Shown here one piece after another: positions 1 through 64,000 of a stretch of 64,000 nucleotides of DNA. A program made the translations under genes and the position numbers. The stretch covers positions 1 to 64,000 of the forward strand of contig NZ_JAFFJX010000022.1 in the NCBI RefSeq assembly GCF_016924755.1. Reading direction: 5' to 3'. The notes beneath the pieces were generated by a model. It worked only from the letters and a program-made list of their open reading frames with translations. It was not told the DNA's origin and made no database searches. How positions within the stretch are numbered: position 1 is the stretch's first letter; every line of letters starts with the position of its first letter. Source of the DNA: Longitalea arenae (GTDB lineage: Bacteria > Bacteroidota > Bacteroidia > Chitinophagales > Chitinophagaceae).

Positions 1-130
1 CATGCTCCCGTTGATCCCAATCTTTATAATCGCTAATGTGATGCTTATATTGTTGCTGAAGTTGCCTGCCGTCCATCTGGTACATTCGGGCCAGTTGATG
101 ACAGCTAATCGGATGCTCGTCCAAGTGCAT
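1..130 (-). CDS. Partial ISAon1-type IS transposase, N-terminal part only
   Basis: Open frame starting at the ATG at 130 and running off the left edge, about 43 codons. The visible protein (MHLDEHPISCHQLARMY..., ending ...SDYKDWDQREH) resembles the start of the catalytic ORF of ISAon1-family transposases in Bacteroidota, whose N-terminus has a helix-turn-helix-like stretch followed by a 'DWDQ-x-HA' motif. An in-frame stop lies two codons upstream of the ATG, so this is the earliest start. The catalytic residues lie outside the window, so it cannot be judged intact. No terminal inverted repeat was recognised. The family call rests on remembered motif similarity. Confidence 0.55.
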   Translation of the reverse strand, partial: MHLDEHPISCHQLARMYQMDGRQLQQQYKHHISDYKDWDQREH

Positions 131-156
131 CTTTTAAAAAAAGCGCGATAAAGGAT

Positions 157-282
157 CTCATTATTTACAAAGTCAAAGGTTCCTTGAATTCTTCTAATCC
201 GCATATCTTCGTTACTGTACCTTCAAATAACAGCCATAAAAAGCTGGCTTTATTGTTTAATGATGGAAGCCGGAGGGTCTAA
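157..282 (+). pseudogene. Short open fragment, unrecognised
   Basis: A plus-strand frame reads through this stretch to TAA at 280-282 (protein fragment ...KVKGSLNSSNPHIFVTV... to ...LALLFNDGSRRV). There is no start codon with a ribosome site. The composition is protein-like and the fragment lies between a transposase fragment and a Fic remnant, so a gene scrap is possible. Chance is not excluded and no function is claimed. Confidence 0.2.
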
Positions 283-309
283 TTTTTAAAACCGCTAAAA
301 GAGTTGAAT

Positions 310-372
310 ATCATAAATTAACAGCAAATTTTGTACTCCGTCGTCTTCCTTCACCAAGGTATAAGCGCCTCA
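310..372 (-). pseudogene. Remnant of a second Fic gene (last ~20 codons)
   Basis: Read on the minus strand, this matches the extreme 3' end of the intact Fic gene at 668-735. The intact protein ends ALIPFGEGGGRSTKYAVNLI. Here ALIP is followed, after a one-base shift, by LGEGRRRSTKFAVNL and a stop. Everything upstream in the gene is missing. To the right, 380-484 matches 1950-2068, which lies on the 5' side of the intact Fic gene. The simplest reading is a duplicated Fic locus whose coding body was deleted. Confidence 0.6.
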
Positions 373-379
373 ATGGGCC

Positions 380-484
380 CCGCTGGCAATTTATTTAATA
401 TGGGGGACCGGGCAGCCAGCAAACCAATGTTAACTAAATGATGATTCATTTTCCTGAAGCCTAGCAGCAAACTCAATAAATTTA
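380..484. repeat. Dispersed repeat, copy A (partial)
   Basis: About 105 bp matching 1950-2068. Shared blocks include GGCAAT-TATTTAATA, ACCAATGT-AAC and a block around TTCATTTTCCTGAAGCC followed by AGCAAA-TCAATAAAT. On the minus strand it keeps a frame ending LLGFRKMNHHLVN-stop, parallel to LLSGFRKMNVQ-stop in copy B. The rest of the interval to 667 holds no gene that I can support. Confidence 0.6.
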
Positions 485-667
485 AAAGAGCCTGTTTACC
501 AGCCAGAGAGATTTTCAGATATAGATTACTGAGATTTGTTAATACGGGTATGGCCTGCTGCAGTTTTTCAAAAATGTTTGTGTGGCTTTTGGCGAGATTG
601 ATCCGGAGCGGATCCTATTGAAAAGTTAGGGGATTGCACCCGAAAGTAGTGTCTCGTCCAAAATTGC

Positions 668-1783
668 TTATATCAAATTAACAGCATACTTCGTACTCCG
701 CCCACCGCCTTCACCAAAAGGAATAAGCGCCCCGATTTCTAGTAATGCTTGTAAATCTCTTGTAGCCGTTGCTTTTGATATCTTCGTTATAGAACCATAT
801 TTGCTGGCATTCATACCACCTGCAAATCCTTTAGGCCCTTCTTCCAGCATGCGCTTGACTACTTTAAGTTGACGTTCATTCAGCTTATTTTTGAAGCGGT
901 CAAAAAACTTTACTTTCTTAAGTGTAAAATCAATTTGCTCTTCAGCTTCATTTTGTGCAGCCAGTGTAATGTTTACAAAATAATCTATCCAGCCAGTGAT
1001 TTCATTGGAGCGCTGTGAATTTTCCAGCGCATCATAGTACGCTTTCTTATTAGCCTCAATTGTATGAGAAAGGCTCATAAGAACAGGTCGCCCTATTCCC
1101 TGAGCCAAAGCTTTTTCGGCTATGGCACGACCTATCCTGCCATTACCATCTTCAAAGGGATGAATGGTTTCAAAATATAGATGTGCAATCGCCGACCTGA
1201 CCGGCGCTTTTCTGATTTCCTTAGAGCCGCCTGGCGCGGTTTCATTGAACCATGTGATGAATTGCTCCATTTCCTGGGGTACTCGTTTCGAAGGTGGCGC
1301 TTCATAATGCACCTTTTGCTTTCCCATTGCACCAGAGATGACCTGCATCGGCTCTTCATGTGTTCGCCACTGACCTACTTCAATACCCTTGCTTTCAGGT
1401 AGCAGCATCTTATGCCATGCAAATAATTTTTCTTTTGTAAGTTCATCTTTATAAGTATTACGCACATCGATCATAAGCGTGCCAATACCTTCCGCTTTTT
1501 TGTCCTGTATATATTCAGGACTACTGACTAACCCAAGATTTTTCCTGATGGATGAAAGAACGTCCCTACGACTTAGGTATTCGCCTTCGATTTCTGAAGT
1601 TTTGATGGCTTCAGAAACCATCATATCAACGATGGCTTCCATTTTTGTATCTTCCGGCAAGGCATTTAAAATGCCAGTCACCTTTCCTACTTTTTCAGCA
1701 AATAGAAATAATTCATTTTCAACACCTTGAAGAGTATATGTGAAGTTTGGCCAGTCTTTTTGTTGCCAGTTATAGCGCACCAT
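668..1783 (-). CDS. Fic family AMP-transferase with C-terminal winged helix
   Basis: 371 aa. Fic enzymes transfer AMP (or another nucleotide part) from a nucleotide to a target hydroxyl. The core motif HPFEDGNGRIGR at residues 208-219 is complete, with catalytic His208. An N-terminal DUF4172/Fic_N region (about 1-80) carries the inhibitory helix motif T62-S-E-I-E66-G67, matching [S/T]xxxE[G/N], so the protein should be self-inhibited from its own N-terminus (class II). Residues 295-371 look like a winged helix, suggesting DNA binding. Two tandem 27-bp palindromes lie immediately upstream, the first one base from the start codon, which fits autoregulation. It stands alone with no antitoxin gene. 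The target is unknown. Confidence 0.93.
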   Translation of the reverse strand: MVRYNWQQKDWPNFTYTLQGVENELFLFAEKVGKVTGILNALPEDTKMEAIVDMMVSEAIKTSEIEGEYLSRRDVLSSIRKNLGLVSSPEYIQDKKAEGIGTLMIDVRNTYKDELTKEKLFAWHKMLLPESKGIEVGQWRTHEEPMQVISGAMGKQKVHYEAPPSKRVPQEMEQFITWFNETAPGGSKEIRKAPVRSAIAHLYFETIHPFEDGNGRIGRAIAEKALAQGIGRPVLMSLSHTIEANKKAYYDALENSQRSNEITGWIDYFVNITLAAQNEAEEQIDFTLKKVKFFDRFKNKLNERQLKVVKRMLEEGPKGFAGGMNASKYGSITKISKATATRDLQALLEIGALIPFGEGGGRSTKYAVNLI

Positions 1784-1854
1784 GAGCCGATTAGAATATT
1801 TATTCGGCTCAAATATAGCAAATAAATGAGCCGATTACATTAATTATTCGGCTC
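1784..1854 (-). promoter_or_regulatory. Tandem 27-bp palindromic operators of the Fic gene
   Basis: Two copies, 1784-1810 and 1828-1854, of GAGCCGATTA-(8 nt)-ATTCGGCTC. Arms are identical in both copies, the spacer differs, and the repeat period is 44 bp (about four helical turns). The first copy abuts the Fic start codon at 1783. Conserved arms with free spacers are typical of dimeric repressor sites. The C-terminal winged helix of the Fic protein is the obvious candidate binder (inference). Confidence 0.75.
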
Positions 1855-1949
1855 ACGCGCCTAAGGCGTACAATCGAAATTGCAATAAAAGATATACTCA
1901 AACAGCTTGCAGCAATAATGTTTATACCAGCTCCATAAAAGATATCAAA

Positions 1950-2200
1950 ATGCGTCTGCCGGCAATATATTTAATACCCGAGATAAACAGATCCTGGAGT
2001 CAGTCAACCAATGTCAACTTATTGAACATTCATTTTCCTGAAGCCTGATAGCAAATTCAATAAATCCGACCAGGTGTTCGCCCTCACTGCCACACCCGGT
2101 ACAAAGGTTTCAACCTTGGCAAAATTGAAAAAGGCTTCTCTGGTAAGAGGAGCCTTTTTTGTTGATAGCCCTTCAGGAGGGCGGCGCGTCAGGGCCCACG
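1950..2200 (-). repeat. Dispersed repeat, copy B, with terminator-like hairpin
   Basis: Left part matches copy A (380-484). Right part (about 2075-2185) matches copy C (4597-4712). On the minus strand an open frame runs through it and ends ...FVPGVAVRANTW...LLSGFRKMNVQ-stop near 2015. Copy C keeps a parallel frame ending IVPGARVRLNTRQN-stop. It may be the tail of a decayed coding repeat or simply an intergenic repeat family. The rest of 1855-2732 has no supportable gene. Confidence 0.5.
2128..2160. terminator. Rho-independent terminator-like hairpin in repeat B
   Basis: Arms AAAAAGGCTTCTC and GAGGAGCCTTTTTT around a short loop, one G-U pair. Flanking A and T runs make it usable on either strand. 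It has a close relative at 4654-4687. Confidence 0.55.
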
Positions 2201-2732
2201 CTGAAATTCAGTTATTGGACCAGGGATTTAATCTTCAATCATTCCTTTTTAGAATAAACAACTCTATAGCGGCATTAAATTCACTGGCGCGCACGAAGCG
2301 ACCATTTTTAGCCCAAGTCGAAGGCAGGCTATAGTTATACTGTTGAATATATAGCATTATCTACATCTTATAGCGCAACTGCAGTGTTTTATACTTGATT
2401 CTACTTTGATGTGGCGAATCGGAAGGCCGCGAACGAACTTCCGGATAAAAACCTTTTGAGTGATGTGTTTAACCTGCATATTCGGCCGGTGGACATAGCG
2501 GCTGTTTACATAATAAAAAGTTGGATCAGCAAAAGACCGCTAAGATGAATGAAACTAATTCTGCGTAAGAATGAGATAGTGTCCCAGGCTGAAAGATCCG
2601 GGAAATTTGTTTTGAAAAGTCTTAAGCTATTTTCGCCTGTTTACTGCCAGCAATTGTCATATTCTACATAAAAACGTGAGGCCTTCCTGAACTTTTAATA
2701 ACGCTGAATGTAACAGTATATAAATTTTCCTT

Positions 2733-3623
2733 ATGCCAGCATTTCAACAGTTCGTCGAAATTAAAGATTATATCAAAACTGCCCGACTACCTGTTCGGGG
2801 AAAGTTTCCTGATTTTTTTATATATAATTGGATGGAAGAACTGCACAATGGCTGCGCGCATGAACTTCCCTACCGGAATCATTACTTTGAAATTGTATTT
2901 GAACCAAACCCAACGTGTGAAATTAGGGTGGATCAATACGTCTTTCCGGCCGGTAACAGCAGACTGTTTTTTATCAGTCCTTACCGGTTACAGTCATGCA
3001 ATGGACAGCCATCCGCCAATGCCGGTAATGGCTTTACCATCCTTTTCAAACCTGAATTTATACATAGCGCATCGCGTTCGGGGCTCCTATATGATTTTCC
3101 ATTCTTTAACCATCTTAAGTCTCCCGGCATTCTTTTAAATGAACACGAAACATCAAGTATTGCCACCCTTTTTAACCAAATAAAACAGGAATACGACGAT
3201 CATAGTGCCCACAGCAGGGAGATAGTTAGAAATTATCTGAATATTCTATTATTGAAAGGCAGAAAGCTGTATCCACTACAAAACACAACTGCTACCGGCT
3301 TTAACCGGGAACAGGAGATTTATAATAGTTTTATGCAGCTGGTGCAAGACCATTTTATGAAATCAGATACGTTGCAGCTATATGCCAACCGCTTACATAT
3401 CAGCGCTAAACATCTTTCGATGATCGTGAAAAAGATAAGCGGTCAAAGTGGACTGCAGGTCATTCACCAGGCGCGGTTACATCACGCTAAATCACTGCTG
3501 CGGCAAACCAACCTTACGATTTCACAAATTGCAGATGAACTTAATTTTGATAACCAGGAGTATTTTTCTGTTTTCTTCCGCCGTTTGACTGGTCACAGTC
3601 CGTCTGAATTTAGAAATTCTTAA
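2733..3623 (+). CDS. AraC-family transcriptional regulator
   Basis: 296 aa. Residues 1-180 form a cupin-like sensory domain of low conservation. Residues about 195-296 are the two-helix-turn-helix AraC DNA-binding domain (LHISAKHLSMIVKKISGQS..., then LTISQIADELNFDNQEYFSVFFRRLTGHSPSEFR). The SDR gene 174 bp downstream on the same strand is its likely target, since this AraC-plus-oxidoreductase layout is common in Chitinophagaceae. The start is the first ATG of the frame. No sensory ligand can be read from the sequence. Confidence 0.92.
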   Translation: MPAFQQFVEIKDYIKTARLPVRGKFPDFFIYNWMEELHNGCAHELPYRNHYFEIVFEPNPTCEIRVDQYVFPAGNSRLFFISPYRLQSCNGQPSANAGNGFTILFKPEFIHSASRSGLLYDFPFFNHLKSPGILLNEHETSSIATLFNQIKQEYDDHSAHSREIVRNYLNILLLKGRKLYPLQNTTATGFNREQEIYNSFMQLVQDHFMKSDTLQLYANRLHISAKHLSMIVKKISGQSGLQVIHQARLHHAKSLLRQTNLTISQIADELNFDNQEYFSVFFRRLTGHSPSEFRNS

Positions 3624-3797
3624 AGCATTTCCCGACATTTTCAAAATAACAGGCACAAAGAGCCTTTATACCTTTGGTTTAGCATAATGCAGTAAAATTA
3701 CAGGTAAACGCCCGGCATGCAGGGCGCCAGGTATTTTCAAAAATACATCCTGTTTATAACTAAAGAAATTAAAAAATTAACTACGAATTTTTAAACT

Positions 3798-4553
3798 ATG
3801 AATAGATTTAAAGGTAAAAAGGCAGTTGTAACAGGTGGTACGCATGGTATGGGCTTGGCTATTGTTAAAGCGTTGTTGATGGAAGGCGCGCATGTGCTAT
3901 TAACCGGCCGGAACGAGAAAAAAATTGATGAAGCCAGACAACAATTGGCAACTGATGCAGCGCATGTATTGCGTTCAGACGCCTCCAGTATAACCGACAT
4001 TAAACAATTGCGCAAGGTAGTAGAAGAGCAATTGGGCCGTATTGATTATTTATTTGTAAATCACGGCATAGCGGAGATTCAGGAGCTTCAGCAGGTAACC
4101 GAGGAATCATGGGACCGGCACTTTAATATTAACACCAAAGGCTCCTACTTTACTGTACAGCAACTTGAGCCACTGATCAACGATTATGGTGCTATCATTT
4201 TTACCACTGTTGCCAATGACCATATATTCCCAGGGCTAAGCGCCTATTCTGGATCCAAAGAAGCCGTTAAAGCGTTTGCCAAAGTAATCGCAGCAGAATT
4301 ATTACCCAGAAAAATAAGAGTAAATGCAGTAGCACCTGGTTTCATTTTAACACCTACCATGGGCGTGCCAGGCTTAACTGAAAAAGACCGGGAAGAATTT
4401 ATCAAACAAGGCAATGAAGTCACTCCGCTTAAGCGCCATGGCACTGTTGAAGAAGTGGCTGCCGCCGCACTGTATCTTGCAGCAGAAGCGACTTTTACGA
4501 CAGCTGCTGAGTTACCTGTTGATGGCGGATTTGCGCAGGGTATTGCCAACTGA
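3798..4553 (+). CDS. Short-chain dehydrogenase/reductase (classical SDR)
   Basis: 251 aa, normal SDR length. Cofactor motif TGGTHGMG at residues 12-19, NHGI (NNAG equivalent) at 88-91, catalytic Tyr150 and Lys154 in YSGSK, and a C-terminal DGG. The usual catalytic Ser 13 residues before Tyr is Thr137 here, a conservative change. Arg38 after the second strand suggests NADP(H) preference. Substrate unknown. It probably forms a unit with the AraC regulator upstream and is followed by repeat C with a terminator hairpin. Confidence 0.92.
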   Translation: MNRFKGKKAVVTGGTHGMGLAIVKALLMEGAHVLLTGRNEKKIDEARQQLATDAAHVLRSDASSITDIKQLRKVVEEQLGRIDYLFVNHGIAEIQELQQVTEESWDRHFNINTKGSYFTVQQLEPLINDYGAIIFTTVANDHIFPGLSAYSGSKEAVKAFAKVIAAELLPRKIRVNAVAPGFILTPTMGVPGLTEKDREEFIKQGNEVTPLKRHGTVEEVAAAALYLAAEATFTTAAELPVDGGFAQGIAN

Positions 4554-4596
4554 TGGATCGTCTTTGAATGGAGAACATTAAATCAATTAATTCTGG

Positions 4597-4712
4597 CGGG
4601 TGTTCAACCTGACTCTTGCTCCCGGTACAATGCTTTCACCCCTGGCAAGATTGAAAAAGGGCTTCTCTAATAAGAGGAGCCCTTTTTGTTGCATCCCATC
4701 ATGAAGGCGGGG
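4597..4712. repeat. Dispersed repeat, copy C
   Basis: Diverged copy of the right part of repeat B (2075-2185): shared GGTGTTC, CCCGGTACAA, GGCAA-ATTGAAAAAGG and the hairpin that follows. It occupies most of the 320-bp gap between the SDR and the next gene. The rest of the gap shows nothing identifiable. Confidence 0.6.
4654..4687 (+). terminator. Rho-independent terminator after the SDR
   Basis: Stem arms AAAAAGGGCTTCTC and GAGGAGCCCTTTTT separated by a short loop, ending in a T run. It lies 101 bp after the SDR stop and inside repeat C. Confidence 0.65.
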
Positions 4713-4873
4713 CTCGGGATCTGATCAAAAATCGGTTCCAGCCAAATGGTGAAGGCCATCCTTCGTAGTGGTAATCGTTCCGTACGTTTCCGCTTAACCA
4801 ACAGGTAACATTTCAGTACCCGTTTTATGGAATTGGGCAAAATTTCAATCTCTATCTATAGAAACCTTGCGAT

Positions 4874-6148
4874 ATGAAAAAATCGACCCGGTTACTCCTG
4901 ATCTTATCCGGACAGATGTTATTTACCGGCGCCTTTTCCCAGGATAATGACATCAGGCAATTCGACCGCAAACTGGAAAATTTCTTTGTTCCGGTTACAA
5001 TCTCATCAACCTATCCCCCTGTCATTAAGTTACCCAAAAGGAAATACGATTCATACCTGTTCTGCAATGAGTTGATCCCCTGGAAAGATGGTTATATTAT
5101 CAACAGCCTGAGCATTGCTCCCGCAAGCAATACCGTACATCACAGTTACCGTTTCTTTTATTTTTCTACAAGAACCAATAAACTAACGACTCTTACTACT
5201 ACCCTGGCAGATTCCATTGAATCGCTTATTGTATGGAACGATGCACTGTACCTGTCTGGCAGAAAGAAGGGCGATTGTGTAATTGCTAAAATAGATGCCA
5301 GCGGAATAGAGCTCATCGGCAAAACAATTAAAAACAGGAATGGAGAGGTTGTTGGCAAGAATTCCTGGTTGAAACTCGGCGTTTACAATAATCAGTTACT
5401 TGCTCTTGAAAAAAAACAGGTTCTTTTATATGACGGCGGGCAATGGCAACCGATATTCGGCCGGCCCTTTCCTGCCAGGTTCTATGAAGAGAAACACAGC
5501 AAGCGATATCCGCTGCTTCCAACGGAGAATATCCGCATATCAAACAGTACCCTCTACTTTTTACAGGAGCTTACCCAGCAAAGAACCGCTTACCTGTATT
5601 CATTGGACTTAAACCAGGATTCCTGCGCTAGTGAGTTCTTTACCAGGAACGGTTTCACAGATAACACAAAAAGAGAGATCATAAGTTATGTTGCCGGCGC
5701 CGATGGGTTGTGGGTAGCTGCGCTCTGCTTGATGCAGGAGACACTCTTATTGAACCCAAATGGCAATTCAGTCCATGCCATGGTGATCAATAGCCATGCA
5801 ACAACCCAACAAGGCGAGAAATTCAATATAAAACCATCCTGTATAAGCCAATTGGCAGGAGATACCATGCTGGTAGCCGGCAGTGATGGCTTATTTACAT
5901 TAGCGAACAATCATATAAAACCGTTGGCTTACTTTAAGAATACAAGGCAGCAAATAAAAGAGGAAGGTGGTTATCTGCAGTTTGAATTCATTCCTCGCTG
6001 TGCAGTGCGGACTGCAGACAAGCGCTTTTTAGTGGGCGGCCTTTGGGGCGGATTGTACCTTATTGATACAGGTGATTATTCGGTGCAATGTTTCGACGAC
6101 CTTAAAAATGTGCCACCCATCCAGGATCTGCAGACTCTTTGCCGTTGA
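4874..6148 (+). CDS. Secreted protein of unknown function, beta-propeller-like
   Basis: 424 aa. The N-terminus (MKKSTRLLLILSGQMLFTGA, then FSQ) is a clear signal peptide with a likely cut after Ser22 or near it. The rest is rich in short beta-strand repeats of the form 'hydrophobic patch, polar turn, LxVAGxDG', as in VAGADGLWVAALC and LVAGSDGLFTLAN, suggesting a blade-type propeller fold. No catalytic motif was seen. I do not recognise a named family. It is preceded by repeat C and appears monocistronic. Confidence 0.7.
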   Translation: MKKSTRLLLILSGQMLFTGAFSQDNDIRQFDRKLENFFVPVTISSTYPPVIKLPKRKYDSYLFCNELIPWKDGYIINSLSIAPASNTVHHSYRFFYFSTRTNKLTTLTTTLADSIESLIVWNDALYLSGRKKGDCVIAKIDASGIELIGKTIKNRNGEVVGKNSWLKLGVYNNQLLALEKKQVLLYDGGQWQPIFGRPFPARFYEEKHSKRYPLLPTENIRISNSTLYFLQELTQQRTAYLYSLDLNQDSCASEFFTRNGFTDNTKREIISYVAGADGLWVAALCLMQETLLLNPNGNSVHAMVINSHATTQQGEKFNIKPSCISQLAGDTMLVAGSDGLFTLANNHIKPLAYFKNTRQQIKEEGGYLQFEFIPRCAVRTADKRFLVGGLWGGLYLIDTGDYSVQCFDDLKNVPPIQDLQTLCR

Positions 6149-6342
6149 CATATGAGCTTTCTGCTTGTTGTATAATCGAATCTATCGTTTAAAAAACAGA
6201 ACTGATCGTTGAAGGATCCAGTTCCAGGAATGAAAAAATCAGCGCCTGATGTTCAATTAGCAGCTCCATCTTTCAATGGACGGAATTGTTTGTTTAAAAA
6301 CTGCGTGGGGCGTTGAAAAATGCGCCCCGCTCGTCACATTTA

Positions 6343-6374
6343 TTTGCGGGTCTTTGTAATGCGGAGTAAATTGT
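6343..6374 (+). promoter_or_regulatory. Possible Bacteroidota promoter for the thioredoxin-like gene
   Basis: TTTG at 6343-6346 and TAAATTGT at 6367-6374, spaced 20 bp, approximate the Bacteroidota -33 (TTTG) and -7 (TAnnTTTG) elements. The -7 match is imperfect. A GGGGCG/CGCCCC hairpin (6307-6328) lies just upstream. Confidence 0.3.
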
Positions 6375-6440
6375 ATAAAATCGTATCACATGCATGAATA
6401 CGCTAAAGTGTCGTTCTATCGATATGAACTGTCATTGCCA

Positions 6441-7691
6441 ATGCATCAACGCCATCTAAGTGCAACTTTCCTTCCGCTGCTGATGCTACTTGCTTTACTG
6501 CTATCCCGTACTGTTACTGCACAGGAGACGGGTGTTCGTTTTGAACGCGGACTTTCCTGGGCCCAGGTTCAGGCTAAAGCAAAAGCAGAGAACAAATACA
6601 TTTTTATGGATTGTTTTACCACCTGGTGCGGCCCCTGCAAGCATATGCGCAACGTCGTTTTCCCCCAGGCCGAAATGGGCAATTTTTTCAATGACAAATT
6701 CGTGAGCGTTGAAGTGCAGTTGGATACTACATCCAAAGACGATGAACATGTGAAAAGCTGGTATGCCGACGGCCATGCTATCATGAAGGAATATTCAATT
6801 AAGGCCTTCCCTACCTATCTCATCTTTACCCCCGACGGACGCCCGCTACATAGGATTGTAGGCAGCGGCACACCTACATCATTCATTAAAAAAGTGCAGG
6901 ACGCTTTCGATACCACCAAACAGTATTATACAAAATTGAAGCAGTTTGAAAACGGCAGGCGCGATACGGGCTTTCTACGCCAGTTCGCCATACAGGTCAA
7001 CGATGCATATGATCTTCCGCTAGGAATGAAAGTAACTAAAGCCTATCTGGCCGCAATTCCCAACCGCATCACACCGGCAGCACTTGACCTCATGCTTCTG
7101 TACACTTCACGTTCAACTGATGAATATTTCAGCTTTATTGCCGGGCATGCCAATGAAATAAACGGGGTGTTAGGCGCCGGAAAAGCAGAGGAAAAGATCC
7201 GAAGCATTTTTTTGCGCGAAGGCCGGGGCATTCGCTGGAATGACAAACAGGGTACCGATTGGAAGAACTATCAAAAAAAGATCAGAGCCACATTGCCGGC
7301 TCATACAGATGAAATAACCATGCGCATCAATATCGACATTTACCTGGCTAAACGGGATTGGCCTCAATTTGAAAAGGCCCTCACCGCCTATATGAAACAA
7401 TACAGCAAGCAAATGAGCAACGAGGATATGAACAATATTGCCTGGACTGCTTTTGAAAAGTGTTCAGACATGACCTGTGTTTCAAAGATCCTTGAGTTGA
7501 GCAGCCAACTGAAAAGCAGCACTGAACCTGCTTTTCTCGACACCTATGCCAATCTTTTGTATAAGACCGGTAAAATAGAGGAAGCCATGGTGTGGCAGCA
7601 AAAAGCGGTAGACGCCAGCCGCGAGAATGAACGGCCTGCTTACCAGACAACCCTCGACAAAATGAAAAAAGGGCAAAAGACCTGGAATTAA
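6441..7691 (+). CDS. Exported thioredoxin-domain protein with C-terminal helical region
   Basis: About 416 aa from the ATG at 6441. I prefer this to the in-frame ATG at 6390, because a proper signal peptide (MHQRHLSATFLPLLMLLALL...TVTAQ) then starts at residue 1. The active site WCGPC lies at residues 62-66, with the cis-proline loop KAFPTYLIF later in the fold. This should make it a periplasmic disulfide reductase or isomerase. The second half is helical and ends in a TPR-like unit (AFLDTYANLLYKTGKIEEAM). Many Bacteroidota proteins pair thioredoxin and helical repeats this way. Partner unknown. It is followed by a strong terminator. Confidence 0.85.
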   Translation: MHQRHLSATFLPLLMLLALLLSRTVTAQETGVRFERGLSWAQVQAKAKAENKYIFMDCFTTWCGPCKHMRNVVFPQAEMGNFFNDKFVSVEVQLDTTSKDDEHVKSWYADGHAIMKEYSIKAFPTYLIFTPDGRPLHRIVGSGTPTSFIKKVQDAFDTTKQYYTKLKQFENGRRDTGFLRQFAIQVNDAYDLPLGMKVTKAYLAAIPNRITPAALDLMLLYTSRSTDEYFSFIAGHANEINGVLGAGKAEEKIRSIFLREGRGIRWNDKQGTDWKNYQKKIRATLPAHTDEITMRINIDIYLAKRDWPQFEKALTAYMKQYSKQMSNEDMNNIAWTAFEKCSDMTCVSKILELSSQLKSSTEPAFLDTYANLLYKTGKIEEAMVWQQKAVDASRENERPAYQTTLDKMKKGQKTWN

Positions 7692-7723
7692 AGAAATTAT
7701 AAAGACTTAACCTTGCAAACTTG

Positions 7724-7754
7724 AAAAGGCCTCCAATAAACCGGGAGGCCTTTT
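7724..7754 (+). terminator. Rho-independent terminator
   Basis: Arms AAAAGGCCTCC and GGGAGGCCTTTT with a short loop, 32 bp after the thioredoxin-like gene stop. Confidence 0.8.
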
Positions 7755-7850
7755 GATCTTTTAGCCTTTCGCAAAAAATGCTTGGGAGCTGTTCAAACAA
7801 GAACAGCCCTTTTCCCCTGGTCTTGTCCTATCGAGCAAGGGCGCCATAGA

Positions 7851-8864
7851 TCATGTCACTGCTGGCCGTTCAACTACCACGTCATCTTTTGATTCAGTGC
7901 CTTTCTTTGCACCAAAATAGGCCACACCGGCCCCAAGCAGCAGGCTTACAAAAGCCAGTATCGCTGCCGTGGAGGCGGCATCTGCAGCATCGTCTGCTAC
8001 CTGTCTTGCCTTTGCCTCTGCCTGCTGTTTCATTTGCTGCACTTTGGCAGAAGCCTGTTTGGAAGCAGTTATCCAGTTGTCTGCGATCTGTTCCGCTTCG
8101 GCCCTGCTTTTACCGGTCCTTGCCACGATCACATTTACAACAGCAGTTCTATCCACCTCTTGTGCAACGTCTTTTCCTTCAGCAAAAAGTTGTCCCAGCA
8201 ATCCTTCTACCTGCGCATCGGTATATTGAGGCGCAGCACCAATATTGCCCGCTGTATTTCCTGCATTGTCGGCTGACTGTTTTGCCCTTTCTTCCAATGC
8301 ACCGGGTTGCAGCTCCGCTTTGCCTGTCTGACGAAGCAGGAGTGTTGCCTCACTTTTAAGCTTGTTCATATCCACATTCTGCAACTGTTGCCTGATCTCA
8401 GGGCCTGCTGCTTCAACACCTCTCTGCGCCACATTACCAACAACACCCAGTGTGTTCCCCACCAGCCTTCCTACGCCGCCGAGTATACCGCCAATTGCTG
8501 TTGTAACAAAATAAAGGGTAAGAAGAGATACGATGCTCCAGGTCAACAGGCCATGGATCGCGCCATCAAATTCCTGGTTGGTCCTCGACAACCGGCCAGC
8601 CACCCAACCACCTGTAAACAGTGCTATTAAACTTGACACCACGTACCAGATCGCTGTGCCAATGCCCAGGCCCTGCACCGGGTTCTCTTCTGTTTTCGGA
8701 TCAACAGTACTCAGGCCAATGCCAATACCCAATAAACTAAGGGTGATTTGTATCACAACCGCTATCAGCACACCGGCAAATACGGCCGCCCAGGAAATGC
8801 GTTTTACCGAAGCAAGAACCCGGGGTTCATTCAACACGTTGGACTGTTCAAATCTCGCTTCCAT
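7851..8864 (-). CDS. Multi-spanning membrane protein of unknown function
   Basis: 337 aa. Three glycine-rich membrane segments lie near residues 23-50, 68-90 and 103-130 (AAVFAGVLIAVVIQITLSLL..., GTAIWYVVSSLIALFTGGWVAG, HGLLTWSIVSLLTLYFVTTA), and a fourth near 298-320. The stretch between (about 145-295) is hydrophilic and alanine-rich, with coiled-coil character (QQMKQQAEAKARQVADD). The N-terminal half resembles small envelope proteins of unknown function found in Bacteroidota and alphaproteobacteria. No enzymatic motif is visible. It stands alone between convergent and co-directional neighbours. Confidence 0.75.
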   Translation of the reverse strand: MEARFEQSNVLNEPRVLASVKRISWAAVFAGVLIAVVIQITLSLLGIGIGLSTVDPKTEENPVQGLGIGTAIWYVVSSLIALFTGGWVAGRLSRTNQEFDGAIHGLLTWSIVSLLTLYFVTTAIGGILGGVGRLVGNTLGVVGNVAQRGVEAAGPEIRQQLQNVDMNKLKSEATLLLRQTGKAELQPGALEERAKQSADNAGNTAGNIGAAPQYTDAQVEGLLGQLFAEGKDVAQEVDRTAVVNVIVARTGKSRAEAEQIADNWITASKQASAKVQQMKQQAEAKARQVADDAADAASTAAILAFVSLLLGAGVAYFGAKKGTESKDDVVVERPAVT

Positions 8865-9064
8865 AATATTTGTTTTATTGAATGACGGAAATTTTCATGC
8901 TCACTTAATATCACCGGCATTGCCAGACCAGTGATTCTAAAATTGCCCATTCTATCTAAATAGATACCCACTTCCCGCCTTCAATGCATGCTATGACGAC
9001 CTGAAAGATCCGGGATTGCGCTCTTAGCCCCGCTTCAATCGTAACAAACGCATTCGCCCTCATC

Positions 9065-9861
9065 TTAAATGCTACGTACAGTGCCTGCATCAACCCGTAG
9101 AAGGGCGCCACTTACATAGTCTGCCCAGGGACTGGCCAGATAAACAACCGCCGCGGCAACTTCTTCCTGCCTGCCGAACCTGCCGGCGTCATTCGGAACC
9201 AGCTCCTTTACCGCATTCCGCTCCATGTCCCCGATCTCCGTGCCCCAACCCTTTTGCGGTGCTGCCTCGCGCAGCCATTGTTCAACCCCCGGATTCATAA
9301 TAGCGCCGGGCGCTATCACATTTGAGGTAATACCGGTTCCACTCAGTTGCCTTGCCAGTGACACGCTGATGTTATGCCGTGCGGCCAGGCTGGCGTTATA
9401 GTGAGGGAGATCAGCAATTGGTTGTATCCCAAGGCCCCCGCCAATATTTATGACCCTGCCCCAACCCTGCTCTTTCATAGCAGGAACTATGCGGTGGATC
9501 ATTCGCACATAAGAGATAACGTTCACATTATATACCTTCAGCCAGTCCTCGCAGGAAGTGTTCTCCCACGAAGTATGTGCATAAAAGCCAGCATTGTTTA
9601 CCAGTATATCTATTGGTCCGCCCGCCAATGCAACCCTGGCTACATGGTCGGCACCCGCATCTGTTGCCAGATCGCCCAGGGCCGCTTCTGCAGTGCCTCC
9701 TGCTTCAATAATTCGCTGCACCACTCCCCGGGTGCGATCTTCATTACGCCCATGTACAATTACGTGTACACCCTCAGCCGCCAACATAATGGCGATTGCT
9801 TCGCCGAGACCAGCGCTGGATTTGTTACCAGCGCACGTTTGCCTGTTAATTTGTAATCCAT
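9065..9861 (-). pseudogene. Frameshifted SDR oxidoreductase
   Basis: The uninterrupted frame (9065-9787, 240 aa) begins inside the Rossmann fold at MLAAEGVHVIVHGRNE. The missing N-terminus is present just upstream in another frame: ATG at 9861 gives MDYKLTGKRALVT, then one base is lost inside the glycine motif, and SSAGLGEAIAIM continues in the downstream frame. The core also lacks the catalytic lysine: the YxxxK motif reads Y-N-A-S-L (codon CTG). NNAG and the C-terminal region are intact. Loss of both features argues for a decaying gene rather than only a sequencing error. A downstream restart at 9787 could still make a protein, but without the nucleotide-binding loop. Confidence 0.75.
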
Positions 9862-10340
9862 ACTCTATATTTCAACACAAAGTTCATTGAATACAGGGCC
9901 GCACCGTTTGTTTAACGGCTCAATCTGCTTTGTTTAAAAGGTCAGTTGGCAGCCCGGCACGGGCTATAATTCAGATGGAACATTTATAAGCGGAACTTTT
10001 ACCAGGTGGATAATTATGCCTGCAGTTACCCTTGCACTTCAGCCAAACTGCAATCAAAACACTATCCATTGTCGTTAGAACCATACCTGCAGTTATCAGA
10101 CAAAGCGCCATTGTACGCAAACATAAAAGCATTGTAGCCAAACCAAAAAGGCTGCAAACCTAACGCAAGCTGTCGCCCCCAAAACTACTATTCACCGCTC
10201 GTGGCCAACAATAAACAAGGCATTCGAGCTTTGTTGCTGTGCCAGCCGATGTTTTTTTATACGCGCCTTCCACAAAAAAGCAGGTTTTTACAACGCCCTT
10301 GCTTCCGGGCACCACACCTTTATCAAAAAACCTGCTACAG
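9862..10340. other. Intergenic, no gene seen
   Basis: 479 bp between the divergent broken SDR and the NmrA-like gene. The only structure noticed is a direct repeat TTTGTTTAA at 9907-9915 and 9929-9937, 22 bp apart (two helical turns), a spacing seen in AraC-type half-sites. This is weak evidence because the motif is AT-rich. Confidence 0.4.
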
Positions 10341-11231
10341 ATGAAAAAAATATTGGTATTCGGCGCCACCGGAAAGATCGGCCGCCCCCTGGTTAAGTTG
10401 CTTGCTGCGGCGCCCGGCGTTGAAGTCATTGCATCGGTAAGAACGGATGCCGACGCCCTGGAATTTTCAGCAAAGGGTATTAAAACAGTAACCATCGACC
10501 TCGATCGTTTTGAAAAAGACGGACTTGACGCTTTAATTGATAAAATGAAAGGCATTCACTCGGTTTACCTGTTAACCGGTTATACCGTGAACATGCTGGC
10601 CCATAGCAAGGCCATTGTAGATGCGGCAAAAGCGGTTGGCGTGCAGCACATCGTTCACAGCGGCGCTTATGCAGCCCCCGACACGACGATCGTTCACCTT
10701 GGCTGGCATCAGCTGGTGGAAGCCTACATCGAACGGTCCGGCATTGCCTACACCCATCTTCATCCCAATTCCTACATGCAATTGCTATTGGGTTTGGGAC
10801 AGGTCACAGATGGCCATGGAGTCATACAATGGTATAGCGGCAATGCCACGGTAAGCTGGGTAGAGTGCGAAGACATTGCATTAGTGGCTTCCAAAGTATT
10901 GCTTGCCCCTGAACAGTACGCCGGACAAATAATTCCTTTGGCTTATGATGTCGCTTCCTTTCCTGAGATCGCTGCGCTTTTTTCCAATGTCCTTAACCGG
11001 CCTTTCACCTACATCAACAATCCCCCTTCGGTTTTTTATGAAACGGTCGTTGCTGCCGGCTTTGATCCTGCTTACTCGCGTTGCCTGGTAAACGTTTTCA
11101 GCAGGCAGGCCGATGGCAGCTTACGCGAAAAAGCCGACACCTTTGACAATTTTGAAAAGATTACCGGAAGAAAACCCACCACTTTATTGCAATTCATTCA
11201 AAAGCATAAAGACAATCTTATCAGGAAATAG
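10341..11231 (+). CDS. NmrA-like NAD(P)-binding protein
   Basis: 296 aa from ATG 10341, chosen because MKKILVFGATGKIGRPLVKLL puts the Rossmann motif GATGKIG (residues 8-14) at the proper N-terminal place. The frame stays open upstream but that part has no homology. Atypical SDR of the NmrA/HSCARG type. It lacks an obvious YxxxK, as usual in the NmrA group, so it may sense NADP(H) or reduce quinones. A conserved HSGAY motif lies mid-protein. The AraC gene begins 49 bp after its stop, so the two are probably co-transcribed. Confidence 0.88.
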   Translation: MKKILVFGATGKIGRPLVKLLAAAPGVEVIASVRTDADALEFSAKGIKTVTIDLDRFEKDGLDALIDKMKGIHSVYLLTGYTVNMLAHSKAIVDAAKAVGVQHIVHSGAYAAPDTTIVHLGWHQLVEAYIERSGIAYTHLHPNSYMQLLLGLGQVTDGHGVIQWYSGNATVSWVECEDIALVASKVLLAPEQYAGQIIPLAYDVASFPEIAALFSNVLNRPFTYINNPPSVFYETVVAAGFDPAYSRCLVNVFSRQADGSLREKADTFDNFEKITGRKPTTLLQFIQKHKDNLIRK

Positions 11232-11280
11232 CAGCAAATAAATAATGCCAAACAGGTAAAAATGGCTTGTTTTGCAGTGC

Positions 11281-12117
11281 ATGAATAATGAGAACCATCA
11301 ACACATTTTATGGAATGGCATCATGGTAGAACATTTCACTGTACCTGCAAACCAGCCATTTTTCACTAAAGATTCCCGTTATCACCGCATTGCCATAAAT
11401 ACAGGTGGCCCTGTATTGCTGGAATGGAAAATGAGCACCGGGATAAAGAAAAAGATGTACGACAAAGGCGACATGAGTATTATTCCGCCCGGCAGTTGTG
11501 TGGAAACCAGGTTCCGGCATTCACTGAACGGTTTTGCGATGTCAATAGATACCGCATGGATGCAGGAAACAATGGAAATACCAGCGCTTACCTGGGAGAA
11601 AAAGCGGGGCGTGCATGATCCATTTATTATTGGGATTGCCCGGGCATTTGCTGACGAGATCAAAAAAGGCGGCTGCCCCGGCAAACTATATGGCGATTCT
11701 CTGGCTATTTCATTAACGGCTTATATGGCAGAGCAATATGGCCATATGCCTGTAAACAAACTGGCAAAAGGAAAGCTTAGCTCCTATCAGTTACAAAGAG
11801 TTATTGATTACTGCCATGCTTCCATTTTTGAAGATATCAGCGTACAGGACCTGGCGCGCCAGGCACATTTAAGTCCCTTCTATTTTTCAAGACTTTTCAA
11901 AAGATCTGTCGGCATGTCGCCCTACCAGTTCGTACTAAAAATGAAAATTGAAAATGCACAGGCATTGCTGAAGCAGCCAGGCTTATCACCAAAAGAAATA
12001 GCCAGCTCCCTGGGTTTTACAGATGATGCACATTTTCATCATGTTTTTAAACGCCTGACCGGCGCCACGCCGCATGAATTCGCCACAGGCATGCATCGGG
12101 CTTTGAATATCGGGTAA
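11281..12117 (+). CDS. AraC-family transcriptional regulator
   Basis: 278 aa from the ATG at 11281 (an in-frame TTG lies three codons upstream). The N-terminal 150 residues form a cupin-like domain. The C-terminal 100 residues form the AraC domain (ISVQDLARQAHLSPFYFSRLFKRSVGMSPYQFV, then LSPKEIASSLGFTDDAHFHHVFKRLTGATPHEF). It is directly downstream of the NmrA-like oxidoreductase and likely controls it or a distant target. A lone regulator at an operon end is consistent with autoregulation (inference). Confidence 0.92.
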   Translation: MNNENHQHILWNGIMVEHFTVPANQPFFTKDSRYHRIAINTGGPVLLEWKMSTGIKKKMYDKGDMSIIPPGSCVETRFRHSLNGFAMSIDTAWMQETMEIPALTWEKKRGVHDPFIIGIARAFADEIKKGGCPGKLYGDSLAISLTAYMAEQYGHMPVNKLAKGKLSSYQLQRVIDYCHASIFEDISVQDLARQAHLSPFYFSRLFKRSVGMSPYQFVLKMKIENAQALLKQPGLSPKEIASSLGFTDDAHFHHVFKRLTGATPHEFATGMHRALNIG

Positions 12118-12160
12118 AATAAAGAAACAAAAACAGGCCTGCAATTATTTTTCCCGGTTA

Positions 12161-12526
12161 TCACACCCCTACTTCCTGCTTCTTTTGCATCAATTGTTGA
12201 AATTCATCTTTATAACCGGTTCCCCATTCGTCCATGGCGTTGATGACCGGCAGCAACGACTCTCCGAATGCTGTGAGATAATACTCCACATGCGGCGGCA
12301 GTTCGGCATAGATCTTTTTGTAAATGATGCCATGGAATTCCAGTTCCTTCAGTTGCAAATTGAGCACCCTCGGCGTAGCAGTAGGCACCATCCGGTGAAG
12401 GTCACTCGGCCGGCGAACACCATTATTGATCAGGAAGAGCAGGTACGACTTCCATTTACCACCGATGATCTCCATCAGCACCGTAAAACCGCAGCTAAAA
12501 TCCTTCGGTATCTTTTTCTCATACAT
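12161..12526 (-). CDS. HxlR-family winged-helix regulator
   Basis: 121 aa, normal HxlR length. Pattern C12-GFTVLMEIIGGKWKSYLLF followed by a recognition region (RRPSDLHRMVPTATPRVLNLQLKELE) and the wing (GIIYKKIYAELPPHVEYYLT). The conserved cysteine near the N-terminus is the redox/aldehyde-sensing residue in studied HxlR members. It is divergent from the imine-reductase-like gene at 12723. The intergenic space contains two inverted repeats, so it probably represses that gene and itself. Confidence 0.93.
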   Translation of the reverse strand: MYEKKIPKDFSCGFTVLMEIIGGKWKSYLLFLINNGVRRPSDLHRMVPTATPRVLNLQLKELEFHGIIYKKIYAELPPHVEYYLTAFGESLLPVINAMDEWGTGYKDEFQQLMQKKQEVGV

Positions 12527-12577
12527 ATTTCTGGCATTTTACAGTAACAAAAATAAAATCATCTCCCGAAAGGACAG

Positions 12578-12688
12578 GGATAAAATTTTCCCTACCTGAA
12601 CAAATTCACCCGTATTGCCCATCAATGAGGAAATCCGTCATTTTGTGCTACCGGCAAAACGATCACATTTTCAGATCGCCTGCCGGTA
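12578..12688. promoter_or_regulatory. Candidate HxlR operators
   Basis: Two symmetric sites in the divergent promoter region: GGGATAAAATTTTCCC (12578-12593, near-palindrome around AAAATTTT), and TACCGGCA (12649-12656) paired with TGCCGGTA (12681-12688), with inner GATC copies. The second lies about 35 bp before the imine-reductase-like start. Confidence 0.4.
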
Positions 12689-12722
12689 ACAGTTCTAACA
12701 ATTTAGAAAAAATCAATACAAG

Positions 12723-13577
12723 ATGAAAGAAAGAATACTGATGATGGGACTAGGCGCCATGGGTTCGGTGCTGGCCAAATTGTTACTGGAAAATGGCAAA
12801 TCGGTAACCCTATGGAACCGCTCGGAAGAAAAAGCCCGGCCGCTCAAGGCTATCGGTGGCATTTACACGCCCGATCTCAGCGAAGCTGTGGCAGCCAACG
12901 ATATTATCATCATCTGCCTGCATGATTATGCAGTTACAGAACAGGTGCTGCAGGGCATTTCACTGGAAGGTAAAACAATCGTCCAGTTAAGCACCGGAAC
13001 ACCGCAGGATGCACGTTTGATGGCAGCTTCCTTTGAGCACCGCGGCGCCGTGTACCTCGATGGCGCCATCCTTGCCACCCCTTCGCAAATGGGCACTCCA
13101 CACACGCCCATTTTCCTTTCCGGCAATAAACTGGCATGGACAAGGACTGAAGCAATATTACGTATCCTCGGTGGTGCGCTTAGCTATTATGGCGAAGCAC
13201 CCGGCATTGCCGCAGCCTGGGATATTGCCGCGCTTTCGAGCATGTTCGGGATGATGATCGGTTTCCTGAACGGGGCCCGTATTGTAGAATCTGAAGGTTT
13301 GCAGGTGGCCGATCTCGGCAATATGGTCTACGAAATTGCGCCTGTACTCGCCCAAATGGTCAAGGATACGAGCGACGATATCCAGCAGCAAAAATATGAC
13401 AACCCACAAAGTTCCCTCGACATCTGTGCAGGCACTTTCGATCTCATGGTGCGCCTTTCCGCAGAGAACAAACTCGACCCTGGTTTTGCACAATTCGCCC
13501 GGCAATTGTTCCGCAAAGGCCTGGATGCCGGTTATGGGCAGCAAAGGATCTCGGCGCTGATGAAAGTACTTCGCTAA
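12723..13577 (+). CDS. NADPH-dependent imine-reductase-like dehydrogenase
   Basis: 284 aa, 6-phosphogluconate/beta-hydroxyacid dehydrogenase superfamily. Rossmann loop GLGAMG at 9-14. WNRSEEK after the second strand (Arg33, Ser34, Lys37) indicates NADPH. The lysine that acts in beta-hydroxyacid dehydrogenases is replaced: AAAWD167-IAALSSMFG matches the bacterial imine reductases, which carry Asp or Tyr here. Predicted to reduce cyclic imines or similar C=N/C=O bonds. Natural substrate unknown. Divergent from an HxlR regulator, a common pairing. A strong terminator follows. Confidence 0.87.
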   Translation: MKERILMMGLGAMGSVLAKLLLENGKSVTLWNRSEEKARPLKAIGGIYTPDLSEAVAANDIIIICLHDYAVTEQVLQGISLEGKTIVQLSTGTPQDARLMAASFEHRGAVYLDGAILATPSQMGTPHTPIFLSGNKLAWTRTEAILRILGGALSYYGEAPGIAAAWDIAALSSMFGMMIGFLNGARIVESEGLQVADLGNMVYEIAPVLAQMVKDTSDDIQQQKYDNPQSSLDICAGTFDLMVRLSAENKLDPGFAQFARQLFRKGLDAGYGQQRISALMKVLR

Positions 13578-13636
13578 CAAAACAGCGATAATAGCGACAG
13601 CAAACCGAATTTCCTTATGGAACCTGCGCATATTTA

Positions 13637-13665
13637 CCCAGGCTGAAAGGCCTGGGTTTTTATTT
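13637..13665 (+). terminator. Rho-independent terminator
   Basis: Stem CCCAGGC / GCCTGGG with a short loop, followed by a T-rich tract. 59 bp after the imine-reductase-like gene. Confidence 0.8.
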
Positions 13666-13725
13666 AACAAATAAATTTTTCTGAAATGTTCTATTTCCAG
13701 CCTTTAAAGGTATCTTGGTATCCTT

Positions 13726-14619
13726 ATGAAAGGCCTGATCTATTACATTTCGTTACCGTTCATCTATTTGCTCTCCATCCTGCCTTTTCCGGTTCTATAC
13801 AGACTCAGCGATCTTTTTTATTTTATCCTCTATTCCGTTTTCGGCTATCGCAAAAAGGTTGCCCTGCAAAACCTTCGTAATTCTTTTCCCGAAAAACCAG
13901 AGACGGAAATAAGAAAATTGTGCAGGCAGTATTACCGCTATCTCTGCGATCTCTTTCTCGAAACTTTTAAAACGCTTACCATCAGGCCTTCCACCATGTT
14001 GAAACGGTGCACCTTAAGCCCTGCTGCAAAAGATATTTTCGATGGTTATCACCGGGAAGGGAAAAGCATCATGCTCGTTATGGGCCATTACGGCAATTGG
14101 GAATGGGCCGGCAATACATTCAGCCTCACCTGTAAACAGCAATTGTTCGTAGTGTACCATCCTTTCGGCAACACATATTTTAACGGTTTGATGGTTCGCA
14201 TGCGTACACGATTTGGCACCGGGCTCATTGCCATGAAAGACACTTATAAAGAAATGGTGAAAAATAAGTCAATGATCACGACGACGGCCTTTATTGCCGA
14301 CCAAACGCCACAGCCTGATAATGCATTCTGGACAAGCTTTCTAAACCAGGATACGCCCGTTTTCCGGGGAACGGAAAAAATTGCCAAAAAAATGGATTAT
14401 CCTATTGTATATATAACAATAAAGCGGCTAAAAAGAGGTTATTATAACATATTGGCTGAAGTTTTGACGGAAGACGCTAAAAATACCGCTGAGGGAGAAA
14501 TTTCCGGGTTGCACACGACCAGACTTGAAAAAGATATCCGGGAACAACCAGAAATCTGGCTCTGGACTCACAGACGATGGAAGCATAAACGCCCGGCAGA
14601 AATTAAATCAATTGTATAA
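13726..14619 (+). CDS. LpxL/HtrB-family lysophospholipid/lipid A acyltransferase
   Basis: 297 aa. It adds a secondary acyl chain to a lipid A precursor or related lipid at the inner membrane. An N-terminal membrane anchor (ISLPFIYLLSILPFPVLYRL) precedes the catalytic H121-YGNW-E126 (HxxxxE/D) motif in MGHYGNWEWAG. A second block, ADQTPQPDN, and the region around FRGTEKIAKK are typical. The C-terminus carries the family's WLWTHRRWK. The fatty acid desaturase starts 21 bp later, suggesting joint membrane-lipid work. Confidence 0.92.
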   Translation: MKGLIYYISLPFIYLLSILPFPVLYRLSDLFYFILYSVFGYRKKVALQNLRNSFPEKPETEIRKLCRQYYRYLCDLFLETFKTLTIRPSTMLKRCTLSPAAKDIFDGYHREGKSIMLVMGHYGNWEWAGNTFSLTCKQQLFVVYHPFGNTYFNGLMVRMRTRFGTGLIAMKDTYKEMVKNKSMITTTAFIADQTPQPDNAFWTSFLNQDTPVFRGTEKIAKKMDYPIVYITIKRLKRGYYNILAEVLTEDAKNTAEGEISGLHTTRLEKDIREQPEIWLWTHRRWKHKRPAEIKSIV

Positions 14620-14640
14620 AATCCATTTACTCCTCACATC

Positions 14641-15615
14641 ATGCAGAAAAAACCGGGCAGGGAACTGATCCTTGCTACCAAACCATTTGCCAGGGAAATA
14701 GTATGGAAAAGCTGGTATTACAGCTTGTCGACCCTTGCCATCCTGATAGCGCTTTTTTCAGGTATATACTTCTTCAACAATATCTTTTTACGAATAGGCT
14801 GCAGCCTTGCCGCCGGACTCACCATGGTGCGGATGTTCGTGATCTATCACGATCACCAGCATCATACCATCCTGAACCGGTCAGTACCTGCTGATATTCT
14901 GTTTAAGTTATACGGCATTTTTATTCTGGCGCCTGCCAGCATCTGGAAGCGTTCACATGATTATCATCACAATCACAACTGCAAGTTATTCAGCGCCAGC
15001 ATTGGGTCATACCCGGTTATGACCAAACAAAAATTCTTACAATCTTCCAAAGCAGAGCAGCGCAGCTACCTGGCGATCCGGCATCCGCTGACCATCTTGT
15101 TCGGCTATATCACCATGTTCCTGTATGGCATGTGTGTACGCTCTTTTTTGAGTGCGCCTAAACGTCATTGGGATTCACTCATCGCACTGATCGTTCATAT
15201 CAGCATCAGCGTACTCGTCTTCGTTTACATGGGCTGGTTTAGCTGGCTGTTGGCAGCCGTAGTGCCATTTATGTTAGCCTTTATGATCGGTTCTTATTTG
15301 TTCTATGCGCAGCATAATTTTCCGGGGGTGACCTTCCGCGAAAAAGACGACTGGTGCTATGAAGAAGCGGCCATGTCATCGAGCAGCTATATGGTCATGA
15401 ATCCCTTTTGGAAATGGGTCACAGCGAATATCGGCTATCATCATATCCATCATATCAATTCACGGATTCCGTTTTACCGCCTACCCGAAGTAATGGCCAG
15501 CATTCCAGAATTACAGGAGGCAAAAAGAACCACATTGAATCCTGCAGATATCGTAGCCTGTTTCCGGTTGAAAGTATGGGATCCTGCAACGAATTGCATG
15601 GTAGGCTTGAAGTAA
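14641..15615 (+). CDS. Membrane fatty acid desaturase
   Basis: 324 aa. Diiron desaturase with three histidine boxes: H70-DHQ-HH, H106-DYHH-NH, and H267-HIHH. Hydrophobic segments lie near 27-50, 52-70, 88-104 and a pair near 180-225, as expected for this fold. It introduces a double bond into membrane acyl chains, probably using oxygen. It is downstream of the acyltransferase in the same operon. The exact position or substrate (acyl-lipid or acyl-CoA) cannot be read. Confidence 0.92.
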   Translation: MQKKPGRELILATKPFAREIVWKSWYYSLSTLAILIALFSGIYFFNNIFLRIGCSLAAGLTMVRMFVIYHDHQHHTILNRSVPADILFKLYGIFILAPASIWKRSHDYHHNHNCKLFSASIGSYPVMTKQKFLQSSKAEQRSYLAIRHPLTILFGYITMFLYGMCVRSFLSAPKRHWDSLIALIVHISISVLVFVYMGWFSWLLAAVVPFMLAFMIGSYLFYAQHNFPGVTFREKDDWCYEEAAMSSSSYMVMNPFWKWVTANIGYHHIHHINSRIPFYRLPEVMASIPELQEAKRTTLNPADIVACFRLKVWDPATNCMVGLK

Positions 15616-15775
15616 CTGGAGTTGCGGGAACCGCCATTCGCACGCCATTCGCACACTATTTGTCCAAAAATGCAAGAAGCTGGCTCAGGGTGCCTGGCCC
15701 TTTACCAGTTATTTGAAAATCGATCATACAATCGTATCTGCCATTGCTGGTTATTGAAGGTTAATGACATACCTA

Positions 15776-16312
15776 TCATTTAAGATTCTCCGGAGATTCA
15801 GATCTAAGTGAAGGAACAAAAAGTTCATACCGTAGAACCGGCAGCGTGTTGTTTCCTGATTCACCGAAATGGTTCTTTAACAAGACCCTGATCGAGGCTG
15901 CGTTATCCCGGTGGCATTCGGCGTAAATTTGCGAGAGTCCCAGCTTATTAAAGCCAAAAGCTGTGATGGCAGATATCGCCTCGCTGGCGAATCCCTGGTT
16001 CCAGAAAGGCTCACCAATCCAGTAACCCAGCTCAGCAGAAGCCTCTGGCTTTAGGTGCAAGCTGATCTCGCCGATAAATTGTTCCTGTTCACGCAAGATG
16101 ATCGCAAATGCATAAAAGGCGCCTTCCTTAAAGCCCCTGTATACATAACTCAGCCGGTGAACCGCATGGTACTCTTCATAAGGATGCGGCATATTGATGA
16201 TTTGATCTGCAATCTGCTTATTGTTGGCCAGCCGCACCAGTGAAGCAATATCACCGGCATTAATTTGCCTAAGCTCCAACTGGTTGGTATAAAGAATGGG
16301 GAAACGGTCCAT
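15776..16312 (-). CDS. GNAT N-acetyltransferase, RimJ/RimL type
   Basis: 178 aa. Opens with the typical LYTNQLELRQINAGDIASLVRL. Motif A is in ELGYWIGEPFWNQGFASEAISAI, where the acetyl-CoA binding loop sits. The later NAASIRVLLKNHF is the standard RimJ-like helix. It acetylates an amino group of a protein or small molecule. It lies 44 bp upstream of the serine hydrolase on the same strand and could be co-transcribed. Confidence 0.9.
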   Translation of the reverse strand: MDRFPILYTNQLELRQINAGDIASLVRLANNKQIADQIINMPHPYEEYHAVHRLSYVYRGFKEGAFYAFAIILREQEQFIGEISLHLKPEASAELGYWIGEPFWNQGFASEAISAITAFGFNKLGLSQIYAECHRDNAASIRVLLKNHFGESGNNTLPVLRYELFVPSLRSESPENLK

Positions 16313-16356
16313 GCGCTCTCAGTTGACTCAATAAATATCGGATAATTCTTTAACAC

Positions 16357-18012
16357 TCATTTACCGGTCAATGCAGGTAGTATATATTCTGTCATCATTT
16401 TATCTACCTGGGGATGTGCATACGGAGCACCATACGCGCTCGCGGTGACCACAATTACCCACGGATGATCCGGGAATATAAAAATTTTGTTTCCACCATT
16501 GCCAGTACAATACCAGGTTTCATAGGTTGCACCAGCGACCCTGTATTTTTTATTCCAAAAGAGATAACCATAATATTCGTCCATTCTGCCGGTTATCTTT
16601 TTATGCCTGGTGAATGTCTTCTTTATCCATTGCACTGGCAGGATCTGCCTGCCATTCCATTTTCCTTCATTTTTATACAATTGACCATATTTTGCAAAAT
16701 CCAGGGCTCGCAAGCGGATCCCTCCCGCTGTGTTTGCAACATGCTGTGGCGTATATGACCATTCGTATTCACTAATTCCAAGCGGTTTAAAAAGTTTCAA
16801 GTGCGCATATTTCTCCAATCCATCCGGAACGCATTTATGTAATATGTCTCCCAATACCACCACCCCGGCTGTAAAATAATGCCATTCACCAGCAGGCCTT
16901 GCCAGCTTCACTGGCAGATCCAATGCAAACTTTACCCAGTTTTTGGCAGGGTACATGTTCTCTTCGTTGCCCGGTGAGTTGAAACTATTATCATCGCCAT
17001 CGATAACCGCGCTCATCGTTAGCAGGTCTTTTATGGAAACGTCTTCTTTTTCCGCAGCATAGTGCTGAAACCGGTCAAGATCATAAAAGTCACTCAAACG
17101 TTGTTCCTCATCTTTCAGGTAGCCCTCCTGTATGGCGATACCTGTGATCGTGGAAGCAAATGATTTTCCGACCGACCTTGGATCATGCAAGGTAAACCGG
17201 TTTTCACCGTTAAAATATTCTTCGATAAGTAAGTTTCCATTGCTGACGATAATCAACCCATTAATGTGTTTATAAGTACCTTGTTCTATATGCGCTTTCA
17301 ACGTTATGATCTTTTTCCGGTCAAACTTGTCTGTAGAAATACCAAAACCCGGATATGGTTGTAAAGGGTTGAGGCGGATGTCGGCAAGATCTATTTTAAT
17401 GCTCCGTTGCACAGTAAGGTTCAAGCTTCCCTCAGCAATAATATCACCCACTTTAATTTCATTCTGCAACTGAACATACGGTCTAATTTGCATATGAAGC
17501 AGGTGTTTGCCATCGGTCAGTGCGCTGTCTCCCCCATTCAACAAAAATCGTTGCCAATAAGACTGGGTCCAATAAACGCCCTCATGCTTATTATCGATCA
17601 ATGGCTTGCTTATAACAGTAGCAGTATCCTGTACCCGGCGGTTGGGAGCGCCCGGATAAAGATTGCTTTCATAAACGAGCCGATTATCTATGAATAAAGA
17701 AAACTGGTAGTTGCCGGTTTTCACGAGACTGTCTGCCGGCAAATGCGGCGCCAAACTATGCATATAATTGGTCATGGAGTTACCCATAAACACGGTCATG
17801 AAAAGATCGCTTTTGTTCGTTAAGGTATACTCCGTTAACACATCCTTTTGCAGCAGTTTGGCGACAGGAATGTTTTGGGCTGTGAATAAGATCTTACCGA
17901 GGTTTTCCCGGTGAAATGCCGATGTAATACCCTGGTTTGTGACAAGATCCTTTGATTGAGCAAAGAGCCCTGCTACAAGAATCTTAAAAAATATTAAGAG
18001 AGGTAGACGCAT
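16357..18012 (-). CDS. Exported serine hydrolase, beta-lactamase (class C) family
   Basis: 551 aa. Signal peptide at 1-19. Residues 20-230 are an extra N-terminal beta-rich region. The hydrolase domain follows, with the S280-V-G-K283 nucleophile motif (SxxK). The second motif, normally YxN, reads Y-F-T in GEWHYFTAGVVVLG. The third region is GNGGNKIFIF. Such proteins are usually D-amino-acid peptidases or esterases rather than antibiotic resistance enzymes. Substrate unknown. It sits between a GNAT gene and an AraC regulator on the same strand. Confidence 0.88.
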   Translation of the reverse strand: MRLPLLIFFKILVAGLFAQSKDLVTNQGITSAFHRENLGKILFTAQNIPVAKLLQKDVLTEYTLTNKSDLFMTVFMGNSMTNYMHSLAPHLPADSLVKTGNYQFSLFIDNRLVYESNLYPGAPNRRVQDTATVISKPLIDNKHEGVYWTQSYWQRFLLNGGDSALTDGKHLLHMQIRPYVQLQNEIKVGDIIAEGSLNLTVQRSIKIDLADIRLNPLQPYPGFGISTDKFDRKKIITLKAHIEQGTYKHINGLIIVSNGNLLIEEYFNGENRFTLHDPRSVGKSFASTITGIAIQEGYLKDEEQRLSDFYDLDRFQHYAAEKEDVSIKDLLTMSAVIDGDDNSFNSPGNEENMYPAKNWVKFALDLPVKLARPAGEWHYFTAGVVVLGDILHKCVPDGLEKYAHLKLFKPLGISEYEWSYTPQHVANTAGGIRLRALDFAKYGQLYKNEGKWNGRQILPVQWIKKTFTRHKKITGRMDEYYGYLFWNKKYRVAGATYETWYCTGNGGNKIFIFPDHPWVIVVTASAYGAPYAHPQVDKMMTEYILPALTGK

Positions 18013-18076
18013 AAAAAACAGATCTTATTTGATACATCAAAGGTACCCGGAAGCGAAGCATCAAAATAGAACCATA

Positions 18077-18937
18077 TTAACATGGTTCCTGTTTTAACAG
18101 CAATTTTCTATACTGCAACGGAGTAAGTCCATGACAGGACTTAAAACTTCTGATAAAATGACTCTGGTCTGCAAAGCCACATTCCGCAGCTATCTTTGTA
18201 AGGGACATGTGCTTGTTGGGTAGCAGGGAAAGCGCCTTATTCACCTTGATCATTCTGTTGTAATCGCCCAGCGTGGCTTTAAAGTATTTGGGAAAATAAC
18301 GCGACAAATGAACAGGATGCACATTCGCCAGTTTCGCCAGTTCAATTAATTTCCATTGGTCAGGCGCGGCATGCAGCGCTTCTCTGATCACATTAACCCA
18401 GGCCGGCTTTAATGTTTCACCCGATCGGCTTTCCTGGCTAAGCCCATCGAACAACTGCACCAACAAGGCATCGATGGCCAGCTGGCTCTCACCATTATAC
18501 AATTTCATTTCCTTAAAAACATTATACATCAGCGTTGTCAACGAAGGATCGGTTATCCTCATACTCCCTTCGACCAGGTTGGCCGGCATATCAAAGGAAG
18601 CGAACCAGGATGGTTTTAATTCAACATGAAAGCCACGCGTATACAGTTTTGATTTCACATTGTAATGCGGGTCCTGCCAATTTTGGAAAAGCAGGCTTCC
18701 AGCCGCACATTCATGGGTGGTTTTCCTGTTCCCGTCAAGCGAACTGCCAGCCAGCAGAAAACTAAAATACGCATTTTCATGATAGTGCCAATCCACAAAA
18801 TCACAGACATAATCACTATCATTGAGAATAATTCCGTTTAAGAAAAGCGTCTCATTTGCTTTTCCATAGAACCGGCCTGGTCTTGAACAATTCATCCGGT
18901 AAATTAAGTAATAATGCTGAATGCCTGCCGCGTTCAT
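18077..18937 (-). CDS. AraC-family transcriptional regulator
   Basis: 286 aa. N-terminal cupin-like part (DWHYHENAYFSFLLAGSSLDG) of the cupin sensory type. C-terminal AraC domain: WKLIELAKLANVHPVHLSRYF, then MSLTKIAAECGFADQSHFIRSF, ending SCHGLTPLQYRKLLL. Divergent from the S9 peptidase at 18997 with only 59 bp between the two starts, and 64 bp upstream of the serine hydrolase. Either may be the regulated gene. Confidence 0.92.
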   Translation of the reverse strand: MNAAGIQHYYLIYRMNCSRPGRFYGKANETLFLNGIILNDSDYVCDFVDWHYHENAYFSFLLAGSSLDGNRKTTHECAAGSLLFQNWQDPHYNVKSKLYTRGFHVELKPSWFASFDMPANLVEGSMRITDPSLTTLMYNVFKEMKLYNGESQLAIDALLVQLFDGLSQESRSGETLKPAWVNVIREALHAAPDQWKLIELAKLANVHPVHLSRYFPKYFKATLGDYNRMIKVNKALSLLPNKHMSLTKIAAECGFADQSHFIRSFKSCHGLTPLQYRKLLLKQEPC

Positions 18938-18996
18938 GTAAAAGTCCCTGCTTATACAAAAGGAAATCTGTAACTTATGCTACTAAAAATTGAACC

Positions 18997-20898
18997 ATGA
19001 AACCAGTATTTTTAACTGTTCTTAGCTTGTCCATGCTTTTTACCAGTTATGCACAAACTGCCGTTAAACAGTATACCATTGAACAATTTTATAAGACAGT
19101 GACTTATGGCGGCGGTGATTTTAACAAGCAGGAAAACAAGATACTGATCCACGACAATAGTACGGGCATCTTCAACGTATACGAGCTTGATCTAGCTACC
19201 AAAGCAAAAAAGCAATTGACCCGCTCTGAAAAGGAGTCTTATTTCGCGATCGACTATATACCGGGCAGTAATAACTTCCTTTATTCGGCCGATAAAGGCG
19301 GCAACGAAAATACCCATATTTACCTGCAAAAAACAGACGGCACAGTGACCGACCTAACGCCCGGCGCCAATGAAAAAGCCGGATTCATGGGTTGGAACCG
19401 CCCGAAAACGGCTTTTTATTATTCCAGCAATCTCCGCGACCCCAAGTTCTTTGACGTATACAGGATGAACACCAGCGACTGGAAAGCTACCCTGCTTTAT
19501 AAAAATGAACAGGGATTGAATGTGGCCGGTATCTCGCCCGACGAGAACTGGCTGCTGCTAACGAAAAGCATCACCACCGATAAGAACGAAATGTATTTGC
19601 TGAATCGCAAATCCAATGATCTTAAGAAATTGTCAGCCGAAACAGAAGCAACCTATGCACCCCAAAGCTTCGAACTCGACAACAGCGCCTTTTATTACAC
19701 TACCAATGAAGGCAGTGAATTTACCTATGTGGTAAAATATGATATAGCCTCCGGCAAACAAGAAAAGATCTTTTCCGACAAATGGGATGTGATGTATATG
19801 TACACCAGCGAGAACGGTAAATACCGTGTTATTGGCGTCAATGAAGATGGAAGGAACAAGATCTTATTGTATGATCACAAAACCGGCAGGCCATTGAATT
19901 TTCCAACGATCAAAGACGGTTATGTGCAGGGCGTAGGTATTTCTCCTACTGAAAAGAACATGATCGTGTACGTCATTAGCGACCGTTCTCCCGTCAATCT
20001 TTATTCCTATAATTTCGATTCAAAGAAACTGAACAAACTCACGAACTCTCTGAACCCGGAGATCGACCCGAACGACCTGGTAGATGCCGAAGTGGTTCGC
20101 TTTAAGTCATTCGACGAATTGGAGATCCCGGCCATCTTCTATAAACCCAAAAATGCTTCTCCAGCTAATAAAGTGCCTGCCCTTGTTTGGGTACATGGCG
20201 GCCCCGGTGGCCAAAGCACCGCCGGTTATTCACAGTCCATTCAATATTTCGTGAATCATGGGTATGCCATACTCGCTGTAAACAACAGAGGCAGCAGCGG
20301 CTATGGTAAAAGTTTTTACAAGATGGACAACCGGAATCATGGCGATAAGGATCTGAAAGATTGCGTATGGGGAAAGAAATGGCTGGCGCAACAACCGTAT
20401 ATAGCGCCTGCTAAAATTGGAATTTATGGCGGCAGTTATGGCGGCTTTATGTCCCTGGCGGGCATCATCCAATATCCTGACGAATTTAAAGTGTGCGTTA
20501 ATCTGTTCGGGGTGATGAACTGGCTGCGCACCCTGCAAAGCATTCCTTCGTATTGGGAAAGCTTTCGCAAAGCCCTGTACGAAGAAATGGGTGACCCGGC
20601 CACCGATTCAGTACGCTTACGCACCATTTCTCCCCTTTTTAATACCGACAAGATCAAAACACCTTTGCTGGTACTGCAAGGCTCCAACGATCCCAGGGTG
20701 CTGCAGGTGGAAAGCGATGAAATTGTTGCCGGCGCCAAAAAGAATGGAACGCCTGTAGAATACGTTCTCTTCCCTGATGAAGGCCATGGATTCAGAAAAA
20801 GGGAAAATCAAATGAAAGCGGCCAAAGTGACCCTCGAGTTTCTCGACAAATACCTCAAGGGCGATGCTTATGCCGCGGATGCGAAAAAAAGCTTTTAA
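18997..20898 (+). CDS. S9-family prolyl oligopeptidase-type serine peptidase
   Basis: 633 aa with a signal peptide (MKPVFLTVLSLSMLFTSYAQ). N-terminal seven-bladed-propeller-type domain to about residue 375. C-terminal alpha/beta hydrolase with the triad Ser480 (GGSYGGFM), Asp565 (GSNDPRV) and His597 (EGHGF). Oxyanion loop HGGPGG is present. It cleaves oligopeptides, probably dipeptidyl- or acylaminoacyl-type, in the periplasm or outside the cell. Divergent from an AraC regulator. A likely terminator follows. Confidence 0.94.
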   Translation: MKPVFLTVLSLSMLFTSYAQTAVKQYTIEQFYKTVTYGGGDFNKQENKILIHDNSTGIFNVYELDLATKAKKQLTRSEKESYFAIDYIPGSNNFLYSADKGGNENTHIYLQKTDGTVTDLTPGANEKAGFMGWNRPKTAFYYSSNLRDPKFFDVYRMNTSDWKATLLYKNEQGLNVAGISPDENWLLLTKSITTDKNEMYLLNRKSNDLKKLSAETEATYAPQSFELDNSAFYYTTNEGSEFTYVVKYDIASGKQEKIFSDKWDVMYMYTSENGKYRVIGVNEDGRNKILLYDHKTGRPLNFPTIKDGYVQGVGISPTEKNMIVYVISDRSPVNLYSYNFDSKKLNKLTNSLNPEIDPNDLVDAEVVRFKSFDELEIPAIFYKPKNASPANKVPALVWVHGGPGGQSTAGYSQSIQYFVNHGYAILAVNNRGSSGYGKSFYKMDNRNHGDKDLKDCVWGKKWLAQQPYIAPAKIGIYGGSYGGFMSLAGIIQYPDEFKVCVNLFGVMNWLRTLQSIPSYWESFRKALYEEMGDPATDSVRLRTISPLFNTDKIKTPLLVLQGSNDPRVLQVESDEIVAGAKKNGTPVEYVLFPDEGHGFRKRENQMKAAKVTLEFLDKYLKGDAYAADAKKSF

Positions 20899-20926
20899 TA
20901 CACTGTAAATAAAATGTAAACAAGCC

Positions 20927-20960
20927 AGGCTGTATCAAAAGTATGATGCAGCTTCTTTTT
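20927..20960 (+). terminator. Probable terminator after the S9 peptidase
   Basis: Imperfect stem AGGCTGTATCA / TGATGCAGCTT with two G-U pairs and a T-rich tract. It separates the peptidase from the Hsp70 unit. Confidence 0.55.
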
Positions 20961-21139
20961 TATTCGTACCCGATGGACACAGGTAGTGGTTTAAGCGATT
21001 GACAAACCCTTCATTTATTTGTGATACATTTCCGCTTGTTTTAGTGGCCCTCCATAACATACCCGGGAGGTTGGTTGTAACGGAAAAGTTTTGATTTTTG
21101 GAAGCTGGCTTCTATATTGTAACCAAATACTACCCTGTC

Positions 21140-21457
21140 ATGTCCCAACACCTATGGATAAAAATGGCCAATCTTGTCTTCGAGCTTGAAAAGAAGTTAT
21201 CCACGGGACAGCCATCTACTGGCATCCTTCGCAATATTGAGCGGATGAAATCCGTACTGGAAGAAGCCGGACTATTACTGCTGAACCCGCTTGGCGAAGC
21301 TTATAATGAAGCGCGCACCGACCTGGAAGCCAGTATCACCGGGGAAGCAAGCGGCAAGCTATATGTGCTGGATGTCATCAAACCCATCGTTTATATGCAA
21401 CAGCAGGCAGGCCGCTCCCTGTTACAGAAAGGCGTGGTCATTGTTGGCAATAAATAA
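21140..21457 (+). CDS. Small GrpE-like protein next to Hsp70
   Basis: 105 aa from ATG 21140. The frame is open 42 bp further upstream but only via TTG. The first 55 residues are helical (MANLVFELEKKLSTG...ILRNIERMKSVLEEAG). The last 50 have a beta-rich pattern (ITGEASGKLYVLDVIKPIVYM, LLQKGVVIVGNK) resembling the GrpE head domain, where a conserved 'GYxL...RPAxVxV' tail occurs. I infer a nucleotide-exchange or co-chaperone function for the Hsp70 encoded 15 bp downstream. Similarity is by pattern only. It is much shorter than standard GrpE because the long coiled coil is missing. Confidence 0.6.
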   Translation: MSQHLWIKMANLVFELEKKLSTGQPSTGILRNIERMKSVLEEAGLLLLNPLGEAYNEARTDLEASITGEASGKLYVLDVIKPIVYMQQQAGRSLLQKGVVIVGNK

Positions 21458-21472
21458 AAATATTTAATACAT

Positions 21473-23995
21473 ATGTCGTCGACTATCAATTTCGCCATCG
21501 ATCTGGGCACCACCAATTCCCTGATCGCAAAGGCGAATAACGGAACTGTGGATATTTTCAAAAATCCTTCAGGTTTGAAGGTGACCCTGCCCAGCGTGGT
21601 AGCTTTCCGGAAAGACCGCATCCTCATCGGCGATAAAGCGCGGGAATACGTGGAGAAAGATCCGGCCAATGTATTTGCTTCTTTTAAAAGAAAAATGGGC
21701 ACCGGCGAAAGTTTCTTTGTTCCTAACACCGGTTCTTTCAAAACACCCATTGAATTAAGCACCATCATCCTGCAGGAACTTCAGCATTTTATTTTTACCG
21801 GCGAATCGCCTGCCAGCGTGGTCATCACCATCCCTGCGAGCTTTGATACCATCCAAAGTAACGCTACCAAGGAGGCGGGTTATGCCGCGGGCTTCCGGGA
21901 AGTGCTGCTGTTACAGGAGCCGATTGCCGCCAGCCTCGCGTTCGCCAATAAAGAAGGTAGATCAGGCATGGAAGGCCAATGGCTGGTATACGATCTGGGC
22001 GGTGGTACATTCGACGTAGCCCTGGTCGTTATAGAGGATGATGAAATGAAGGTCATTGACCATGAAGGCGATAATTTCTTTGGCGGTATTGATTTCGACA
22101 ACGCCATCTTAACGTGCTTATTCATTCCCTATCTCGAAAGCCAGTTCGGCATCGAGGACCTTTCCTCAAAAATGCTGAGCGCGAATGGAAAGTATAATAA
22201 GTTGTATTACCAACTTCTGTACAAGGCAGAAGAAGCGAAGATCGCGTTGAGCAACCATACCAGTGTAGAGATCGAATTTGATTTTACGGATGAAGCGGGC
22301 CAAACACATGAAGTGTATTTTTCTACCAGCCGCGAGCAGTTCGATGCCATCATCCGTGACCGCATCATGGCGTCCATCACTTTTATCCACAACCTGTTGA
22401 CCAGGAATAAGCTGCAACCAGCTGATATTAGCGAGGTGGTATTTGTAGGCGGCAGCACTTATATTCCCCTCGTGCGGGGCCTTCTGACGCAGGAACTGGG
22501 CATCAAAGTGAATACCTCCATTGATCCCACAACGGCTGTCGTGGAGGGAGCAGCCTGGTATGCCGGCGGAAGGGCCGCCAAAGTAGAAAGCTTGCCTGCC
22601 GAACAAAAAATGGTTGCTGAAGATAACAGAAAAAAGAACCCTCAGCAAAGCGCGGCCATTGAAGTGAAAACCGCTTACCAGTCGAACAGCCGCGATGCCG
22701 AAGAATATTTGGCGGCCACTATTAAAAATGCGCCTGCCGGAAGCAATTACCGTATCACCCGCGCCGATGGCGGTTTTGACAGCGGCCTTAAGCCGGTGTC
22801 GGAAAAGATCAGCGAAATGTTATTGCTTTTACCGAACAGCCTGAACATTTTCAGTTTGAAATTATTCGACCGGCAGGGATTCCCAATACAGGTGTCCATT
22901 CCCGAGATCATGATCGTACAGGGAAAGTTCTCTATTTACGGCCAGCCCCTGCCCAATGATATTTGCCTTGAAGTAGATGATACCGAAAATAATATCACCC
23001 ACCTGGAACTGATCTTCGAAAGGAACGCCATCCTTCCCATTAAGAGATCGATCACCAAGACATTGAGCCGGACCATCGCCCGGGGCAGTGATGACCAGTT
23101 GCTGATCAATGTGCTGGAAGGAAGCCGTTATGCATCGCCGCAATCGAACCTTGCTATCGGCATCGTGAGCATTTCCGGCAAACAACTGCAATCGGACCTG
23201 ATAAAGGGTTCCGACATAGATCTTAGTTTCGAGATCAGCGAAAGCAGGGATATCACGGTCACCGCCTATATCAGCATGATTGATGCAGAGTTCAGGCAGG
23301 TATTCAATCCTTCTGCACGAACAGTGAATGTAACCCGCCTTAAACAGGAAACAGATTATTTACACCGGCTTGGCAGGCGGCAGCTCGAGAAACTGCTGAA
23401 AAATGAAAAGTATGAAGCAAGCGCCAGTTTACAGCAGGCCATTAATGAATTGGAAATGATCCAGGAAAAGTTGAAGACCCTGTCAGAAGATGATGTAACG
23501 GATACGAAGTACCAATTGGATGATCAGAAAAGGCGGCTGTCACAGATCATTGACACCGCTGAAAAAGGCGACCGCATCCTCGATCTGAAAGAAGAATATT
23601 ATCATAAAAAGGAAGCTTACCGGCTGTTATTATTACAAAGCGGCGACACGGCGCTGCTGCAACGGCTGGAAAGTATGAGTGCCGAGGAAAATGCCTGGAT
23701 CAATAACTGTAGTACGCAGTACCTGCGCTTAAAGATCAGTGAAATGGACCGCCTTACCTGGAATGTAAAGAAGAAGGATATTTCTTATGTCACTAATCTT
23801 TATATGTACTATTGCATGAAGCCGGATGAGGCCTATAGCAATCTCAATGAAATAAAGGCCTTAAAAACACGGGGCGACCAGGCATTGTCGAGGCAGAACC
23901 CTGATGAAATACTGAGCATCGTATACCGGATGTACGAACTCCTGATCGATAAAGACCAGGAAGAAACGATCAGGGGTACGGGCCTCAGAGGGTGA
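21473..23995 (+). CDS. Divergent Hsp70-family protein
   Basis: 840 aa, longer than DnaK (about 640). The nucleotide-binding domain is canonical: phosphate-1 DLGTTNS at 10-16, phosphate-2 DLGGGTFD at about 174-181, adenosine loop VGGSTYIPLV around 325-334. After residue 375 it no longer looks like DnaK. The linker carries no DVLLLDV-type sequence. A beta-rich insert (about 400-600) replaces the substrate domain, then a helical, probably coiled-coil tail (about 620-800) is rich in EKL/EMI repeats. It should hydrolyse ATP, but the client-binding part is unlike the housekeeping chaperone. Its start is 15 bp after the small GrpE-like gene, and a convergent anchored protein follows. Confidence 0.88.
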   Translation: MSSTINFAIDLGTTNSLIAKANNGTVDIFKNPSGLKVTLPSVVAFRKDRILIGDKAREYVEKDPANVFASFKRKMGTGESFFVPNTGSFKTPIELSTIILQELQHFIFTGESPASVVITIPASFDTIQSNATKEAGYAAGFREVLLLQEPIAASLAFANKEGRSGMEGQWLVYDLGGGTFDVALVVIEDDEMKVIDHEGDNFFGGIDFDNAILTCLFIPYLESQFGIEDLSSKMLSANGKYNKLYYQLLYKAEEAKIALSNHTSVEIEFDFTDEAGQTHEVYFSTSREQFDAIIRDRIMASITFIHNLLTRNKLQPADISEVVFVGGSTYIPLVRGLLTQELGIKVNTSIDPTTAVVEGAAWYAGGRAAKVESLPAEQKMVAEDNRKKNPQQSAAIEVKTAYQSNSRDAEEYLAATIKNAPAGSNYRITRADGGFDSGLKPVSEKISEMLLLLPNSLNIFSLKLFDRQGFPIQVSIPEIMIVQGKFSIYGQPLPNDICLEVDDTENNITHLELIFERNAILPIKRSITKTLSRTIARGSDDQLLINVLEGSRYASPQSNLAIGIVSISGKQLQSDLIKGSDIDLSFEISESRDITVTAYISMIDAEFRQVFNPSARTVNVTRLKQETDYLHRLGRRQLEKLLKNEKYEASASLQQAINELEMIQEKLKTLSEDDVTDTKYQLDDQKRRLSQIIDTAEKGDRILDLKEEYYHKKEAYRLLLLQSGDTALLQRLESMSAEENAWINNCSTQYLRLKISEMDRLTWNVKKKDISYVTNLYMYYCMKPDEAYSNLNEIKALKTRGDQALSRQNPDEILSIVYRMYELLIDKDQEETIRGTGLRG

Positions 23996-24060
23996 TAAAA
24001 AAGCTTACCGGCGTGCATAGTGCCGATAATAGTTATTATACTTATTAATTACCAGAAATA

Positions 24061-25128
24061 TCAACGGGCCGTGTCCAGGATCCGAAGGTTTGCCGAATCC
24101 ATGTCCCGCCTGTTCTTGTGAATGGTTTCCCAGTCCATATGCGGATACTTCATCTTTAATGAGTCAAGGACGCGCTGCTGGTTCCAGGGCGTCGTCTGGG
24201 GAAACACAACGGGCGTATGATTATAGGTAGTGGAGGAATTGGTTTTACAGGTGGCGAGCCTGATCACAAGGATCACGGCTATAATTATAAACTTCAGCGG
24301 TGAAGATTCACTCTTTTTTGCAGGAGCGGGCGCATCCATAGCGTCCAATTCGCTGAGCCTTTCATGGATGCCGGCTTTTATTTCAGCTGAAACGGCCAGC
24401 AGTTCCGCATTTTCCAGCCAGGTTCTTACCGTGTCGCGGTGGTCGTTATTATTATTAAAAGTGTCGATGCATGCCAGTAGCATACTGTGCGCATAACTGT
24501 CGCTGATACTGGCAAAGCGGTCTTCAGGAAGCAGCTGGATCAGCCTGATATAACGGAATTCCATCAGGTATTCGATGGGGGCCAGCGAAGCTGCCTTGTT
24601 ATTTTTCGCCTGTTGGTGGTATTGGTCGAGGGTGGCAATATCATCCATGAGAATGCGCACAACGGCATCCCAGGCTTTCCGAGCGTCTGCAGCTGTCATA
24701 AAATGCTTGTTGGCCAGTAATGAAACCAGTCCATCTTCATCCGGCTCCACCAGGAAGCAGTTGGTCATGAAGGCAAGAAAGGAGTGACAGAAATAAGGGC
24801 TGACCCACTGAATAAACCGTTCATCTTCGTATAAGGGATTGTCGAGGAACATTTCCTTCGGCCCGATGATAGCCTGTTCCAGGAAATTCAATAAAACAGC
24901 ATCTGCGCCTATCGCACTATGATAACTGAGGACATCCTCTTTCAGCAGGGTATCGAAATATTGAATGATATCATTCCTGCTTAGTTGCTTACCCTGTAAT
25001 TCGATCGTCATTTCACCGCTGAGCTCCAGTTCCGCAAACAGCTTTTTTCTTGCTAACTGGATCGCTTTTTTATCGAGGGGGGCAGGTAAGGTTTCTCCAA
25101 AATACGCAAATGGCGACATGTATTGCAT
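24061..25128 (-). CDS. C-terminally anchored protein next to the Hsp70 unit
   Basis: 355 aa from ATG 25128. ATG 25119 is an alternative start nine bases in, and an in-frame start at 25185 is less likely. Mostly helical cytoplasmic part: FGETLPAPLDKKAIQLARKKLFAELELSGEM..., ending in ERLSELDAMDAPAPAKK. Then one membrane segment (FIIIAVILVIRLATC) around residues 280-300, and a short tail. The gene is convergent with Hsp70 (65 bp between stops). No named family recognised. The placement suggests a membrane partner for the chaperone (inference). Confidence 0.72.
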   Translation of the reverse strand: MQYMSPFAYFGETLPAPLDKKAIQLARKKLFAELELSGEMTIELQGKQLSRNDIIQYFDTLLKEDVLSYHSAIGADAVLLNFLEQAIIGPKEMFLDNPLYEDERFIQWVSPYFCHSFLAFMTNCFLVEPDEDGLVSLLANKHFMTAADARKAWDAVVRILMDDIATLDQYHQQAKNNKAASLAPIEYLMEFRYIRLIQLLPEDRFASISDSYAHSMLLACIDTFNNNNDHRDTVRTWLENAELLAVSAEIKAGIHERLSELDAMDAPAPAKKSESSPLKFIIIAVILVIRLATCKTNSSTTYNHTPVVFPQTTPWNQQRVLDSLKMKYPHMDWETIHKNRRDMDSANLRILDTAR

Positions 25129-25260
25129 CGGGGACGATTGTAGGTTCAGACGGCGAAAAGTAAACAATATTCCCAACAGATGCAAACAGCGACCGGGGTA
25201 CGTTTTTTTAAGTGAGGAAAAAGAGGGAAATTAGACAGAGCAGCCTTAAAATAAAATAAC

Positions 25261-25740
25261 ATGAAAAAAATAAGCACTTTTATTTTTTTGTTGATCGTAC
25301 TTTCCTGCACAAGCACCAAACACCCCTGGCAATTGCTGGTGCCTACTTATCAGCCCGAGTCACAGGCATTATACGACACCATTGCGCATATGGATAGCTT
25401 ATGGGAAGATTCTTACAACAATTGCAGGATAGAGGTGCAGGACCAACTGTTCTCCGACTCACTTGAATTCTATCACGACCATAACGGTTTATTAACCTCC
25501 AAAGCGGCGCTGATAACCGCCTTAAAAAACAATATATGCGGAAAAGTAACCCGCGAATTACTCGATGGAAGCCTGGAAGTATATCCCATCAAAGATTATG
25601 GCGCGGTAGAAATGGGTTATCACCGGTTTCATAATAAAGTAGATACCACCATGTCGAACTACTCCCGCTTTGTTCACATTTGGCGCAATGAAAAGGGGCA
25701 ATGGAGAATGACCCGGGTGATCAGTCTTCATGCGCGCTAA
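25261..25740 (+). CDS. Lipoprotein, possible NTF2/SnoaL-like fold (DUF4440 type)
   Basis: 159 aa. Signal sequence MKKISTFIFLLIVLSC with lipobox cysteine at 16 (VLSC-TS). The mature part reads like an NTF2/DUF4440 domain: helices, then GLLTSKAALITALKNNI, and strands GAVEMGYHRFHNK, FVHIWRNEKGQWRMTRVISLHA. This fold usually binds a small ligand or catalyses a simple reaction. No catalytic residues are obvious. Its operator-free upstream region and 67-bp distance to the next gene suggest its own transcript. Confidence 0.75.
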   Translation: MKKISTFIFLLIVLSCTSTKHPWQLLVPTYQPESQALYDTIAHMDSLWEDSYNNCRIEVQDQLFSDSLEFYHDHNGLLTSKAALITALKNNICGKVTRELLDGSLEVYPIKDYGAVEMGYHRFHNKVDTTMSNYSRFVHIWRNEKGQWRMTRVISLHAR

Positions 25741-25782
25741 ACTTTCCGAAAAAGCACTTGCTAATCTGGTTTCTGTTCATTA

Positions 25783-25805
25783 ACTTTGAAATGCAAAGTA
25801 CTTTC
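25783..25805 (+). promoter_or_regulatory. Palindromic operator 1
   Basis: ACTTTG-AAATG-CAAAGT (25783-25799) followed by ACTTTC. The arms are a perfect 6-bp inverted repeat. The site ends 8 bp before the start codon of the membrane protein at 25808. The same architecture with the same TTTC extension occurs at 26827, upstream of the next unit. Confidence 0.7.
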
Positions 25806-25807
25806 GT

Positions 25808-26449
25808 ATGAAAGAAAACCCGGATTATGCCCGTGATCTCATCGAGATCCGCTCCATGATGGAGCGTTCTACCAAGTTTCTGTCACTCTCCGGTTTGGCA
25901 GGCGTAATGGCTGGTCTGTACGCATTGGCAGGCGCCTGGCTCGCCTACCAGGTACTTGATTTTGATCCTTCAGCATTAGTATATAATAATATTTCATTAG
26001 AAAATATATCGCCCGCGTTGCTCGGAGTTATTGTTGTAGCCATTGCGGTGTTGATCCTGGCCCTGGGCACGGCTGTTTTCCTTTCCTGGCGAAAGGCACA
26101 TAAAAGTGGTGAGAAATTCTGGAATGCCACTACCAGGCGGGTAATAAATGCCATGGCCGTTCCGCTTATTGCTGGCGGCTTATTAATCCTGGCGCTGATC
26201 GCCAAAGGATTGATCGGTTTTATGGCTCCCCTTTCCCTGCTGTTTTACGGACTGGCCCTGTTCAATGCCAGTAAGTTCACCTATGAAGAGGTGAAATATA
26301 TGGGATTGATTGAAATAGCCCTGGGTTTGATCAGTTCATTTTATATAACATATGGCACTTTGTGCTGGGCCCTGGGTTTCGGCGGGGTGCATATTATTTA
26401 CGGCATTTATTTGCATTACAAGTACGAGAAACGTGAAAATATCAATTAA
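25808..26449 (+). CDS. Membrane protein, operon partner of winged-helix regulator
   Basis: 213 aa. A soluble N-terminus (ARDLIEIRSMMERSTKFLSLSG) precedes about six membrane segments, near 28-47, 68-95, 118-140, 142-160, 165-185 and 185-205. The N-terminal 'RSMMERSTKFLSLSGLAGVMAGLYA' region is typical of a small Bacteroidota membrane family that sits next to a winged-helix gene. Function is unknown. Its 3' end overlaps the regulator start (GTG at 26433) by 17 bp, indicating translational coupling. Confidence 0.8.
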   Translation: MKENPDYARDLIEIRSMMERSTKFLSLSGLAGVMAGLYALAGAWLAYQVLDFDPSALVYNNISLENISPALLGVIVVAIAVLILALGTAVFLSWRKAHKSGEKFWNATTRRVINAMAVPLIAGGLLILALIAKGLIGFMAPLSLLFYGLALFNASKFTYEEVKYMGLIEIALGLISSFYITYGTLCWALGFGGVHIIYGIYLHYKYEKRENIN

Positions 26450-26732
26450 TGGTTTACATAAAGCTTTTGAAAGCAGGACCAGGCTTGGTATTATGTCGGT
26501 ACTGGCTGTTAATGATAAGCTTGACTTCAATTCCCTGAAAGATTATTTCGATATCTCCGATGGCAAGCTGGCCAGCCAGTTAAAGGTCCTGGAAAAAGAA
26601 GGGTTTATCAGCGTTAAGAAATCATTTATTGGCAAAAAACCGAACACGAAGTACTTCATGACAAAAGCAGGCAAAAAAGCGTTCAACGATCACCTGAAAA
26701 CATTGGAAAAATTAATTAAATCACAGAAATAA
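26433..26732 (+). CDS. Winged-helix regulator (PF13601-like)
   Basis: 99 aa from GTG 26433, chosen because VKISINGLHKAFESRTRLGIM is the usual N-terminus of this family. An ATG-like earlier start would read through the upstream membrane gene. Helices 2-3 LDFNSLKDYFDISDGKLASQLKVLEKEG, wing FISVKKSFIGKKPNTKYFMT. It probably binds the two ACTTTG-n5-CAAAGT sites flanking this module, which would be autoregulation and control of the next operon. The coupling with the membrane gene suggests a sensor-regulator pair. Confidence 0.88.
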   Translation: MKISINGLHKAFESRTRLGIMSVLAVNDKLDFNSLKDYFDISDGKLASQLKVLEKEGFISVKKSFIGKKPNTKYFMTKAGKKAFNDHLKTLEKLIKSQK

Positions 26733-26826
26733 ATGATCATCCAAAAAACAGAAAAGACCGGTATAAAGGTGCAACAGGCATCCCAACTACCCAGGAACGG
26801 ATGATATTAATTTTTTTTGTCCATAC

Positions 26827-26849
26827 ACTTTGTATTTCAAAGTTCTTTC
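26827..26849 (+). promoter_or_regulatory. Palindromic operator 2
   Basis: ACTTTG-TATTT-CAAAGT (26827-26843) then TCTTTC. It matches operator 1 in both arms, spacer length and the downstream TTTC. It lies 33 bp before the start of the next membrane gene (26877). Confidence 0.7.
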
Positions 26850-26876
26850 AAAACAACAACAATAAAAACAATAATC

Positions 26877-27212
26877 ATGACATCAAAAAACAGTTCAACC
26901 ATGCAGCAAAACCCCGCTTCCCTCACTAAACGAATGCTGACAGGCGCAGTCATTGGTTTAGCGCTGATCTCCCTCTTCCTGCTCACAGCAGGCGAACCTA
27001 ATCCTGAATGGCCTAAATTATGGCGCATAAGACCTCTGATCATAGTACCGTTGGCCGGCGCCATGGGTGGTTTATGCAATTACTTCATTGTTCAATATCA
27101 TAACCGGCTGGGTTTGCATAAAGCCATAGCAGTGATCATCAGTATAGTCGTATTCATCGTTGGCATCTGGCTGGGCACTGTTTTAGGGTTGGATGGCACC
27201 TACTGGAATTAA
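26877..27212 (+). CDS. Small membrane protein, unknown function
   Basis: 111 aa from ATG 26877, the first residue of MTSKNSSTMQQNPASLTK. The frame is open earlier but overlaps operator 2. Three membrane segments: about 23-40 (AVIGLALISLFLLTAG), 50-70 and 82-105 (AVIISIVVFIVGIWLGTVLG). It starts the operon that continues into the DUF4153 protein 41 bp later. No family recognised. Confidence 0.75.
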   Translation: MTSKNSSTMQQNPASLTKRMLTGAVIGLALISLFLLTAGEPNPEWPKLWRIRPLIIVPLAGAMGGLCNYFIVQYHNRLGLHKAIAVIISIVVFIVGIWLGTVLGLDGTYWN

Positions 27213-27253
27213 TACCTGCATAAACAATATCCTGCATTTCTAAACAGCAACTT

Positions 27254-28498
27254 ATGAAAGAAGAGATCCTTGCTCACCTGAATGATCCCAGGCAGCTGGA
27301 AAGATTGTACAGAACGAATAAAACGCCTTTCAAGCGGGCATTCAGCGCCCTGTATCCGGAGCTCAGCGGCAACCCGCTCGCTGAATACTGGCATGAAAGA
27401 CTGCATTACGAAAGCGATGAAATCAACCGGGCCAGCCGCAAAGAACTGCTCTTTGTGATCATTGCCATCCTGGTGGCCGGCTCGATCGCCAAACTGCCGG
27501 CAATACTTGCTTTAGATGAAGAGTTCTTCTATTCGCGCAATGCCGGCTTTATCATCTTCCCGGTACTCTCTGCTTATTTCGCGTGGAAGACTAAGTTATC
27601 AACCGCTGTAATAGCTTTTATCGGTTGCACAACCCTTGCTGCTTTACTCTTTATCAATTGGCTTCCTGGTAATAATAACAGCGACAGTGTAGTGCTGTCT
27701 TGTATTCACCTGCTCCTGATCCTGTGGTTCTTAACAGGTCTTGCTTTTGTTGGTGCACCGGCTGACAATACAGAAAAGCGGCTTCACTTTTTAAGTTATA
27801 ACGGCGACCTGCTGGTGATGACAACCCTCATTGTGATCGCAGGCGGCATCTTAAGCGGTGTAACCATTGGCTTATTTTCCCTGATCGGCCTGCGCATTGA
27901 AGAATGGTATATGCAGAATGTTGTTGTATTTGGCCTTCCTGCCGCCCCCATTATCGGCACTTTTCTCACGCAAACCAATCCCCAGCTCGTTGGAAAGGTA
28001 TCACCGGTGATTGCCAAAATATTCAGTCCGCTCGTATTACTAATGCTGGTCATTTATCTTACAGCCATTATTTACTCGGGAAAAGACCCTTACAACGATC
28101 GCGAATTTTTACTGGTCTTCAATGTGCTGCTGATCGGTGTCATGGCCATCATCTTCTTTTCAGTTGCGGAAACAACCCGGATAACCAAAAGTAAAGCCGA
28201 AGTGTGGGTGCTTACCCTCTTATCTGTTGTAACGCTTATCGTTAATGGCATTGCGCTGTCTGCCATATTGTTCCGGATCTCTGCCTGGGGCTTAACGCCC
28301 AACAGGGCCGCCGTGCTGGGTAGCAATCTGCTTATCCTGATCCATCTTTTGTTGGTGACTGGCCAGCTTAACAGGGTACTCACAAAGAAAACGGACATCA
28401 GCGGCGTTGGAAAAGTGATTGCATGGTACCTGCCTGTTTACTGCCTGTGGGCCCTATGCGTTACCTTTTTATTTCCATTCCTGTTTGCATATCGGTAA
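27254..28498 (+). CDS. DUF4153 multi-spanning membrane protein
   Basis: 414 aa. The soluble N-terminus (DPRQLERLYRTNKTPFKRAF...YWHERLHYE) and the many membrane segments (about 10, from residue 65 to the end) match DUF4153. Function is not established. DUF4153 genes often lie near PF13601-type winged-helix regulators in Bacteroidota, as here. Downstream of operator 2 and the small membrane gene. Confidence 0.88.
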   Translation: MKEEILAHLNDPRQLERLYRTNKTPFKRAFSALYPELSGNPLAEYWHERLHYESDEINRASRKELLFVIIAILVAGSIAKLPAILALDEEFFYSRNAGFIIFPVLSAYFAWKTKLSTAVIAFIGCTTLAALLFINWLPGNNNSDSVVLSCIHLLLILWFLTGLAFVGAPADNTEKRLHFLSYNGDLLVMTTLIVIAGGILSGVTIGLFSLIGLRIEEWYMQNVVVFGLPAAPIIGTFLTQTNPQLVGKVSPVIAKIFSPLVLLMLVIYLTAIIYSGKDPYNDREFLLVFNVLLIGVMAIIFFSVAETTRITKSKAEVWVLTLLSVVTLIVNGIALSAILFRISAWGLTPNRAAVLGSNLLILIHLLLVTGQLNRVLTKKTDISGVGKVIAWYLPVYCLWALCVTFLFPFLFAYR

Positions 28499-28533
28499 AG
28501 GCTGAAAGTGCGGCTGTAATGATCGCCTGCTGC

Positions 28534-28590
28534 ACACTTATCGGTCAAAATAACACGCTTATCGACCAAAACAACACACTTATTAATTAA
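28534..28590. repeat. Short tandem direct repeat
   Basis: Three near-copies of ACAC-xCTTATCG-xxCAAAA, the last reduced to ACACACTTATTAATTAA, with a period of about 20 bp. They lie between the DUF4153 gene and the next gene and may be a regulatory array or polymerase-slippage product. Confidence 0.5.
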
Positions 28591-28695
28591 CTATCTGCTA
28601 ATCTAAAAATCTGATTTAGTTTTACACCTTGACCATTTAAATGCATACTGTTGTAAATCGTTACAAAACGTGCGAAACTAAAAAGGAAGGGCTGC

Positions 28696-29952
28696 ATGAA
28701 TCTGGCAGATAAGATGACATTACTGCAAACTACATGGAATATAGAAGGAAGCTCATATGCCAAAGAAATAAATGCCAAAATAGCCTTAGGCGAAGTACAT
28801 GGCGATGAGAACCTGAAGGGTCCTGAACCTGCAGACAACAGGAATGAACTGGCCCCATTGATACTCTCTCTTTTAAAAAAAGCCAACAAAGAAAATACTA
28901 CCCCGGCCTTCAGAGCCATGTTCCCGCCGGCGTACGCGCCATTCGTGCATATCATCCAGGAACAGGGACAGTGCATAGAGAATTTGTGCTACATAAACTA
29001 TAATAAAATAGCATTCGTTATTGGTACTGCTTATGAAAAAAGAAAAGCATACACTTTAACCAACAGCAGCATCCAGGAACTGCCTGCAACCATCCAGTCG
29101 ATCGGCCGGTCTCATCAGAATGAGATCTATGCTATAGCAGAAGAAAGCACCGTAACTACCTATAAAGGTTGGCAAGGCAAAAAAATAGCTGCATTCAAAG
29201 TTCCCATCGCAAATTACCTGGCAGTCTCCCAGGTAATTCCTTTTAATGACGGCTTATCAGTATTGCTGATCTCCCCCGAAGGCATTTACCTGCTTACCAC
29301 AAATGGCCACTCTTTGATCCATCCGGCGCCCGATGCAGAAGATGATGAATGGACACCCGAGATCGATATGGAACATGCCGCTTTATCTTATGACAATTCT
29401 TTCATAGTAGCAGGTGATCAAAATTCGGCGCACCGGATCTTAAACCGCAATGGCCGTGAGCTCGCAGTCATTGATGCGTTATCATCGTATCCTCATTATG
29501 CATTGTTCTCGAAAGACGGACAACAGGCCATATTGAATTCCTGCCATTCTTATAATGGTATTTCTATAAGTGTTCCTGCCAACAATTGGCAGGCTTTGTC
29601 AACAGGCGCCCGAAAAGAAGGACCGCCCTATACCGTTATTGATAAGACAGGCCGGGTATATGCAGCGGTATCTGCCTCCGGCTATTATATCCTGGGCGAT
29701 GCCAGTGGCTTCATAAAAGCTTTTGACAATAAAGGCAAATATCTATGGCAACACTTTTTAGGCTCCACGATTTCAAGCATGGCGATGTCTGATGACGAAA
29801 AAACCCTCTGGGTGGCTTCCTGTTCGGGTATGATCCATAAACTTACCCTTAATGGCGGCCGGCGCGACGACCATACTATTGGCAATGGCGATCATTATGA
29901 AGAATTCAGGATCATTTTCTGGAAAAATGAACCCCAGCCCCTGGTCTGGTAA
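28696..29952 (+). CDS. Cytoplasmic beta-propeller-like protein, unknown function
   Basis: 418 aa without a signal peptide. Start ATG 28696, preceded by AAGGAAGG as ribosome site. After a helical N-terminal 80 residues, repeated units occur such as GRVYAAVSASGYYILGDASGFIKAFDNKG and DDEKTLWVASCSGMIHKLTLNGG, with the pattern of WD40/PQQ-type propeller blades. Residues 140-400 hold about six of these. It may be a binding scaffold. I do not recognise the family. Confidence 0.72.
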   Translation: MNLADKMTLLQTTWNIEGSSYAKEINAKIALGEVHGDENLKGPEPADNRNELAPLILSLLKKANKENTTPAFRAMFPPAYAPFVHIIQEQGQCIENLCYINYNKIAFVIGTAYEKRKAYTLTNSSIQELPATIQSIGRSHQNEIYAIAEESTVTTYKGWQGKKIAAFKVPIANYLAVSQVIPFNDGLSVLLISPEGIYLLTTNGHSLIHPAPDAEDDEWTPEIDMEHAALSYDNSFIVAGDQNSAHRILNRNGRELAVIDALSSYPHYALFSKDGQQAILNSCHSYNGISISVPANNWQALSTGARKEGPPYTVIDKTGRVYAAVSASGYYILGDASGFIKAFDNKGKYLWQHFLGSTISSMAMSDDEKTLWVASCSGMIHKLTLNGGRRDDHTIGNGDHYEEFRIIFWKNEPQPLVW

Positions 29953-30076
29953 TTCTGGGTAAAATCATACCCTGCATCCTGGCAACTGTAAAAAAAATTC
30001 CTGCATCCGTTTCCTTCCCCCAAAGCCGCCTGATGGCATAATTATAGGTGCTTTTCTACACTAAAAATGTTATGTC

Positions 30077-30970
30077 ATGAGTACAACAGTAAAAGCACCT
30101 AAGCAAAACCCGGTGGATAAATATCCGCAACCTCCTTATCCTGCACAGGAGCAGGAAATGCCGGGTACAGAACAAAAGATGGATCCAAAACCAGACCATG
30201 GCGAAACTACCTACAAAGGCAGTGGCAAACTAACGGGCCGCAAAGCATTGATCACCGGTGGTGATTCTGGTATTGGTAAAGCAGTAGCTATTGCTTTTGC
30301 GCGTGAAGGCGCAGATGTGCTGATATCCTATTTAAACGAGGAAGAAGATGCAAAGGAAACCGCTGAGTATGTGCAACAGGCAGGCCGGAAAGCGGTATTG
30401 ATGCCGGGAGATATCAGCAATGAAGCGCATTGTATACAATTGGTAGAAAGAACCATCCAGGAATTTGGCCAGATAGACATAATCGTGAACAATGCAGCTT
30501 ACCAGATGGAACATTCCTCCTTACAGGAAATCACCACGGAAGAATGGGAATATACTTTCCGCACCAACCTTACGGCCATATTCCATATCTGTAAAGCAGC
30601 AGAACCACATTTGAAACCAGGCAGCTCAGTCATCAACACATCTTCAGTAAATGCCTATACGCCTAATAAATCCCTGATGCCTTATGCCGTTACAAAAGGC
30701 GCAATACAGAACTTCACGGCAACACTGGCGCAATTATGGGGCGAGAAAGGCATCCGGGTAAATTGCGTGGCGCCTGGTCCGGTATGGACACCATTGATAC
30801 CCGGTAGTTTTTCGGGCGACAGGGTAAAAGAATTCGGCAGTAAAACACCTTTGAAAAGGGCTGGCCAACCCGCTGAACTGGCGCCTGTATATGTATTACT
30901 GGCTTCAGAAGAAGCTAGCTATATATCAGGCGCTACCGTTCAGGTAACGGGTGGTATGCCAACTATCTAA
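30077..30970 (+). CDS. Stress-type SDR oxidoreductase (YdaD/YhdF group)
   Basis: 297 aa. The long N-terminus (about 50 residues, NPVDKYPQPPYPAQEQEMPG) is typical of the general-stress SDR group. Cofactor motif TGGDSGIG at 60-67, NNAA at 138-141, catalytic Ser190, Tyr203 and Lys207 (YAVTK). C-terminal CVAPGPVWTPL. NADP(H) preference is expected. Followed by a very strong terminator. Physiological substrate unknown. Confidence 0.94.
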   Translation: MSTTVKAPKQNPVDKYPQPPYPAQEQEMPGTEQKMDPKPDHGETTYKGSGKLTGRKALITGGDSGIGKAVAIAFAREGADVLISYLNEEEDAKETAEYVQQAGRKAVLMPGDISNEAHCIQLVERTIQEFGQIDIIVNNAAYQMEHSSLQEITTEEWEYTFRTNLTAIFHICKAAEPHLKPGSSVINTSSVNAYTPNKSLMPYAVTKGAIQNFTATLAQLWGEKGIRVNCVAPGPVWTPLIPGSFSGDRVKEFGSKTPLKRAGQPAELAPVYVLLASEEASYISGATVQVTGGMPTI

Positions 30971-30987
30971 AACTATTATTAAATGAG

Positions 30988-31027
30988 ACAGGCAGGCGAT
31001 GCAATGCACAGCCTGCCTGTTTTGTTT
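30988..31027 (+). terminator. Rho-independent terminator
   Basis: Perfect 10-bp arms ACAGGCAGGC and GCCTGCCTGT, 13-nt loop, followed by a T-rich tract. 17 bp after the SDR stop. Confidence 0.9.
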
Positions 31028-31049
31028 GTTAACCAATGGGATAACTCCC

Positions 31050-31373
31050 TTAAGGCTTTGTTGGCCGATCTTCCTCCTGCGAGGGATCAGCATCCACTTT
31101 CTTTCCTTTTAAATTATTACCGGTCACCAAGTCACCCTCTCCACGTCCTTCACCCGGCGCTTTGTCTATATCCTGTTTGTTACGGTTCTCTTCCTGTGTA
31201 TTTTGCCATTCATCCGCAGCTGATCCGGTCATATCGTTCTCTTTCACATCCTCTTCATCCAACCTTTGCGAAGCATCTACGAACAATTCATTTCCTTCCT
31301 GGCGCTCCAGCTGCGTATGGTCTGCCTTGTTCCTGGCTTCGGCATTGTCTGCTTTATTTTTTTGATGTTGCAT
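31050..31373 (-). CDS. Small very hydrophilic protein, stress-protein-like
   Basis: 107 aa from ATG 31373. Rich in Glu, Asp, Asn, Gln and Lys (GRGEGDLVTGNNLKGKKVDADPSQEEDRP) with no hydrophobic core. Intrinsically disordered proteins of this type in Bacteroidota are often stress-induced. It is convergent with the stress SDR, which supports that idea. No conserved motif. Function inferred only from composition. Confidence 0.6.
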   Translation of the reverse strand: MQHQKNKADNAEARNKADHTQLERQEGNELFVDASQRLDEEDVKENDMTGSAADEWQNTQEENRNKQDIDKAPGEGRGEGDLVTGNNLKGKKVDADPSQEEDRPTKP

Positions 31374-31733
31374 AATCAAATATTTTAGCTGATATCAATA
31401 AAGCAGCAAAAGCCAGACCACCGGCAGCTGCTTTTCCCTTGTTTATAATGGGTATTTGCTTCTACATGGAACCCGAGGCCGGTTCATCATCATTACCCGC
31501 CATCGTTATCTTAAGATGAAATTAATGTTATCAAATCTGTTGCTGTATACATTCGTTCAGGCACATCCTATTTTCGCAGCTCAATACGCTAACTGTTCAT
31601 GGAAATTTCTATCCTGCAAACAGTAGTACCAACTGATTGCTTCCACGTCTATGACAAGTATGACCATGTATAAGCCCTGATAAGATCCCGCGGAAATCTA
31701 AATTTTCTTACATACATTAAAGTAACCCACCAA
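31374..31733. other. Intergenic, no gene seen
   Basis: 360 bp between the small hydrophilic gene and the Oar-like receptor. No ORF with support, no clear hairpin. It must contain the promoters of both divergent genes. Confidence 0.4.
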
Positions 31734-34700
31734 ATGAAGAAACCATTCATTGCAATGCTGTTATTCCTGCTATTGGCAAGCGTAACAGGCAACAAACTAA
31801 TTGCACAGACCACCCAGGCTTCCATCATTGGCGTAATCACCGATGAGAACAAAAAACCTGTTCAGGGAGCCAGCGTACAACTGACCAACGAATCAACCGG
31901 ATTTACAACGGCAACACTTACCAATGCAAAAGGCGAGTACATCTTTAAAGAGCTGCCCCTGGGCGGTCCTTATACCATCAAAGCTACCTTTGTTGGCTAT
32001 GGTGAACAGAAGCGTACCGATTATTCATTGAACCAGGGTGATCTGTTGCGGGTAAACATAAGCATGCAGGTTTCTGCCGCCAGCATGAATGAAGTTACCG
32101 TAACTGCTACGGGCCAGCGGAAAAAAACGGAAAACTTTGGCGCCGCTACTTCTGTCACAGCCCGTGACATCTCCCGGTTGCCCGTAAATGGCCGTAACTT
32201 CACCTCATTGATCGACCTCTCGCCCCTGAGCAGTGGCAACAGTCTGAGTGGTCAATTGGGTTCTTCTACCAATATTACCATCGATGGCACATCGGCTAAA
32301 AATCCTACCAGCAGCAGCGGCACCAATAACCGTATCGGCGGCCCCTACGCCATGTCGATGGAAGCCATCCGGGAATTTAAGGTTGTTACGAACCAGTACG
32401 ATGTTACCTTTGGCCGCAGCGGCGGCGGCACCATCAGCACGGTTACCAAGTCAGGTACCAATACATTATCAGGTAGCGCTTTCATGTTCAGCCGGGCCGA
32501 CTGGTTATCGAGTAAATATGATATGCGCGGCAACCGCCGGTTTAATGATTTCTCCACTAACCAGTATGGCTTTTCTGTAGGCGGTCCCATTATTAAGAAC
32601 AAAGCTCATTTCTTTATTGCCTGGGACCGCCAGGATGATGCCCGGCCTTTACAGATCGCAGATATACAAACAACGGCTGATGAAAGACGTTTCAATATTT
32701 CGAGAACTACGCTCAACCGCTTTATGGACATCGCCAGAAGCAAATATGGCGTATCAGATGCACCGCAAACCGGTTCATTCGATAAGAAAAGACATACCGA
32801 TGCCGCCTTCCTGCGGGTTGACTGGCAGCTGAACGAAAAGAACCTGCTTACCCTTCGTAATAATTATGTGAACGACCGCGCTCCCCTCGGCCGCGATGAC
32901 AATACTGCCATTAACCTCTACGAAGTGTATGCCGATGCCCACGCCTGGAATAACAGTTTCCTCGCTACATTACGTACCGTGGTGAATTCCAAGCTGACCA
33001 ATGAATTGAAATTACAACACCTCTATACTTTTGAAGAAAGTACGCCCGGTAGCCAGCTGCCAAAACAAAATATTCCCCGGGCTATTGTAGAGCGTATTGA
33101 AAGTCCCGTGGAGGGCTCTACTTTAAGAACCAATATTCAATTGGGCGGTCAACGGTATTCACCCGAACATTTTTACAACAATGTGCTTCAACTGGTAAAT
33201 AACGTGTACTATAATACGAACAAGTTCAATTATACGTTCGGCACCGATATCCAGTACACCCATATGAACTCTTTATATGGCAGTGAAATGAACGGCCGCT
33301 TCTATTTTATCGGTCTTAACAATTTCGAGAATCTTACGCCTTACCGTTATGCACGCGAAGTAGCATTGGAAGACGATCCCAGTGTAAACCAGAACATTCT
33401 GAATGCGGCCTTATACGCCCAGATGAAAACGCAATTATCGCCCGGCCTTGAAATGACAGCCGGTATCCGGGCCGACTACACCAACTACTTTAACAAACCT
33501 AATTTCAACCAGGTGGTGTTCGACGACCTGGGCCTGGTTACCAACCGCTCACTCGGAACCTTCCAGATCCAGCCGCGCATCCAGTTCAACTGGGATATCA
33601 ATGAAAAACACCGCGATTACCTGCGCCTGGGCGCCGGCGTTTTTGGCTCTGATATAAATAATTACGCCATGATCAATAACATGGTGTTCGATGGAACTAA
33701 AGTAATGTCAGTAGATATTCAGTCGGGAATTCCTACCCCTGATTTCCCGGGCTATCGCAACGATCCTTCCACTGCGCCAGGGAAGGACCTGCTCAACCAG
33801 GCCGTTCCCACCATCAACATGAATGGCAAGGATGCACGCATTCCGGTTGTATATAAAGCCAATGCTTCTTACAGCCGTTTTATTACCAATAACCTGAAAA
33901 TGGGTGTAACCGTGTATGCAACGCTTGCCCGCAACAACTATATGTATGTTGACAAGAACATGGCCGATGAGCCGTTTTTCCGTTTATCGGAAGAAGGCAA
34001 CCGGGGCGTATACGTTCCTGCCAGTTCCATCAATAAGACCAATGGGGCAACCGACTGGATGAGAGGCCGCAAAAGCCTTAACGTAGGCCGCGTGCTGGAA
34101 CTGAACAGCGAAGGTAAAATAAACCAGTTCGCGATTGTTGTGGATGGTACCTGGCGTTATTTCCGCGATGGCGAAGTGTCCTGGAGCTATACCTGGAACG
34201 ATTCTAAGGACAATACTTCTTATAATGGCGACGTAGCCAATACCGCTACCCTGTCGCTTATGGTGGAGGATGACCCACGCAACCTTAGCAAAATGTCTTA
34301 TTCCGATGGTCATTTCCGGCATAAAGTAGTATTTTACGGTACATTGCCAACTTTTTTTGGGGTCAGTGTAGGGGTTCGCTACTCGGGCATTGGCGGCACA
34401 CGTTACTCATTAGCCGTAGATGGCAACGTGAATGGCGACTTTGTAGCCTCCAATGATCTCGCATACATTTTCGATATCAATGATCCCAAGGTTGCAGAGA
34501 AATACCGCAACGGCATAAATACCATCCTGGATAATCCGAACGCCAGCAAGAGCCTCAAAACCTATGTGAGAAAAAGCATCGGTGGAATTGCTGAACGTAA
34601 TGGTGGTATCAACCGCTTTAATGGGGTATGGGACGTACGCGTGGCTAAGAAGTTCAATGTATGGAAAAAGCAATACATTGAATTATCCGGCGACATCTTC

Positions 34701-34898
34701 AACCTGGAGAACCTGCTCAACAAAAGCTGGGGCGCCAGCAAGAACCTGGGCAAACAGAATATCTATTCTATTAATCCCACCACCGGCTTTAACGACGTAA
34801 CGCAGAATTTCAATTACAATGTAAACAGCAATATAGGTATAATAAATCCCGGTGGCAATCCCTGGCAGATCCAGGTAGGGATCCGTTATGGCTTCTAA
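31734..34898 (+). CDS. Oar-like TonB-dependent outer membrane receptor
   Basis: 1054 aa. Signal peptide (MKKPFIAMLLFLLLASVTGN...), then a carboxypeptidase-regulatory-like domain (about 28-112: SIIGVITDENKKPVQGASVQL), the plug starting VTVTATGQRKKTENFG (with the NGRNFTSLIDLSP and NITIDGTSA blocks), and a long 22-strand barrel ending WQIQVGIRYGF. The terminal aromatic residue suits an outer membrane barrel. Oar-type receptors lack a partner SusD. The ligand could be a peptide or protein (inference). It is monocistronic with a strong terminator. Confidence 0.93.
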   Translation: MKKPFIAMLLFLLLASVTGNKLIAQTTQASIIGVITDENKKPVQGASVQLTNESTGFTTATLTNAKGEYIFKELPLGGPYTIKATFVGYGEQKRTDYSLNQGDLLRVNISMQVSAASMNEVTVTATGQRKKTENFGAATSVTARDISRLPVNGRNFTSLIDLSPLSSGNSLSGQLGSSTNITIDGTSAKNPTSSSGTNNRIGGPYAMSMEAIREFKVVTNQYDVTFGRSGGGTISTVTKSGTNTLSGSAFMFSRADWLSSKYDMRGNRRFNDFSTNQYGFSVGGPIIKNKAHFFIAWDRQDDARPLQIADIQTTADERRFNISRTTLNRFMDIARSKYGVSDAPQTGSFDKKRHTDAAFLRVDWQLNEKNLLTLRNNYVNDRAPLGRDDNTAINLYEVYADAHAWNNSFLATLRTVVNSKLTNELKLQHLYTFEESTPGSQLPKQNIPRAIVERIESPVEGSTLRTNIQLGGQRYSPEHFYNNVLQLVNNVYYNTNKFNYTFGTDIQYTHMNSLYGSEMNGRFYFIGLNNFENLTPYRYAREVALEDDPSVNQNILNAALYAQMKTQLSPGLEMTAGIRADYTNYFNKPNFNQVVFDDLGLVTNRSLGTFQIQPRIQFNWDINEKHRDYLRLGAGVFGSDINNYAMINNMVFDGTKVMSVDIQSGIPTPDFPGYRNDPSTAPGKDLLNQAVPTINMNGKDARIPVVYKANASYSRFITNNLKMGVTVYATLARNNYMYVDKNMADEPFFRLSEEGNRGVYVPASSINKTNGATDWMRGRKSLNVGRVLELNSEGKINQFAIVVDGTWRYFRDGEVSWSYTWNDSKDNTSYNGDVANTATLSLMVEDDPRNLSKMSYSDGHFRHKVVFYGTLPTFFGVSVGVRYSGIGGTRYSLAVDGNVNGDFVASNDLAYIFDINDPKVAEKYRNGINTILDNPNASKSLKTYVRKSIGGIAERNGGINRFNGVWDVRVAKKFNVWKKQYIELSGDIFNLENLLNKSWGASKNLGKQNIYSINPTTGFNDVTQNFNYNVNSNIGIINPGGNPWQIQVGIRYGF

Positions 34899-34917
34899 AT
34901 TATAGCTAGTAAAAATC

Positions 34918-34963
34918 AGCGGCGCAGCTGGCAGAATGTATTCTGCAAAGCTGCGCCGCTTTT
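34918..34963 (+). terminator. Strong rho-independent terminator
   Basis: Long stem: outer arms AGCGGCGCAGC / AGCTGCGCCGCT, inner arms GCAGAAT / ATTCTGC, then a T-rich end. 19 bp after the receptor stop. Confidence 0.9.
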
Positions 34964-34999
34964 CATTTAAAGTTTAGCTTTCTGAAAAAAGTAAAAGCA

Positions 35000-35563
35000 C
35001 TATTTATGTCTGAACTGGTAAAAAAGTCCTATCTGCCAAACACGGTTCTGCCAATCGGTCGTGTTGCTTTTAGTTACATCGGTAAGCCCCAGGTTATAAC
35101 GTGCATCCACACCTAATCCATTGCGGCCAAGATAGCCCGCGCCAAAGCTCCAGGAAAAATCGGCATTGCTCAGGTTGTCTACATCCGTTTCTATATCTCC
35201 TCTATCCCATTCCGATGTGGTTAAGATACCCAATTGCGGTCCGGTTTGTAATCTGAATCCATTACCAAACATGTACTGCGCCAATACAGGTACATTAATG
35301 TAATTCAATTTGAGTTTGTCGTTGCCAAATTCAGCGCCCTGTGTGCTATACACTATTTCAGGCTGAATGGCAAATGCACGGGTCACATGAATATGGGCCA
35401 AACCGCCTATATGAAATCCGGTTCTGGCCTCTGCATTATTATCGGCAGCATCATCATTCAGGTTGGCAAAATTAACACCGCCTTTGATCCCATACTCAAC
35501 ATGCTGCGCGATGGCAGCGTTGATCAGCAATAACAGCATTGCTGAAAAAATGATTCTCTTCAT
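35000..35563 (-). CDS. Outer membrane beta-barrel (PorT-like) protein
   Basis: 187 aa. Signal peptide MKRIIFSAMLLLLINAAIAQ, then an eight-strand small barrel pattern (YGIKGGVNFANL, VNVPVLAQYMF-like INVPVLAQYMF, GPQLGIL, WQIGLFYQFRHK) as in the PorT/outer membrane beta-barrel family. Role is structural or unknown. It is convergent with the Oar receptor terminator. The terminal RHK is unusual, but an aromatic F precedes it. Confidence 0.88.
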   Translation of the reverse strand: MKRIIFSAMLLLLINAAIAQHVEYGIKGGVNFANLNDDAADNNAEARTGFHIGGLAHIHVTRAFAIQPEIVYSTQGAEFGNDKLKLNYINVPVLAQYMFGNGFRLQTGPQLGILTTSEWDRGDIETDVDNLSNADFSWSFGAGYLGRNGLGVDARYNLGLTDVTKSNTTDWQNRVWQIGLFYQFRHK

Positions 35564-35767
35564 AAAGCTGGTTTAATTTAACAATACACAATAGGTATTG
35601 CAAACCCGATACCAGCCGGGCCGTATAAACATACCCTTTCTGTAATCAATTGAATCATAGAAATTTCGCACCGGGGAAATAATTGGGGATATGCGGTGCC
35701 TGCGGTTACACACGATGTTGTTGCTTTCGGGTGAAAAGGCCAGCTGTTTATCATTGTTGTCCGGCAA

Positions 35768-36553
35768 TCAGATCCAGCCTCTTCGCGAAGCCGCTCTGCG
35801 CCGGGCCAGGAAATCTTTCGCAAAGGTCCCTATCAATAATAAGCCGGCTATGAAGCCGCCGATATGGGCCGCATAAGCCACCCCACCTGCTTCTTCGCCA
35901 CCCAATGCACCCAAACCATTCATTACCTGGAAGAGGAACCAGACACCTACGGCAATGAATGCCGGCACGGTAAGTATGATAAAGAAGATCCAGAGATGAA
36001 TGCCCTTGCCCGGAAACAGGCGCAGGTATGCGCCTAACATACCCGAGATGGCGCCCGAGGCGCCGAGGCTGGGCACCAGCAGATTTTGTCCGAAGATGGC
36101 TGTGCTGAATACATGACTAAGTCCTGCCAGCACACCGCATAACAAATAAAAGAAAAGATATTTCAGGTGACCCAATGCGTCTTCAATATTATCGCCGAAG
36201 ATCCATAGGTACAGCATATTACCCGCGAGGTGGGCAAGGCCGCCATGCATGAACATAGAGGTGAACAATGTAAAAAAAACAGGAATATTGGTGACTTCAA
36301 GGCCGGGGATCTTGTATCGTTCCCCGTCATATGGGTTAATAGCGATCTTGGTATCAGTTACAATATCACTACCGGTCAGGATCTCCGCAGGCACCGCAGA
36401 ATAGGCAAACGTAACATGATCGTTCATGCCCAGCTTCTGCCAATACACATATGCAAAAATATTCAACGCTATCAGAAGGTAATTAACGACAGGTATACTT
36501 TTCCTGTCCCGGTTGTCATCACCAATGGGAAAGACCATGCTTTTTTTATTCAA
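35768..36553 (-). CDS. Rhomboid-family intramembrane serine protease
   Basis: 261 aa with six to seven membrane segments. Catalytic Ser166 in GASGAISG and His230 in HIGGFIAG form the dyad. HxxxN motif at His108/Asn112 (HLAGNMLYLW). It cleaves transmembrane substrates inside the inner membrane. The 205-bp gap to the beta-barrel gene makes an operon doubtful. C-terminus is arginine-rich (RRRAASRRGW). Confidence 0.94.
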   Translation of the reverse strand: MNKKSMVFPIGDDNRDRKSIPVVNYLLIALNIFAYVYWQKLGMNDHVTFAYSAVPAEILTGSDIVTDTKIAINPYDGERYKIPGLEVTNIPVFFTLFTSMFMHGGLAHLAGNMLYLWIFGDNIEDALGHLKYLFFYLLCGVLAGLSHVFSTAIFGQNLLVPSLGASGAISGMLGAYLRLFPGKGIHLWIFFIILTVPAFIAVGVWFLFQVMNGLGALGGEEAGGVAYAAHIGGFIAGLLLIGTFAKDFLARRRAASRRGWI

Positions 36554-36583
36554 AAATAGGCAAAAGCCATACCTGAAAAGCAG

Positions 36584-39145
36584 CTAAAAAGAATACGTAA
36601 AGCTTGTATAATATAAGCCACCGATCTGTGGCCCGCCGAGGATAGAATAGTAATAGTGGTTCAGCAGATTAGTGGCGCCCAGCTTTACCTGCAGCTTTGG
36701 TTTTGCAAATGAATACTGCACCATTGCGTCGGCATTGAAAATGGCCGGCACGGTGCCGTTGATCAGAAATGATTGCCAGTAAAAATCACTTTGATAGCGG
36801 GCGGTGAGGTTAAAACCCAGTTTCTTATAAATGTCAGTTGCCCGCACACCAGCATTCACCATCCATTTTGGCGTGTTGAATCCATCTTCCAGCCCGTCAT
36901 TGGTATTGGTCCTTTTCAGGGTTTGATAACTGATATTAGCCCATACCGCATATTGCTTATTGATCATGTACAGGAGATCGATCGCAGCGCCATAATTATG
37001 CACAATGCTCTTTGAGTTCGTCCAGAGGCGGTAGCGGCCCTGTTTATTCCTGTCATATAAATAAGCCGGAATCAATGCGCTGTCAGCGGTATTGGCAACA
37101 CTCGCTTCAATCTGGGCAATAAAATTTGAATAGAAATTATAATACAGGTCGGCATCAATATAGAAGCGGTTATTTAATAAAATGGTCCGGTACCCTGCTT
37201 CAAAAGAATGCATTTGCTCGGGCTGCAAATACGAATATGTATTGCGCTGTAAGAGCACTTTGTTCTTTTCAATGGCGGCGGCCTGGCTTAGCCCCTGCGT
37301 GTTCACATCCCTGTTCACTGCAGCAGTAAACGCATCGATGGAACTTTTTAACCAGGAATTTTCAAAGACCCCATCCGACATTACTTTCAAACCGCCTACC
37401 CTTTTTACACCACCGCTGTTGATATTCGAAAAACCTTCAAAGATGCTGGGAAAGCGATATCCGTTCTGATAGGAAAAACGGGCAAAATTATTCCTGGTCA
37501 CTTCATATACTGCGGTCAGTCTCGGGTTCCACTTAAGATTGAAATATTCATAGCCGGTTGCACGCAATACCACACTGAGCTGTAATCGCTCCTGCATCAA
37601 CTTTTTTGAAGCCTGTACGAAGAAGCCATAGCTGGTATAATTTAAATTGGCGCCTGAATCGGTTGGATTTATAAAATAATTTCCATCGGGCACAATGATA
37701 TAATCCCTGAAATCGGCGCCCAGATGCAGATCAAAATTTCTGTGCAATAATTTCCCCAGGTCAAGTGTTGCTTCTGTATGCAGCAGGTGCGCCTTTACCT
37801 GTAAGGCAGCGCCAATATCCCAGTTGTTGATTTCCTGTAATTCTTTCAGCTTATCGTTGAAGGCACCGGTGCCAGGTTGCCAGCGTCCCTGATCTGCCGC
37901 TGCTCTTGCCTTTTGATGTGCAGCTGCTACACCAGGATCTGAAGCGATGGCATTGTTATACGCATTTGTATACTGCTGGTACCAGGTATTATTGTCTTTG
38001 AAGTTCAGATCCAAATTCTCTGCCATCGAACGCAGGTTATAAGAATGCCCGGTATTCTCTGAATTAAGATAAGCCCTTGCCTGTACAAGATCATTTTTAA
38101 ATTGAAGAATATGCTGCTGCAACCAATAATCCTGCAAACGAAAGCGGTTCGACCGTTGGTAGATGTTATTTAAGAAAGCGGTGCGGTAAGTGTAGGAAAG
38201 GGTTGTTCCTGCGGTTGGCCGATAATACAATGATAGATCACCTTTTACATTTTGCAACCGGTAATCCGTTACATCGCGTTCCCTATATCCTGTGCGGGCT
38301 ACCACATAATTTTTTCCACCCAGCGAGAGGGTCCGCCGGTTACTGCTTTCGTTGCCGTACCCGTTCACTGCATCATAAGCAGGATTATCAGCGCCGGATA
38401 AACCGGTTGTTATATTAGCTGCCGGGTTCAGATCGTCGCGGTTATCAGCGATCCAGTCATAGCCACGATTGTATCCTGCATTTATTTTAACCGCCCACTG
38501 TTTACCCACTACCCTGGCCCAGCGAACACTCGTTTCGTTATACAGCCTGGGCCCCACCTCACTGGGATCGTTCACATGATTAAGCGCCACCTGCTGTTGT
38601 ACGCTAAAGCCCTGGCTGGTAAAAGGATCTTTGGTAGTGAAGTTGGCCAATCCATTCATAGCATTCATCCCATACAATGCTGATGCGACGCCCTGGATAA
38701 CTTCAACATGTTCAATGTCCAGGTCACCGGGCGATAAAGCGTTGGCGATGGGAGCGCCGATATGCGGGCTTTGATTGTCGATATTGTCGATCATTTGCAC
38801 AAAGCGCACATTCGTAGTATTGCTGAAACCGCGGGTGTTAATGATCTTAAACCCCATACCCGGCACGATCATATGTACGCCTTTCATGGTACCAATGGCA
38901 TCAAAAAAGCCGGGCGCTGCGCTTTGCTGAATATTCCCGGCGCTTAGTTTGGAAATACTCACCGGAGCTGACAACTGCTTTTCCTGCAGGCGGGAAGCTG
39001 ATATTACGACCTCCTGCAACACATGCACTTTCTGCGCCGTATCCGTTTCCCGCTTGCCCTGGGCAAGACTGCTAATAGAAATGCACAGGCATAGCCCGGC
39101 ATGTAATAACTTTCTAACAAATGAACCGGGCTCATGAAAATGCAT
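36584..39145 (-). CDS. TonB-dependent outer membrane receptor
   Basis: 853 aa. Signal peptide near 10-29 (KLLHAGLCLCISISSLAQG), a TonB-box-like region VLQEVVISASRLQEKQLSAPVS, plug (about 50-180), then a barrel ending PQIGGLYYTSFTYSF with the terminal Phe expected of an outer membrane barrel. It has no carboxypeptidase-like domain, unlike the SusC at 40939. It resembles siderophore or vitamin receptors more than glycan ones. It lies 191 bp downstream of SusD on the same strand; a 13-bp inverted repeat in the gap may terminate the SusCD transcript. Confidence 0.9.
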   Translation of the reverse strand: MHFHEPGSFVRKLLHAGLCLCISISSLAQGKRETDTAQKVHVLQEVVISASRLQEKQLSAPVSISKLSAGNIQQSAAPGFFDAIGTMKGVHMIVPGMGFKIINTRGFSNTTNVRFVQMIDNIDNQSPHIGAPIANALSPGDLDIEHVEVIQGVASALYGMNAMNGLANFTTKDPFTSQGFSVQQQVALNHVNDPSEVGPRLYNETSVRWARVVGKQWAVKINAGYNRGYDWIADNRDDLNPAANITTGLSGADNPAYDAVNGYGNESSNRRTLSLGGKNYVVARTGYRERDVTDYRLQNVKGDLSLYYRPTAGTTLSYTYRTAFLNNIYQRSNRFRLQDYWLQQHILQFKNDLVQARAYLNSENTGHSYNLRSMAENLDLNFKDNNTWYQQYTNAYNNAIASDPGVAAAHQKARAAADQGRWQPGTGAFNDKLKELQEINNWDIGAALQVKAHLLHTEATLDLGKLLHRNFDLHLGADFRDYIIVPDGNYFINPTDSGANLNYTSYGFFVQASKKLMQERLQLSVVLRATGYEYFNLKWNPRLTAVYEVTRNNFARFSYQNGYRFPSIFEGFSNINSGGVKRVGGLKVMSDGVFENSWLKSSIDAFTAAVNRDVNTQGLSQAAAIEKNKVLLQRNTYSYLQPEQMHSFEAGYRTILLNNRFYIDADLYYNFYSNFIAQIEASVANTADSALIPAYLYDRNKQGRYRLWTNSKSIVHNYGAAIDLLYMINKQYAVWANISYQTLKRTNTNDGLEDGFNTPKWMVNAGVRATDIYKKLGFNLTARYQSDFYWQSFLINGTVPAIFNADAMVQYSFAKPKLQVKLGATNLLNHYYYSILGGPQIGGLYYTSFTYSF

Positions 39146-39263
39146 ACCTGTAAGCAGTTAAAGTCGTTATTCCCATAAATACATAACGACACAAATATAG
39201 GGAGATTCCCGCCGGCTTACAGGTTAAGTTTTTTCTCCTTGGTTCAACAATTTCTGATGTTGA

Positions 39264-39327
39264 GATTTAGAGATGTTGTGATTGGCTGAGTGTTGAACTC
39301 CCCAATAAACCGCGACATCTCTAAATC
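39264..39327 (-). other. 13-bp perfect inverted repeat between SusD and a TonB receptor
   Basis: GATTTAGAGATGT at 39264-39276 and ACATCTCTAAATC at 39315-39327, separated by 38 bp. It starts 10 bp after the SusD stop on the minus strand. The loop is too long for a classic terminator and no T run follows. It could be an RNA stem or a protein site. Confidence 0.5.
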
Positions 39328-39336
39328 CCGAATTTC

Positions 39337-40893
39337 TTACTGCGGATAACCATCATTTTGCGTAAGGTCGATATTCAGCTCGCGCTCCGATTGAGGGATG
39401 GGGTATAATAAACGGTTGGCATTTACCTGGTAAGCAGCCGCCGGCAAATAATTGTACAGCTGTTTCAGCTTAACACCATGCGCATTCATTACTTCTATGG
39501 CTTTGCCGGTACGCACCAGGTCGTGCCAGCGGCGGTTCTCAAAAGCCAGCTCTACCCTCCTTTCACGGGCAATGATGTCGGTCAGGGCGGCGGCATCGGA
39601 AGTCGTTATATTATGGTTTACGTTCCCGAATGCGCGTGCACGGACTTTGTTCAGGGGAACAAGCGCTTCGCCGGCTTTACCCTGTAAGTTTTTTGCTTCT
39701 GCCAGTAATAACAGGGCATCGGCATAGCGGTACACGGGCCAGTTATCATTGGTGTTATTCGGATTGGTATGCGGGTTTAAATATTTCTTGATATAAGGCA
39801 CACCTACCCTGCCGGCTGCCGGTTTATAATTCAGAACGCTTTTATTGGCTGAAAGCGTAAACAAGTTACTGGCATTGTAGGTTCCTTCGGCCATCCCGAT
39901 AGAAGCATCCTTACGCAGGGTATCGTCTGCTTCATAGGCATCGATCAGGTCCTGGGTGGGGGTATTCCAGCCACCGATCCCGCTGTTATCGGTTTTAACG
40001 CCGGTTATCAAGGTGGTATTCTGCGTGCGGGGCAGGAACTGATAAATGAAATTACTTTGCTGACCGCCCTGTAATCCCTCGAGGTATTGGACTTCAAAAA
40101 TAGATTCCCGGCTGTTCTTGTTATTGGTTGAAAATACATCGGCATATTTAGGCAGGAGATCATAACCCATACCAGCCAGGGAATTAAGCAGGGCCTCCGC
40201 TTCCGCATAATTTTGCTGCGTCATATACACTTCGGCAAGTAACATAGTGGCGGCCCCTTTGGTGGCCTGGCCCGATTGTTTACCTGATACAAAAACAGGG
40301 TTACTTAGTCTGGTTATGGCATCTTTGGCGTCATCGATGATCTGCGCGTATACGGCGGCGGCAGATGACCGGGGCAGGAAGGATTCTTCCGCATCAAGCA
40401 CTTCATGTATGAAGAGCGGCACGCCGCCAAAGTACCTTACCAGTTTAAAGTAGTTAAAAGCCCGCAGGAATTTTGCCTGGCCTACAATATCATTCTTCGC
40501 GGCATCGCTGAGTGTGCCGCCTTCTATCCGGTCGAGAATGACATTCGCCCGGGAGATGCCTTTGAAACAATGAAAATAAACGGCATTGCTGTAATTATTG
40601 GAAGGATCGTCCATGAAATCGGCCACGTTCTCGCGCATGGTATAAGCGGTTCCACGGTTGATCTGGTAATACTGGTAATGCGTATTGTCTGACCGCATTT
40701 CACTGGTATAAAAATCATTTTCCATCAGGTCGCGCAAAGGCGTGTAAGCAGCAGTGAGGGCCATCCTGAACTGCGCTTCCGTTTTATAAAAATTGGGTTC
40801 GCCGATCTGATCTTCGGGCGCCAGTTCGATAAAATCTTTTTTACAGGAGATAACGGTAAAAGCCAGCACCGTTATTATAAATATCTTGTTCAT
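39337..40893 (-). CDS. susD: SusD/RagB-family nutrient-binding lipoprotein
   Basis: 518 aa. Lipoprotein signal with cysteine in VISC-KKDF, followed by the SusD helices (NFYKTEAQFRMALTAAY, MRSDNTHYQYYQINRG, LRAFNYFKLVRYFGGVPL) and the C-terminal block (ARERRVELAFENRRWHDLVRTG). It is the surface cap that binds the substrate and hands it to SusC. The gene is 45 bp after the susC stop. The glycan or peptide ligand cannot be read from sequence. Confidence 0.95.
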   Translation of the reverse strand: MNKIFIITVLAFTVISCKKDFIELAPEDQIGEPNFYKTEAQFRMALTAAYTPLRDLMENDFYTSEMRSDNTHYQYYQINRGTAYTMRENVADFMDDPSNNYSNAVYFHCFKGISRANVILDRIEGGTLSDAAKNDIVGQAKFLRAFNYFKLVRYFGGVPLFIHEVLDAEESFLPRSSAAAVYAQIIDDAKDAITRLSNPVFVSGKQSGQATKGAATMLLAEVYMTQQNYAEAEALLNSLAGMGYDLLPKYADVFSTNNKNSRESIFEVQYLEGLQGGQQSNFIYQFLPRTQNTTLITGVKTDNSGIGGWNTPTQDLIDAYEADDTLRKDASIGMAEGTYNASNLFTLSANKSVLNYKPAAGRVGVPYIKKYLNPHTNPNNTNDNWPVYRYADALLLLAEAKNLQGKAGEALVPLNKVRARAFGNVNHNITTSDAAALTDIIARERRVELAFENRRWHDLVRTGKAIEVMNAHGVKLKQLYNYLPAAAYQVNANRLLYPIPQSERELNIDLTQNDGYPQ

Positions 40894-40938
40894 ATTACTG
40901 TTTTATAGTGACCAGGATAATTATTCAGGAATGATAGA

Positions 40939-43900
40939 TCATTTAAAACCGGTTGATAAACCCACCGCAAATACCCGGGGAACCGGATAGGCGTTTTCAT
41001 CGATGCCAATGCCGTAGCCATTCAATCCGTTCAAACTGATCTCAGGATTGATGCCGGAGTATTTTGTCAGGATCAATGCGTGTTGGATAGAACCAAAGAC
41101 GCGCAGGCTTTTGAAGGCTGTATTACTCTTTAACGGTACGGCGTAGCCAAGGGTAATATTCTTTACCGATAAATAGGAACCGTCTTCTACCCACTGGCTG
41201 TTCACCGAACGGCCCAGGGCAGTGGTACCGGTCTTTGTTCTGGGATATACCCCTGAGCCCGGGTTGTCTATGGAACGCCAACGGTCTTTTACCGCAGCCA
41301 GCAAACCCCGCGCACCATCGAGATTGGTGAGATAAGCCCATTTGGAAGGATTCAGGATCTTGCCGCCGTAGGAACCTGCGATCGTGATCGAGAGATCGAA
41401 ATTCTTATAGCTTAACTGGTGGCTGGTTCCAAAAAGAAAATCAGGATTGGGATCACCGATAAAGGTGCGGTCGCTTTCATTGATCACTTTATCGGGTATT
41501 ACATCTTTCATCTTGATGGTGCCTATATCAGAAGCCGAACCGTATTTGGGGGAATTGGCCAGGTCTTCCGCATCTTTGTACAAGCCATCGAAAACAAATC
41601 CGTAAAACTCACCCAGCGCATGTCCTTCCTGGTTGCGATAGTAATCGGAAGTAATGGTATTGTTGCGGCGGATAAAACCCGGCGCCAGCAATTTTTTGAT
41701 CTTGTTGCGGTCGAACGACATATTCACCGAAGCGTTCCAGTTGAATTTTCCGCTGAGAACAGCGCCGCTGACCGTGAACTCATGGCCCCAGAATTCGAGG
41801 ATCCCCACATTGGAAGAAACGCTGGTATAACCAGATGCCCGGGGAATGGGCCGGTCCTGGATCAAGCCGTCTGATAATTTGTGATAGAAATCATAGGTAA
41901 AGGACAACCTGTTATTGAACAGGGCAAGATCGAGCCCGATATCATATTGTTTGTTGCGCTCCCAGCGAAGCGCCGGGTTCTGCAGGGTAGAAATAGTGGC
42001 TCCTGATACCAGGGCGCCATTGAATACATAATGACTATAGGTTACCTGGGGAATGCTGGTATAATTACCGATATTGTTATTACCTGTTATGCCATAGCTG
42101 GCGCGCAATTTCAATAAACTGATGGTACGGAACCTTTCCATGAAATTCTCATTACTGATGATCCAGCCGGCTGAGAGGGAAGGGAAATTCCCGTATTTGG
42201 TGTTAGCGCCAAAGCGTGAAGAACCATCGCGGCGTATAGCGCCCGACAGCAGGTATTTACCGCGGAAATTGTAATTCAATCTTCCGATGGCCGACACCAG
42301 CGAATAAGCTGTCGCGTTACTCGCACCGGAGGTTATGGAAGTGGCTGCGCTCAGGAACGCTACATCATCGCTTGGAAAATTGGTGCCATTGATGCCATTG
42401 CTCTCCTGTTCGAACTGCTGGGCGGAATAGCCGGCCAGCAACTCGATATGATGGTCATTGAATAATGTCTTTGAATAATTGAGGGTGGCTTCTGCCGTCC
42501 ACGAATAATTATCTACCGAACTGCTGGTACCGGTGGCGATATTCGTTGTAGAGATGGAGGCCGGTGAATAACGGCTACGGGTCTCGGCGCCTTTATCCAA
42601 CGCCAGGTAACCCTTTACGCTCAGGCCCTTTAACAACTCATAATTCACATAGGCATTCCCTAAAATGCGTGTTGTCTTGTAATCATCTTTTATCTGCGTG
42701 AATTGTGCATACGGGTTTACATTCGCCACCATACCAGGTGAGTGCACGTACAGCGGCATATTGCCATTGCTGTCTACAGGGGCTATTAGCGGACTGGCCT
42801 CTACAATTTTTTCGATCAGGTTATTAACACCTTCTGTTCCCAGGCGGTTGTTATGGTCTATCCGGTAACTCGGGGCTATACCGAAGCCTATCTTCAGTTT
42901 ATTATTCACCAGGTTAAAGTCCTGGTTATAGCGCAAGGAAAACAGTTTTGTGCCTGTATTCAGGATCACGCCCTCCTGATTCTGATAACCGGCCATAACG
43001 GTTGAAGAAGATCTGCCGCTGGCGGATGACACCGTGAGATCGTAGTTTTGTATAGGCGCTTTGCGCGTTAACACTTCGAACCAGTTTGTGCCATCGCCAT
43101 AACGTTCTGGGTTACGGTAATCGGCAGCCAGTTGCCCGGTAAACCCTTCATACTTTACCCGGTCTTCATAATATTCATTCTGGAATTCCGCAAATTCGCG
43201 GGCAGTCATCATGTCGGGCCTGCCCTTTTTCGGGATCACCTGGGTGCCATAGAACGTGCTGAACTCTACTTTCGCATCACCTGATTTGGCGTGTTTAGTA
43301 GTGATCAGCACCACGCCATTGGCCGCTCTGGAGCCATAGAGCGAGCTGGCAGCAGCGTCTTTCAAAATGGTAAAGGTTTCTATCTCGGAGGGATTGATGT
43401 TATTGATACTACCGGTAATGGGAATGCCGTCTACTACAAAGAGCGGCTGATTATCCGATGCAAAAGAGGCAGCCCCGCGGATGCGGAATTCCATACCACG
43501 GCCAGGCGTTCCGCTGTTCTGCCCCACCTGTACACCGGCTACCTTACCCTGCAGCTGCTGAGCAAATTGTCCTACCGGCATGTCGGCCATTTCAGCCGCA
43601 TTCTGCTGCACGATAGAACCCGTCACTTCCTGCCGCCGTTGTTTACCATAACTCACAACCACTACGTCGAGGTTGGCCGCGTTATCTTTTAACACCACAT
43701 GTATGGTAGCCTCCTGCTGCGGATCGAAATCTTCTTTCCGGATCACCTGGGTTACATAGCCTATATGCGAGACGGTAAAAATAAATGTGCCTTTAACACC
43801 GGGGTTTTCGAAACTGAATTCGCCCTTCCGGTTGGTCACGGCGGAACGTTTATAATTGCCCGCTTCGTTTTTCATGTCAATGGTAACACCTTGCAGGCCT

Positions 43901-44070
43901 TCGCCCTTTTCATTTTCCACCAATCCTTTAATGGCAGAGTTACCGTTCTGGGCCTGCACAGGCCCAAAAAGAGAGACCAGTAAAAGCACCGGCAGTAACC
44001 AGGTTATTAATAACCGGCCTTTTTTAAAGAGCATGGCAAACCCTTTCACTACATGGTAGCGTTGTGTCAT
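40939..44070 (-). CDS. susC: SusC/RagA-family TonB-linked receptor
   Basis: 1043 aa. Signal peptide (LITWLLPVLLLVSLFGPVQAQ), CarboxypepD-like domain (SAIKGLVENEKGEGLQGVTI), TonB-box region DVVVVSYGKQRRQEVTGSIV, plug blocks (QLQGKVAGVQVGQNSGTPG, NPSEIETFTILKDAAASSLYGSRAANGVVLITTK) and a long barrel ending PRVFAVGLSTGFK. Paired with SusD in the usual order. It imports an oligomer across the outer membrane. A KdgF-like cupin gene lies 275 bp upstream. Confidence 0.96.
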   Translation of the reverse strand: MTQRYHVVKGFAMLFKKGRLLITWLLPVLLLVSLFGPVQAQNGNSAIKGLVENEKGEGLQGVTIDMKNEAGNYKRSAVTNRKGEFSFENPGVKGTFIFTVSHIGYVTQVIRKEDFDPQQEATIHVVLKDNAANLDVVVVSYGKQRRQEVTGSIVQQNAAEMADMPVGQFAQQLQGKVAGVQVGQNSGTPGRGMEFRIRGAASFASDNQPLFVVDGIPITGSINNINPSEIETFTILKDAAASSLYGSRAANGVVLITTKHAKSGDAKVEFSTFYGTQVIPKKGRPDMMTAREFAEFQNEYYEDRVKYEGFTGQLAADYRNPERYGDGTNWFEVLTRKAPIQNYDLTVSSASGRSSSTVMAGYQNQEGVILNTGTKLFSLRYNQDFNLVNNKLKIGFGIAPSYRIDHNNRLGTEGVNNLIEKIVEASPLIAPVDSNGNMPLYVHSPGMVANVNPYAQFTQIKDDYKTTRILGNAYVNYELLKGLSVKGYLALDKGAETRSRYSPASISTTNIATGTSSSVDNYSWTAEATLNYSKTLFNDHHIELLAGYSAQQFEQESNGINGTNFPSDDVAFLSAATSITSGASNATAYSLVSAIGRLNYNFRGKYLLSGAIRRDGSSRFGANTKYGNFPSLSAGWIISNENFMERFRTISLLKLRASYGITGNNNIGNYTSIPQVTYSHYVFNGALVSGATISTLQNPALRWERNKQYDIGLDLALFNNRLSFTYDFYHKLSDGLIQDRPIPRASGYTSVSSNVGILEFWGHEFTVSGAVLSGKFNWNASVNMSFDRNKIKKLLAPGFIRRNNTITSDYYRNQEGHALGEFYGFVFDGLYKDAEDLANSPKYGSASDIGTIKMKDVIPDKVINESDRTFIGDPNPDFLFGTSHQLSYKNFDLSITIAGSYGGKILNPSKWAYLTNLDGARGLLAAVKDRWRSIDNPGSGVYPRTKTGTTALGRSVNSQWVEDGSYLSVKNITLGYAVPLKSNTAFKSLRVFGSIQHALILTKYSGINPEISLNGLNGYGIGIDENAYPVPRVFAVGLSTGFK

Positions 44071-44155
44071 GTTACTTAATATTTAATTAATGAGATCGCT
44101 GAATAATAATTCTGTTCTGCTGCTTTGATGTTCAGATCGTATAATGGATATGCTA

Positions 44156-44208
44156 TCAGGGAAAAGGGATCTTTTCCCCGATGCGCCCGGCGGCTTGGCA
44201 CCGCCGGT
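44156..44208 (-). promoter_or_regulatory. Two adjacent hairpins in the susC leader region
   Basis: GGGAAAAG / CTTTTCCC (44159-44178, 4-nt loop) and CCGGCGG / CCGCCGG (44188-44207, 7-nt loop), perfect arms. They lie 89-137 bp upstream of the susC start, inside the transcript if the promoter lies further upstream. A short frame on the minus strand (MTLHEDRRCQAAGR...) spans both. Possibly RNA control of susC expression. Confidence 0.4.
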
Positions 44209-44345
44209 CTTCGTGTAAGGTCATTATATTATACGAGTGTTTGGGGAATGACCACCAGTGCGGCCAGCGCAATTTTTATATGGAGAGGGAGCTACAAGCA
44301 GATTTATAAGCAGTAATAATTAATTGTTAAGGGCCTTACAGTATT

Positions 44346-44684
44346 TTATTTGAGGAAATCTTCGCGGTGCGGCGAGAACACGTCTACCAGCATACCTGCT
44401 TCTATACAAACACAACCATGTACGGTATTTGGCGGCACATAATAGCCATCCCCCTTGCGGATGATCTTCTTTTCATTGCCGATGGTCATTTCAAATACGC
44501 CGCTTTCTACATAAGTTACCTGTGAATGCGGATGCTGATGCAGCGCCCCGATACCGCCTTTTTCAAATTTTGCCTTTACCAGCATTACACGGTCATCATA
44601 ACCATAGATCTGCCGTTGAATGCCACCGCCTACATCTTCCCAGGGGATCTCCTGTTCAAACTGGAATTCGCTGCTTTGGATCAT
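44346..44684 (-). CDS. KdgF-like cupin (uronate-linearising)
   Basis: 112 aa, a single cupin. Probable metal ligands H49, H51, Q55 (HQHPHSQ) and H89 (NTVHG), matching the HxH...Q...H set of KdgF. KdgF turns unsaturated uronates released from pectin or alginate into linear keto sugars. Position directly upstream of SusCD supports a role in a polyuronate locus. No lyase or glycosidase is encoded nearby, so the locus is incomplete in this window. Divergent from the RidA-like gene. Confidence 0.82.
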   Translation of the reverse strand: MIQSSEFQFEQEIPWEDVGGGIQRQIYGYDDRVMLVKAKFEKGGIGALHQHPHSQVTYVESGVFEMTIGNEKKIIRKGDGYYVPPNTVHGCVCIEAGMLVDVFSPHREDFLK

Positions 44685-44771
44685 ACTAGTCTTTTTAGTG
44701 CGGCCAAAAATAAGGATAACTTTTCTTCATATTCCGGAACCGTTATTTTTACGGTCACTAATTTCCTTGTT

Positions 44772-45242
44772 ATGAAAAAAAGTTTGCTTCTTCTTACTAT
44801 GGCGATCAGCCTGGCAAGGGCATCTCTTGCACAGAACACGTCTAACGTTCAATTAATTAATCCCGCCACCGTTGCAGCACCACGTGGCTATTCTCATGCT
44901 GCCATTATTGACCTCGGCAACTGCAAAATGGTGCTCCTGAGCGGCCAGGTAGCCCTGGATCAAAAAGGCAACCTGATCGGCAGCAATGATATTGCGAAAC
45001 AAACGGAGCAGGTGTTCCGGAATATCAAAAGCATACTGGAGGCTGCCGGTGGTAAGATGCACCAGATTGTTAAGCTGGGTTATTTTGCCACTGACATTTC
45101 CAATATTCAGGCCATTCGTAATGTGCGCGATCAATTCATCAATACTAAGAACCCGCCGGCCAGCACACTGGTGCAGGTTAATAAATTGTTCCGCGATGAT
45201 GTATTGATTGAGATCGAGGCAACCGCCATCATACCAAAATGA
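44772..45242 (+). CDS. Exported RidA/YjgF-like protein
   Basis: 156 aa from ATG 44772, which starts a signal peptide (MKKSLLLLTMAISLARASLAQ). The domain matches RidA (MVLLSGQVALDQKGNLIG, TEQVFRNIKSILEAAGGKMHQIVKL, VLIEIEATAIIPK). The imine-deaminase arginine (E. coli Arg105, in PARSC) is replaced: PPA-S131-TLVQV. It should therefore not have normal RidA activity. Export of such a protein is unusual but has parallels in Bacteroidota. Confidence 0.85.
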   Translation: MKKSLLLLTMAISLARASLAQNTSNVQLINPATVAAPRGYSHAAIIDLGNCKMVLLSGQVALDQKGNLIGSNDIAKQTEQVFRNIKSILEAAGGKMHQIVKLGYFATDISNIQAIRNVRDQFINTKNPPASTLVQVNKLFRDDVLIEIEATAIIPK

Positions 45243-45293
45243 CCTGCGACCTGGCAGCAGTAATAAACCGGTGATCCGGAACCAATGTTATCA

Positions 45294-45340
45294 TTCAGCG
45301 TTTCGCGTTCTGCGTTAAACGTTCCCCGTTTTGCCTTAAA
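45294..45340. repeat. Interspersed CGTT-rich repeat, copy 1
   Basis: Contains TTCAGCGTTTCG (45294-45305), identical to 47069-47080, followed by CGTTCTGCGTTAAACGTTCC. Looks like a member of a small intergenic repeat family (see 46960-47080). Confidence 0.45.
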
Positions 45341-45382
45341 TAGCGTATTTTTATAATACCGATCCATTCATAAACAGAAGAC

Positions 45383-45856
45383 ATGGCTTTCAGGCAGCTG
45401 GCAAAATATAAACACCCGATCCTGTATGGCATTTCCATGGCCGTATTACTTTTCATTTTGAAGTGGCTTGAACTGCGTTTCCTGATCATGGATCATGCGC
45501 TGGAAATTTATATCGGCGCTATTGCCCTTATTTTTACTGCCCTGGGCATTTGGCTGGCGTTGAAACTGGCCAAACCAAAAGTACAGACCCTGGTCATAGA
45601 AAAGGAAGTGTATAAAATGCCGGCCCCGGCTTTCACTGCCAATGAAGTCGAGCAGGAAAAGCTGGGTCTAAGCAAAAGAGAACTGGAAGTACTGCAATTA
45701 ATTGCCGAAGGATTGAGTAACCAGGAGATCGCCGCCCGCCTGTTTGTATCGCTGAACACCATAAAGACACATTCTTCCCGCATCTTTGAAAAATTGGATG
45801 TAAAACGCCGTACGCAGGCTATTGAAAAAGCTAAACGACTGAACCTCATTCCTTAA
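45383..45856 (+). CDS. Membrane-anchored LuxR-type regulator
   Basis: 157 aa. Two membrane segments near 12-30 and 42-62, then a linker, then a LuxR helix-turn-helix at about 93-155 ([48 protein letters not shown]). No receiver domain. Small Bacteroidota proteins with TM pair and LuxR domain are common and may sense a membrane or periplasmic signal. It precedes the DUF4199 gene by 145 bp, its possible target. Confidence 0.9.
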
Positions 45857-46001
45857 AAGCATTCACTCATTAGTATAAATATGGCGGGTGACACCAAAAT
45901 CACCCGAAAGTATGAACGGAATTTCCGTTTTGCAAGGCAGTTTTGCAGCGTAACCGGCCCCGGTACCAGGCTGGTGATCTTAATTATTTAAAGTTATACA
46001 A

Positions 46002-46553
46002 ATGAAAAAAAATGCTTTAGTGTTTGGGCTGACATCCGGGTTTATCATCACCGCTTTCATGATGTACTCAACGCTCAATTGTTACTTCAACTCCAATTTC
46101 GAAGCCAATGAAATTGTCGGGTATGCAGGCATGCTCGTAGCCTTCGCGTTCATCTTTGTTGGCATTAAAAATTACCGCGATAAGTATAATGGGGGCGTCA
46201 TCAGTTTCGGAAAAGCATTTAAAACCGGCTTGTTCATTACGCTCATCGCATCTACTTTATATGTACTCGTATGGGTGATTGAATATTATCTGTTCGTTCC
46301 CGACTGGATGGATAAATACTGCACCCATATGATCAGCGAAGCAAAAGCGAGTGGCGTTAGTCAGCTGGAACTGAAGAGAACCAATGACCAAATGAACTGG
46401 TACAAAGAAATGTACAAAAATCCGCTCTTTGTGGTGCTGCTGACCTATGTGGAAGTATTGCCGATCGGCCTCGTGGTTTCCCTGATCAGCGCGCTGTTCC
46501 TTAAACGAAAAAGACCAAACCAGGGAAGCATGGCAACTGCTATCGCTTCCTGA
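46002..46553 (+). CDS. DUF4199 membrane protein
   Basis: 183 aa. Four membrane segments near 7-25, 40-58, 75-98 and 142-165. The pattern NYRDKYNGGVISFGKAFKTGLFITLIASTLYV is the signature of DUF4199. Function unknown. The VOC gene starts 15 bp later and is likely in the same operon. Confidence 0.9.
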   Translation: MKKNALVFGLTSGFIITAFMMYSTLNCYFNSNFEANEIVGYAGMLVAFAFIFVGIKNYRDKYNGGVISFGKAFKTGLFITLIASTLYVLVWVIEYYLFVPDWMDKYCTHMISEAKASGVSQLELKRTNDQMNWYKEMYKNPLFVVLLTYVEVLPIGLVVSLISALFLKRKRPNQGSMATAIAS

Positions 46554-46568
46554 TAAAAACAGGATAGT

Positions 46569-46949
46569 ATGAAAATCAGACTTACAAGCATCTATGTACA
46601 TGACCCCTTAAAGGCATACAGTTTTTATACAGAAGTATTGGGATTTGTGCAACGCTATTATTTACCGGAAGGTTACCTGGCCATTGTTGCTTCCCCTGAA
46701 GAACCCAATGGCACGGGCCTGCTACTGGAACCAAACAGCAATCCCATAGCTTCTGCTTACCAGAAAGCTTTATATGACGCAAAGCTGCCCGTGATCATTT
46801 TCGGTGTCGATAACCTGGAGCAAGAATATGAACAGTTGAAGGCTAAAGGGGTGATCTTTATTAAAGCACCCACACAAACCGACTGGGGTATTGAAGCCGT
46901 GTTTGATGACACCTGTGGGAACTTTGTACAATTACATCAGTTGATATAG
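46569..46949 (+). CDS. VOC-family (glyoxalase/extradiol-like) protein
   Basis: 126 aa, one VOC module of the usual size. Starts RLTSIYVHDPLKAYSFYTEVLGF and ends VFDDTCGNFVQLHQL. It should bind a metal or small substrate. Candidate ligands near H13 and the terminal E/Q-HQ, but I cannot fix them. Second gene of the DUF4199 unit. Function unknown. Confidence 0.9.
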   Translation: MKIRLTSIYVHDPLKAYSFYTEVLGFVQRYYLPEGYLAIVASPEEPNGTGLLLEPNSNPIASAYQKALYDAKLPVIIFGVDNLEQEYEQLKAKGVIFIKAPTQTDWGIEAVFDDTCGNFVQLHQLI

Positions 46950-46959
46950 CTTAACGCGG

Positions 46960-47080
46960 AACGCTGAACGCAGCCGGAAATAACCCTTCCGGATCCTGTA
47001 TGGCGGCATGCAAACGCGTTGTTAACAATGAAATCAAAGGTTTTACTGTAGCCGTTATGCATTTAGCGTTCAGCGTTTCG
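46960..47080. repeat. Inverted repeat AACGCTGAACGC / GCGTTCAGCGTT
   Basis: Perfect 12-bp arms at 46960-46971 and 47066-47077, 94 bp apart, covering the gap between the VOC and DUF155 genes. The right arm extends into TTCAGCGTTTCG, shared with 45294-45305. Suggests an intergenic repeat element with inverted ends. Confidence 0.55.
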
Positions 47081-47092
47081 TAACTTTAAGGC

Positions 47093-47878
47093 ATGCTCAA
47101 AGTAATGTCATTACAAATAGCCGACAGCATTGATATTAAGCAATTTAAAACTGTATTCAAGGCGGAGCTGTTACATGGGGATTCTGATGAGCTGTTTTAC
47201 CGGGTGAAAACCCAGGAAAAGAAATTTGCCTATATCTTTAAATACGGCATTGTAAGTTTTCTTGGTTACAATGAGGTAGAGATCATGGGTTTTATTCAGG
47301 CCATCAGCCCTTATTGTAAAAACCTGTTCGAGCAGCATATCAGCGATGAATTCGATATTGAAGTAAATGCAGGCCGCAATAAGTTCGGCTGGAATAAAAT
47401 TGAAATTGAAGGGGCTTCTACCGACAGCCTGCGGCTGATCATGCTCAATGTTTCGCAATCGGTAGCGCTCGATCATTTTAACCACCAAACCAATCTGCTG
47501 CTGGAAGAAACCACCTTTCATACCCAGCAACTGGAACGTAAAGGCCGGCTCGACCTCTCGGGCGCCAATCTTAAAAAATACATTGGCCGCACATTGAACC
47601 TTAAGAACCGCATTGAGGCCAACCTCTACATCTTTGATTCGCCTGAAGAAACCTGGGAAGATGAGGAGCTGAGCCGGCTGGACCTCGGGCTTAAAAAAAC
47701 ATTCGACCTGCAGGCCCGCTTCAAAACAATTCGTGAAGGACTGGATATCGTAAAAGAGAACCTCGACTTATTCAAAGACCTGCTTCAATACCGCAAGAGT
47801 ATGGTGCTGGAATGGATCATCATTATTCTCATCCTGGTGGAAGTGATCAATCTTTTTATTGAGAAACTAATGGGGTAG
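47093..47878 (+). CDS. DUF155 (RMD1-like) protein
   Basis: 261 aa. Pattern LLHGDSDELFYRVKTQEKKFAYIFKYGIVSFLGYNEVEIMGF, later RFKTIREGLDIVKENLDLFKDLLQYRKSMVLEWIIIILILVEVINLFIEKLMG, identify the RMD1/Sad1-interacting-factor type family with a C-terminal membrane anchor. In eukaryotes related proteins act in mitochondria. The bacterial role is unknown. Start could be ATG 47093 or ATG 47105. Confidence 0.88.
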   Translation: MLKVMSLQIADSIDIKQFKTVFKAELLHGDSDELFYRVKTQEKKFAYIFKYGIVSFLGYNEVEIMGFIQAISPYCKNLFEQHISDEFDIEVNAGRNKFGWNKIEIEGASTDSLRLIMLNVSQSVALDHFNHQTNLLLEETTFHTQQLERKGRLDLSGANLKKYIGRTLNLKNRIEANLYIFDSPEETWEDEELSRLDLGLKKTFDLQARFKTIREGLDIVKENLDLFKDLLQYRKSMVLEWIIIILILVEVINLFIEKLMG

Positions 47879-48032
47879 TTGCAGGGTCAATGGGAAATGC
47901 CCGCCCAAATGAACACGTTCGGGCGCGGTCAATAGTGAAGAGCTCGCGACATTTGACATTAATAACCAACCTCTGCCGCTTACAATGTATTGCCGGTTGG
48001 CGGCTTCCAGCCATAAGACACCGAGCAAAAAT

Positions 48033-48070
48033 AACAGTGCCACGGTCTGGAACCGCGGCACTGTTGCTTT
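48033..48070 (+). terminator. Probable terminator of the DUF155 gene
   Basis: Arms AACAGTGCC-CGGT / ACCG-GGCACTGTT, each with one unpaired base, then a T-rich tract. It may serve both the DUF155 gene and the SET gene on the other strand. Confidence 0.6.
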
Positions 48071-48108
48071 ATTTCATTAGCTAATTAGCACATTAGCATA
48101 TTATCACA

Positions 48109-48753
48109 TCATCTTGCTGCTTTACGATTTGTTTTGGTGGCTTTTCCATTGACTTTAGTGGCTTTTCCATTGACCTTGCTTCCCGTGGAAACCGCCTTAC
48201 CGGCATTTACTTTTGCCGGGCTCCCGTTCAGTTTTTTGCCATTCACTTTAGCAGCGTGGCCATTCAGCTTCTTACCATTCGTTTTTGAAGCCTTTCCATT
48301 TACCTTGGTGCCATTGGCCAGCAATTTCTTCTTCTCTTTTTCATCAATACGCATGTTATGGCGTATTACCTGCCAGTATTCAGGGCCATAACTAACAAAG
48401 ATCTCACCACCGGCCGGAATGTCTTTGGCCGCTTCTATGAATACCCGGGTACCATCTTCTACATACTCGGCGTTGTTATTAATATTCTTTACCCGCTGCA
48501 ATCCCCGCGCATCATTGGCATACCGGGCCATGGCTTTTTTATCATTCAAAGCATCGATGACAAAGTTGCGTGTTACATAATAAATATAAGGACTCTCCTG
48601 ATCATCGGCCTGTACCTCTTTCCAGGTTCGTGTTCTGCCTTTATATTCTACAATACGGGTTCCTTTAGGAATAAATTTTTTGGTAAATAATCCTTTTCCA
48701 GCGTTGGGTAAGGTAGATTTTTTAACGTACAACTGTTTCTCCAGGAATGCCAT
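48109..48753 (-). CDS. SET-domain methyltransferase with lysine-rich repeat tail
   Basis: 214 aa. The SET fold (about 7-120) shows NAGKGLFTKKFIPKGTRIVEY at the start and GEIFVSYGPEYW at the end (Tyr at the usual active-site place). The canonical NHS motif is NDA in ARYANDARG, as in several bacterial members. Predicted to methylate lysine with S-adenosylmethionine. From about 148 on the protein is a low-complexity tail of KVNGK/KTNGK/KKLNG units, basic and probably disordered, resembling a histone-H1-like tail. Such a tail could bind nucleic acid or be itself a substrate (inference). Confidence 0.85.
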   Translation of the reverse strand: MAFLEKQLYVKKSTLPNAGKGLFTKKFIPKGTRIVEYKGRTRTWKEVQADDQESPYIYYVTRNFVIDALNDKKAMARYANDARGLQRVKNINNNAEYVEDGTRVFIEAAKDIPAGGEIFVSYGPEYWQVIRHNMRIDEKEKKKLLANGTKVNGKASKTNGKKLNGHAAKVNGKKLNGSPAKVNAGKAVSTGSKVNGKATKVNGKATKTNRKAAR

Positions 48754-49070
48754 TCAATAAATAAATAAGTAGTTTAAAAAGATGCTTTTACTATAAATCA
48801 AAACCAACAGGCCATTAACCGTACTATATATTAGTTTATTGTGCGAAGTACGGTATTAATATTCCGTTTGTCATTAACCGAATTCTACTGTTAAAACAGG
48901 CGTCGAAGATAAGAACTAATGTGATAATTCTTACATGCCTGGTCATGAACAGGTATATTATCAAATGCCTCACAGCACTTCAAGCCCGATGCTGGCTTAA
49001 GATCATTGCATCTATCAATGCCTGCCATTTTGCCGGTAGGCTTGCCGGAAATAATGCCTGCTACCCTACC

Positions 49071-49114
49071 TAAAATAAAATCCTATGCCGGGAAGATGAC
49101 TCCCCGGCATAGGA
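49071..49114 (-). terminator. Rho-independent terminator for the GH127 operon
   Basis: Arms TCCTATGCCGGG / CCCGGCATAGGA with a 10-nt loop, then a TTTTATTTTA run on the minus strand. It lies just beyond the GH127 stop at 49151, so it ends the operon. The remaining gap 48754-49070 has no supportable gene. Confidence 0.85.
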
Positions 49115-49150
49115 TTAATGCATTAATAGTAAATAATTTGTACTAAAGAC

Positions 49151-51520
49151 TCAATATTCACCCTTCATCATCCGGATCTCACCATAAACCGGTCCAACCA
49201 TATTATCGGGCGCTGGTTTAAAGGTCACCATTACTTTATCCTTCCCTTTGGTGAGGCTCGCAGGAATGGGATATACTATTTCATAGAATTTACTGGCCTT
49301 GTATTTATTCAGGTCCTCTGTGGCCACCTTTTCATCATTCACCAGGATGTCAAATTTTCTGCCGCGGTTATCCATACCCCAATAGGTGCACAAGAGGCTG
49401 TTTACAGCCGATGGATCCACCTTCATGTTAAAAGAGAAATAGCCACCCGGATAAGCCACGCGGTACTTTTTAGTATGATCCTCTCCTGTATTCAGTTTCT
49501 CGCCCGCAAAATCATGGTCGCGCTCCGGTTGCATTTCACCCAGCCGTAAGAGATCAACGGTTCTTGCTTCCATCTCATGTCGTTTTTTTCGCTCCGCTTC
49601 ATACACTTTTTGTTGTTCGGCCCAGGCCTTTGGAGTGAACAGATCCCAGTAAACGCTGTAAAATTCTTTTTGCACCTGGTTGAAAGGTAAGAGAGTGACC
49701 TCTTGTGGCTGCCCGGTATTCACAGAACGAAAGAGCAAAGGTTGACTGCCATCCTGCTGCAACCATTTGGCCGGATTCGTTTCTGTTGACACCAGCACCG
49801 GAATGCCTGTCACAGGATCAGGTTCTTTATTCCCAAATACACCTGCCAGCACCAATGGACCATAGAGTACTGCCACGCGGTTCGGGTTGTCGGGCATTGC
49901 CTGGGTATGTAAGTACAGCGCCGGTGTAAACTCAACTACATCACCGCTCTTCCAGGTTCGGGTAATGGTAAAGTAACCGCTGGTATCGGGTGCTGCCATC
50001 TGGGCTTGCAACTTTCCATTCACTGCAACTGATATCCGCTGTTTCGACCAGTATGGATTTCGGATGCGCAAGGGAAAAGCAACCGGCTTTGTAGCAGTGA
50101 CCTTTAACAGCACCCGGTTATCGGTTGGCAATTGGGTTTGCTGCTCAATAATAACCCCTTTGTCTTTCCAGTTCAACCGCGAAGCTATGAACAGGTTCAC
50201 GTACAGGCTGCCATCTGCCCCCTGGAAATAAATACTTTCGCCGTACTTCACATGGTTTTCCATACCTGAGCCCACACAGCAGGTGAATGTATTGAAGGAA
50301 TCACTGTATTCTTTTTGCGTGCCCATCCGCAGCGGTACAAAATAACACATCATACCATTGCTGTGGTTTTGCGATGAAAGGATATGATTATACAGGGCCC
50401 GCTCGTAATAATCCATCAGTTTGACCGAAGGCTGCAATGCAAACAGGTGCCGGGTCAGCTTCAGCATATTATATGTGTTGCAGGTTTCCATAGTATTGTC
50501 GGTTAGCGTTTCGCTGAGTTTACCGGCAGGTCCCAGGTATTCATAATTGCTGTTACCGCCGGGTGCATAGGTATGATTGTTCACCACGGTTTGCCAGAAG
50601 AAATCAGCAATGGTCTTGTCTTTAACGCTGGCGGTCAGTTGATGGCGGCGGATACAACCGATCACTTTCGGGATCTGCGTATTGGAATGTTTTCCGGGAA
50701 GGATATCGATCTGCATGGCCAGGGAATCGAGGATGCGTTTATCGTGGAATTTATACGACAGGTCGAGGTATTTTTTTTCGCCTGTCAATGCATAGGTATT
50801 TACCAGCACATCGTTCATGCCCCCATATTCGCAAAACAACATCCGTTGCAGGGAACTGTCGGGCAGGTCTTTCAGCAGGTTGGCCGTCCAGTTAGCCATG
50901 CCGGTTTCTACCAGCAGGGCTTTTTTATTATCACAATACAAATAGGCATCCAGTAAGCCGGCCATGATCTTATGCACTGTATACCAGGGCGACCAGGCGC
51001 CGTTCAGGTCGAATCCACGGGAGCGGATATTGCCTTTTGCCACTTCCGCCCAAACACTGTCTTCTTTCGGAATAGCGCCCAGGTAACCATTGCGTTTAGG
51101 CTGGCACCCGGCCAGCTCCTCCACGATGTAATTGACCTTATCGAGAAAACGTTTGTCTTTTGTAACGGCATAATGCATGGCGCAGGCTGATAAATAATGT
51201 CCGAGACTATGCCCTGCCAGTCCTGAACTTTCCCAGCCGCCGTAGCGGGCGCCTTTTGCTTTCAATCCCGCATGTTCCCGGAAGTCGGCCAGGAGACGAT
51301 CGGGCTCTATCAGCAAGAGGTAACGCGCATCTGCTTCCATGGCGGTTTTAAAGGGGCCATCGAGCAATGTTACATCCTGCAGGTGAAAACTATAGGCCTT
51401 TACCGGAACCACCGGTTGAACGATCATTTTGTGCTGGCGTTTTTCCGGCACATAGCTTTGGGAATGTCCATAAAGATGAAGCATCACCAGTATCGTCGAA
51501 CAAAGGATATACTTTTTCAT
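49151..51520 (-). CDS. GH127-family beta-L-arabinofuranosidase
   Basis: 789 aa. Signal peptide (MKKYILCSTILVMLHLYGHS). Core DUF1680/GH127 domain with the zinc/catalytic cysteine set: E345-T-C347 and C414-C415 (FNTFTCCVGSGMENHVKYGES), matching the known Cys-nucleophile enzyme HypBA1 (Glu338, Cys340, Cys417, Cys418). C414 is the probable nucleophile. Glu327 is a candidate acid/base. It removes beta-L-arabinofuranose from hydroxyproline-linked sugars or side chains. Secreted or periplasmic. Last gene of the three-gene operon. Confidence 0.93.
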   Translation of the reverse strand: MKKYILCSTILVMLHLYGHSQSYVPEKRQHKMIVQPVVPVKAYSFHLQDVTLLDGPFKTAMEADARYLLLIEPDRLLADFREHAGLKAKGARYGGWESSGLAGHSLGHYLSACAMHYAVTKDKRFLDKVNYIVEELAGCQPKRNGYLGAIPKEDSVWAEVAKGNIRSRGFDLNGAWSPWYTVHKIMAGLLDAYLYCDNKKALLVETGMANWTANLLKDLPDSSLQRMLFCEYGGMNDVLVNTYALTGEKKYLDLSYKFHDKRILDSLAMQIDILPGKHSNTQIPKVIGCIRRHQLTASVKDKTIADFFWQTVVNNHTYAPGGNSNYEYLGPAGKLSETLTDNTMETCNTYNMLKLTRHLFALQPSVKLMDYYERALYNHILSSQNHSNGMMCYFVPLRMGTQKEYSDSFNTFTCCVGSGMENHVKYGESIYFQGADGSLYVNLFIASRLNWKDKGVIIEQQTQLPTDNRVLLKVTATKPVAFPLRIRNPYWSKQRISVAVNGKLQAQMAAPDTSGYFTITRTWKSGDVVEFTPALYLHTQAMPDNPNRVAVLYGPLVLAGVFGNKEPDPVTGIPVLVSTETNPAKWLQQDGSQPLLFRSVNTGQPQEVTLLPFNQVQKEFYSVYWDLFTPKAWAEQQKVYEAERKKRHEMEARTVDLLRLGEMQPERDHDFAGEKLNTGEDHTKKYRVAYPGGYFSFNMKVDPSAVNSLLCTYWGMDNRGRKFDILVNDEKVATEDLNKYKASKFYEIVYPIPASLTKGKDKVMVTFKPAPDNMVGPVYGEIRMMKGEY

Positions 51521-51601
51521 TTGTAGATATAAGGTTGTTCAGTTTTTCAGTTGTTCAGTTTTTCAAACTCGCGATTGTATTTAACTTAATAACCAAGGAA
51601 C

Positions 51602-53314
51602 TCATTTATAAAACTTCCACTCCGCCTTATAGTCTTTCGGCAAAGACTGATTCGTTATGATCGCCCTTACCATCGATACCGGCATGGCATTTTCATGCAT
51701 CACGGCATCATGGTATTGTTTAAGTGTCATTTTGCCACTATCCACCAGGTCTTTTTTCATAGCATAAAATTGCAGGCCACCGATCATATAGGCCAATTGA
51801 TACAATGGACCGTAGGCGCCCACAAATGACCGGCGTACCTCACCTTCGGCATTGGCCCGTTCATGGCCTACACGCTCAACCAGGAAGTCGATACATTGTT
51901 GCGGCGTCCATTTCCCCAAATGATAGTTCAGTGAAAAAATGATGCGGGCGCAGCGGTGCATCCGCCAGAACAACATGCCCACCCGGTCTTCGGGCGATTG
52001 CGGAAATTGCTGGTCCCATAAGATCATTTCACAGTAAAGGGCCCAGCCTTCGATCCAGAAGGGTGTATAAAAATTGCGGTATGCTTTATACCGGTTGTTC
52101 ATAAAGCCCTGCAGGTGGTGGCCGGCAATAAGCTCATGGTGAACAGTGGCCCGCGAGAAATGTGGATTATTACCCCGCATGCTCATCATCTTATCGTCTT
52201 CTTTCATCGTGTTGGTGGGATAGGAAATGCTCAACACTTCCCCACCGGTAAAAAAAGGATTTACCAGTTGCCGCTCCGGCGTCATCATGATCATGCGCCA
52301 GGTTTCTTCAGCCAGCGGCGGAATAGTGATCAAATCGTTTTTCTTCAGAAAGGCAACCGACTCGTTATACAATTTCATGATCGCCTCCGGTTGTTTGCCT
52401 GGCGGCACATAAGTGTTCTTCACTTTTTCGAGGGCTTTCTTCCAGTCTTTCCCAAAGCCCATTTCCTGCGAAGCCTTCAACATCTCCGCATCGCACCAGG
52501 CGAATTCCTTATTGGCGATCCCGATCAATTCCTCAGGTGTGTAAGGAATGAATTCCAACTGCAATTGCCGGATGATCTCCTCTTTCCCAATCGGATAACC
52601 GATGATGCCGCTGCCATCATCCTTGCCTCCGGGCGCTGCTTTCGCTCTTTGCAGCCAGCCCTGGCCGTAGGCTGCAAGCGCCGTGTCAAGTTGTTTAACG
52701 GCATCGGGCAGCCACCAGGTATATGCAGGATCATAACCTGTATAAAACTCGTTCACGCTTTTTAGTGCAGCGCGCAATCCGCGCACAGTACCCTGCGCCC
52801 GGCGAATGAGGTTAATGGTTATGGAAGAATCTTTAGTGAGGGCCGTACATAAATTATTGATGCTGGTTGTGATCGATCTCATGCTGCCGCCCCATTGCTG
52901 CGCATCCGGCTGGGAGCCGCGCCGGCGGAACTTTTCCATCTCATAAATGCCGGAGGTGAATGGGAACCAGTTCGCCAACTGTGCGATCTCCTTTTTTTCC
53001 AGTTCGAGCAGCCTTTGTTGTTCGTCGAGATCTCTTTTGAAGAGAATATAATCCACCCGGCTGCCCGTGGGCAGCTTGTCGAAGTTCAATTGCGCTACCT
53101 GTTTCAGGTAATCAGCAACCAGGGCGTTCATTCTATCGCGCCGTTCGGGGGAATTCTCCACAAAATAAAAACGGTTCAGGCTGCCTCGGTCAGCTTCATA
53201 TTGAACCATTAGGTTATTCACTTCACTGTTTTGCTCGTAGAGCGCAGGTTGGCACATGCATGACACCGTGATGAGCATGCTGCCGCTAAGGTTTAAGATG
53301 TGTTTTTTTCTCAT
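51602..53314 (-). CDS. DUF885 lipoprotein, probable zinc peptidase
   Basis: 570 aa. Lipoprotein signal (MRKKHILNLSGSMLITVSC) with cysteine in ITVSC. Gluzincin-like motif H393-E394-L-I-A-G-H399-H400-LQ, corresponding to HExxPGHHLQ with Pro changed to Ala. Catalytic Glu394 and zinc His residues are kept. DUF885 proteins are thought to be zinc-dependent peptidases. It would act in the periplasm or on the surface, in the same operon as the GH127 gene (81 bp downstream) and the DHDPS-family gene (111 bp upstream). Confidence 0.9.
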   Translation of the reverse strand: MRKKHILNLSGSMLITVSCMCQPALYEQNSEVNNLMVQYEADRGSLNRFYFVENSPERRDRMNALVADYLKQVAQLNFDKLPTGSRVDYILFKRDLDEQQRLLELEKKEIAQLANWFPFTSGIYEMEKFRRRGSQPDAQQWGGSMRSITTSINNLCTALTKDSSITINLIRRAQGTVRGLRAALKSVNEFYTGYDPAYTWWLPDAVKQLDTALAAYGQGWLQRAKAAPGGKDDGSGIIGYPIGKEEIIRQLQLEFIPYTPEELIGIANKEFAWCDAEMLKASQEMGFGKDWKKALEKVKNTYVPPGKQPEAIMKLYNESVAFLKKNDLITIPPLAEETWRMIMMTPERQLVNPFFTGGEVLSISYPTNTMKEDDKMMSMRGNNPHFSRATVHHELIAGHHLQGFMNNRYKAYRNFYTPFWIEGWALYCEMILWDQQFPQSPEDRVGMLFWRMHRCARIIFSLNYHLGKWTPQQCIDFLVERVGHERANAEGEVRRSFVGAYGPLYQLAYMIGGLQFYAMKKDLVDSGKMTLKQYHDAVMHENAMPVSMVRAIITNQSLPKDYKAEWKFYK

Positions 53315-53425
53315 AAGCGTGGTTGGTCAATGTGCTGATTTGCTAATAGAAAACCCTCCTTTTTTCCGATCCCGATACCTTTATGAACTTATCAAATTTT
53401 CAACCCTATCACTATATCAACTCTG

Positions 53426-54349
53426 TCAACTGATCAACCGGGTCAACTTGAACTCCGGCAACTCCGGCCTGTTGGCAATACCTTCCTGGATGATGCTTAG
53501 AATACGTTCCCGTTCTTCGCCCACCAGCGTTAAGCGCGGAGCGCGTACATATTCTGAGCCCAATCCTACCTGCGCTTCGGCCAGCTTGATATACTGTACC
53601 AGCTTGGGATGTATATCCAGTTCCAGCAGCGGTAAGAACCAGCGGTAAATAACCCGGGCTTCTTCCAGCAAACCGGCTTTCACCAGCCGGTATACGGCTA
53701 CAGTTTCACGGGGAAAGGCCGTTACCAGGCCGCCAACCCATCCATCGGCGCCCATGAGCAATTCCTCCATCGCTAACGTATCAACACCGCATAAGATCTT
53801 ATACCGGTCGCCGAACCGGTTGATCATCCGCGTTACGTTCGATACATCGCGGGTTGATTCTTTCACCGCCTGAATATTGTCGCATTCCAGCAGCTGTTCA
53901 AAGATATCGAGGGTCACTTCGGTTTTATAGTCAACGGGATTGTTATAGATCATGATCGGCAGATCGGTTGATCCTGCCACCGTTTTGAAGAAGGTATATG
54001 TTTCGCGCACATCGGTCTTGTATCGCATGGGCGGCAATAACATCAGGCCTTTTACCCCCCAGCTTTTAGCCAATGCCGCCTGTTTGATCGCTTCGCGGGT
54101 TGCACCTTCCGCAATATTCAATACCACGGGAACCCGTCCGGCAATATCGATAGCCAGTTTCACCAGCGTTTCTTTTTCCTCAGTGGTGAGGGTACTGGCT
54201 TCCCCCAGGCTGCCTCCCAGTACAATGCCATCTACACCGGCATCGAGTTGCGACTGTAATCCTTTTTCAAACAACGCCAGGTCGAGGGTATCACTGGCTG
54301 TAAACTTGGTTGTGAAGGCAGGAAATACTCCTTTCCATGATATACTCAT
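53426..54349 (-). CDS. DHDPS/N-acetylneuraminate-lyase family enzyme
   Basis: 307 aa, standard (beta/alpha)8 length. Schiff-base Lys163 in AVKEST, Tyr135 in MIYNNP, and GSLGE (46-50) in place of DapA's GTTGE. It opens SWKGVFPAFTTKFT, a start I associate with Bacteroidota enzymes near hydroxyproline catabolism. Options: 1-pyrroline-4-hydroxy-2-carboxylate deaminase, 2-keto-3-deoxy-arabonate dehydratase, or an aldolase. DapA itself is unlikely. First gene of the operon, divergent from the AraC regulator. Confidence 0.9.
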   Translation of the reverse strand: MSISWKGVFPAFTTKFTASDTLDLALFEKGLQSQLDAGVDGIVLGGSLGEASTLTTEEKETLVKLAIDIAGRVPVVLNIAEGATREAIKQAALAKSWGVKGLMLLPPMRYKTDVRETYTFFKTVAGSTDLPIMIYNNPVDYKTEVTLDIFEQLLECDNIQAVKESTRDVSNVTRMINRFGDRYKILCGVDTLAMEELLMGADGWVGGLVTAFPRETVAVYRLVKAGLLEEARVIYRWFLPLLELDIHPKLVQYIKLAEAQVGLGSEYVRAPRLTLVGEERERILSIIQEGIANRPELPEFKLTRLIS

Positions 54350-54527
54350 TCGTATTAATTTTTAATAAAGGTATTATGAAGCAGTTGGTATAGGATAGCC
54401 TGTTTTGATCAGTTTCTTACCGATATTAACAAGCTGTTCTTAATCACTTCTTTACCGATATTAACCTCCTGCATCATTCTTTGAGAAAAAATTGGTAATA
54501 TTGGTTAAACAGATCAAAACCCTGCTC

Positions 54528-55406
54528 ATGAAAGTCGTTCAGTTCACCATTCCGGTTTCCCAGGAACATTCTATTATGGTACAGGAAGATAAGTTACCTC
54601 ATTTTTATAATCACCTGCACCGCCATAATGAAACCCAGCTTACCTGGATCATTAAAGGAGAAGGCACGCTCATTGCCGGCACCGGTATGCAGCGCTTTCA
54701 GTCGGGCGATATTTATATTCTCGGCGCCAATCAGCCCCACCTCTTCAAAAGCGATCCTGATTATTTTGAAAAGAACAGCCAGAAAGATATCCATGCCCTT
54801 ACCCTCTTTGTTGACCTGCGGGGGCCTTTTGGCAGGATCCTCGATCTGCCTGAAATGAACAACGTGAAAAAATTCATGGAAGCCACCCGCAAGGGATTAC
54901 AGGTACCTGCATCGCAGCAGCAAAACATTGCAAAGAAAATGCTGCTGGTAAAAGAAGCACGGAACGGCATCCGGCTGGCCTTCTTCATTCAACTCCTGCA
55001 AACCCTCTGCCGCATCAAACAATACCGCTCGCTTTCCGATACCCATACTGAAAATTCTATTACGGAATCGGAGGGCTTGCGCATGAATGATATTTATCAA
55101 TACACCATAGCGCATTACACCGAGAACATCACGCTGAAGCAAATTGCCGATGTGGCCCATCTTACCCCCCAGGCTTTCTGCCGCTACTTTAAAAAACACA
55201 CGCTGAAGACCTATGTGGCTTTCCTGAATGAAGTACGCATCAATGAAGCCTGCAAGAAAATTGTATCAGAGAACTTCGACAGCCTGGCTGCGGTTGCTTA
55301 CCAGAGCGGGTTTAACAATGCCGTTACCTTCAACCGGGTATTCAAAAAAATAACCGGACAACCACCCAAGAAATTTCTAACCGAGTATATGCAGAAAGTG
55401 AACTAG
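54528..55406 (+). CDS. AraC-family regulator of the catabolic operon
   Basis: 292 aa from ATG 54528. The frame is open 36 bp further upstream, but MKVVQFTIPVSQEHSIMVQED is the normal family start. N-terminal cupin (HFYNHLHRHNETQLTWIIKGEGTL) and C-terminal AraC domain (ENITLKQIADVAHLTPQAFCRYFKKHT, then DSLAAVAYQSGFNNAVTFNRVFKKITGQPPKKF). Divergent from the DHDPS-family gene with 178 bp between starts, the expected layout for its regulator. Confidence 0.93.
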   Translation: MKVVQFTIPVSQEHSIMVQEDKLPHFYNHLHRHNETQLTWIIKGEGTLIAGTGMQRFQSGDIYILGANQPHLFKSDPDYFEKNSQKDIHALTLFVDLRGPFGRILDLPEMNNVKKFMEATRKGLQVPASQQQNIAKKMLLVKEARNGIRLAFFIQLLQTLCRIKQYRSLSDTHTENSITESEGLRMNDIYQYTIAHYTENITLKQIADVAHLTPQAFCRYFKKHTLKTYVAFLNEVRINEACKKIVSENFDSLAAVAYQSGFNNAVTFNRVFKKITGQPPKKFLTEYMQKVN

Positions 55407-55760
55407 CTTACCTTTCATTACATAGACCACACATATAGTGTACGGTCTAACCTGCATCTCCGGCGCTTCGGTTATGCATTATCTGCTATTATTGTAACCT
55501 GCCATTGCCTGACTGGCATTGGCAGGAATAATGCCACACAATTGGCAGGCATTTTCAGCGTTATTACGCATTAAGGGCCACGGCCATACGATTGCTCAAC
55601 AGGTAATTGATACACCAAATGCATATCAGGCAGTCAAAACAGGATATGCACCATATATAAGTCGTTAAATTTCATAATACATATAAATTAATTTACCTTG
55701 CGGCGCTTTGAAGTATTGCAATAACAGTATATTTTAACGCCTAACTCCAAACCCTAAGTC
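55407..55760. other. Intergenic with a GC-rich hairpin
   Basis: 354 bp. A hairpin has arms CCTGCCATTGCC (55498-55509) and GGCATTGGCAGG (55515-55526), 11 of 12 paired, 5-nt loop. A nearby TGGCAGGCATT (55543-55553) is the reverse complement of AATGCCTGCCA at 49017-49027, on the other flank of the GH127 cluster. It is probably a terminator/repeat region for the AraC gene and holds the promoter of the OmpA gene. Confidence 0.45.
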
Positions 55761-58004
55761 ATGAAAAAAAGCCTTGCGCTAGGCCTTATAAGTTGCGTAC
55801 CCTTGTTTGGCTTATCTCAACAATTTACCGGTTTCACGTACGATAATTACTCCGGTGTTCACGGCATGTTACAAAACCCGGCGTCTGTGGCCGGCAGTAA
55901 GTACAAGGTGAACATCAATTTCTTCAGCCTGAGCGCCCTCGGCGGCAATAATGCTTATGAGCTCAAGAACGACAAATTCAAAAAATTCGATTTTTCCTCG
56001 TTGAAAGAGGACAGGGATTACTTCAAATCGTCTAATACCGATAAAAAGAACCTCTGGCTGAATACCGATATCATGGGCCCCTCGTTCATGTTCACCTCGG
56101 GCAAAAAAAGCGGTGTTGGTTTGTATACCCGCATGCGTACAGTGGTAAATACGTTTAACCTCAGCGATAAGACCTTCCGCTTTTTTGGAAGCGACTCGGC
56201 TTTGTATAATACACCCATCCAGGAAGAAAAGCTGCAGTTAAAAGCCCATGCTTTTGCTGAGGCTGGTGTAACCTATGGCCGTGTTATTTACAATACACCC
56301 GAGCATTTGCTGAAAATGGGTATCACCGGTAAATATGTGGTTGGCATAGCCGCCGCTTCGGTATACTCAAGTAAATTAAATGTGAATATCGACAAGAACG
56401 ATTTCATTAACGAGCTGAAGGGTGATGTTAATGCCCGCTACTCTTCGAACCTCGATGTGGTGGACGATGACTTCAGTGATGTGTTGGATAACCTCGACAA
56501 TAACCGGGGCTGGGGCCTCGACCTGGGCTTCTCCTACGAATGGCGGCCGGAAAAAAACAATTGGTTACTGAACGACCCCACGCCCTATAAATTACGGGTA
56601 AACGCTTCGGTAAACGATATCGGTTCTGTAAAGTATAAAAACTCAGAACATGGTGATAGCTATATCCTTGATGCCAGCGGGCGTACTACCAATGACCTCG
56701 AAAAACAGGACGGTGAAACCATTGAAGAATATCTCAGCCGGTTGGAAACGATGGGCATCATTACTTCCAATGCCCACCAGGAAACCATGAAGGTTAAGCT
56801 GCCCACCACCCTGCGGATCGATGCAGACTACCATATCTGGAAAAGGTTGTTCATCAATGCCGGCGCCATTGTTAATCTCATTAACCGCGACGAAAACCAG
56901 ACCACAGCCCAATACGCTACCTCATATACGATCACTCCGCGCCTGGAAAAGAAATGGTTCAGCCTGTATGCACCTTTCTATTATAATACACTGAACAAGA
57001 AAATGGCCGTAGGCGCCGGTTTCAGGGCAGGCATGTTCTTCGTGGGCTCCGGCACGATCCTCTCGAACATGTTCTCGAGCAAAAATGTTACTGCCGCCGA
57101 CGTGCACCTGGGGGTTACCATGTCGATCTACCAGCGCGACAGAGCAAAGCGGTATAAAAGCAGGACGGTAAAAGAGGAGCCTAAGGAAGTTATCAAAGAG
57201 GTGACCGTTGTAGAGACCAAGGTGGAAACAAAAGTGGAAACAAAAGTAGATACCGTTGAAAAGAAAGTGGAAGTGATCAAAGAAGTACAGATTACGCATG
57301 ACAAAGACAACGATGGTATCGTTGACGGGAAAGACGAGTGCCCCGAAATAGCGGGTGAAGTTACCCTGGCAGGCTGCCCTGATAAGGATAAAGACGGTAT
57401 TGCCGACAAAAACGACAAATGTGCCGATGTGCCCGGTACCGCCAAATACAATGGCTGCCCGGTTCCCGATACGGATGGAGATGGCCTGAACGATGAAGAG
57501 GATAAATGTGTTACAGTTGCAGGTACTGCCAAATACAATGGCTGTCCTGTTCCGGATACCGACAATGATGGCGTTAACGACGAAAACGACAAATGCCCCA
57601 ACACCCCTGGTAAACCCGAGAACAATGGCTGCCCCGAGATCAAACAGGAGGTAGTAAAGAAAGTGGCTGTAGCTGCGAAAAGCATCTATTATATGTCTGG
57701 CAAAGACATCATCCAGAAAGTGTCTTATCCTAAACTTGATATCGTTGTGAAAGTGTTGAAAGCCGACCCTGCCCTGGTGATCAGTGTTGAAGGACATACC
57801 GATAACGTAGGGAATGCAGCCAATAACTTAAAGCTCTCTGCCAAACGTGCGCAGGCAGTTAAGAATTACCTGATCAAAAAAGGCATTAGCGATAGCCGCA
57901 TCAGCGTACAGGGCTTTGGTAATTCAAAACCCATTGCGCCGAATACCACGCCGGCCGGCCGTGCCAAGAACAGAAGAGTTGAATTGCATTTGAGCTACAA
58001 TTAA
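55761..58004 (+). CDS. DUF5723/OmpA-type outer membrane protein with TSP3 repeats
   Basis: 747 aa. Signal peptide (MKKSLALGLISCVPLFGLSQ). A beta-rich DUF5723-like barrel region to about 470, a charged VETKVETK-type linker, four calcium-binding thrombospondin-3-like repeats (DxDxDGxxDxxDxCP, e.g. DKDNDGIVDGKDECP), then an OmpA peptidoglycan-binding domain (VEGHTDNVGN, RISVQGFGNSKPIAPN, AKNRRVEL). It should tether the outer membrane to peptidoglycan. Gliding- or secretion-system-linked proteins have this layout, but no such neighbours are seen here. Confidence 0.92.
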   Translation: MKKSLALGLISCVPLFGLSQQFTGFTYDNYSGVHGMLQNPASVAGSKYKVNINFFSLSALGGNNAYELKNDKFKKFDFSSLKEDRDYFKSSNTDKKNLWLNTDIMGPSFMFTSGKKSGVGLYTRMRTVVNTFNLSDKTFRFFGSDSALYNTPIQEEKLQLKAHAFAEAGVTYGRVIYNTPEHLLKMGITGKYVVGIAAASVYSSKLNVNIDKNDFINELKGDVNARYSSNLDVVDDDFSDVLDNLDNNRGWGLDLGFSYEWRPEKNNWLLNDPTPYKLRVNASVNDIGSVKYKNSEHGDSYILDASGRTTNDLEKQDGETIEEYLSRLETMGIITSNAHQETMKVKLPTTLRIDADYHIWKRLFINAGAIVNLINRDENQTTAQYATSYTITPRLEKKWFSLYAPFYYNTLNKKMAVGAGFRAGMFFVGSGTILSNMFSSKNVTAADVHLGVTMSIYQRDRAKRYKSRTVKEEPKEVIKEVTVVETKVETKVETKVDTVEKKVEVIKEVQITHDKDNDGIVDGKDECPEIAGEVTLAGCPDKDKDGIADKNDKCADVPGTAKYNGCPVPDTDGDGLNDEEDKCVTVAGTAKYNGCPVPDTDNDGVNDENDKCPNTPGKPENNGCPEIKQEVVKKVAVAAKSIYYMSGKDIIQKVSYPKLDIVVKVLKADPALVISVEGHTDNVGNAANNLKLSAKRAQAVKNYLIKKGISDSRISVQGFGNSKPIAPNTTPAGRAKNRRVELHLSYN

Positions 58005-58022
58005 TAAAGTGTTCTGAAAAAG

Positions 58023-58055
58023 AAAAGCCCTGACGATCACTGTCAGGGCTTTTTC
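58023..58055. terminator. Bidirectional terminator
   Basis: Arms AAAAGCCCTGAC / GTCAGGGCTTTTT with a 7-nt loop. It lies between the OmpA-type stop (58004) and the convergent DUF4136 stop (58075) and can end both. Confidence 0.9.
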
Positions 58056-58074
58056 ATTTTCACCAGTGCTGCAT

Positions 58075-58656
58075 TTATTTCTTTACCACATCGAACTTGC
58101 GGAAGATGGAGTTTACACTGCTTTGTATCTCTTTTTTGGAAACATTGCGGCTGTTCACGTCGTCGGTCGTCCAGCCCTGCCAGATGGTCTTATCCGTTCT
58201 GGCGTCTACCATCGTAATGGTCAATGTACCTTCCTGTACAGTGGCCGTATTGTAATCATACCCCATAAACCGCGATGGATAATAGATAGAACCGAACCGG
58301 CGATAGTATGGGTTATAGTACACCCGCCGGAAAGGCATCGAGTAAACAGGGTTCGATAATTCCCGGGTCGTTTTTTCCACCAGCATATCATAGCTGATCA
58401 ACACATCGGGTTTGCTTTTTACTTCCCGCCAGCCCTGCTTTTGCAGTTTCGCATTCACGGCTTCCTGCACATTCTTTTTCATCAGGTCGGCATGCCTGTT
58501 TTTCTTATCCTCTTTGTTATCGCTATCTATCCATGCATAGGTTTGGTAGCGGCTGAAATCGGCCGTCTCATCTTTTTCGATGTAGGCAGGCGTAGCGCAG
58601 CCCACTGCCAGCATGATGGGTAGCAAAAGAACTGGTATAACTTTTAACACACTCAT
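58075..58656 (-). CDS. DUF4136 lipoprotein
   Basis: 193 aa. Signal MSVLKVIPVLLLPIMLAVGC with lipobox cysteine at 20. Domain: DFSRYQTYAWIDSD..., LMKKNVQEAVNAKLQKQGWREVKSKPDVLISYDM, GTLTITMVDARTDKTIWQGWTTD. This is the DUF4136 pattern. Function unknown, envelope location certain. An AAAAAGGAGG ribosome site is just upstream. Confidence 0.92.
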   Translation of the reverse strand: MSVLKVIPVLLLPIMLAVGCATPAYIEKDETADFSRYQTYAWIDSDNKEDKKNRHADLMKKNVQEAVNAKLQKQGWREVKSKPDVLISYDMLVEKTTRELSNPVYSMPFRRVYYNPYYRRFGSIYYPSRFMGYDYNTATVQEGTLTITMVDARTDKTIWQGWTTDDVNSRNVSKKEIQSSVNSIFRKFDVVKK

Positions 58657-59384
58657 TTTGGTTCCTCCTTTTTGGTTTGTATCACCTGCTATAATGTACG
58701 ATGAAAAGCAGGCGCCCTTTTGTAAGGGTTTGTGAAAGTATGTTTAAGGAATTGTTAGAATTAAGAAAGGCAAAGAAGGCAAAGAGGCATATAAAGGCAG
58801 AAAGACTAACGCAAAAACGCAAAAGGCGGAAGGCAAAAAAAGGCAGCCCTGAGGAATCAGGGCTGCGAGTCACATGAGAAAATTATGCAGCAACCGTTGT
58901 AATTTCCGGATGATTGCTGCGGCTATGTTTTACCCGGAAACGATCTATGATAAATTGAATTATCGGCTGTTTAAAAGCTTAAGGATAGGTTTAGGTATGT
59001 ATTGTTCAACGCCGGCCGAATACTCCATCGCCTGCCGCGGATCTTACCCGGCAAAGGAATTGAAAATGAATGCAATAAAGCAAATTGGATAAATCAGCAC
59101 CCAGCTTGCGTAATGTTCACATCGGGACTGTGGGCTGGTTAATGGCGCTGCCTGGCGGGGCGGCAAGTTTACATCGATAGAAGAAACCTTCAATGGAATC
59201 TTTCTCATGGCTTTGTTTTTTCGGCTAATACTGAACTATGCGATACACTTGAACTGACATGCAAGATACAAAGGTTGGGGAATATTATGGCTTCTTTTTT
59301 GGCCTTTCAGATGTATTTTGACTGCAATTTATCCAGAAGGCAGAAGCAAGAAGCAGGATATAAGGGTATCCCTATCACCACAAA
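58657..59384. other. Intergenic, purine-rich low complexity and a minus-strand terminator
   Basis: 728 bp. 58766-58840 is rich in AAAGGC/AAGGCAAA words. 58843-58866 has arms GCAGCCCTGA / TCAGGGCTGC, which on the minus strand is followed by a T run, so it is a terminator, perhaps for the kinase gene 520 bp further on. I found no gene that can be supported in the rest. Confidence 0.5.
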
Positions 59385-61520
59385 CTATGCACGTAAAGCA
59401 GATACTAAGTAAGAGATCTTCGAATGCAGTTCCTCAGGCCGGAAAGGTTTATGGATAAAGTCGGTAAATCCTTTTTGTAAAAGATCGGCCTGCATATTAT
59501 CATATACGGCCGCCGTAAATGCTACCGCTGGTATTGAATTATTGATCTTGCGGATTTCCTTCAAAGCAGTAGCGCCATCCATTTCCGGCATTTCCAGGTC
59601 GATCAGCAATAGGTCGAATTGTCCTTTTTTAAACTGGGTCAGGGCTTCGCGGCCATTGGTTGCTTCACTTACCTGGATGCCCCACTTGGTTAAAAATCTT
59701 TTGGCAATGGAAAGGTTCACCGGGTTGTCTTCTGCAATGAGCAAACGGATGCCTTCAAGTTTATCGAGGTGTTTGATGTTCTCTTCTTCAATATAACGTT
59801 TCCTGTTTTCGCAGATCTTCAGTTCAACGGTAAAATGAAATGCGCTGCCTTTGTTCTCCTCACTTTCCAGCAACAGATCACTGTTGAACATATTGACGAT
59901 CCGTTTGGTGATGGCGAGTCCAAGGCCGGTTCCCCCATATTTGCGGGTGGTGTTTACATCCGCCTGGGTAAAGCTGTCGAAGATCTCTTTGTGTTTGTTC
60001 TTCGGAATACCAATACCGGTATCCATTACAATGAACTGCAGGGTCGATTTGGTGCTCGATGAGAACAATTTGCGAACAGCCATGGTGATGGTGCCCTGAT
60101 GGGTAAATTTCAGGGCATTGGCCAGCAGGTTGCTTAATACCTGGTTCAGGCGGGTTTCATCGGTATAGAATTCGAGGTCGAGCCGGTCGTCGATATCTAC
60201 CTTAAAATCGAGGCCCTTTGCTTTTATCTGCGGCGAGAACTGGGAGGCCAGCTTTTGCATGAACTCCTTAATGTTCACCGGCACATCGGCCAGTTCCACT
60301 TTTCCCGCTTCCATTTTATTGTAATCGAGAATATCATTGATGAGCATCATCATATGCTCCGACGAGAACTTTAAAATATCGAGGTGCTGTACCTGTGAGG
60401 GCAGGTGCTCTTCCTGCAGCAGCAGGTTGCTGGCGCCGATGATGCCGTTCAGCGGGGTACGCAGTTCATGGCTCATATTACTGAGGAAGCGTGATTTTGT
60501 TCTGGCAGCCGATTCAGCTTTTTCCTTCGCTTTCATCAGTTCAAACTCGGCCATTTTCACATTCGACACATCCAGGATACTGATCTTGGTGTAACCGGTA
60601 TCTTTATAAGTGAATGGCACCACACTCACGAAGCCATAAAAGGCGCGGCCGGTTTTTGCGGTGAGGGTAAGCTCGCCCTGCCAGGGACGCGATTCGCCCG
60701 ACAGCGATTCCTTTATTGAGTTGAACTGTTTGATATGATGTTCTTCAAACCATATTTCCATGTTGGTTCCTTCGATCTCGCGTTTCTCATTCACCTCAAA
60801 TAATTCCAACGCGCGTTTATTACAACTGGCAATAATGTTCGACTGGCTGAAAATAATAAATACCCCGTCGAGCGAAGTATTGAAGATGGTATCGCCAAAA
60901 GTTTTTTCCTGCAGAATGGCCACCTCATTGTCTTTATTCACCTGTAGAATAGAATACGAGAAAATGATGGTCATGGCCAGTGAGATCACCAGGTTGCCAC
61001 TGTATAACTGGGTGTACAGGGCTTCGTTGATGTTTTGAATGTTATTTACGTACGGACAGATCTTAACGCAGCAAAGCGATGCAATAACGGTGATGGAGTA
61101 TACCGATATCAATTCTTTAAAATTGCGCCGGATACTTACCACAAAGGTCAATACAACGAAATAAGGAAAATAAAGCAGGTATTCCCCTGCGCGCAATCCT
61201 TCGATATAACAGATCACGATCAGGTATAGGTTAATATTGATCACCGCAATGATGCGGCCTGTTTCCAGTTTTCGTTTCGAGCCAAAATAAAATGCGAGGA
61301 GGAAAAAATAAGCGGCCGTTATATTTACTAACGCACTTATATATAGCTTGTGATAGAAATAAGAGAAAACGGAGAAAAAGTTCAGCAGCAGTGCTAACAG
61401 GATGAACTGGTTGAAGCGGATGATCCTTTTACGTAAATCTTTGGAAACACCCTCATGCAGGCCAGTATGAACTATATCCCTGTAAATAGACCAGACAAGA
61501 TATAATATTTTCTCCTTCAT
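59385..61520 (-). CDS. Hybrid sensor histidine kinase/response regulator
   Basis: 711 aa. About six membrane segments to residue 190, a PAS-like domain (about 210-330: DTIFNTSLDGVFIIF...), HisKA with H351 in NMSHELRTPLNG, HATPase (about 400-560) with the GIGIPKN and GGTGLGL motifs, and a C-terminal receiver domain (about 590-705) with phospho-acceptor Asp641 in LLLIDLEMP. It has no Hpt domain of its own, which the neighbour at 61599 supplies. Divergent from Hpt/LytTR. Confidence 0.95.
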   Translation of the reverse strand: MKEKILYLVWSIYRDIVHTGLHEGVSKDLRKRIIRFNQFILLALLLNFFSVFSYFYHKLYISALVNITAAYFFLLAFYFGSKRKLETGRIIAVININLYLIVICYIEGLRAGEYLLYFPYFVVLTFVVSIRRNFKELISVYSITVIASLCCVKICPYVNNIQNINEALYTQLYSGNLVISLAMTIIFSYSILQVNKDNEVAILQEKTFGDTIFNTSLDGVFIIFSQSNIIASCNKRALELFEVNEKREIEGTNMEIWFEEHHIKQFNSIKESLSGESRPWQGELTLTAKTGRAFYGFVSVVPFTYKDTGYTKISILDVSNVKMAEFELMKAKEKAESAARTKSRFLSNMSHELRTPLNGIIGASNLLLQEEHLPSQVQHLDILKFSSEHMMMLINDILDYNKMEAGKVELADVPVNIKEFMQKLASQFSPQIKAKGLDFKVDIDDRLDLEFYTDETRLNQVLSNLLANALKFTHQGTITMAVRKLFSSSTKSTLQFIVMDTGIGIPKNKHKEIFDSFTQADVNTTRKYGGTGLGLAITKRIVNMFNSDLLLESEENKGSAFHFTVELKICENRKRYIEEENIKHLDKLEGIRLLIAEDNPVNLSIAKRFLTKWGIQVSEATNGREALTQFKKGQFDLLLIDLEMPEMDGATALKEIRKINNSIPAVAFTAAVYDNMQADLLQKGFTDFIHKPFRPEELHSKISYLVSALRA

Positions 61521-61598
61521 AGAGTTATTGGATTAGAACGAAAGGTGTTCATGCTACGGACAACTAATTTAACGAAAAAATGGATAAACTATTTTCCA

Positions 61599-61997
61599 AT
61601 GAGCGGATCAAATTTCTCTAAAAAATTCATTTTCAACGAAAAAATTGACAGCACTTATCTATATAGCCTGTATGAAGATGATTACCAGTATATAGAAGAA
61701 ATATTTGCTACCACCCTGGCGCATTTTGATGAGGACCTTCAGGCGATTCAAAAAGCTTTTACCTCAAATAATTTATCTGAGCTTAAAAAGGCAATACATA
61801 AAATAAAACCAACGTTTGGTTTTGTTGGGTTACCAATGGTGCAACAGAGCTGTATGGAATTTGAAGATTTTTGTCAAAAAGCAACTACTTCAAATGAATT
61901 GACGTCAGAATATCAGCAAATTGTGGCTACATTAGCGGCTAGTAAAGAGCTGATTGCATCGGAGTACAATAAGTTGAAAGAATTCAATTCCAATTAA
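61599..61997 (+). CDS. Free histidine phosphotransfer (Hpt) protein
   Basis: 132 aa from ATG 61599. An in-frame start at 61545 would give 150 aa, but MSGSNFSKKFIFNEKIDS looks like the natural N-terminus. Hpt motif A-I-H67-K-I-K-P in KKAIHKIKPTFGFVGLPMVQQ; H67 is the predicted phosphohistidine. It should carry phosphate from the kinase receiver Asp to the LytTR receiver. Stop is 2 bp before the LytTR start. Confidence 0.85.
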   Translation: MSGSNFSKKFIFNEKIDSTYLYSLYEDDYQYIEEIFATTLAHFDEDLQAIQKAFTSNNLSELKKAIHKIKPTFGFVGLPMVQQSCMEFEDFCQKATTSNELTSEYQQIVATLAASKELIASEYNKLKEFNSN

Positions 61998-61999
61998 CT

Positions 62000-62692
62000 A
62001 TGAAATGGACCTGTGTCATTGTTGAAGATCTGCAGGTGGCTGCTGATTATCTGGTAAAATGTTGTGAGAAGAGTGGACTATTGCAGGTGAAAGGACATTT
62101 TACCAATGTTGAACAGGCGCTTGAATATTTGAATAAGAATTCCGTTGACATATTGTTCCTGGATGTTGAAATGCCCGGCGCCACCGGCTTCGACCTGCTC
62201 GATCAGCTGGCTTATTACCCAAAAGTCATTCTTACCACTTCCAAATCGGAATACGCCTACAATGCTTTCGAATACAATGTCTCCGATTTTCTTAAAAAAC
62301 CGTTCACGTATCAGCGCTTTCAGGAAGCGCTGAATAAACTTACCACCCCGGCCGGCGAGAACAATATCAGCAGTACGGCCACCGACCATATCTTTATTAA
62401 ATGCGACGGCAAACTGGTTCGGTTGAACAATGATGATATATTATTTATTGAAAGCATGGGCGATTATGTAAAGTTTGTGACCCTCGATAAAAAGTATATT
62501 ACGCATAACACCATCAAGAACCTGGAAGAAAAAGTGAACCGCCAGTGCTTTATCAAAGTTCACCGCTCTTACATAATCAATATCAATAAGATAGACGATA
62601 TCCGCGAGAACGATCTGTTCATTAAGGGCAACGAAATTCCGGTTAGTAAGGCGCATAAAGCCGACGTTTTAAAACGTTTGAACATCATCTGA
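62000..62692 (+). CDS. LytTR-type response regulator
   Basis: 230 aa. Receiver domain (1-120) with D55 in LFLDVEMPG, and LytTR DNA-binding domain (about 130-230: FIKCDGKLVRLNNDDILFIESMGDYVKFVTL..., KVHRSYIININKID). LytTR proteins bind pairs of short direct repeats upstream of targets. Co-transcribed with the Hpt gene. Target genes are not in the window. Confidence 0.95.
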   Translation: MKWTCVIVEDLQVAADYLVKCCEKSGLLQVKGHFTNVEQALEYLNKNSVDILFLDVEMPGATGFDLLDQLAYYPKVILTTSKSEYAYNAFEYNVSDFLKKPFTYQRFQEALNKLTTPAGENNISSTATDHIFIKCDGKLVRLNNDDILFIESMGDYVKFVTLDKKYITHNTIKNLEEKVNRQCFIKVHRSYIININKIDDIRENDLFIKGNEIPVSKAHKADVLKRLNII

Positions 62693-62731
62693 TCTTCATC
62701 GAAGTTTTCGAGTTATTTACCGGCATATTGA

Positions 62732-62797
62732 CCCCAAAGAGCTAAAAATTTTCTCTTTGCGGGGCTTCCTGACCATCTTTGTTCAGGCGAAAGCCCC
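62732..62797 (+). other. Two overlapping hairpins sharing a GGGG block
   Basis: Hairpin 1: CCC-CAAAGAG (62732-62741) with CTCTTTG-GGG (62753-62763), one unpaired base. Hairpin 2: GGGGCTT-CCTGA (62761-62772) with TCAGG-AAGCCCC (62783-62797), 3-nt bulge. They compete for 62761-62764 and so look mutually exclusive. No T run follows directly. They lie 40 bp after the LytTR stop. Confidence 0.4.
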
Positions 62798-62958
62798 TAA
62801 ACACCGAACCCTGATTTTCTCTATAACGTATTAATTGTGACGGTTATCAATTATAAACCCTATCCCCTGAAACGGAAGAAAAGTGGAATCCAACGCTATG
62901 AAAACTAGTGTGATCTAAATCTCCAGCCTGCTCATGATACGGATTTCATTAAAAAGTT

Positions 62959-62995
62959 ACCGATCTGCCAAAAGGTGGATCGGTTTCTTTTTTTA
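62959..62995 (+). terminator. Strong rho-independent terminator
   Basis: Arms ACCGATC-TG-CC / GG-TG-GATCGGT with an AAAA loop, followed by a long T run. The first unambiguous terminator after the LytTR gene. Confidence 0.85.
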
Positions 62996-63080
62996 TGGCG
63001 GAAGGCGCACAGCTTAACGCCGGGGAAAACTGAAGGCTCCGGGTGGAGAGCTGGGGGTTGAAGGCCGAAGGGGCGAGGCG

Positions 63081-63312
63081 GGCGGAAAGCAAAAGGCTAA
63101 AAGCGCAAGGCTAAAAGCCCAGAGCACAGGGCTAGGCTAAAGGCGGAAGACGCATGGGCGGGGCGGAAAGCAAAAAGCTAAAGGCGCCAGGCAAAAAGCC
63201 CAGGGCACAGGGCTGGCGTTGAAGGCTCAGGCCGGAAGGCGGGGCGGGCGGAAAGCAAAAGGCTAAAAATCAGGGCGCAGGGCTGGGGGATTGAAGGCTC
63301 AGGCCGGAAGGC
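63081..63312. repeat. Degenerate tandem array, period about 81-85 bp
   Basis: Three copies of GGCGGAAAGCAAAA-RGCTAA at 63081, 63162 and 63247, and two exact 22-bp copies of a block beginning TTGAAGGCTCAGG at 63219-63240 and 63291-63312. GGGCACAGGGCT-like words recur between them. Purine-rich, non-coding. Confidence 0.7.
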
Positions 63313-63726
63313 AAACCGCTAAAAGCATTTCGCACATATTGACCACTACAAATAATCCTCCCGGATTTTTACGCCTAAAAATCGAAGGTTTCCCCTTATT
63401 TGTCGAATAAAATTGACAGGCGGATAAAGAATGATCATCTTTGTTCACGATCCTAATTCCTGTTAAAAACCGAAAGCCCTGAAAAGGGCGATCCAAACAG
63501 CGGCGTCACGGAGCCCTGAGATTCCGGAAAAACCAAATACCCGTTTTGTCCACAATCCATGAAAACCGACTAAAAAATCTCCTCGAGAAAAAACCCTAAA
63601 CAATCTGATCCGATGAAAAATCCAACCGTTTAAAATCCAGGATCCGAAAGGAGAACTACCCAGAAAAATCTGAGCCTATAGATGAATTGAAATTTACTTA
63701 GAGACTACCCAAAGATTATTGAATTG

Positions 63727-63760
63727 AAAAAGCCGCCCCGTGAGGCGGCTTTATTTTTCC
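63727..63760 (+). terminator. Rho-independent terminator
   Basis: Arms AAAGCCGCC / GGCGGCTTT around a CCGTGA-like loop, T run after. No gene precedes it within 1 kb on the plus strand, so it may be orphaned. The stretch 63313-63726 has no supportable gene. Confidence 0.75.
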
Positions 63761-63902
63761 CCCCGCACCTACCAGAGGAACAATTTTATGCAGCATGAGC
63801 CCTGCTCTTTGAACGCCCGGACCGGGTTGATCACCGTAAGTTCCACGGCTCAGTTTATTAAGTAGACCCTAGCTCACTAGTAAGAGTTGTAAACGTATCA
63901 TT

Positions 63903-63995
63903 AATAGTTTTAAACAGTACATTTAAAACTATTGCGACCCATTTCGAGCTCGAAACGATACGCCAAAACTATTACTACCCCATTTAAAACTATTG
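63903..63995. repeat. Iteron-like AAAACTATT array with a central palindrome
   Basis: AATAGTTTTAAA (63903-63914) and TTTAAAACTATT (63922-63933) form a perfect 12-bp inverted repeat with a 7-bp spacer. TTTCGAGCTCGAAA (63942-63955) is a perfect 14-bp palindrome. AAAACTATTA (63965-63974) and TTTAAAACTATTG (63983-63995) repeat the motif. The array may continue past the right edge. Confidence 0.7.
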
Positions 63996-64000
63996 AACAT

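Follow-up and report, generated by a model that had tools for sequence, protein, structure and literature searches.

Gene unit and divergent regulator

The window, a 64,000-nucleotide stretch of DNA from Longitalea arenae, carries a minus-strand run of three genes encoding a DHDPS-family protein (PF00701, 190 bits), a DUF885 protein (PF05960, 189 bits) and a glycoside hydrolase (GH) of the GH146 type (PF07944, 399 bits, plus PF20736 and PF20620; C-terminal domain DUF6805), with an AraC-family gene (HTH_18, 64 bits) in divergent orientation (Table 1). The intergenic gaps within the unit measure 81 and 111 bp, and our hairpin scan detected no terminator-like site in either of them; the whole scan returned 8 sites versus 7.4 in shuffles, which is no excess, and the DUF885 gene itself holds three weaker minus-strand sites. 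The gene order was the same in nine of nine Niastella genomes carrying the unit, and no DUF885 or DHDPS ortholog was seen in a tenth genome (G008, 61% complete). The short gaps, the 3' hairpin and the conserved order bear out the sequence-only reading, which had taken the three genes as one unit with a divergent AraC regulator. No SusC/SusD pair occurs within the unit, the nearest lying at 39337-44070, beyond five open reading frames of at least 150 aa, of which four have the opposite orientation. The AraC-family gene probably starts at the in-frame ATG rather than at the listed TTG, because the latter sits inside a candidate operator element.

Table 1. Features of the window (plain coordinates) and of the hydroxyproline genes outside it
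Feature	Position	Strand	Details
Terminator-like hairpin	49079-49116	-	17 pairs, directly after GH stop
GH146-type gene	49151-51520	-	789 aa; ORF listing
DUF885 gene	51602-53314	-	570 aa; ORF listing
DHDPS-family gene	53426-54349	-	307 aa; first in unit; ORF listing
Two direct 26-nt repeats, proposed AraC operator	54405-54430, 54440-54465		TTACCGATATTAAC core
Operator element (17-mer)	54492-54508	+	TTGGTAATATTGGTTAA
AraC-family regulator gene	listed 54492-55406, probably 54528-55406	+	divergent; HTH_18/AraC_binding (Pfam)
ALDH gene	L090 8196	+	58% identical to protein of intact Hyp operon
DAO-type flavoprotein gene	L090 11131	+	43% identical to protein of intact Hyp operon
4-hydroxyproline epimerase (4HypE) gene	C22:932570-933544		NCBIfam 595.5 bits, cut-off 376

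Hydroxyproline genes and the DHDPS-family protein

Genes for a hydroxyproline (Hyp) epimerase, a D-amino-acid oxidase and an ALDH, which the sequence-only reading had proposed to seek elsewhere in the genome, are present together as an ALDH-4HypE-DAO operon on a contig other than the window's (G000:C22), the DAO-type and ALDH proteins scoring below every NCBIfam cut-off shown for them. The 19.9 kb of sequence read there contained no DHDPS gene, so that the window protein most likely supplies the missing step, the deamination of delta1-pyrroline-4-hydroxy-2-carboxylate (Pyr4H2C). Our comparison of genomes gives good support to a role in the hydroxyproline pathway. DHDPS orthologs outside Niastella are 62-78% identical to the window protein, and 4HypE neighbours the ortholog in 12 of the 12 other sampled genera having it, at a distance of ~22 kb in G015; the stretches fetched from these genera also held ALDH in 11 and DAO in 9 cases. 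Among 80 named DHDPS loci, ALDH was found at 59, 4HypE at 52, DAO at 37 and at least one of these at 70, the other ten being without all three in the sequence compared; four of those ten span more than 20 kb (L128, which is the Niastella locus, L156, L182 and L190). The occurrence of the DHDPS ortholog agreed with that of 4HypE in 57 of 59 genomes (21 with both, 36 with neither, 2 with 4HypE only). The DHDPS and Hyp genes are thus linked in every one of the 12 other genera but unlinked in Niastella.

The residues G46-S-L-G-E50, Y135 and K163, read from the translation at the outset, were recovered by a script check. The protein remained below the cut-off of all seven NCBIfam models that it matched, its best score being that for dapA (164 bits, cut-off 206), and the other four DHDPS matches in its own genome, only 23-26% identical, included no better deaminase candidate. 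Its identity to the DHDPS-family protein of the Sinorhizobium meliloti Hyp cluster, presumably HypD, is only 28.7% (tblastn). The dapA score, together with a weakly supported 28-row tree in which the DapA pair branched next to the assemblage of window group and S. meliloti Hyp-cluster protein, would suit a DapA- or NanA-like aldolase with no role in hydroxyproline use. We consider this very unlikely, since the score lies under the cut-off, a true DapA is encoded separately at G000:C4 (301 bits), and a reduced tree, made without 11 rows of the larger one (six orthologs, and five sequences that are paralogs or unassigned S. meliloti proteins), joins the S. meliloti protein to the window group with support of 96/91, on a very long branch, and sets both against DapA, NanA and YagE. 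Forcing the window group with DapA, NanA or YagE gave p values of 0.051, 0.056 and 0.043, respectively, a marginal rejection. The phylogeny that had been put forward as a check therefore yielded no grouping with NanA or DapA, the alternatives being rejected only marginally.

The sequence-only reading had also allowed for a 2-keto-3-deoxyarabonate (KDA) dehydratase. Because L-2-keto-3-deoxyarabonate dehydratase and Pyr4H2C deaminase belong to the same superfamily, and an arabinofuranosidase gene lies in the same unit, the DHDPS-family protein might serve the oxidation of L-arabinose freed by the hydrolase. This is very unlikely in view of the position of its orthologs beside 4HypE, DAO and ALDH and of an L-arabinose isomerase gene (araA) in the genome (C33:388929, 292 bits); no KDA dehydratase sequence is in the tree, as none of the five DHDPS-type genes on S. 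meliloti pSymB could be named as one. Of the two roles, the deaminase is the one favoured by synteny with 4HypE.

The hydrolase and the putative peptidase

The nearest solved structure to the hydrolase is 5opj, which we take to be BT0349 (E 7e-148, residues 44-786 of 789 aligned), whereas HypBA1 (3wkw) gave an E value of 1e-6. By this comparison, the hydrolase is a BT0349-like member of GH146 and not the HypBA1-type GH127 enzyme initially proposed. Residues E345, C347, C414 and C415 were confirmed as claimed, and E-x-C and C-C are the Zn/nucleophile residues of the family (PMC10850190). Our GH146 tree was built from 20 fetched regions, of which L223 gave no ORF, and kept 26 proteins that scored above 200 bits to the window hydrolase and higher than to the GH127 type, with two GH127-type rows as outgroup; it includes four of the nine Niastella unit hydrolases and excludes L235 and L236, two proteins of the GH127 type encoded near Hyp clusters. 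The 12 Hyp-linked proteins in the tree, among them that of the window, all fell within one clade of 15 (support 83/98), and the paralogs from the same genome (L001, L005) fell outside it. The 80 named DHDPS loci hold 11 GH127/146 genes versus 0.9 expected from genome density (10 versus 0.9 without the Niastella locus), the observed and expected counts coming from different detection methods, and no GH127/146 gene was found at 70 of these loci in the sequence compared.

The DUF885 protein combines the fold of its family with an HExxxGHH motif, H393-E394-L-I-A397-G-H-H, which the script check returned as claimed, and with a second motif, E422GWALY. H393, E394, G398, H399 and E422 are invariant in 12 of 12 aligned orthologs, and the position of the Pro in HExxPGHH is Ala in 11 of them. 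The candidate lipobox Cys is kept in only two of the 12, so that the lipoprotein reading is not upheld as a conserved trait; the protein is probably exported. Significant Foldseek matches were confined to the DUF885 structures 3u24, 3o0y and 3iuk (E 7e-13 to 3e-8), which share the fold at 14-16% identity. The motif and the neighbourhood point to a putative zinc peptidase that would act on Hyp/Pro peptides. Orthologs adjoin Hyp genes in G015 and G017 and lie at most about 5 kb away in G023; at the named loci, DUF885 adjoins DAO in two and lies within 5 kb in a third. In G032 and G033, the ortholog is located away from the Hyp genes.

It is conceivable that only the catabolism of free hydroxyproline is real, and that the GH146 and DUF885 proteins serve pectin arabinan or general peptide turnover and stand in the unit by chance. 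BT0349 comes from an RG-I locus, and its substrates are beta1,2-arabinobiose and sugars derived from arabinan (PMC10850190); this, the many DHDPS loci without GH127/146, and the two genomes (G011, G016) with a DUF885 ortholog and no 4HypE would fit such a chance association. We nevertheless regard it as unlikely, given the number of GH127/146 genes relative to expectation, the single GH146 lineage that takes every linked protein, the conserved order in Niastella and a like pairing in Rhizobium.

A candidate operator shared by the two loci

An element resembling the 26-nt repeats is visible in the nine-genome Niastella alignment, and a copy of TTGGTAATATTGGTTAA with two mismatches lies in the ALDH-4HypE-DAO promoter (G000:C22:930691-930707). 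L090 also holds a second copy of the 17-mer, with three mismatches, upstream of a radical-SAM gene; a search of L090 with the 14-mer operator core gave no match below three mismatches, nor did the C22 promoter contain one. The 17-mer was picked after inspection of both promoters, and our re-test compared the whole intergenic region with all available promoters, ranking the ALDH promoter 1 of 103 in the same genome and 12, 1, 5, 14, 100, 9, 21 and 11 of 103 in the eight other Niastella genomes. Genome-wide, the 17-mer matched five further sites with up to two mismatches, including the Hyp promoter, and the reversed control matched nine, so that the number of sites is not unusual. In other genera, the core (up to two mismatches) occurred upstream of DHDPS in 8 of 79 cases versus 7 of 591 (p 9e-5), an enrichment that leaves out L128 and comes from four patterns at four thresholds, some not significant; a degenerate pattern was circular and is not counted as evidence. 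This mixed evidence suggests that a common operator places both loci in one regulon, the co-regulation being only suggestive because the ranks among congeners are mixed.

Proposed system and its relation to known systems

Among the sources of hydroxyproline and beta-L-arabinofuranose in the plant cell wall are extensins and related glycoproteins. We propose, with a probability of roughly three in four, that the window holds one half of a split Niastella regulon for hydroxyproline-rich plant glycoproteins or glycopeptides of the extensin type. Gene content, conserved synteny, co-occurrence and the hydrolase lineage are read from sequence; we infer the export of the hydrolase and the peptidase, the deaminase and peptidase activities, the natural substrate and the co-regulation. 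Outside the cytoplasm, the GH146 beta-L-arabinofuranosidase would remove beta-L-Araf from Araf-Araf and possibly from Araf-Hyp, and the DUF885 metallopeptidase would open the Hyp/Pro-rich peptides stripped in this way. Once inside the cell, trans-4-hydroxy-L-proline would be epimerised by 4HypE, the product oxidised to Pyr4H2C by the DAO-type enzyme and deaminated by the window DHDPS-family protein to alpha-ketoglutarate semialdehyde, which the ALDH would oxidise to alpha-ketoglutarate. C22 would thus contribute the epimerase, oxidase and dehydrogenase, and the window the deaminase, peptidase and hydrolase, both loci possibly being controlled by the window's AraC regulator. Several observations count against the proposal: the sequence of the DHDPS-family protein does not by itself identify a known Pyr4H2C deaminase, DUF885 orthologs also occur in genomes without 4HypE or at a distance from the Hyp genes, many DHDPS loci show no GH127/146 gene and ten show none of ALDH, 4HypE and DAO, BT0349 acts on arabinan-type sugars, the promoter ranks among congeners are mixed, and the unit has no SusC/SusD pair.

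A broader version, to which we give nearly even odds, is that the system recurs in Bacteroidota with a Rhizobium counterpart, that arabinose and hydroxyproline are both delivered from extensin-type glycoproteins by a GH146 lineage dedicated to this use together with a clade of DUF885 proteins forming a new family of Hyp/Pro-directed metallopeptidases, and that the Niastella version is split into two loci under one AraC operator. The split-regulon proposal is further supported by an 18-kb stretch of a Spirosoma oryzicola plasmid (L118), where the parts stand together as SusD, SusC, AraC, DHDPS, 4HypE, an FAD oxidoreductase, two GH127/146 genes, a permease and DUF885, and by pR132505 of Rhizobium leguminosarum, which carries DHDPS, an Xaa-Pro peptidase, a beta-L-arabinofuranosidase domain protein and a sugar ABC transporter. 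The literature searched, with most subscription papers outside its scope, contained no paper pairing 'hydroxyproline epimerase' with 'arabinofuranosidase', and the texts examined treat the enzymes of sugar removal separately from hydroxyproline catabolism. A gene set joining both outlines a route, open to testing, that leads from glycoprotein to central metabolism. It also yields hypotheses on the function of the DUF885 clade and on the specificity of the GH146 lineage, and it proposes a deaminase role for proteins currently annotated 'dihydrodipicolinate synthase family'.

The HypAA/HypBA2/HypBA1 systems of Bifidobacterium longum and Xanthomonas euvesicatoria, which act on extensin arabinosides, have a GH127/146 beta-L-arabinofuranosidase in common with the window. 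GH146 includes enzymes acting on Araf-beta-Hyp, namely Bll4HypBA1 and XeHypBA1 (PMC10850190; PMC6085000), and the B. longum system comprises sugar enzymes and an ABC transporter (PMC7263609); the texts consulted on these systems name sugar enzymes and no Hyp catabolism. The context of BT0349 is pectin, whereas that of the window hydrolase is Hyp catabolism. All four enzyme superfamilies of the known Hyp pathway, whose reactions are described in PMC4113996, are also encoded in this genome. In contrast to that pathway, the genes here are split over two loci, the regulator is of the AraC family rather than the GntR family annotated in the five proteobacterial neighbourhoods compared, and the pathway is linked with both a glycosidase and a putative peptidase.

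The three-gene unit and its surroundings

The DHDPS-family, DUF885 and GH127/146-type genes of the window run leftward as one unit from a promoter shared with a divergent AraC-family gene, with intergenic gaps of 81 and 111 bp, and their order was retained in all nine genomes of the genus having the three genes; the tenth genome of the genus, G008, which lies outside this count, is 61% complete. The residues that the sequence-only reading had listed for the unit's proteins were all found. Our terminator scan, whose overall yield was at chance level (8 sites vs 7.4 in shuffles), detected no terminator-like site in the two unit gaps, a 17-pair terminator-like hairpin just past the GH127/146-type gene, and three weaker minus-strand sites within the DUF885 gene. 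Further afield, a SusC/SusD pair with an additional TonB-type receptor is a possible uptake partner of the unit. The window also has a RidA-family ORF, outside the unit; imine/enamine hydrolases of this type could be relevant where a pathway has an imine intermediate.

Features of the window, with one gene from locus L078
Feature	Position	Direction	Remarks
DHDPS-family gene	53426-54349	leftward	from divergent promoter; ORF and Pfam
DUF885 gene	51602-53314	leftward	ORF and Pfam
GH127/146-type gene	49151-51520	leftward	last of unit; ORF and Pfam
AraC-family gene		rightward	from divergent promoter; ORF and Pfam
SET-domain protein	48109-48753	-	~0.3 kb from unit terminator; repetitive Lys/Asn/Gly-rich C-terminal tail (KVNGKATK-like); similarly sized ORFs close by in loci L075 and L076
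DUF155 protein (RMND1/Sif2 family, PF02582)	47093-47878	+	
RidA-family ORF (PF01042)	44526-45242	+	N-terminal extension
SusC/SusD pair and TonB-type receptor	36584-44070	-	~5 kb from unit
PF04116 fatty-acid-hydroxylase-family gene	L078:3912-5219	opposite strand	within hydroxyproline cluster; similarly placed and similarly sized ORFs in L082, L083 and L086

Linkage of the DHDPS-family protein to hydroxyproline genes

Judging from gene linkage and co-occurrence, the window DHDPS-family protein is most likely the absent step of the genome's own hydroxyproline (Hyp) pathway. Contig C22 of this genome carries a cluster of an aldehyde dehydrogenase (ALDH), a 4-hydroxyproline epimerase (NCBIfam 595 bits vs a cut-off of 376) and a DAO-type flavoprotein (oxidase), with no DHDPS gene within the 19.9 kb read. 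The known Hyp pathway, as described in the relevant part of PMC4113996, uses the same four enzyme superfamilies. Across 12 genomes from 12 genera other than Niastella, as the window's genus is called here, the fetched neighbourhood of the DHDPS ortholog (62-78% identical) held an epimerase in every case, an ALDH in 11 and an oxidase in nine; in G015, epimerase and oxidase lay ~22 kb from the ortholog on the same contig. Of 80 named DHDPS loci from a public-genome scan, many cut by short contigs, 59 contain an ALDH, 52 an epimerase and 37 an oxidase; 70 have one or more of these genes, and Niastella's own locus is among the ten without any. Where more than 20 kb of sequence was available (44 loci), 32 loci contain an epimerase and 40 have one or more of the three genes. 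Among 59 related genomes, ortholog and epimerase occurred together in 21, the epimerase alone in two (one being the incomplete G008), the ortholog alone in none and neither in 36, or 13, one, none and 36 with Niastella counted once. Proteobacterial relatives were 46-49% identical; an annotated 4-hydroxyproline epimerase adjoined or lay within 5 kb of the relative in Thalassospira, Burkholderia and Sphingomonas, and was absent from the examined stretch in Rhizobium and Neorhizobium. The four other DHDPS matches of the own genome are 23-26% identical to the window protein, one being a true DapA (301 bits, cut-off 206).

Against the deaminase reading, the Sinorhizobium meliloti Hyp-cluster DHDPS protein, which we take to be HypD and which matches PDB 5czj across its 320 residues (718 bits), is only 28.7% identical to the window protein. 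In a 17-row tree, it clustered with the window group to the exclusion of DapA, NanA and YagE (support 96/91) but on a very long branch, and grouping of the core with DapA (p 0.051), NanA (p 0.056) or YagE (p 0.043) was rejected only marginally. The alternative role of 2-keto-3-deoxy-arabonate dehydratase, which the sequence-only reading had allowed, is unlikely.

The divergent promoter contains two direct 26-nt repeats, spaced 35 nt, and a third, related element, TTGGTAATATTGGTTAA; resembling elements appear in a nine-genome alignment. On C22, the region upstream of the ALDH gene has a two-mismatch copy of the third element, 88 bp from the start. When whole intergenic regions were compared, the C22 promoter scored 15.5 and ranked first among 103 promoters from this genome, the runner-up scoring 12.5, and the C22-type promoter ranked 12, 1, 5, 14, 100, 9, 21 and 11 of 103 in eight congeners. 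Because the own genome ranks first but the congeners are mixed (1 to 100), these sequence comparisons go no further than suggesting one regulator common to the window unit and the C22 locus.

The GH146-type hydrolase and the DUF885 protein

Assignment of the hydrolase to the HypBA1 type of GH127 did not hold, as its nearest match was 5opj (GH146), which we take to be BT0349 (E 7e-148 vs 1e-6 for HypBA1). In the pertinent part of PMC10850190, the substrates of BT0349 are beta1,2-arabinobiose and an arabinan-derived tetraose, and the GH146 enzymes Bll4HypBA1 and XeHypBA1 are active on Araf-beta-Hyp, so the GH146 class leaves the Hyp-arabinoside idea unharmed. In a tree of 26 GH146-type proteins, a single 15-member clade (support 83/98) took in all 12 Hyp-linked members, four of them from Niastella and the window's included. 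Of the clade's remaining three, those of G016 and G030 were unlinked and that of G032 lay on a separate, short contig; the 11 proteins that fell elsewhere in the tree, two of them own-genome paralogs, had no Hyp linkage. The 80 named loci, which are non-independent, contained 11 GH127/146 genes (in 10 loci) vs 0.9 expected from the density across 36 family genomes, observed and expected counts coming from different detection methods. A second, GH127-type gene likewise recurs in Hyp loci, its Spirosoma copy being nearest 6ex6.

The DUF885 protein is a putative peptidase. H393, E394, G398, H399 and E422 were unchanged in 12 of 12 orthologs, and residue 397 was Ala in 11 and Pro in one; for its model (mean pLDDT 81), all significant structural matches were DUF885 proteins whose function is unknown. 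The proposal that it is a lipoprotein fell, the lipobox Cys varying among orthologs. Close orthologs (at least 49% identity) occurred in 15 of 23 epimerase-bearing genomes vs 2 of 36 others. In G015 and G017 the gene directly neighbours Hyp genes, and in G023 it is no more than ~5 kb from them; among the named loci, it adjoins the oxidase in L129 and L196 and lies within 5 kb in L205, and the orthologs of G011, G016, G032 and G033 are not close to Hyp genes. Prolyl-type peptidases (M24 aminopeptidase P, S9/DPP IV) are also present in Hyp clusters, called by Pfam for G018 and G023 and by sequence similarity for G015, G024 and G027.

A complete set and known systems

A plasmid of Spirosoma oryzicola (rice grain) holds the whole set inside 18 kb: SusD, SusC, AraC, DHDPS, 4-hydroxyproline epimerase, FAD oxidoreductase, two GH127/146, amino acid permease and DUF885. 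Identities to the window proteins are 62.5% (DHDPS), 63% (DUF885) and 61% (one GH127/146), and the other GH127/146 gene is 54% identical to the GH127-type gene of G023. On Rhizobium leguminosarum pR132505, a deaminase-type DHDPS gene accompanies an Xaa-Pro peptidase, a beta-L-arabinofuranosidase domain protein (38% to GH127-type) and a sugar ABC transporter; many Rhizobium plasmids give similar DHDPS matches.

Our literature search did not find 'hydroxyproline epimerase' and 'arabinofuranosidase' in one paper, and the two papers combining hydroxyproline, Chitinophaga and arabinofuranosidase concerned, by their titles, type II arabinogalactan degradation and an Arabidopsis arabinopyranosidase. 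Extensin use by Latescibacteria has been predicted from GH127 in PMC4454575, whose parts on hydroxyproline, extensin, GH127 and arabinofuranosidase make no mention of Hyp catabolism. The main line of the sequence-only reading, use of Hyp-arabinoside glycoproteins, was supported by the DHDPS ortholog accompanying the epimerase in all 12 genera and by the S. oryzicola set; the system would couple an already described catabolic pathway to glycoprotein deconstruction.
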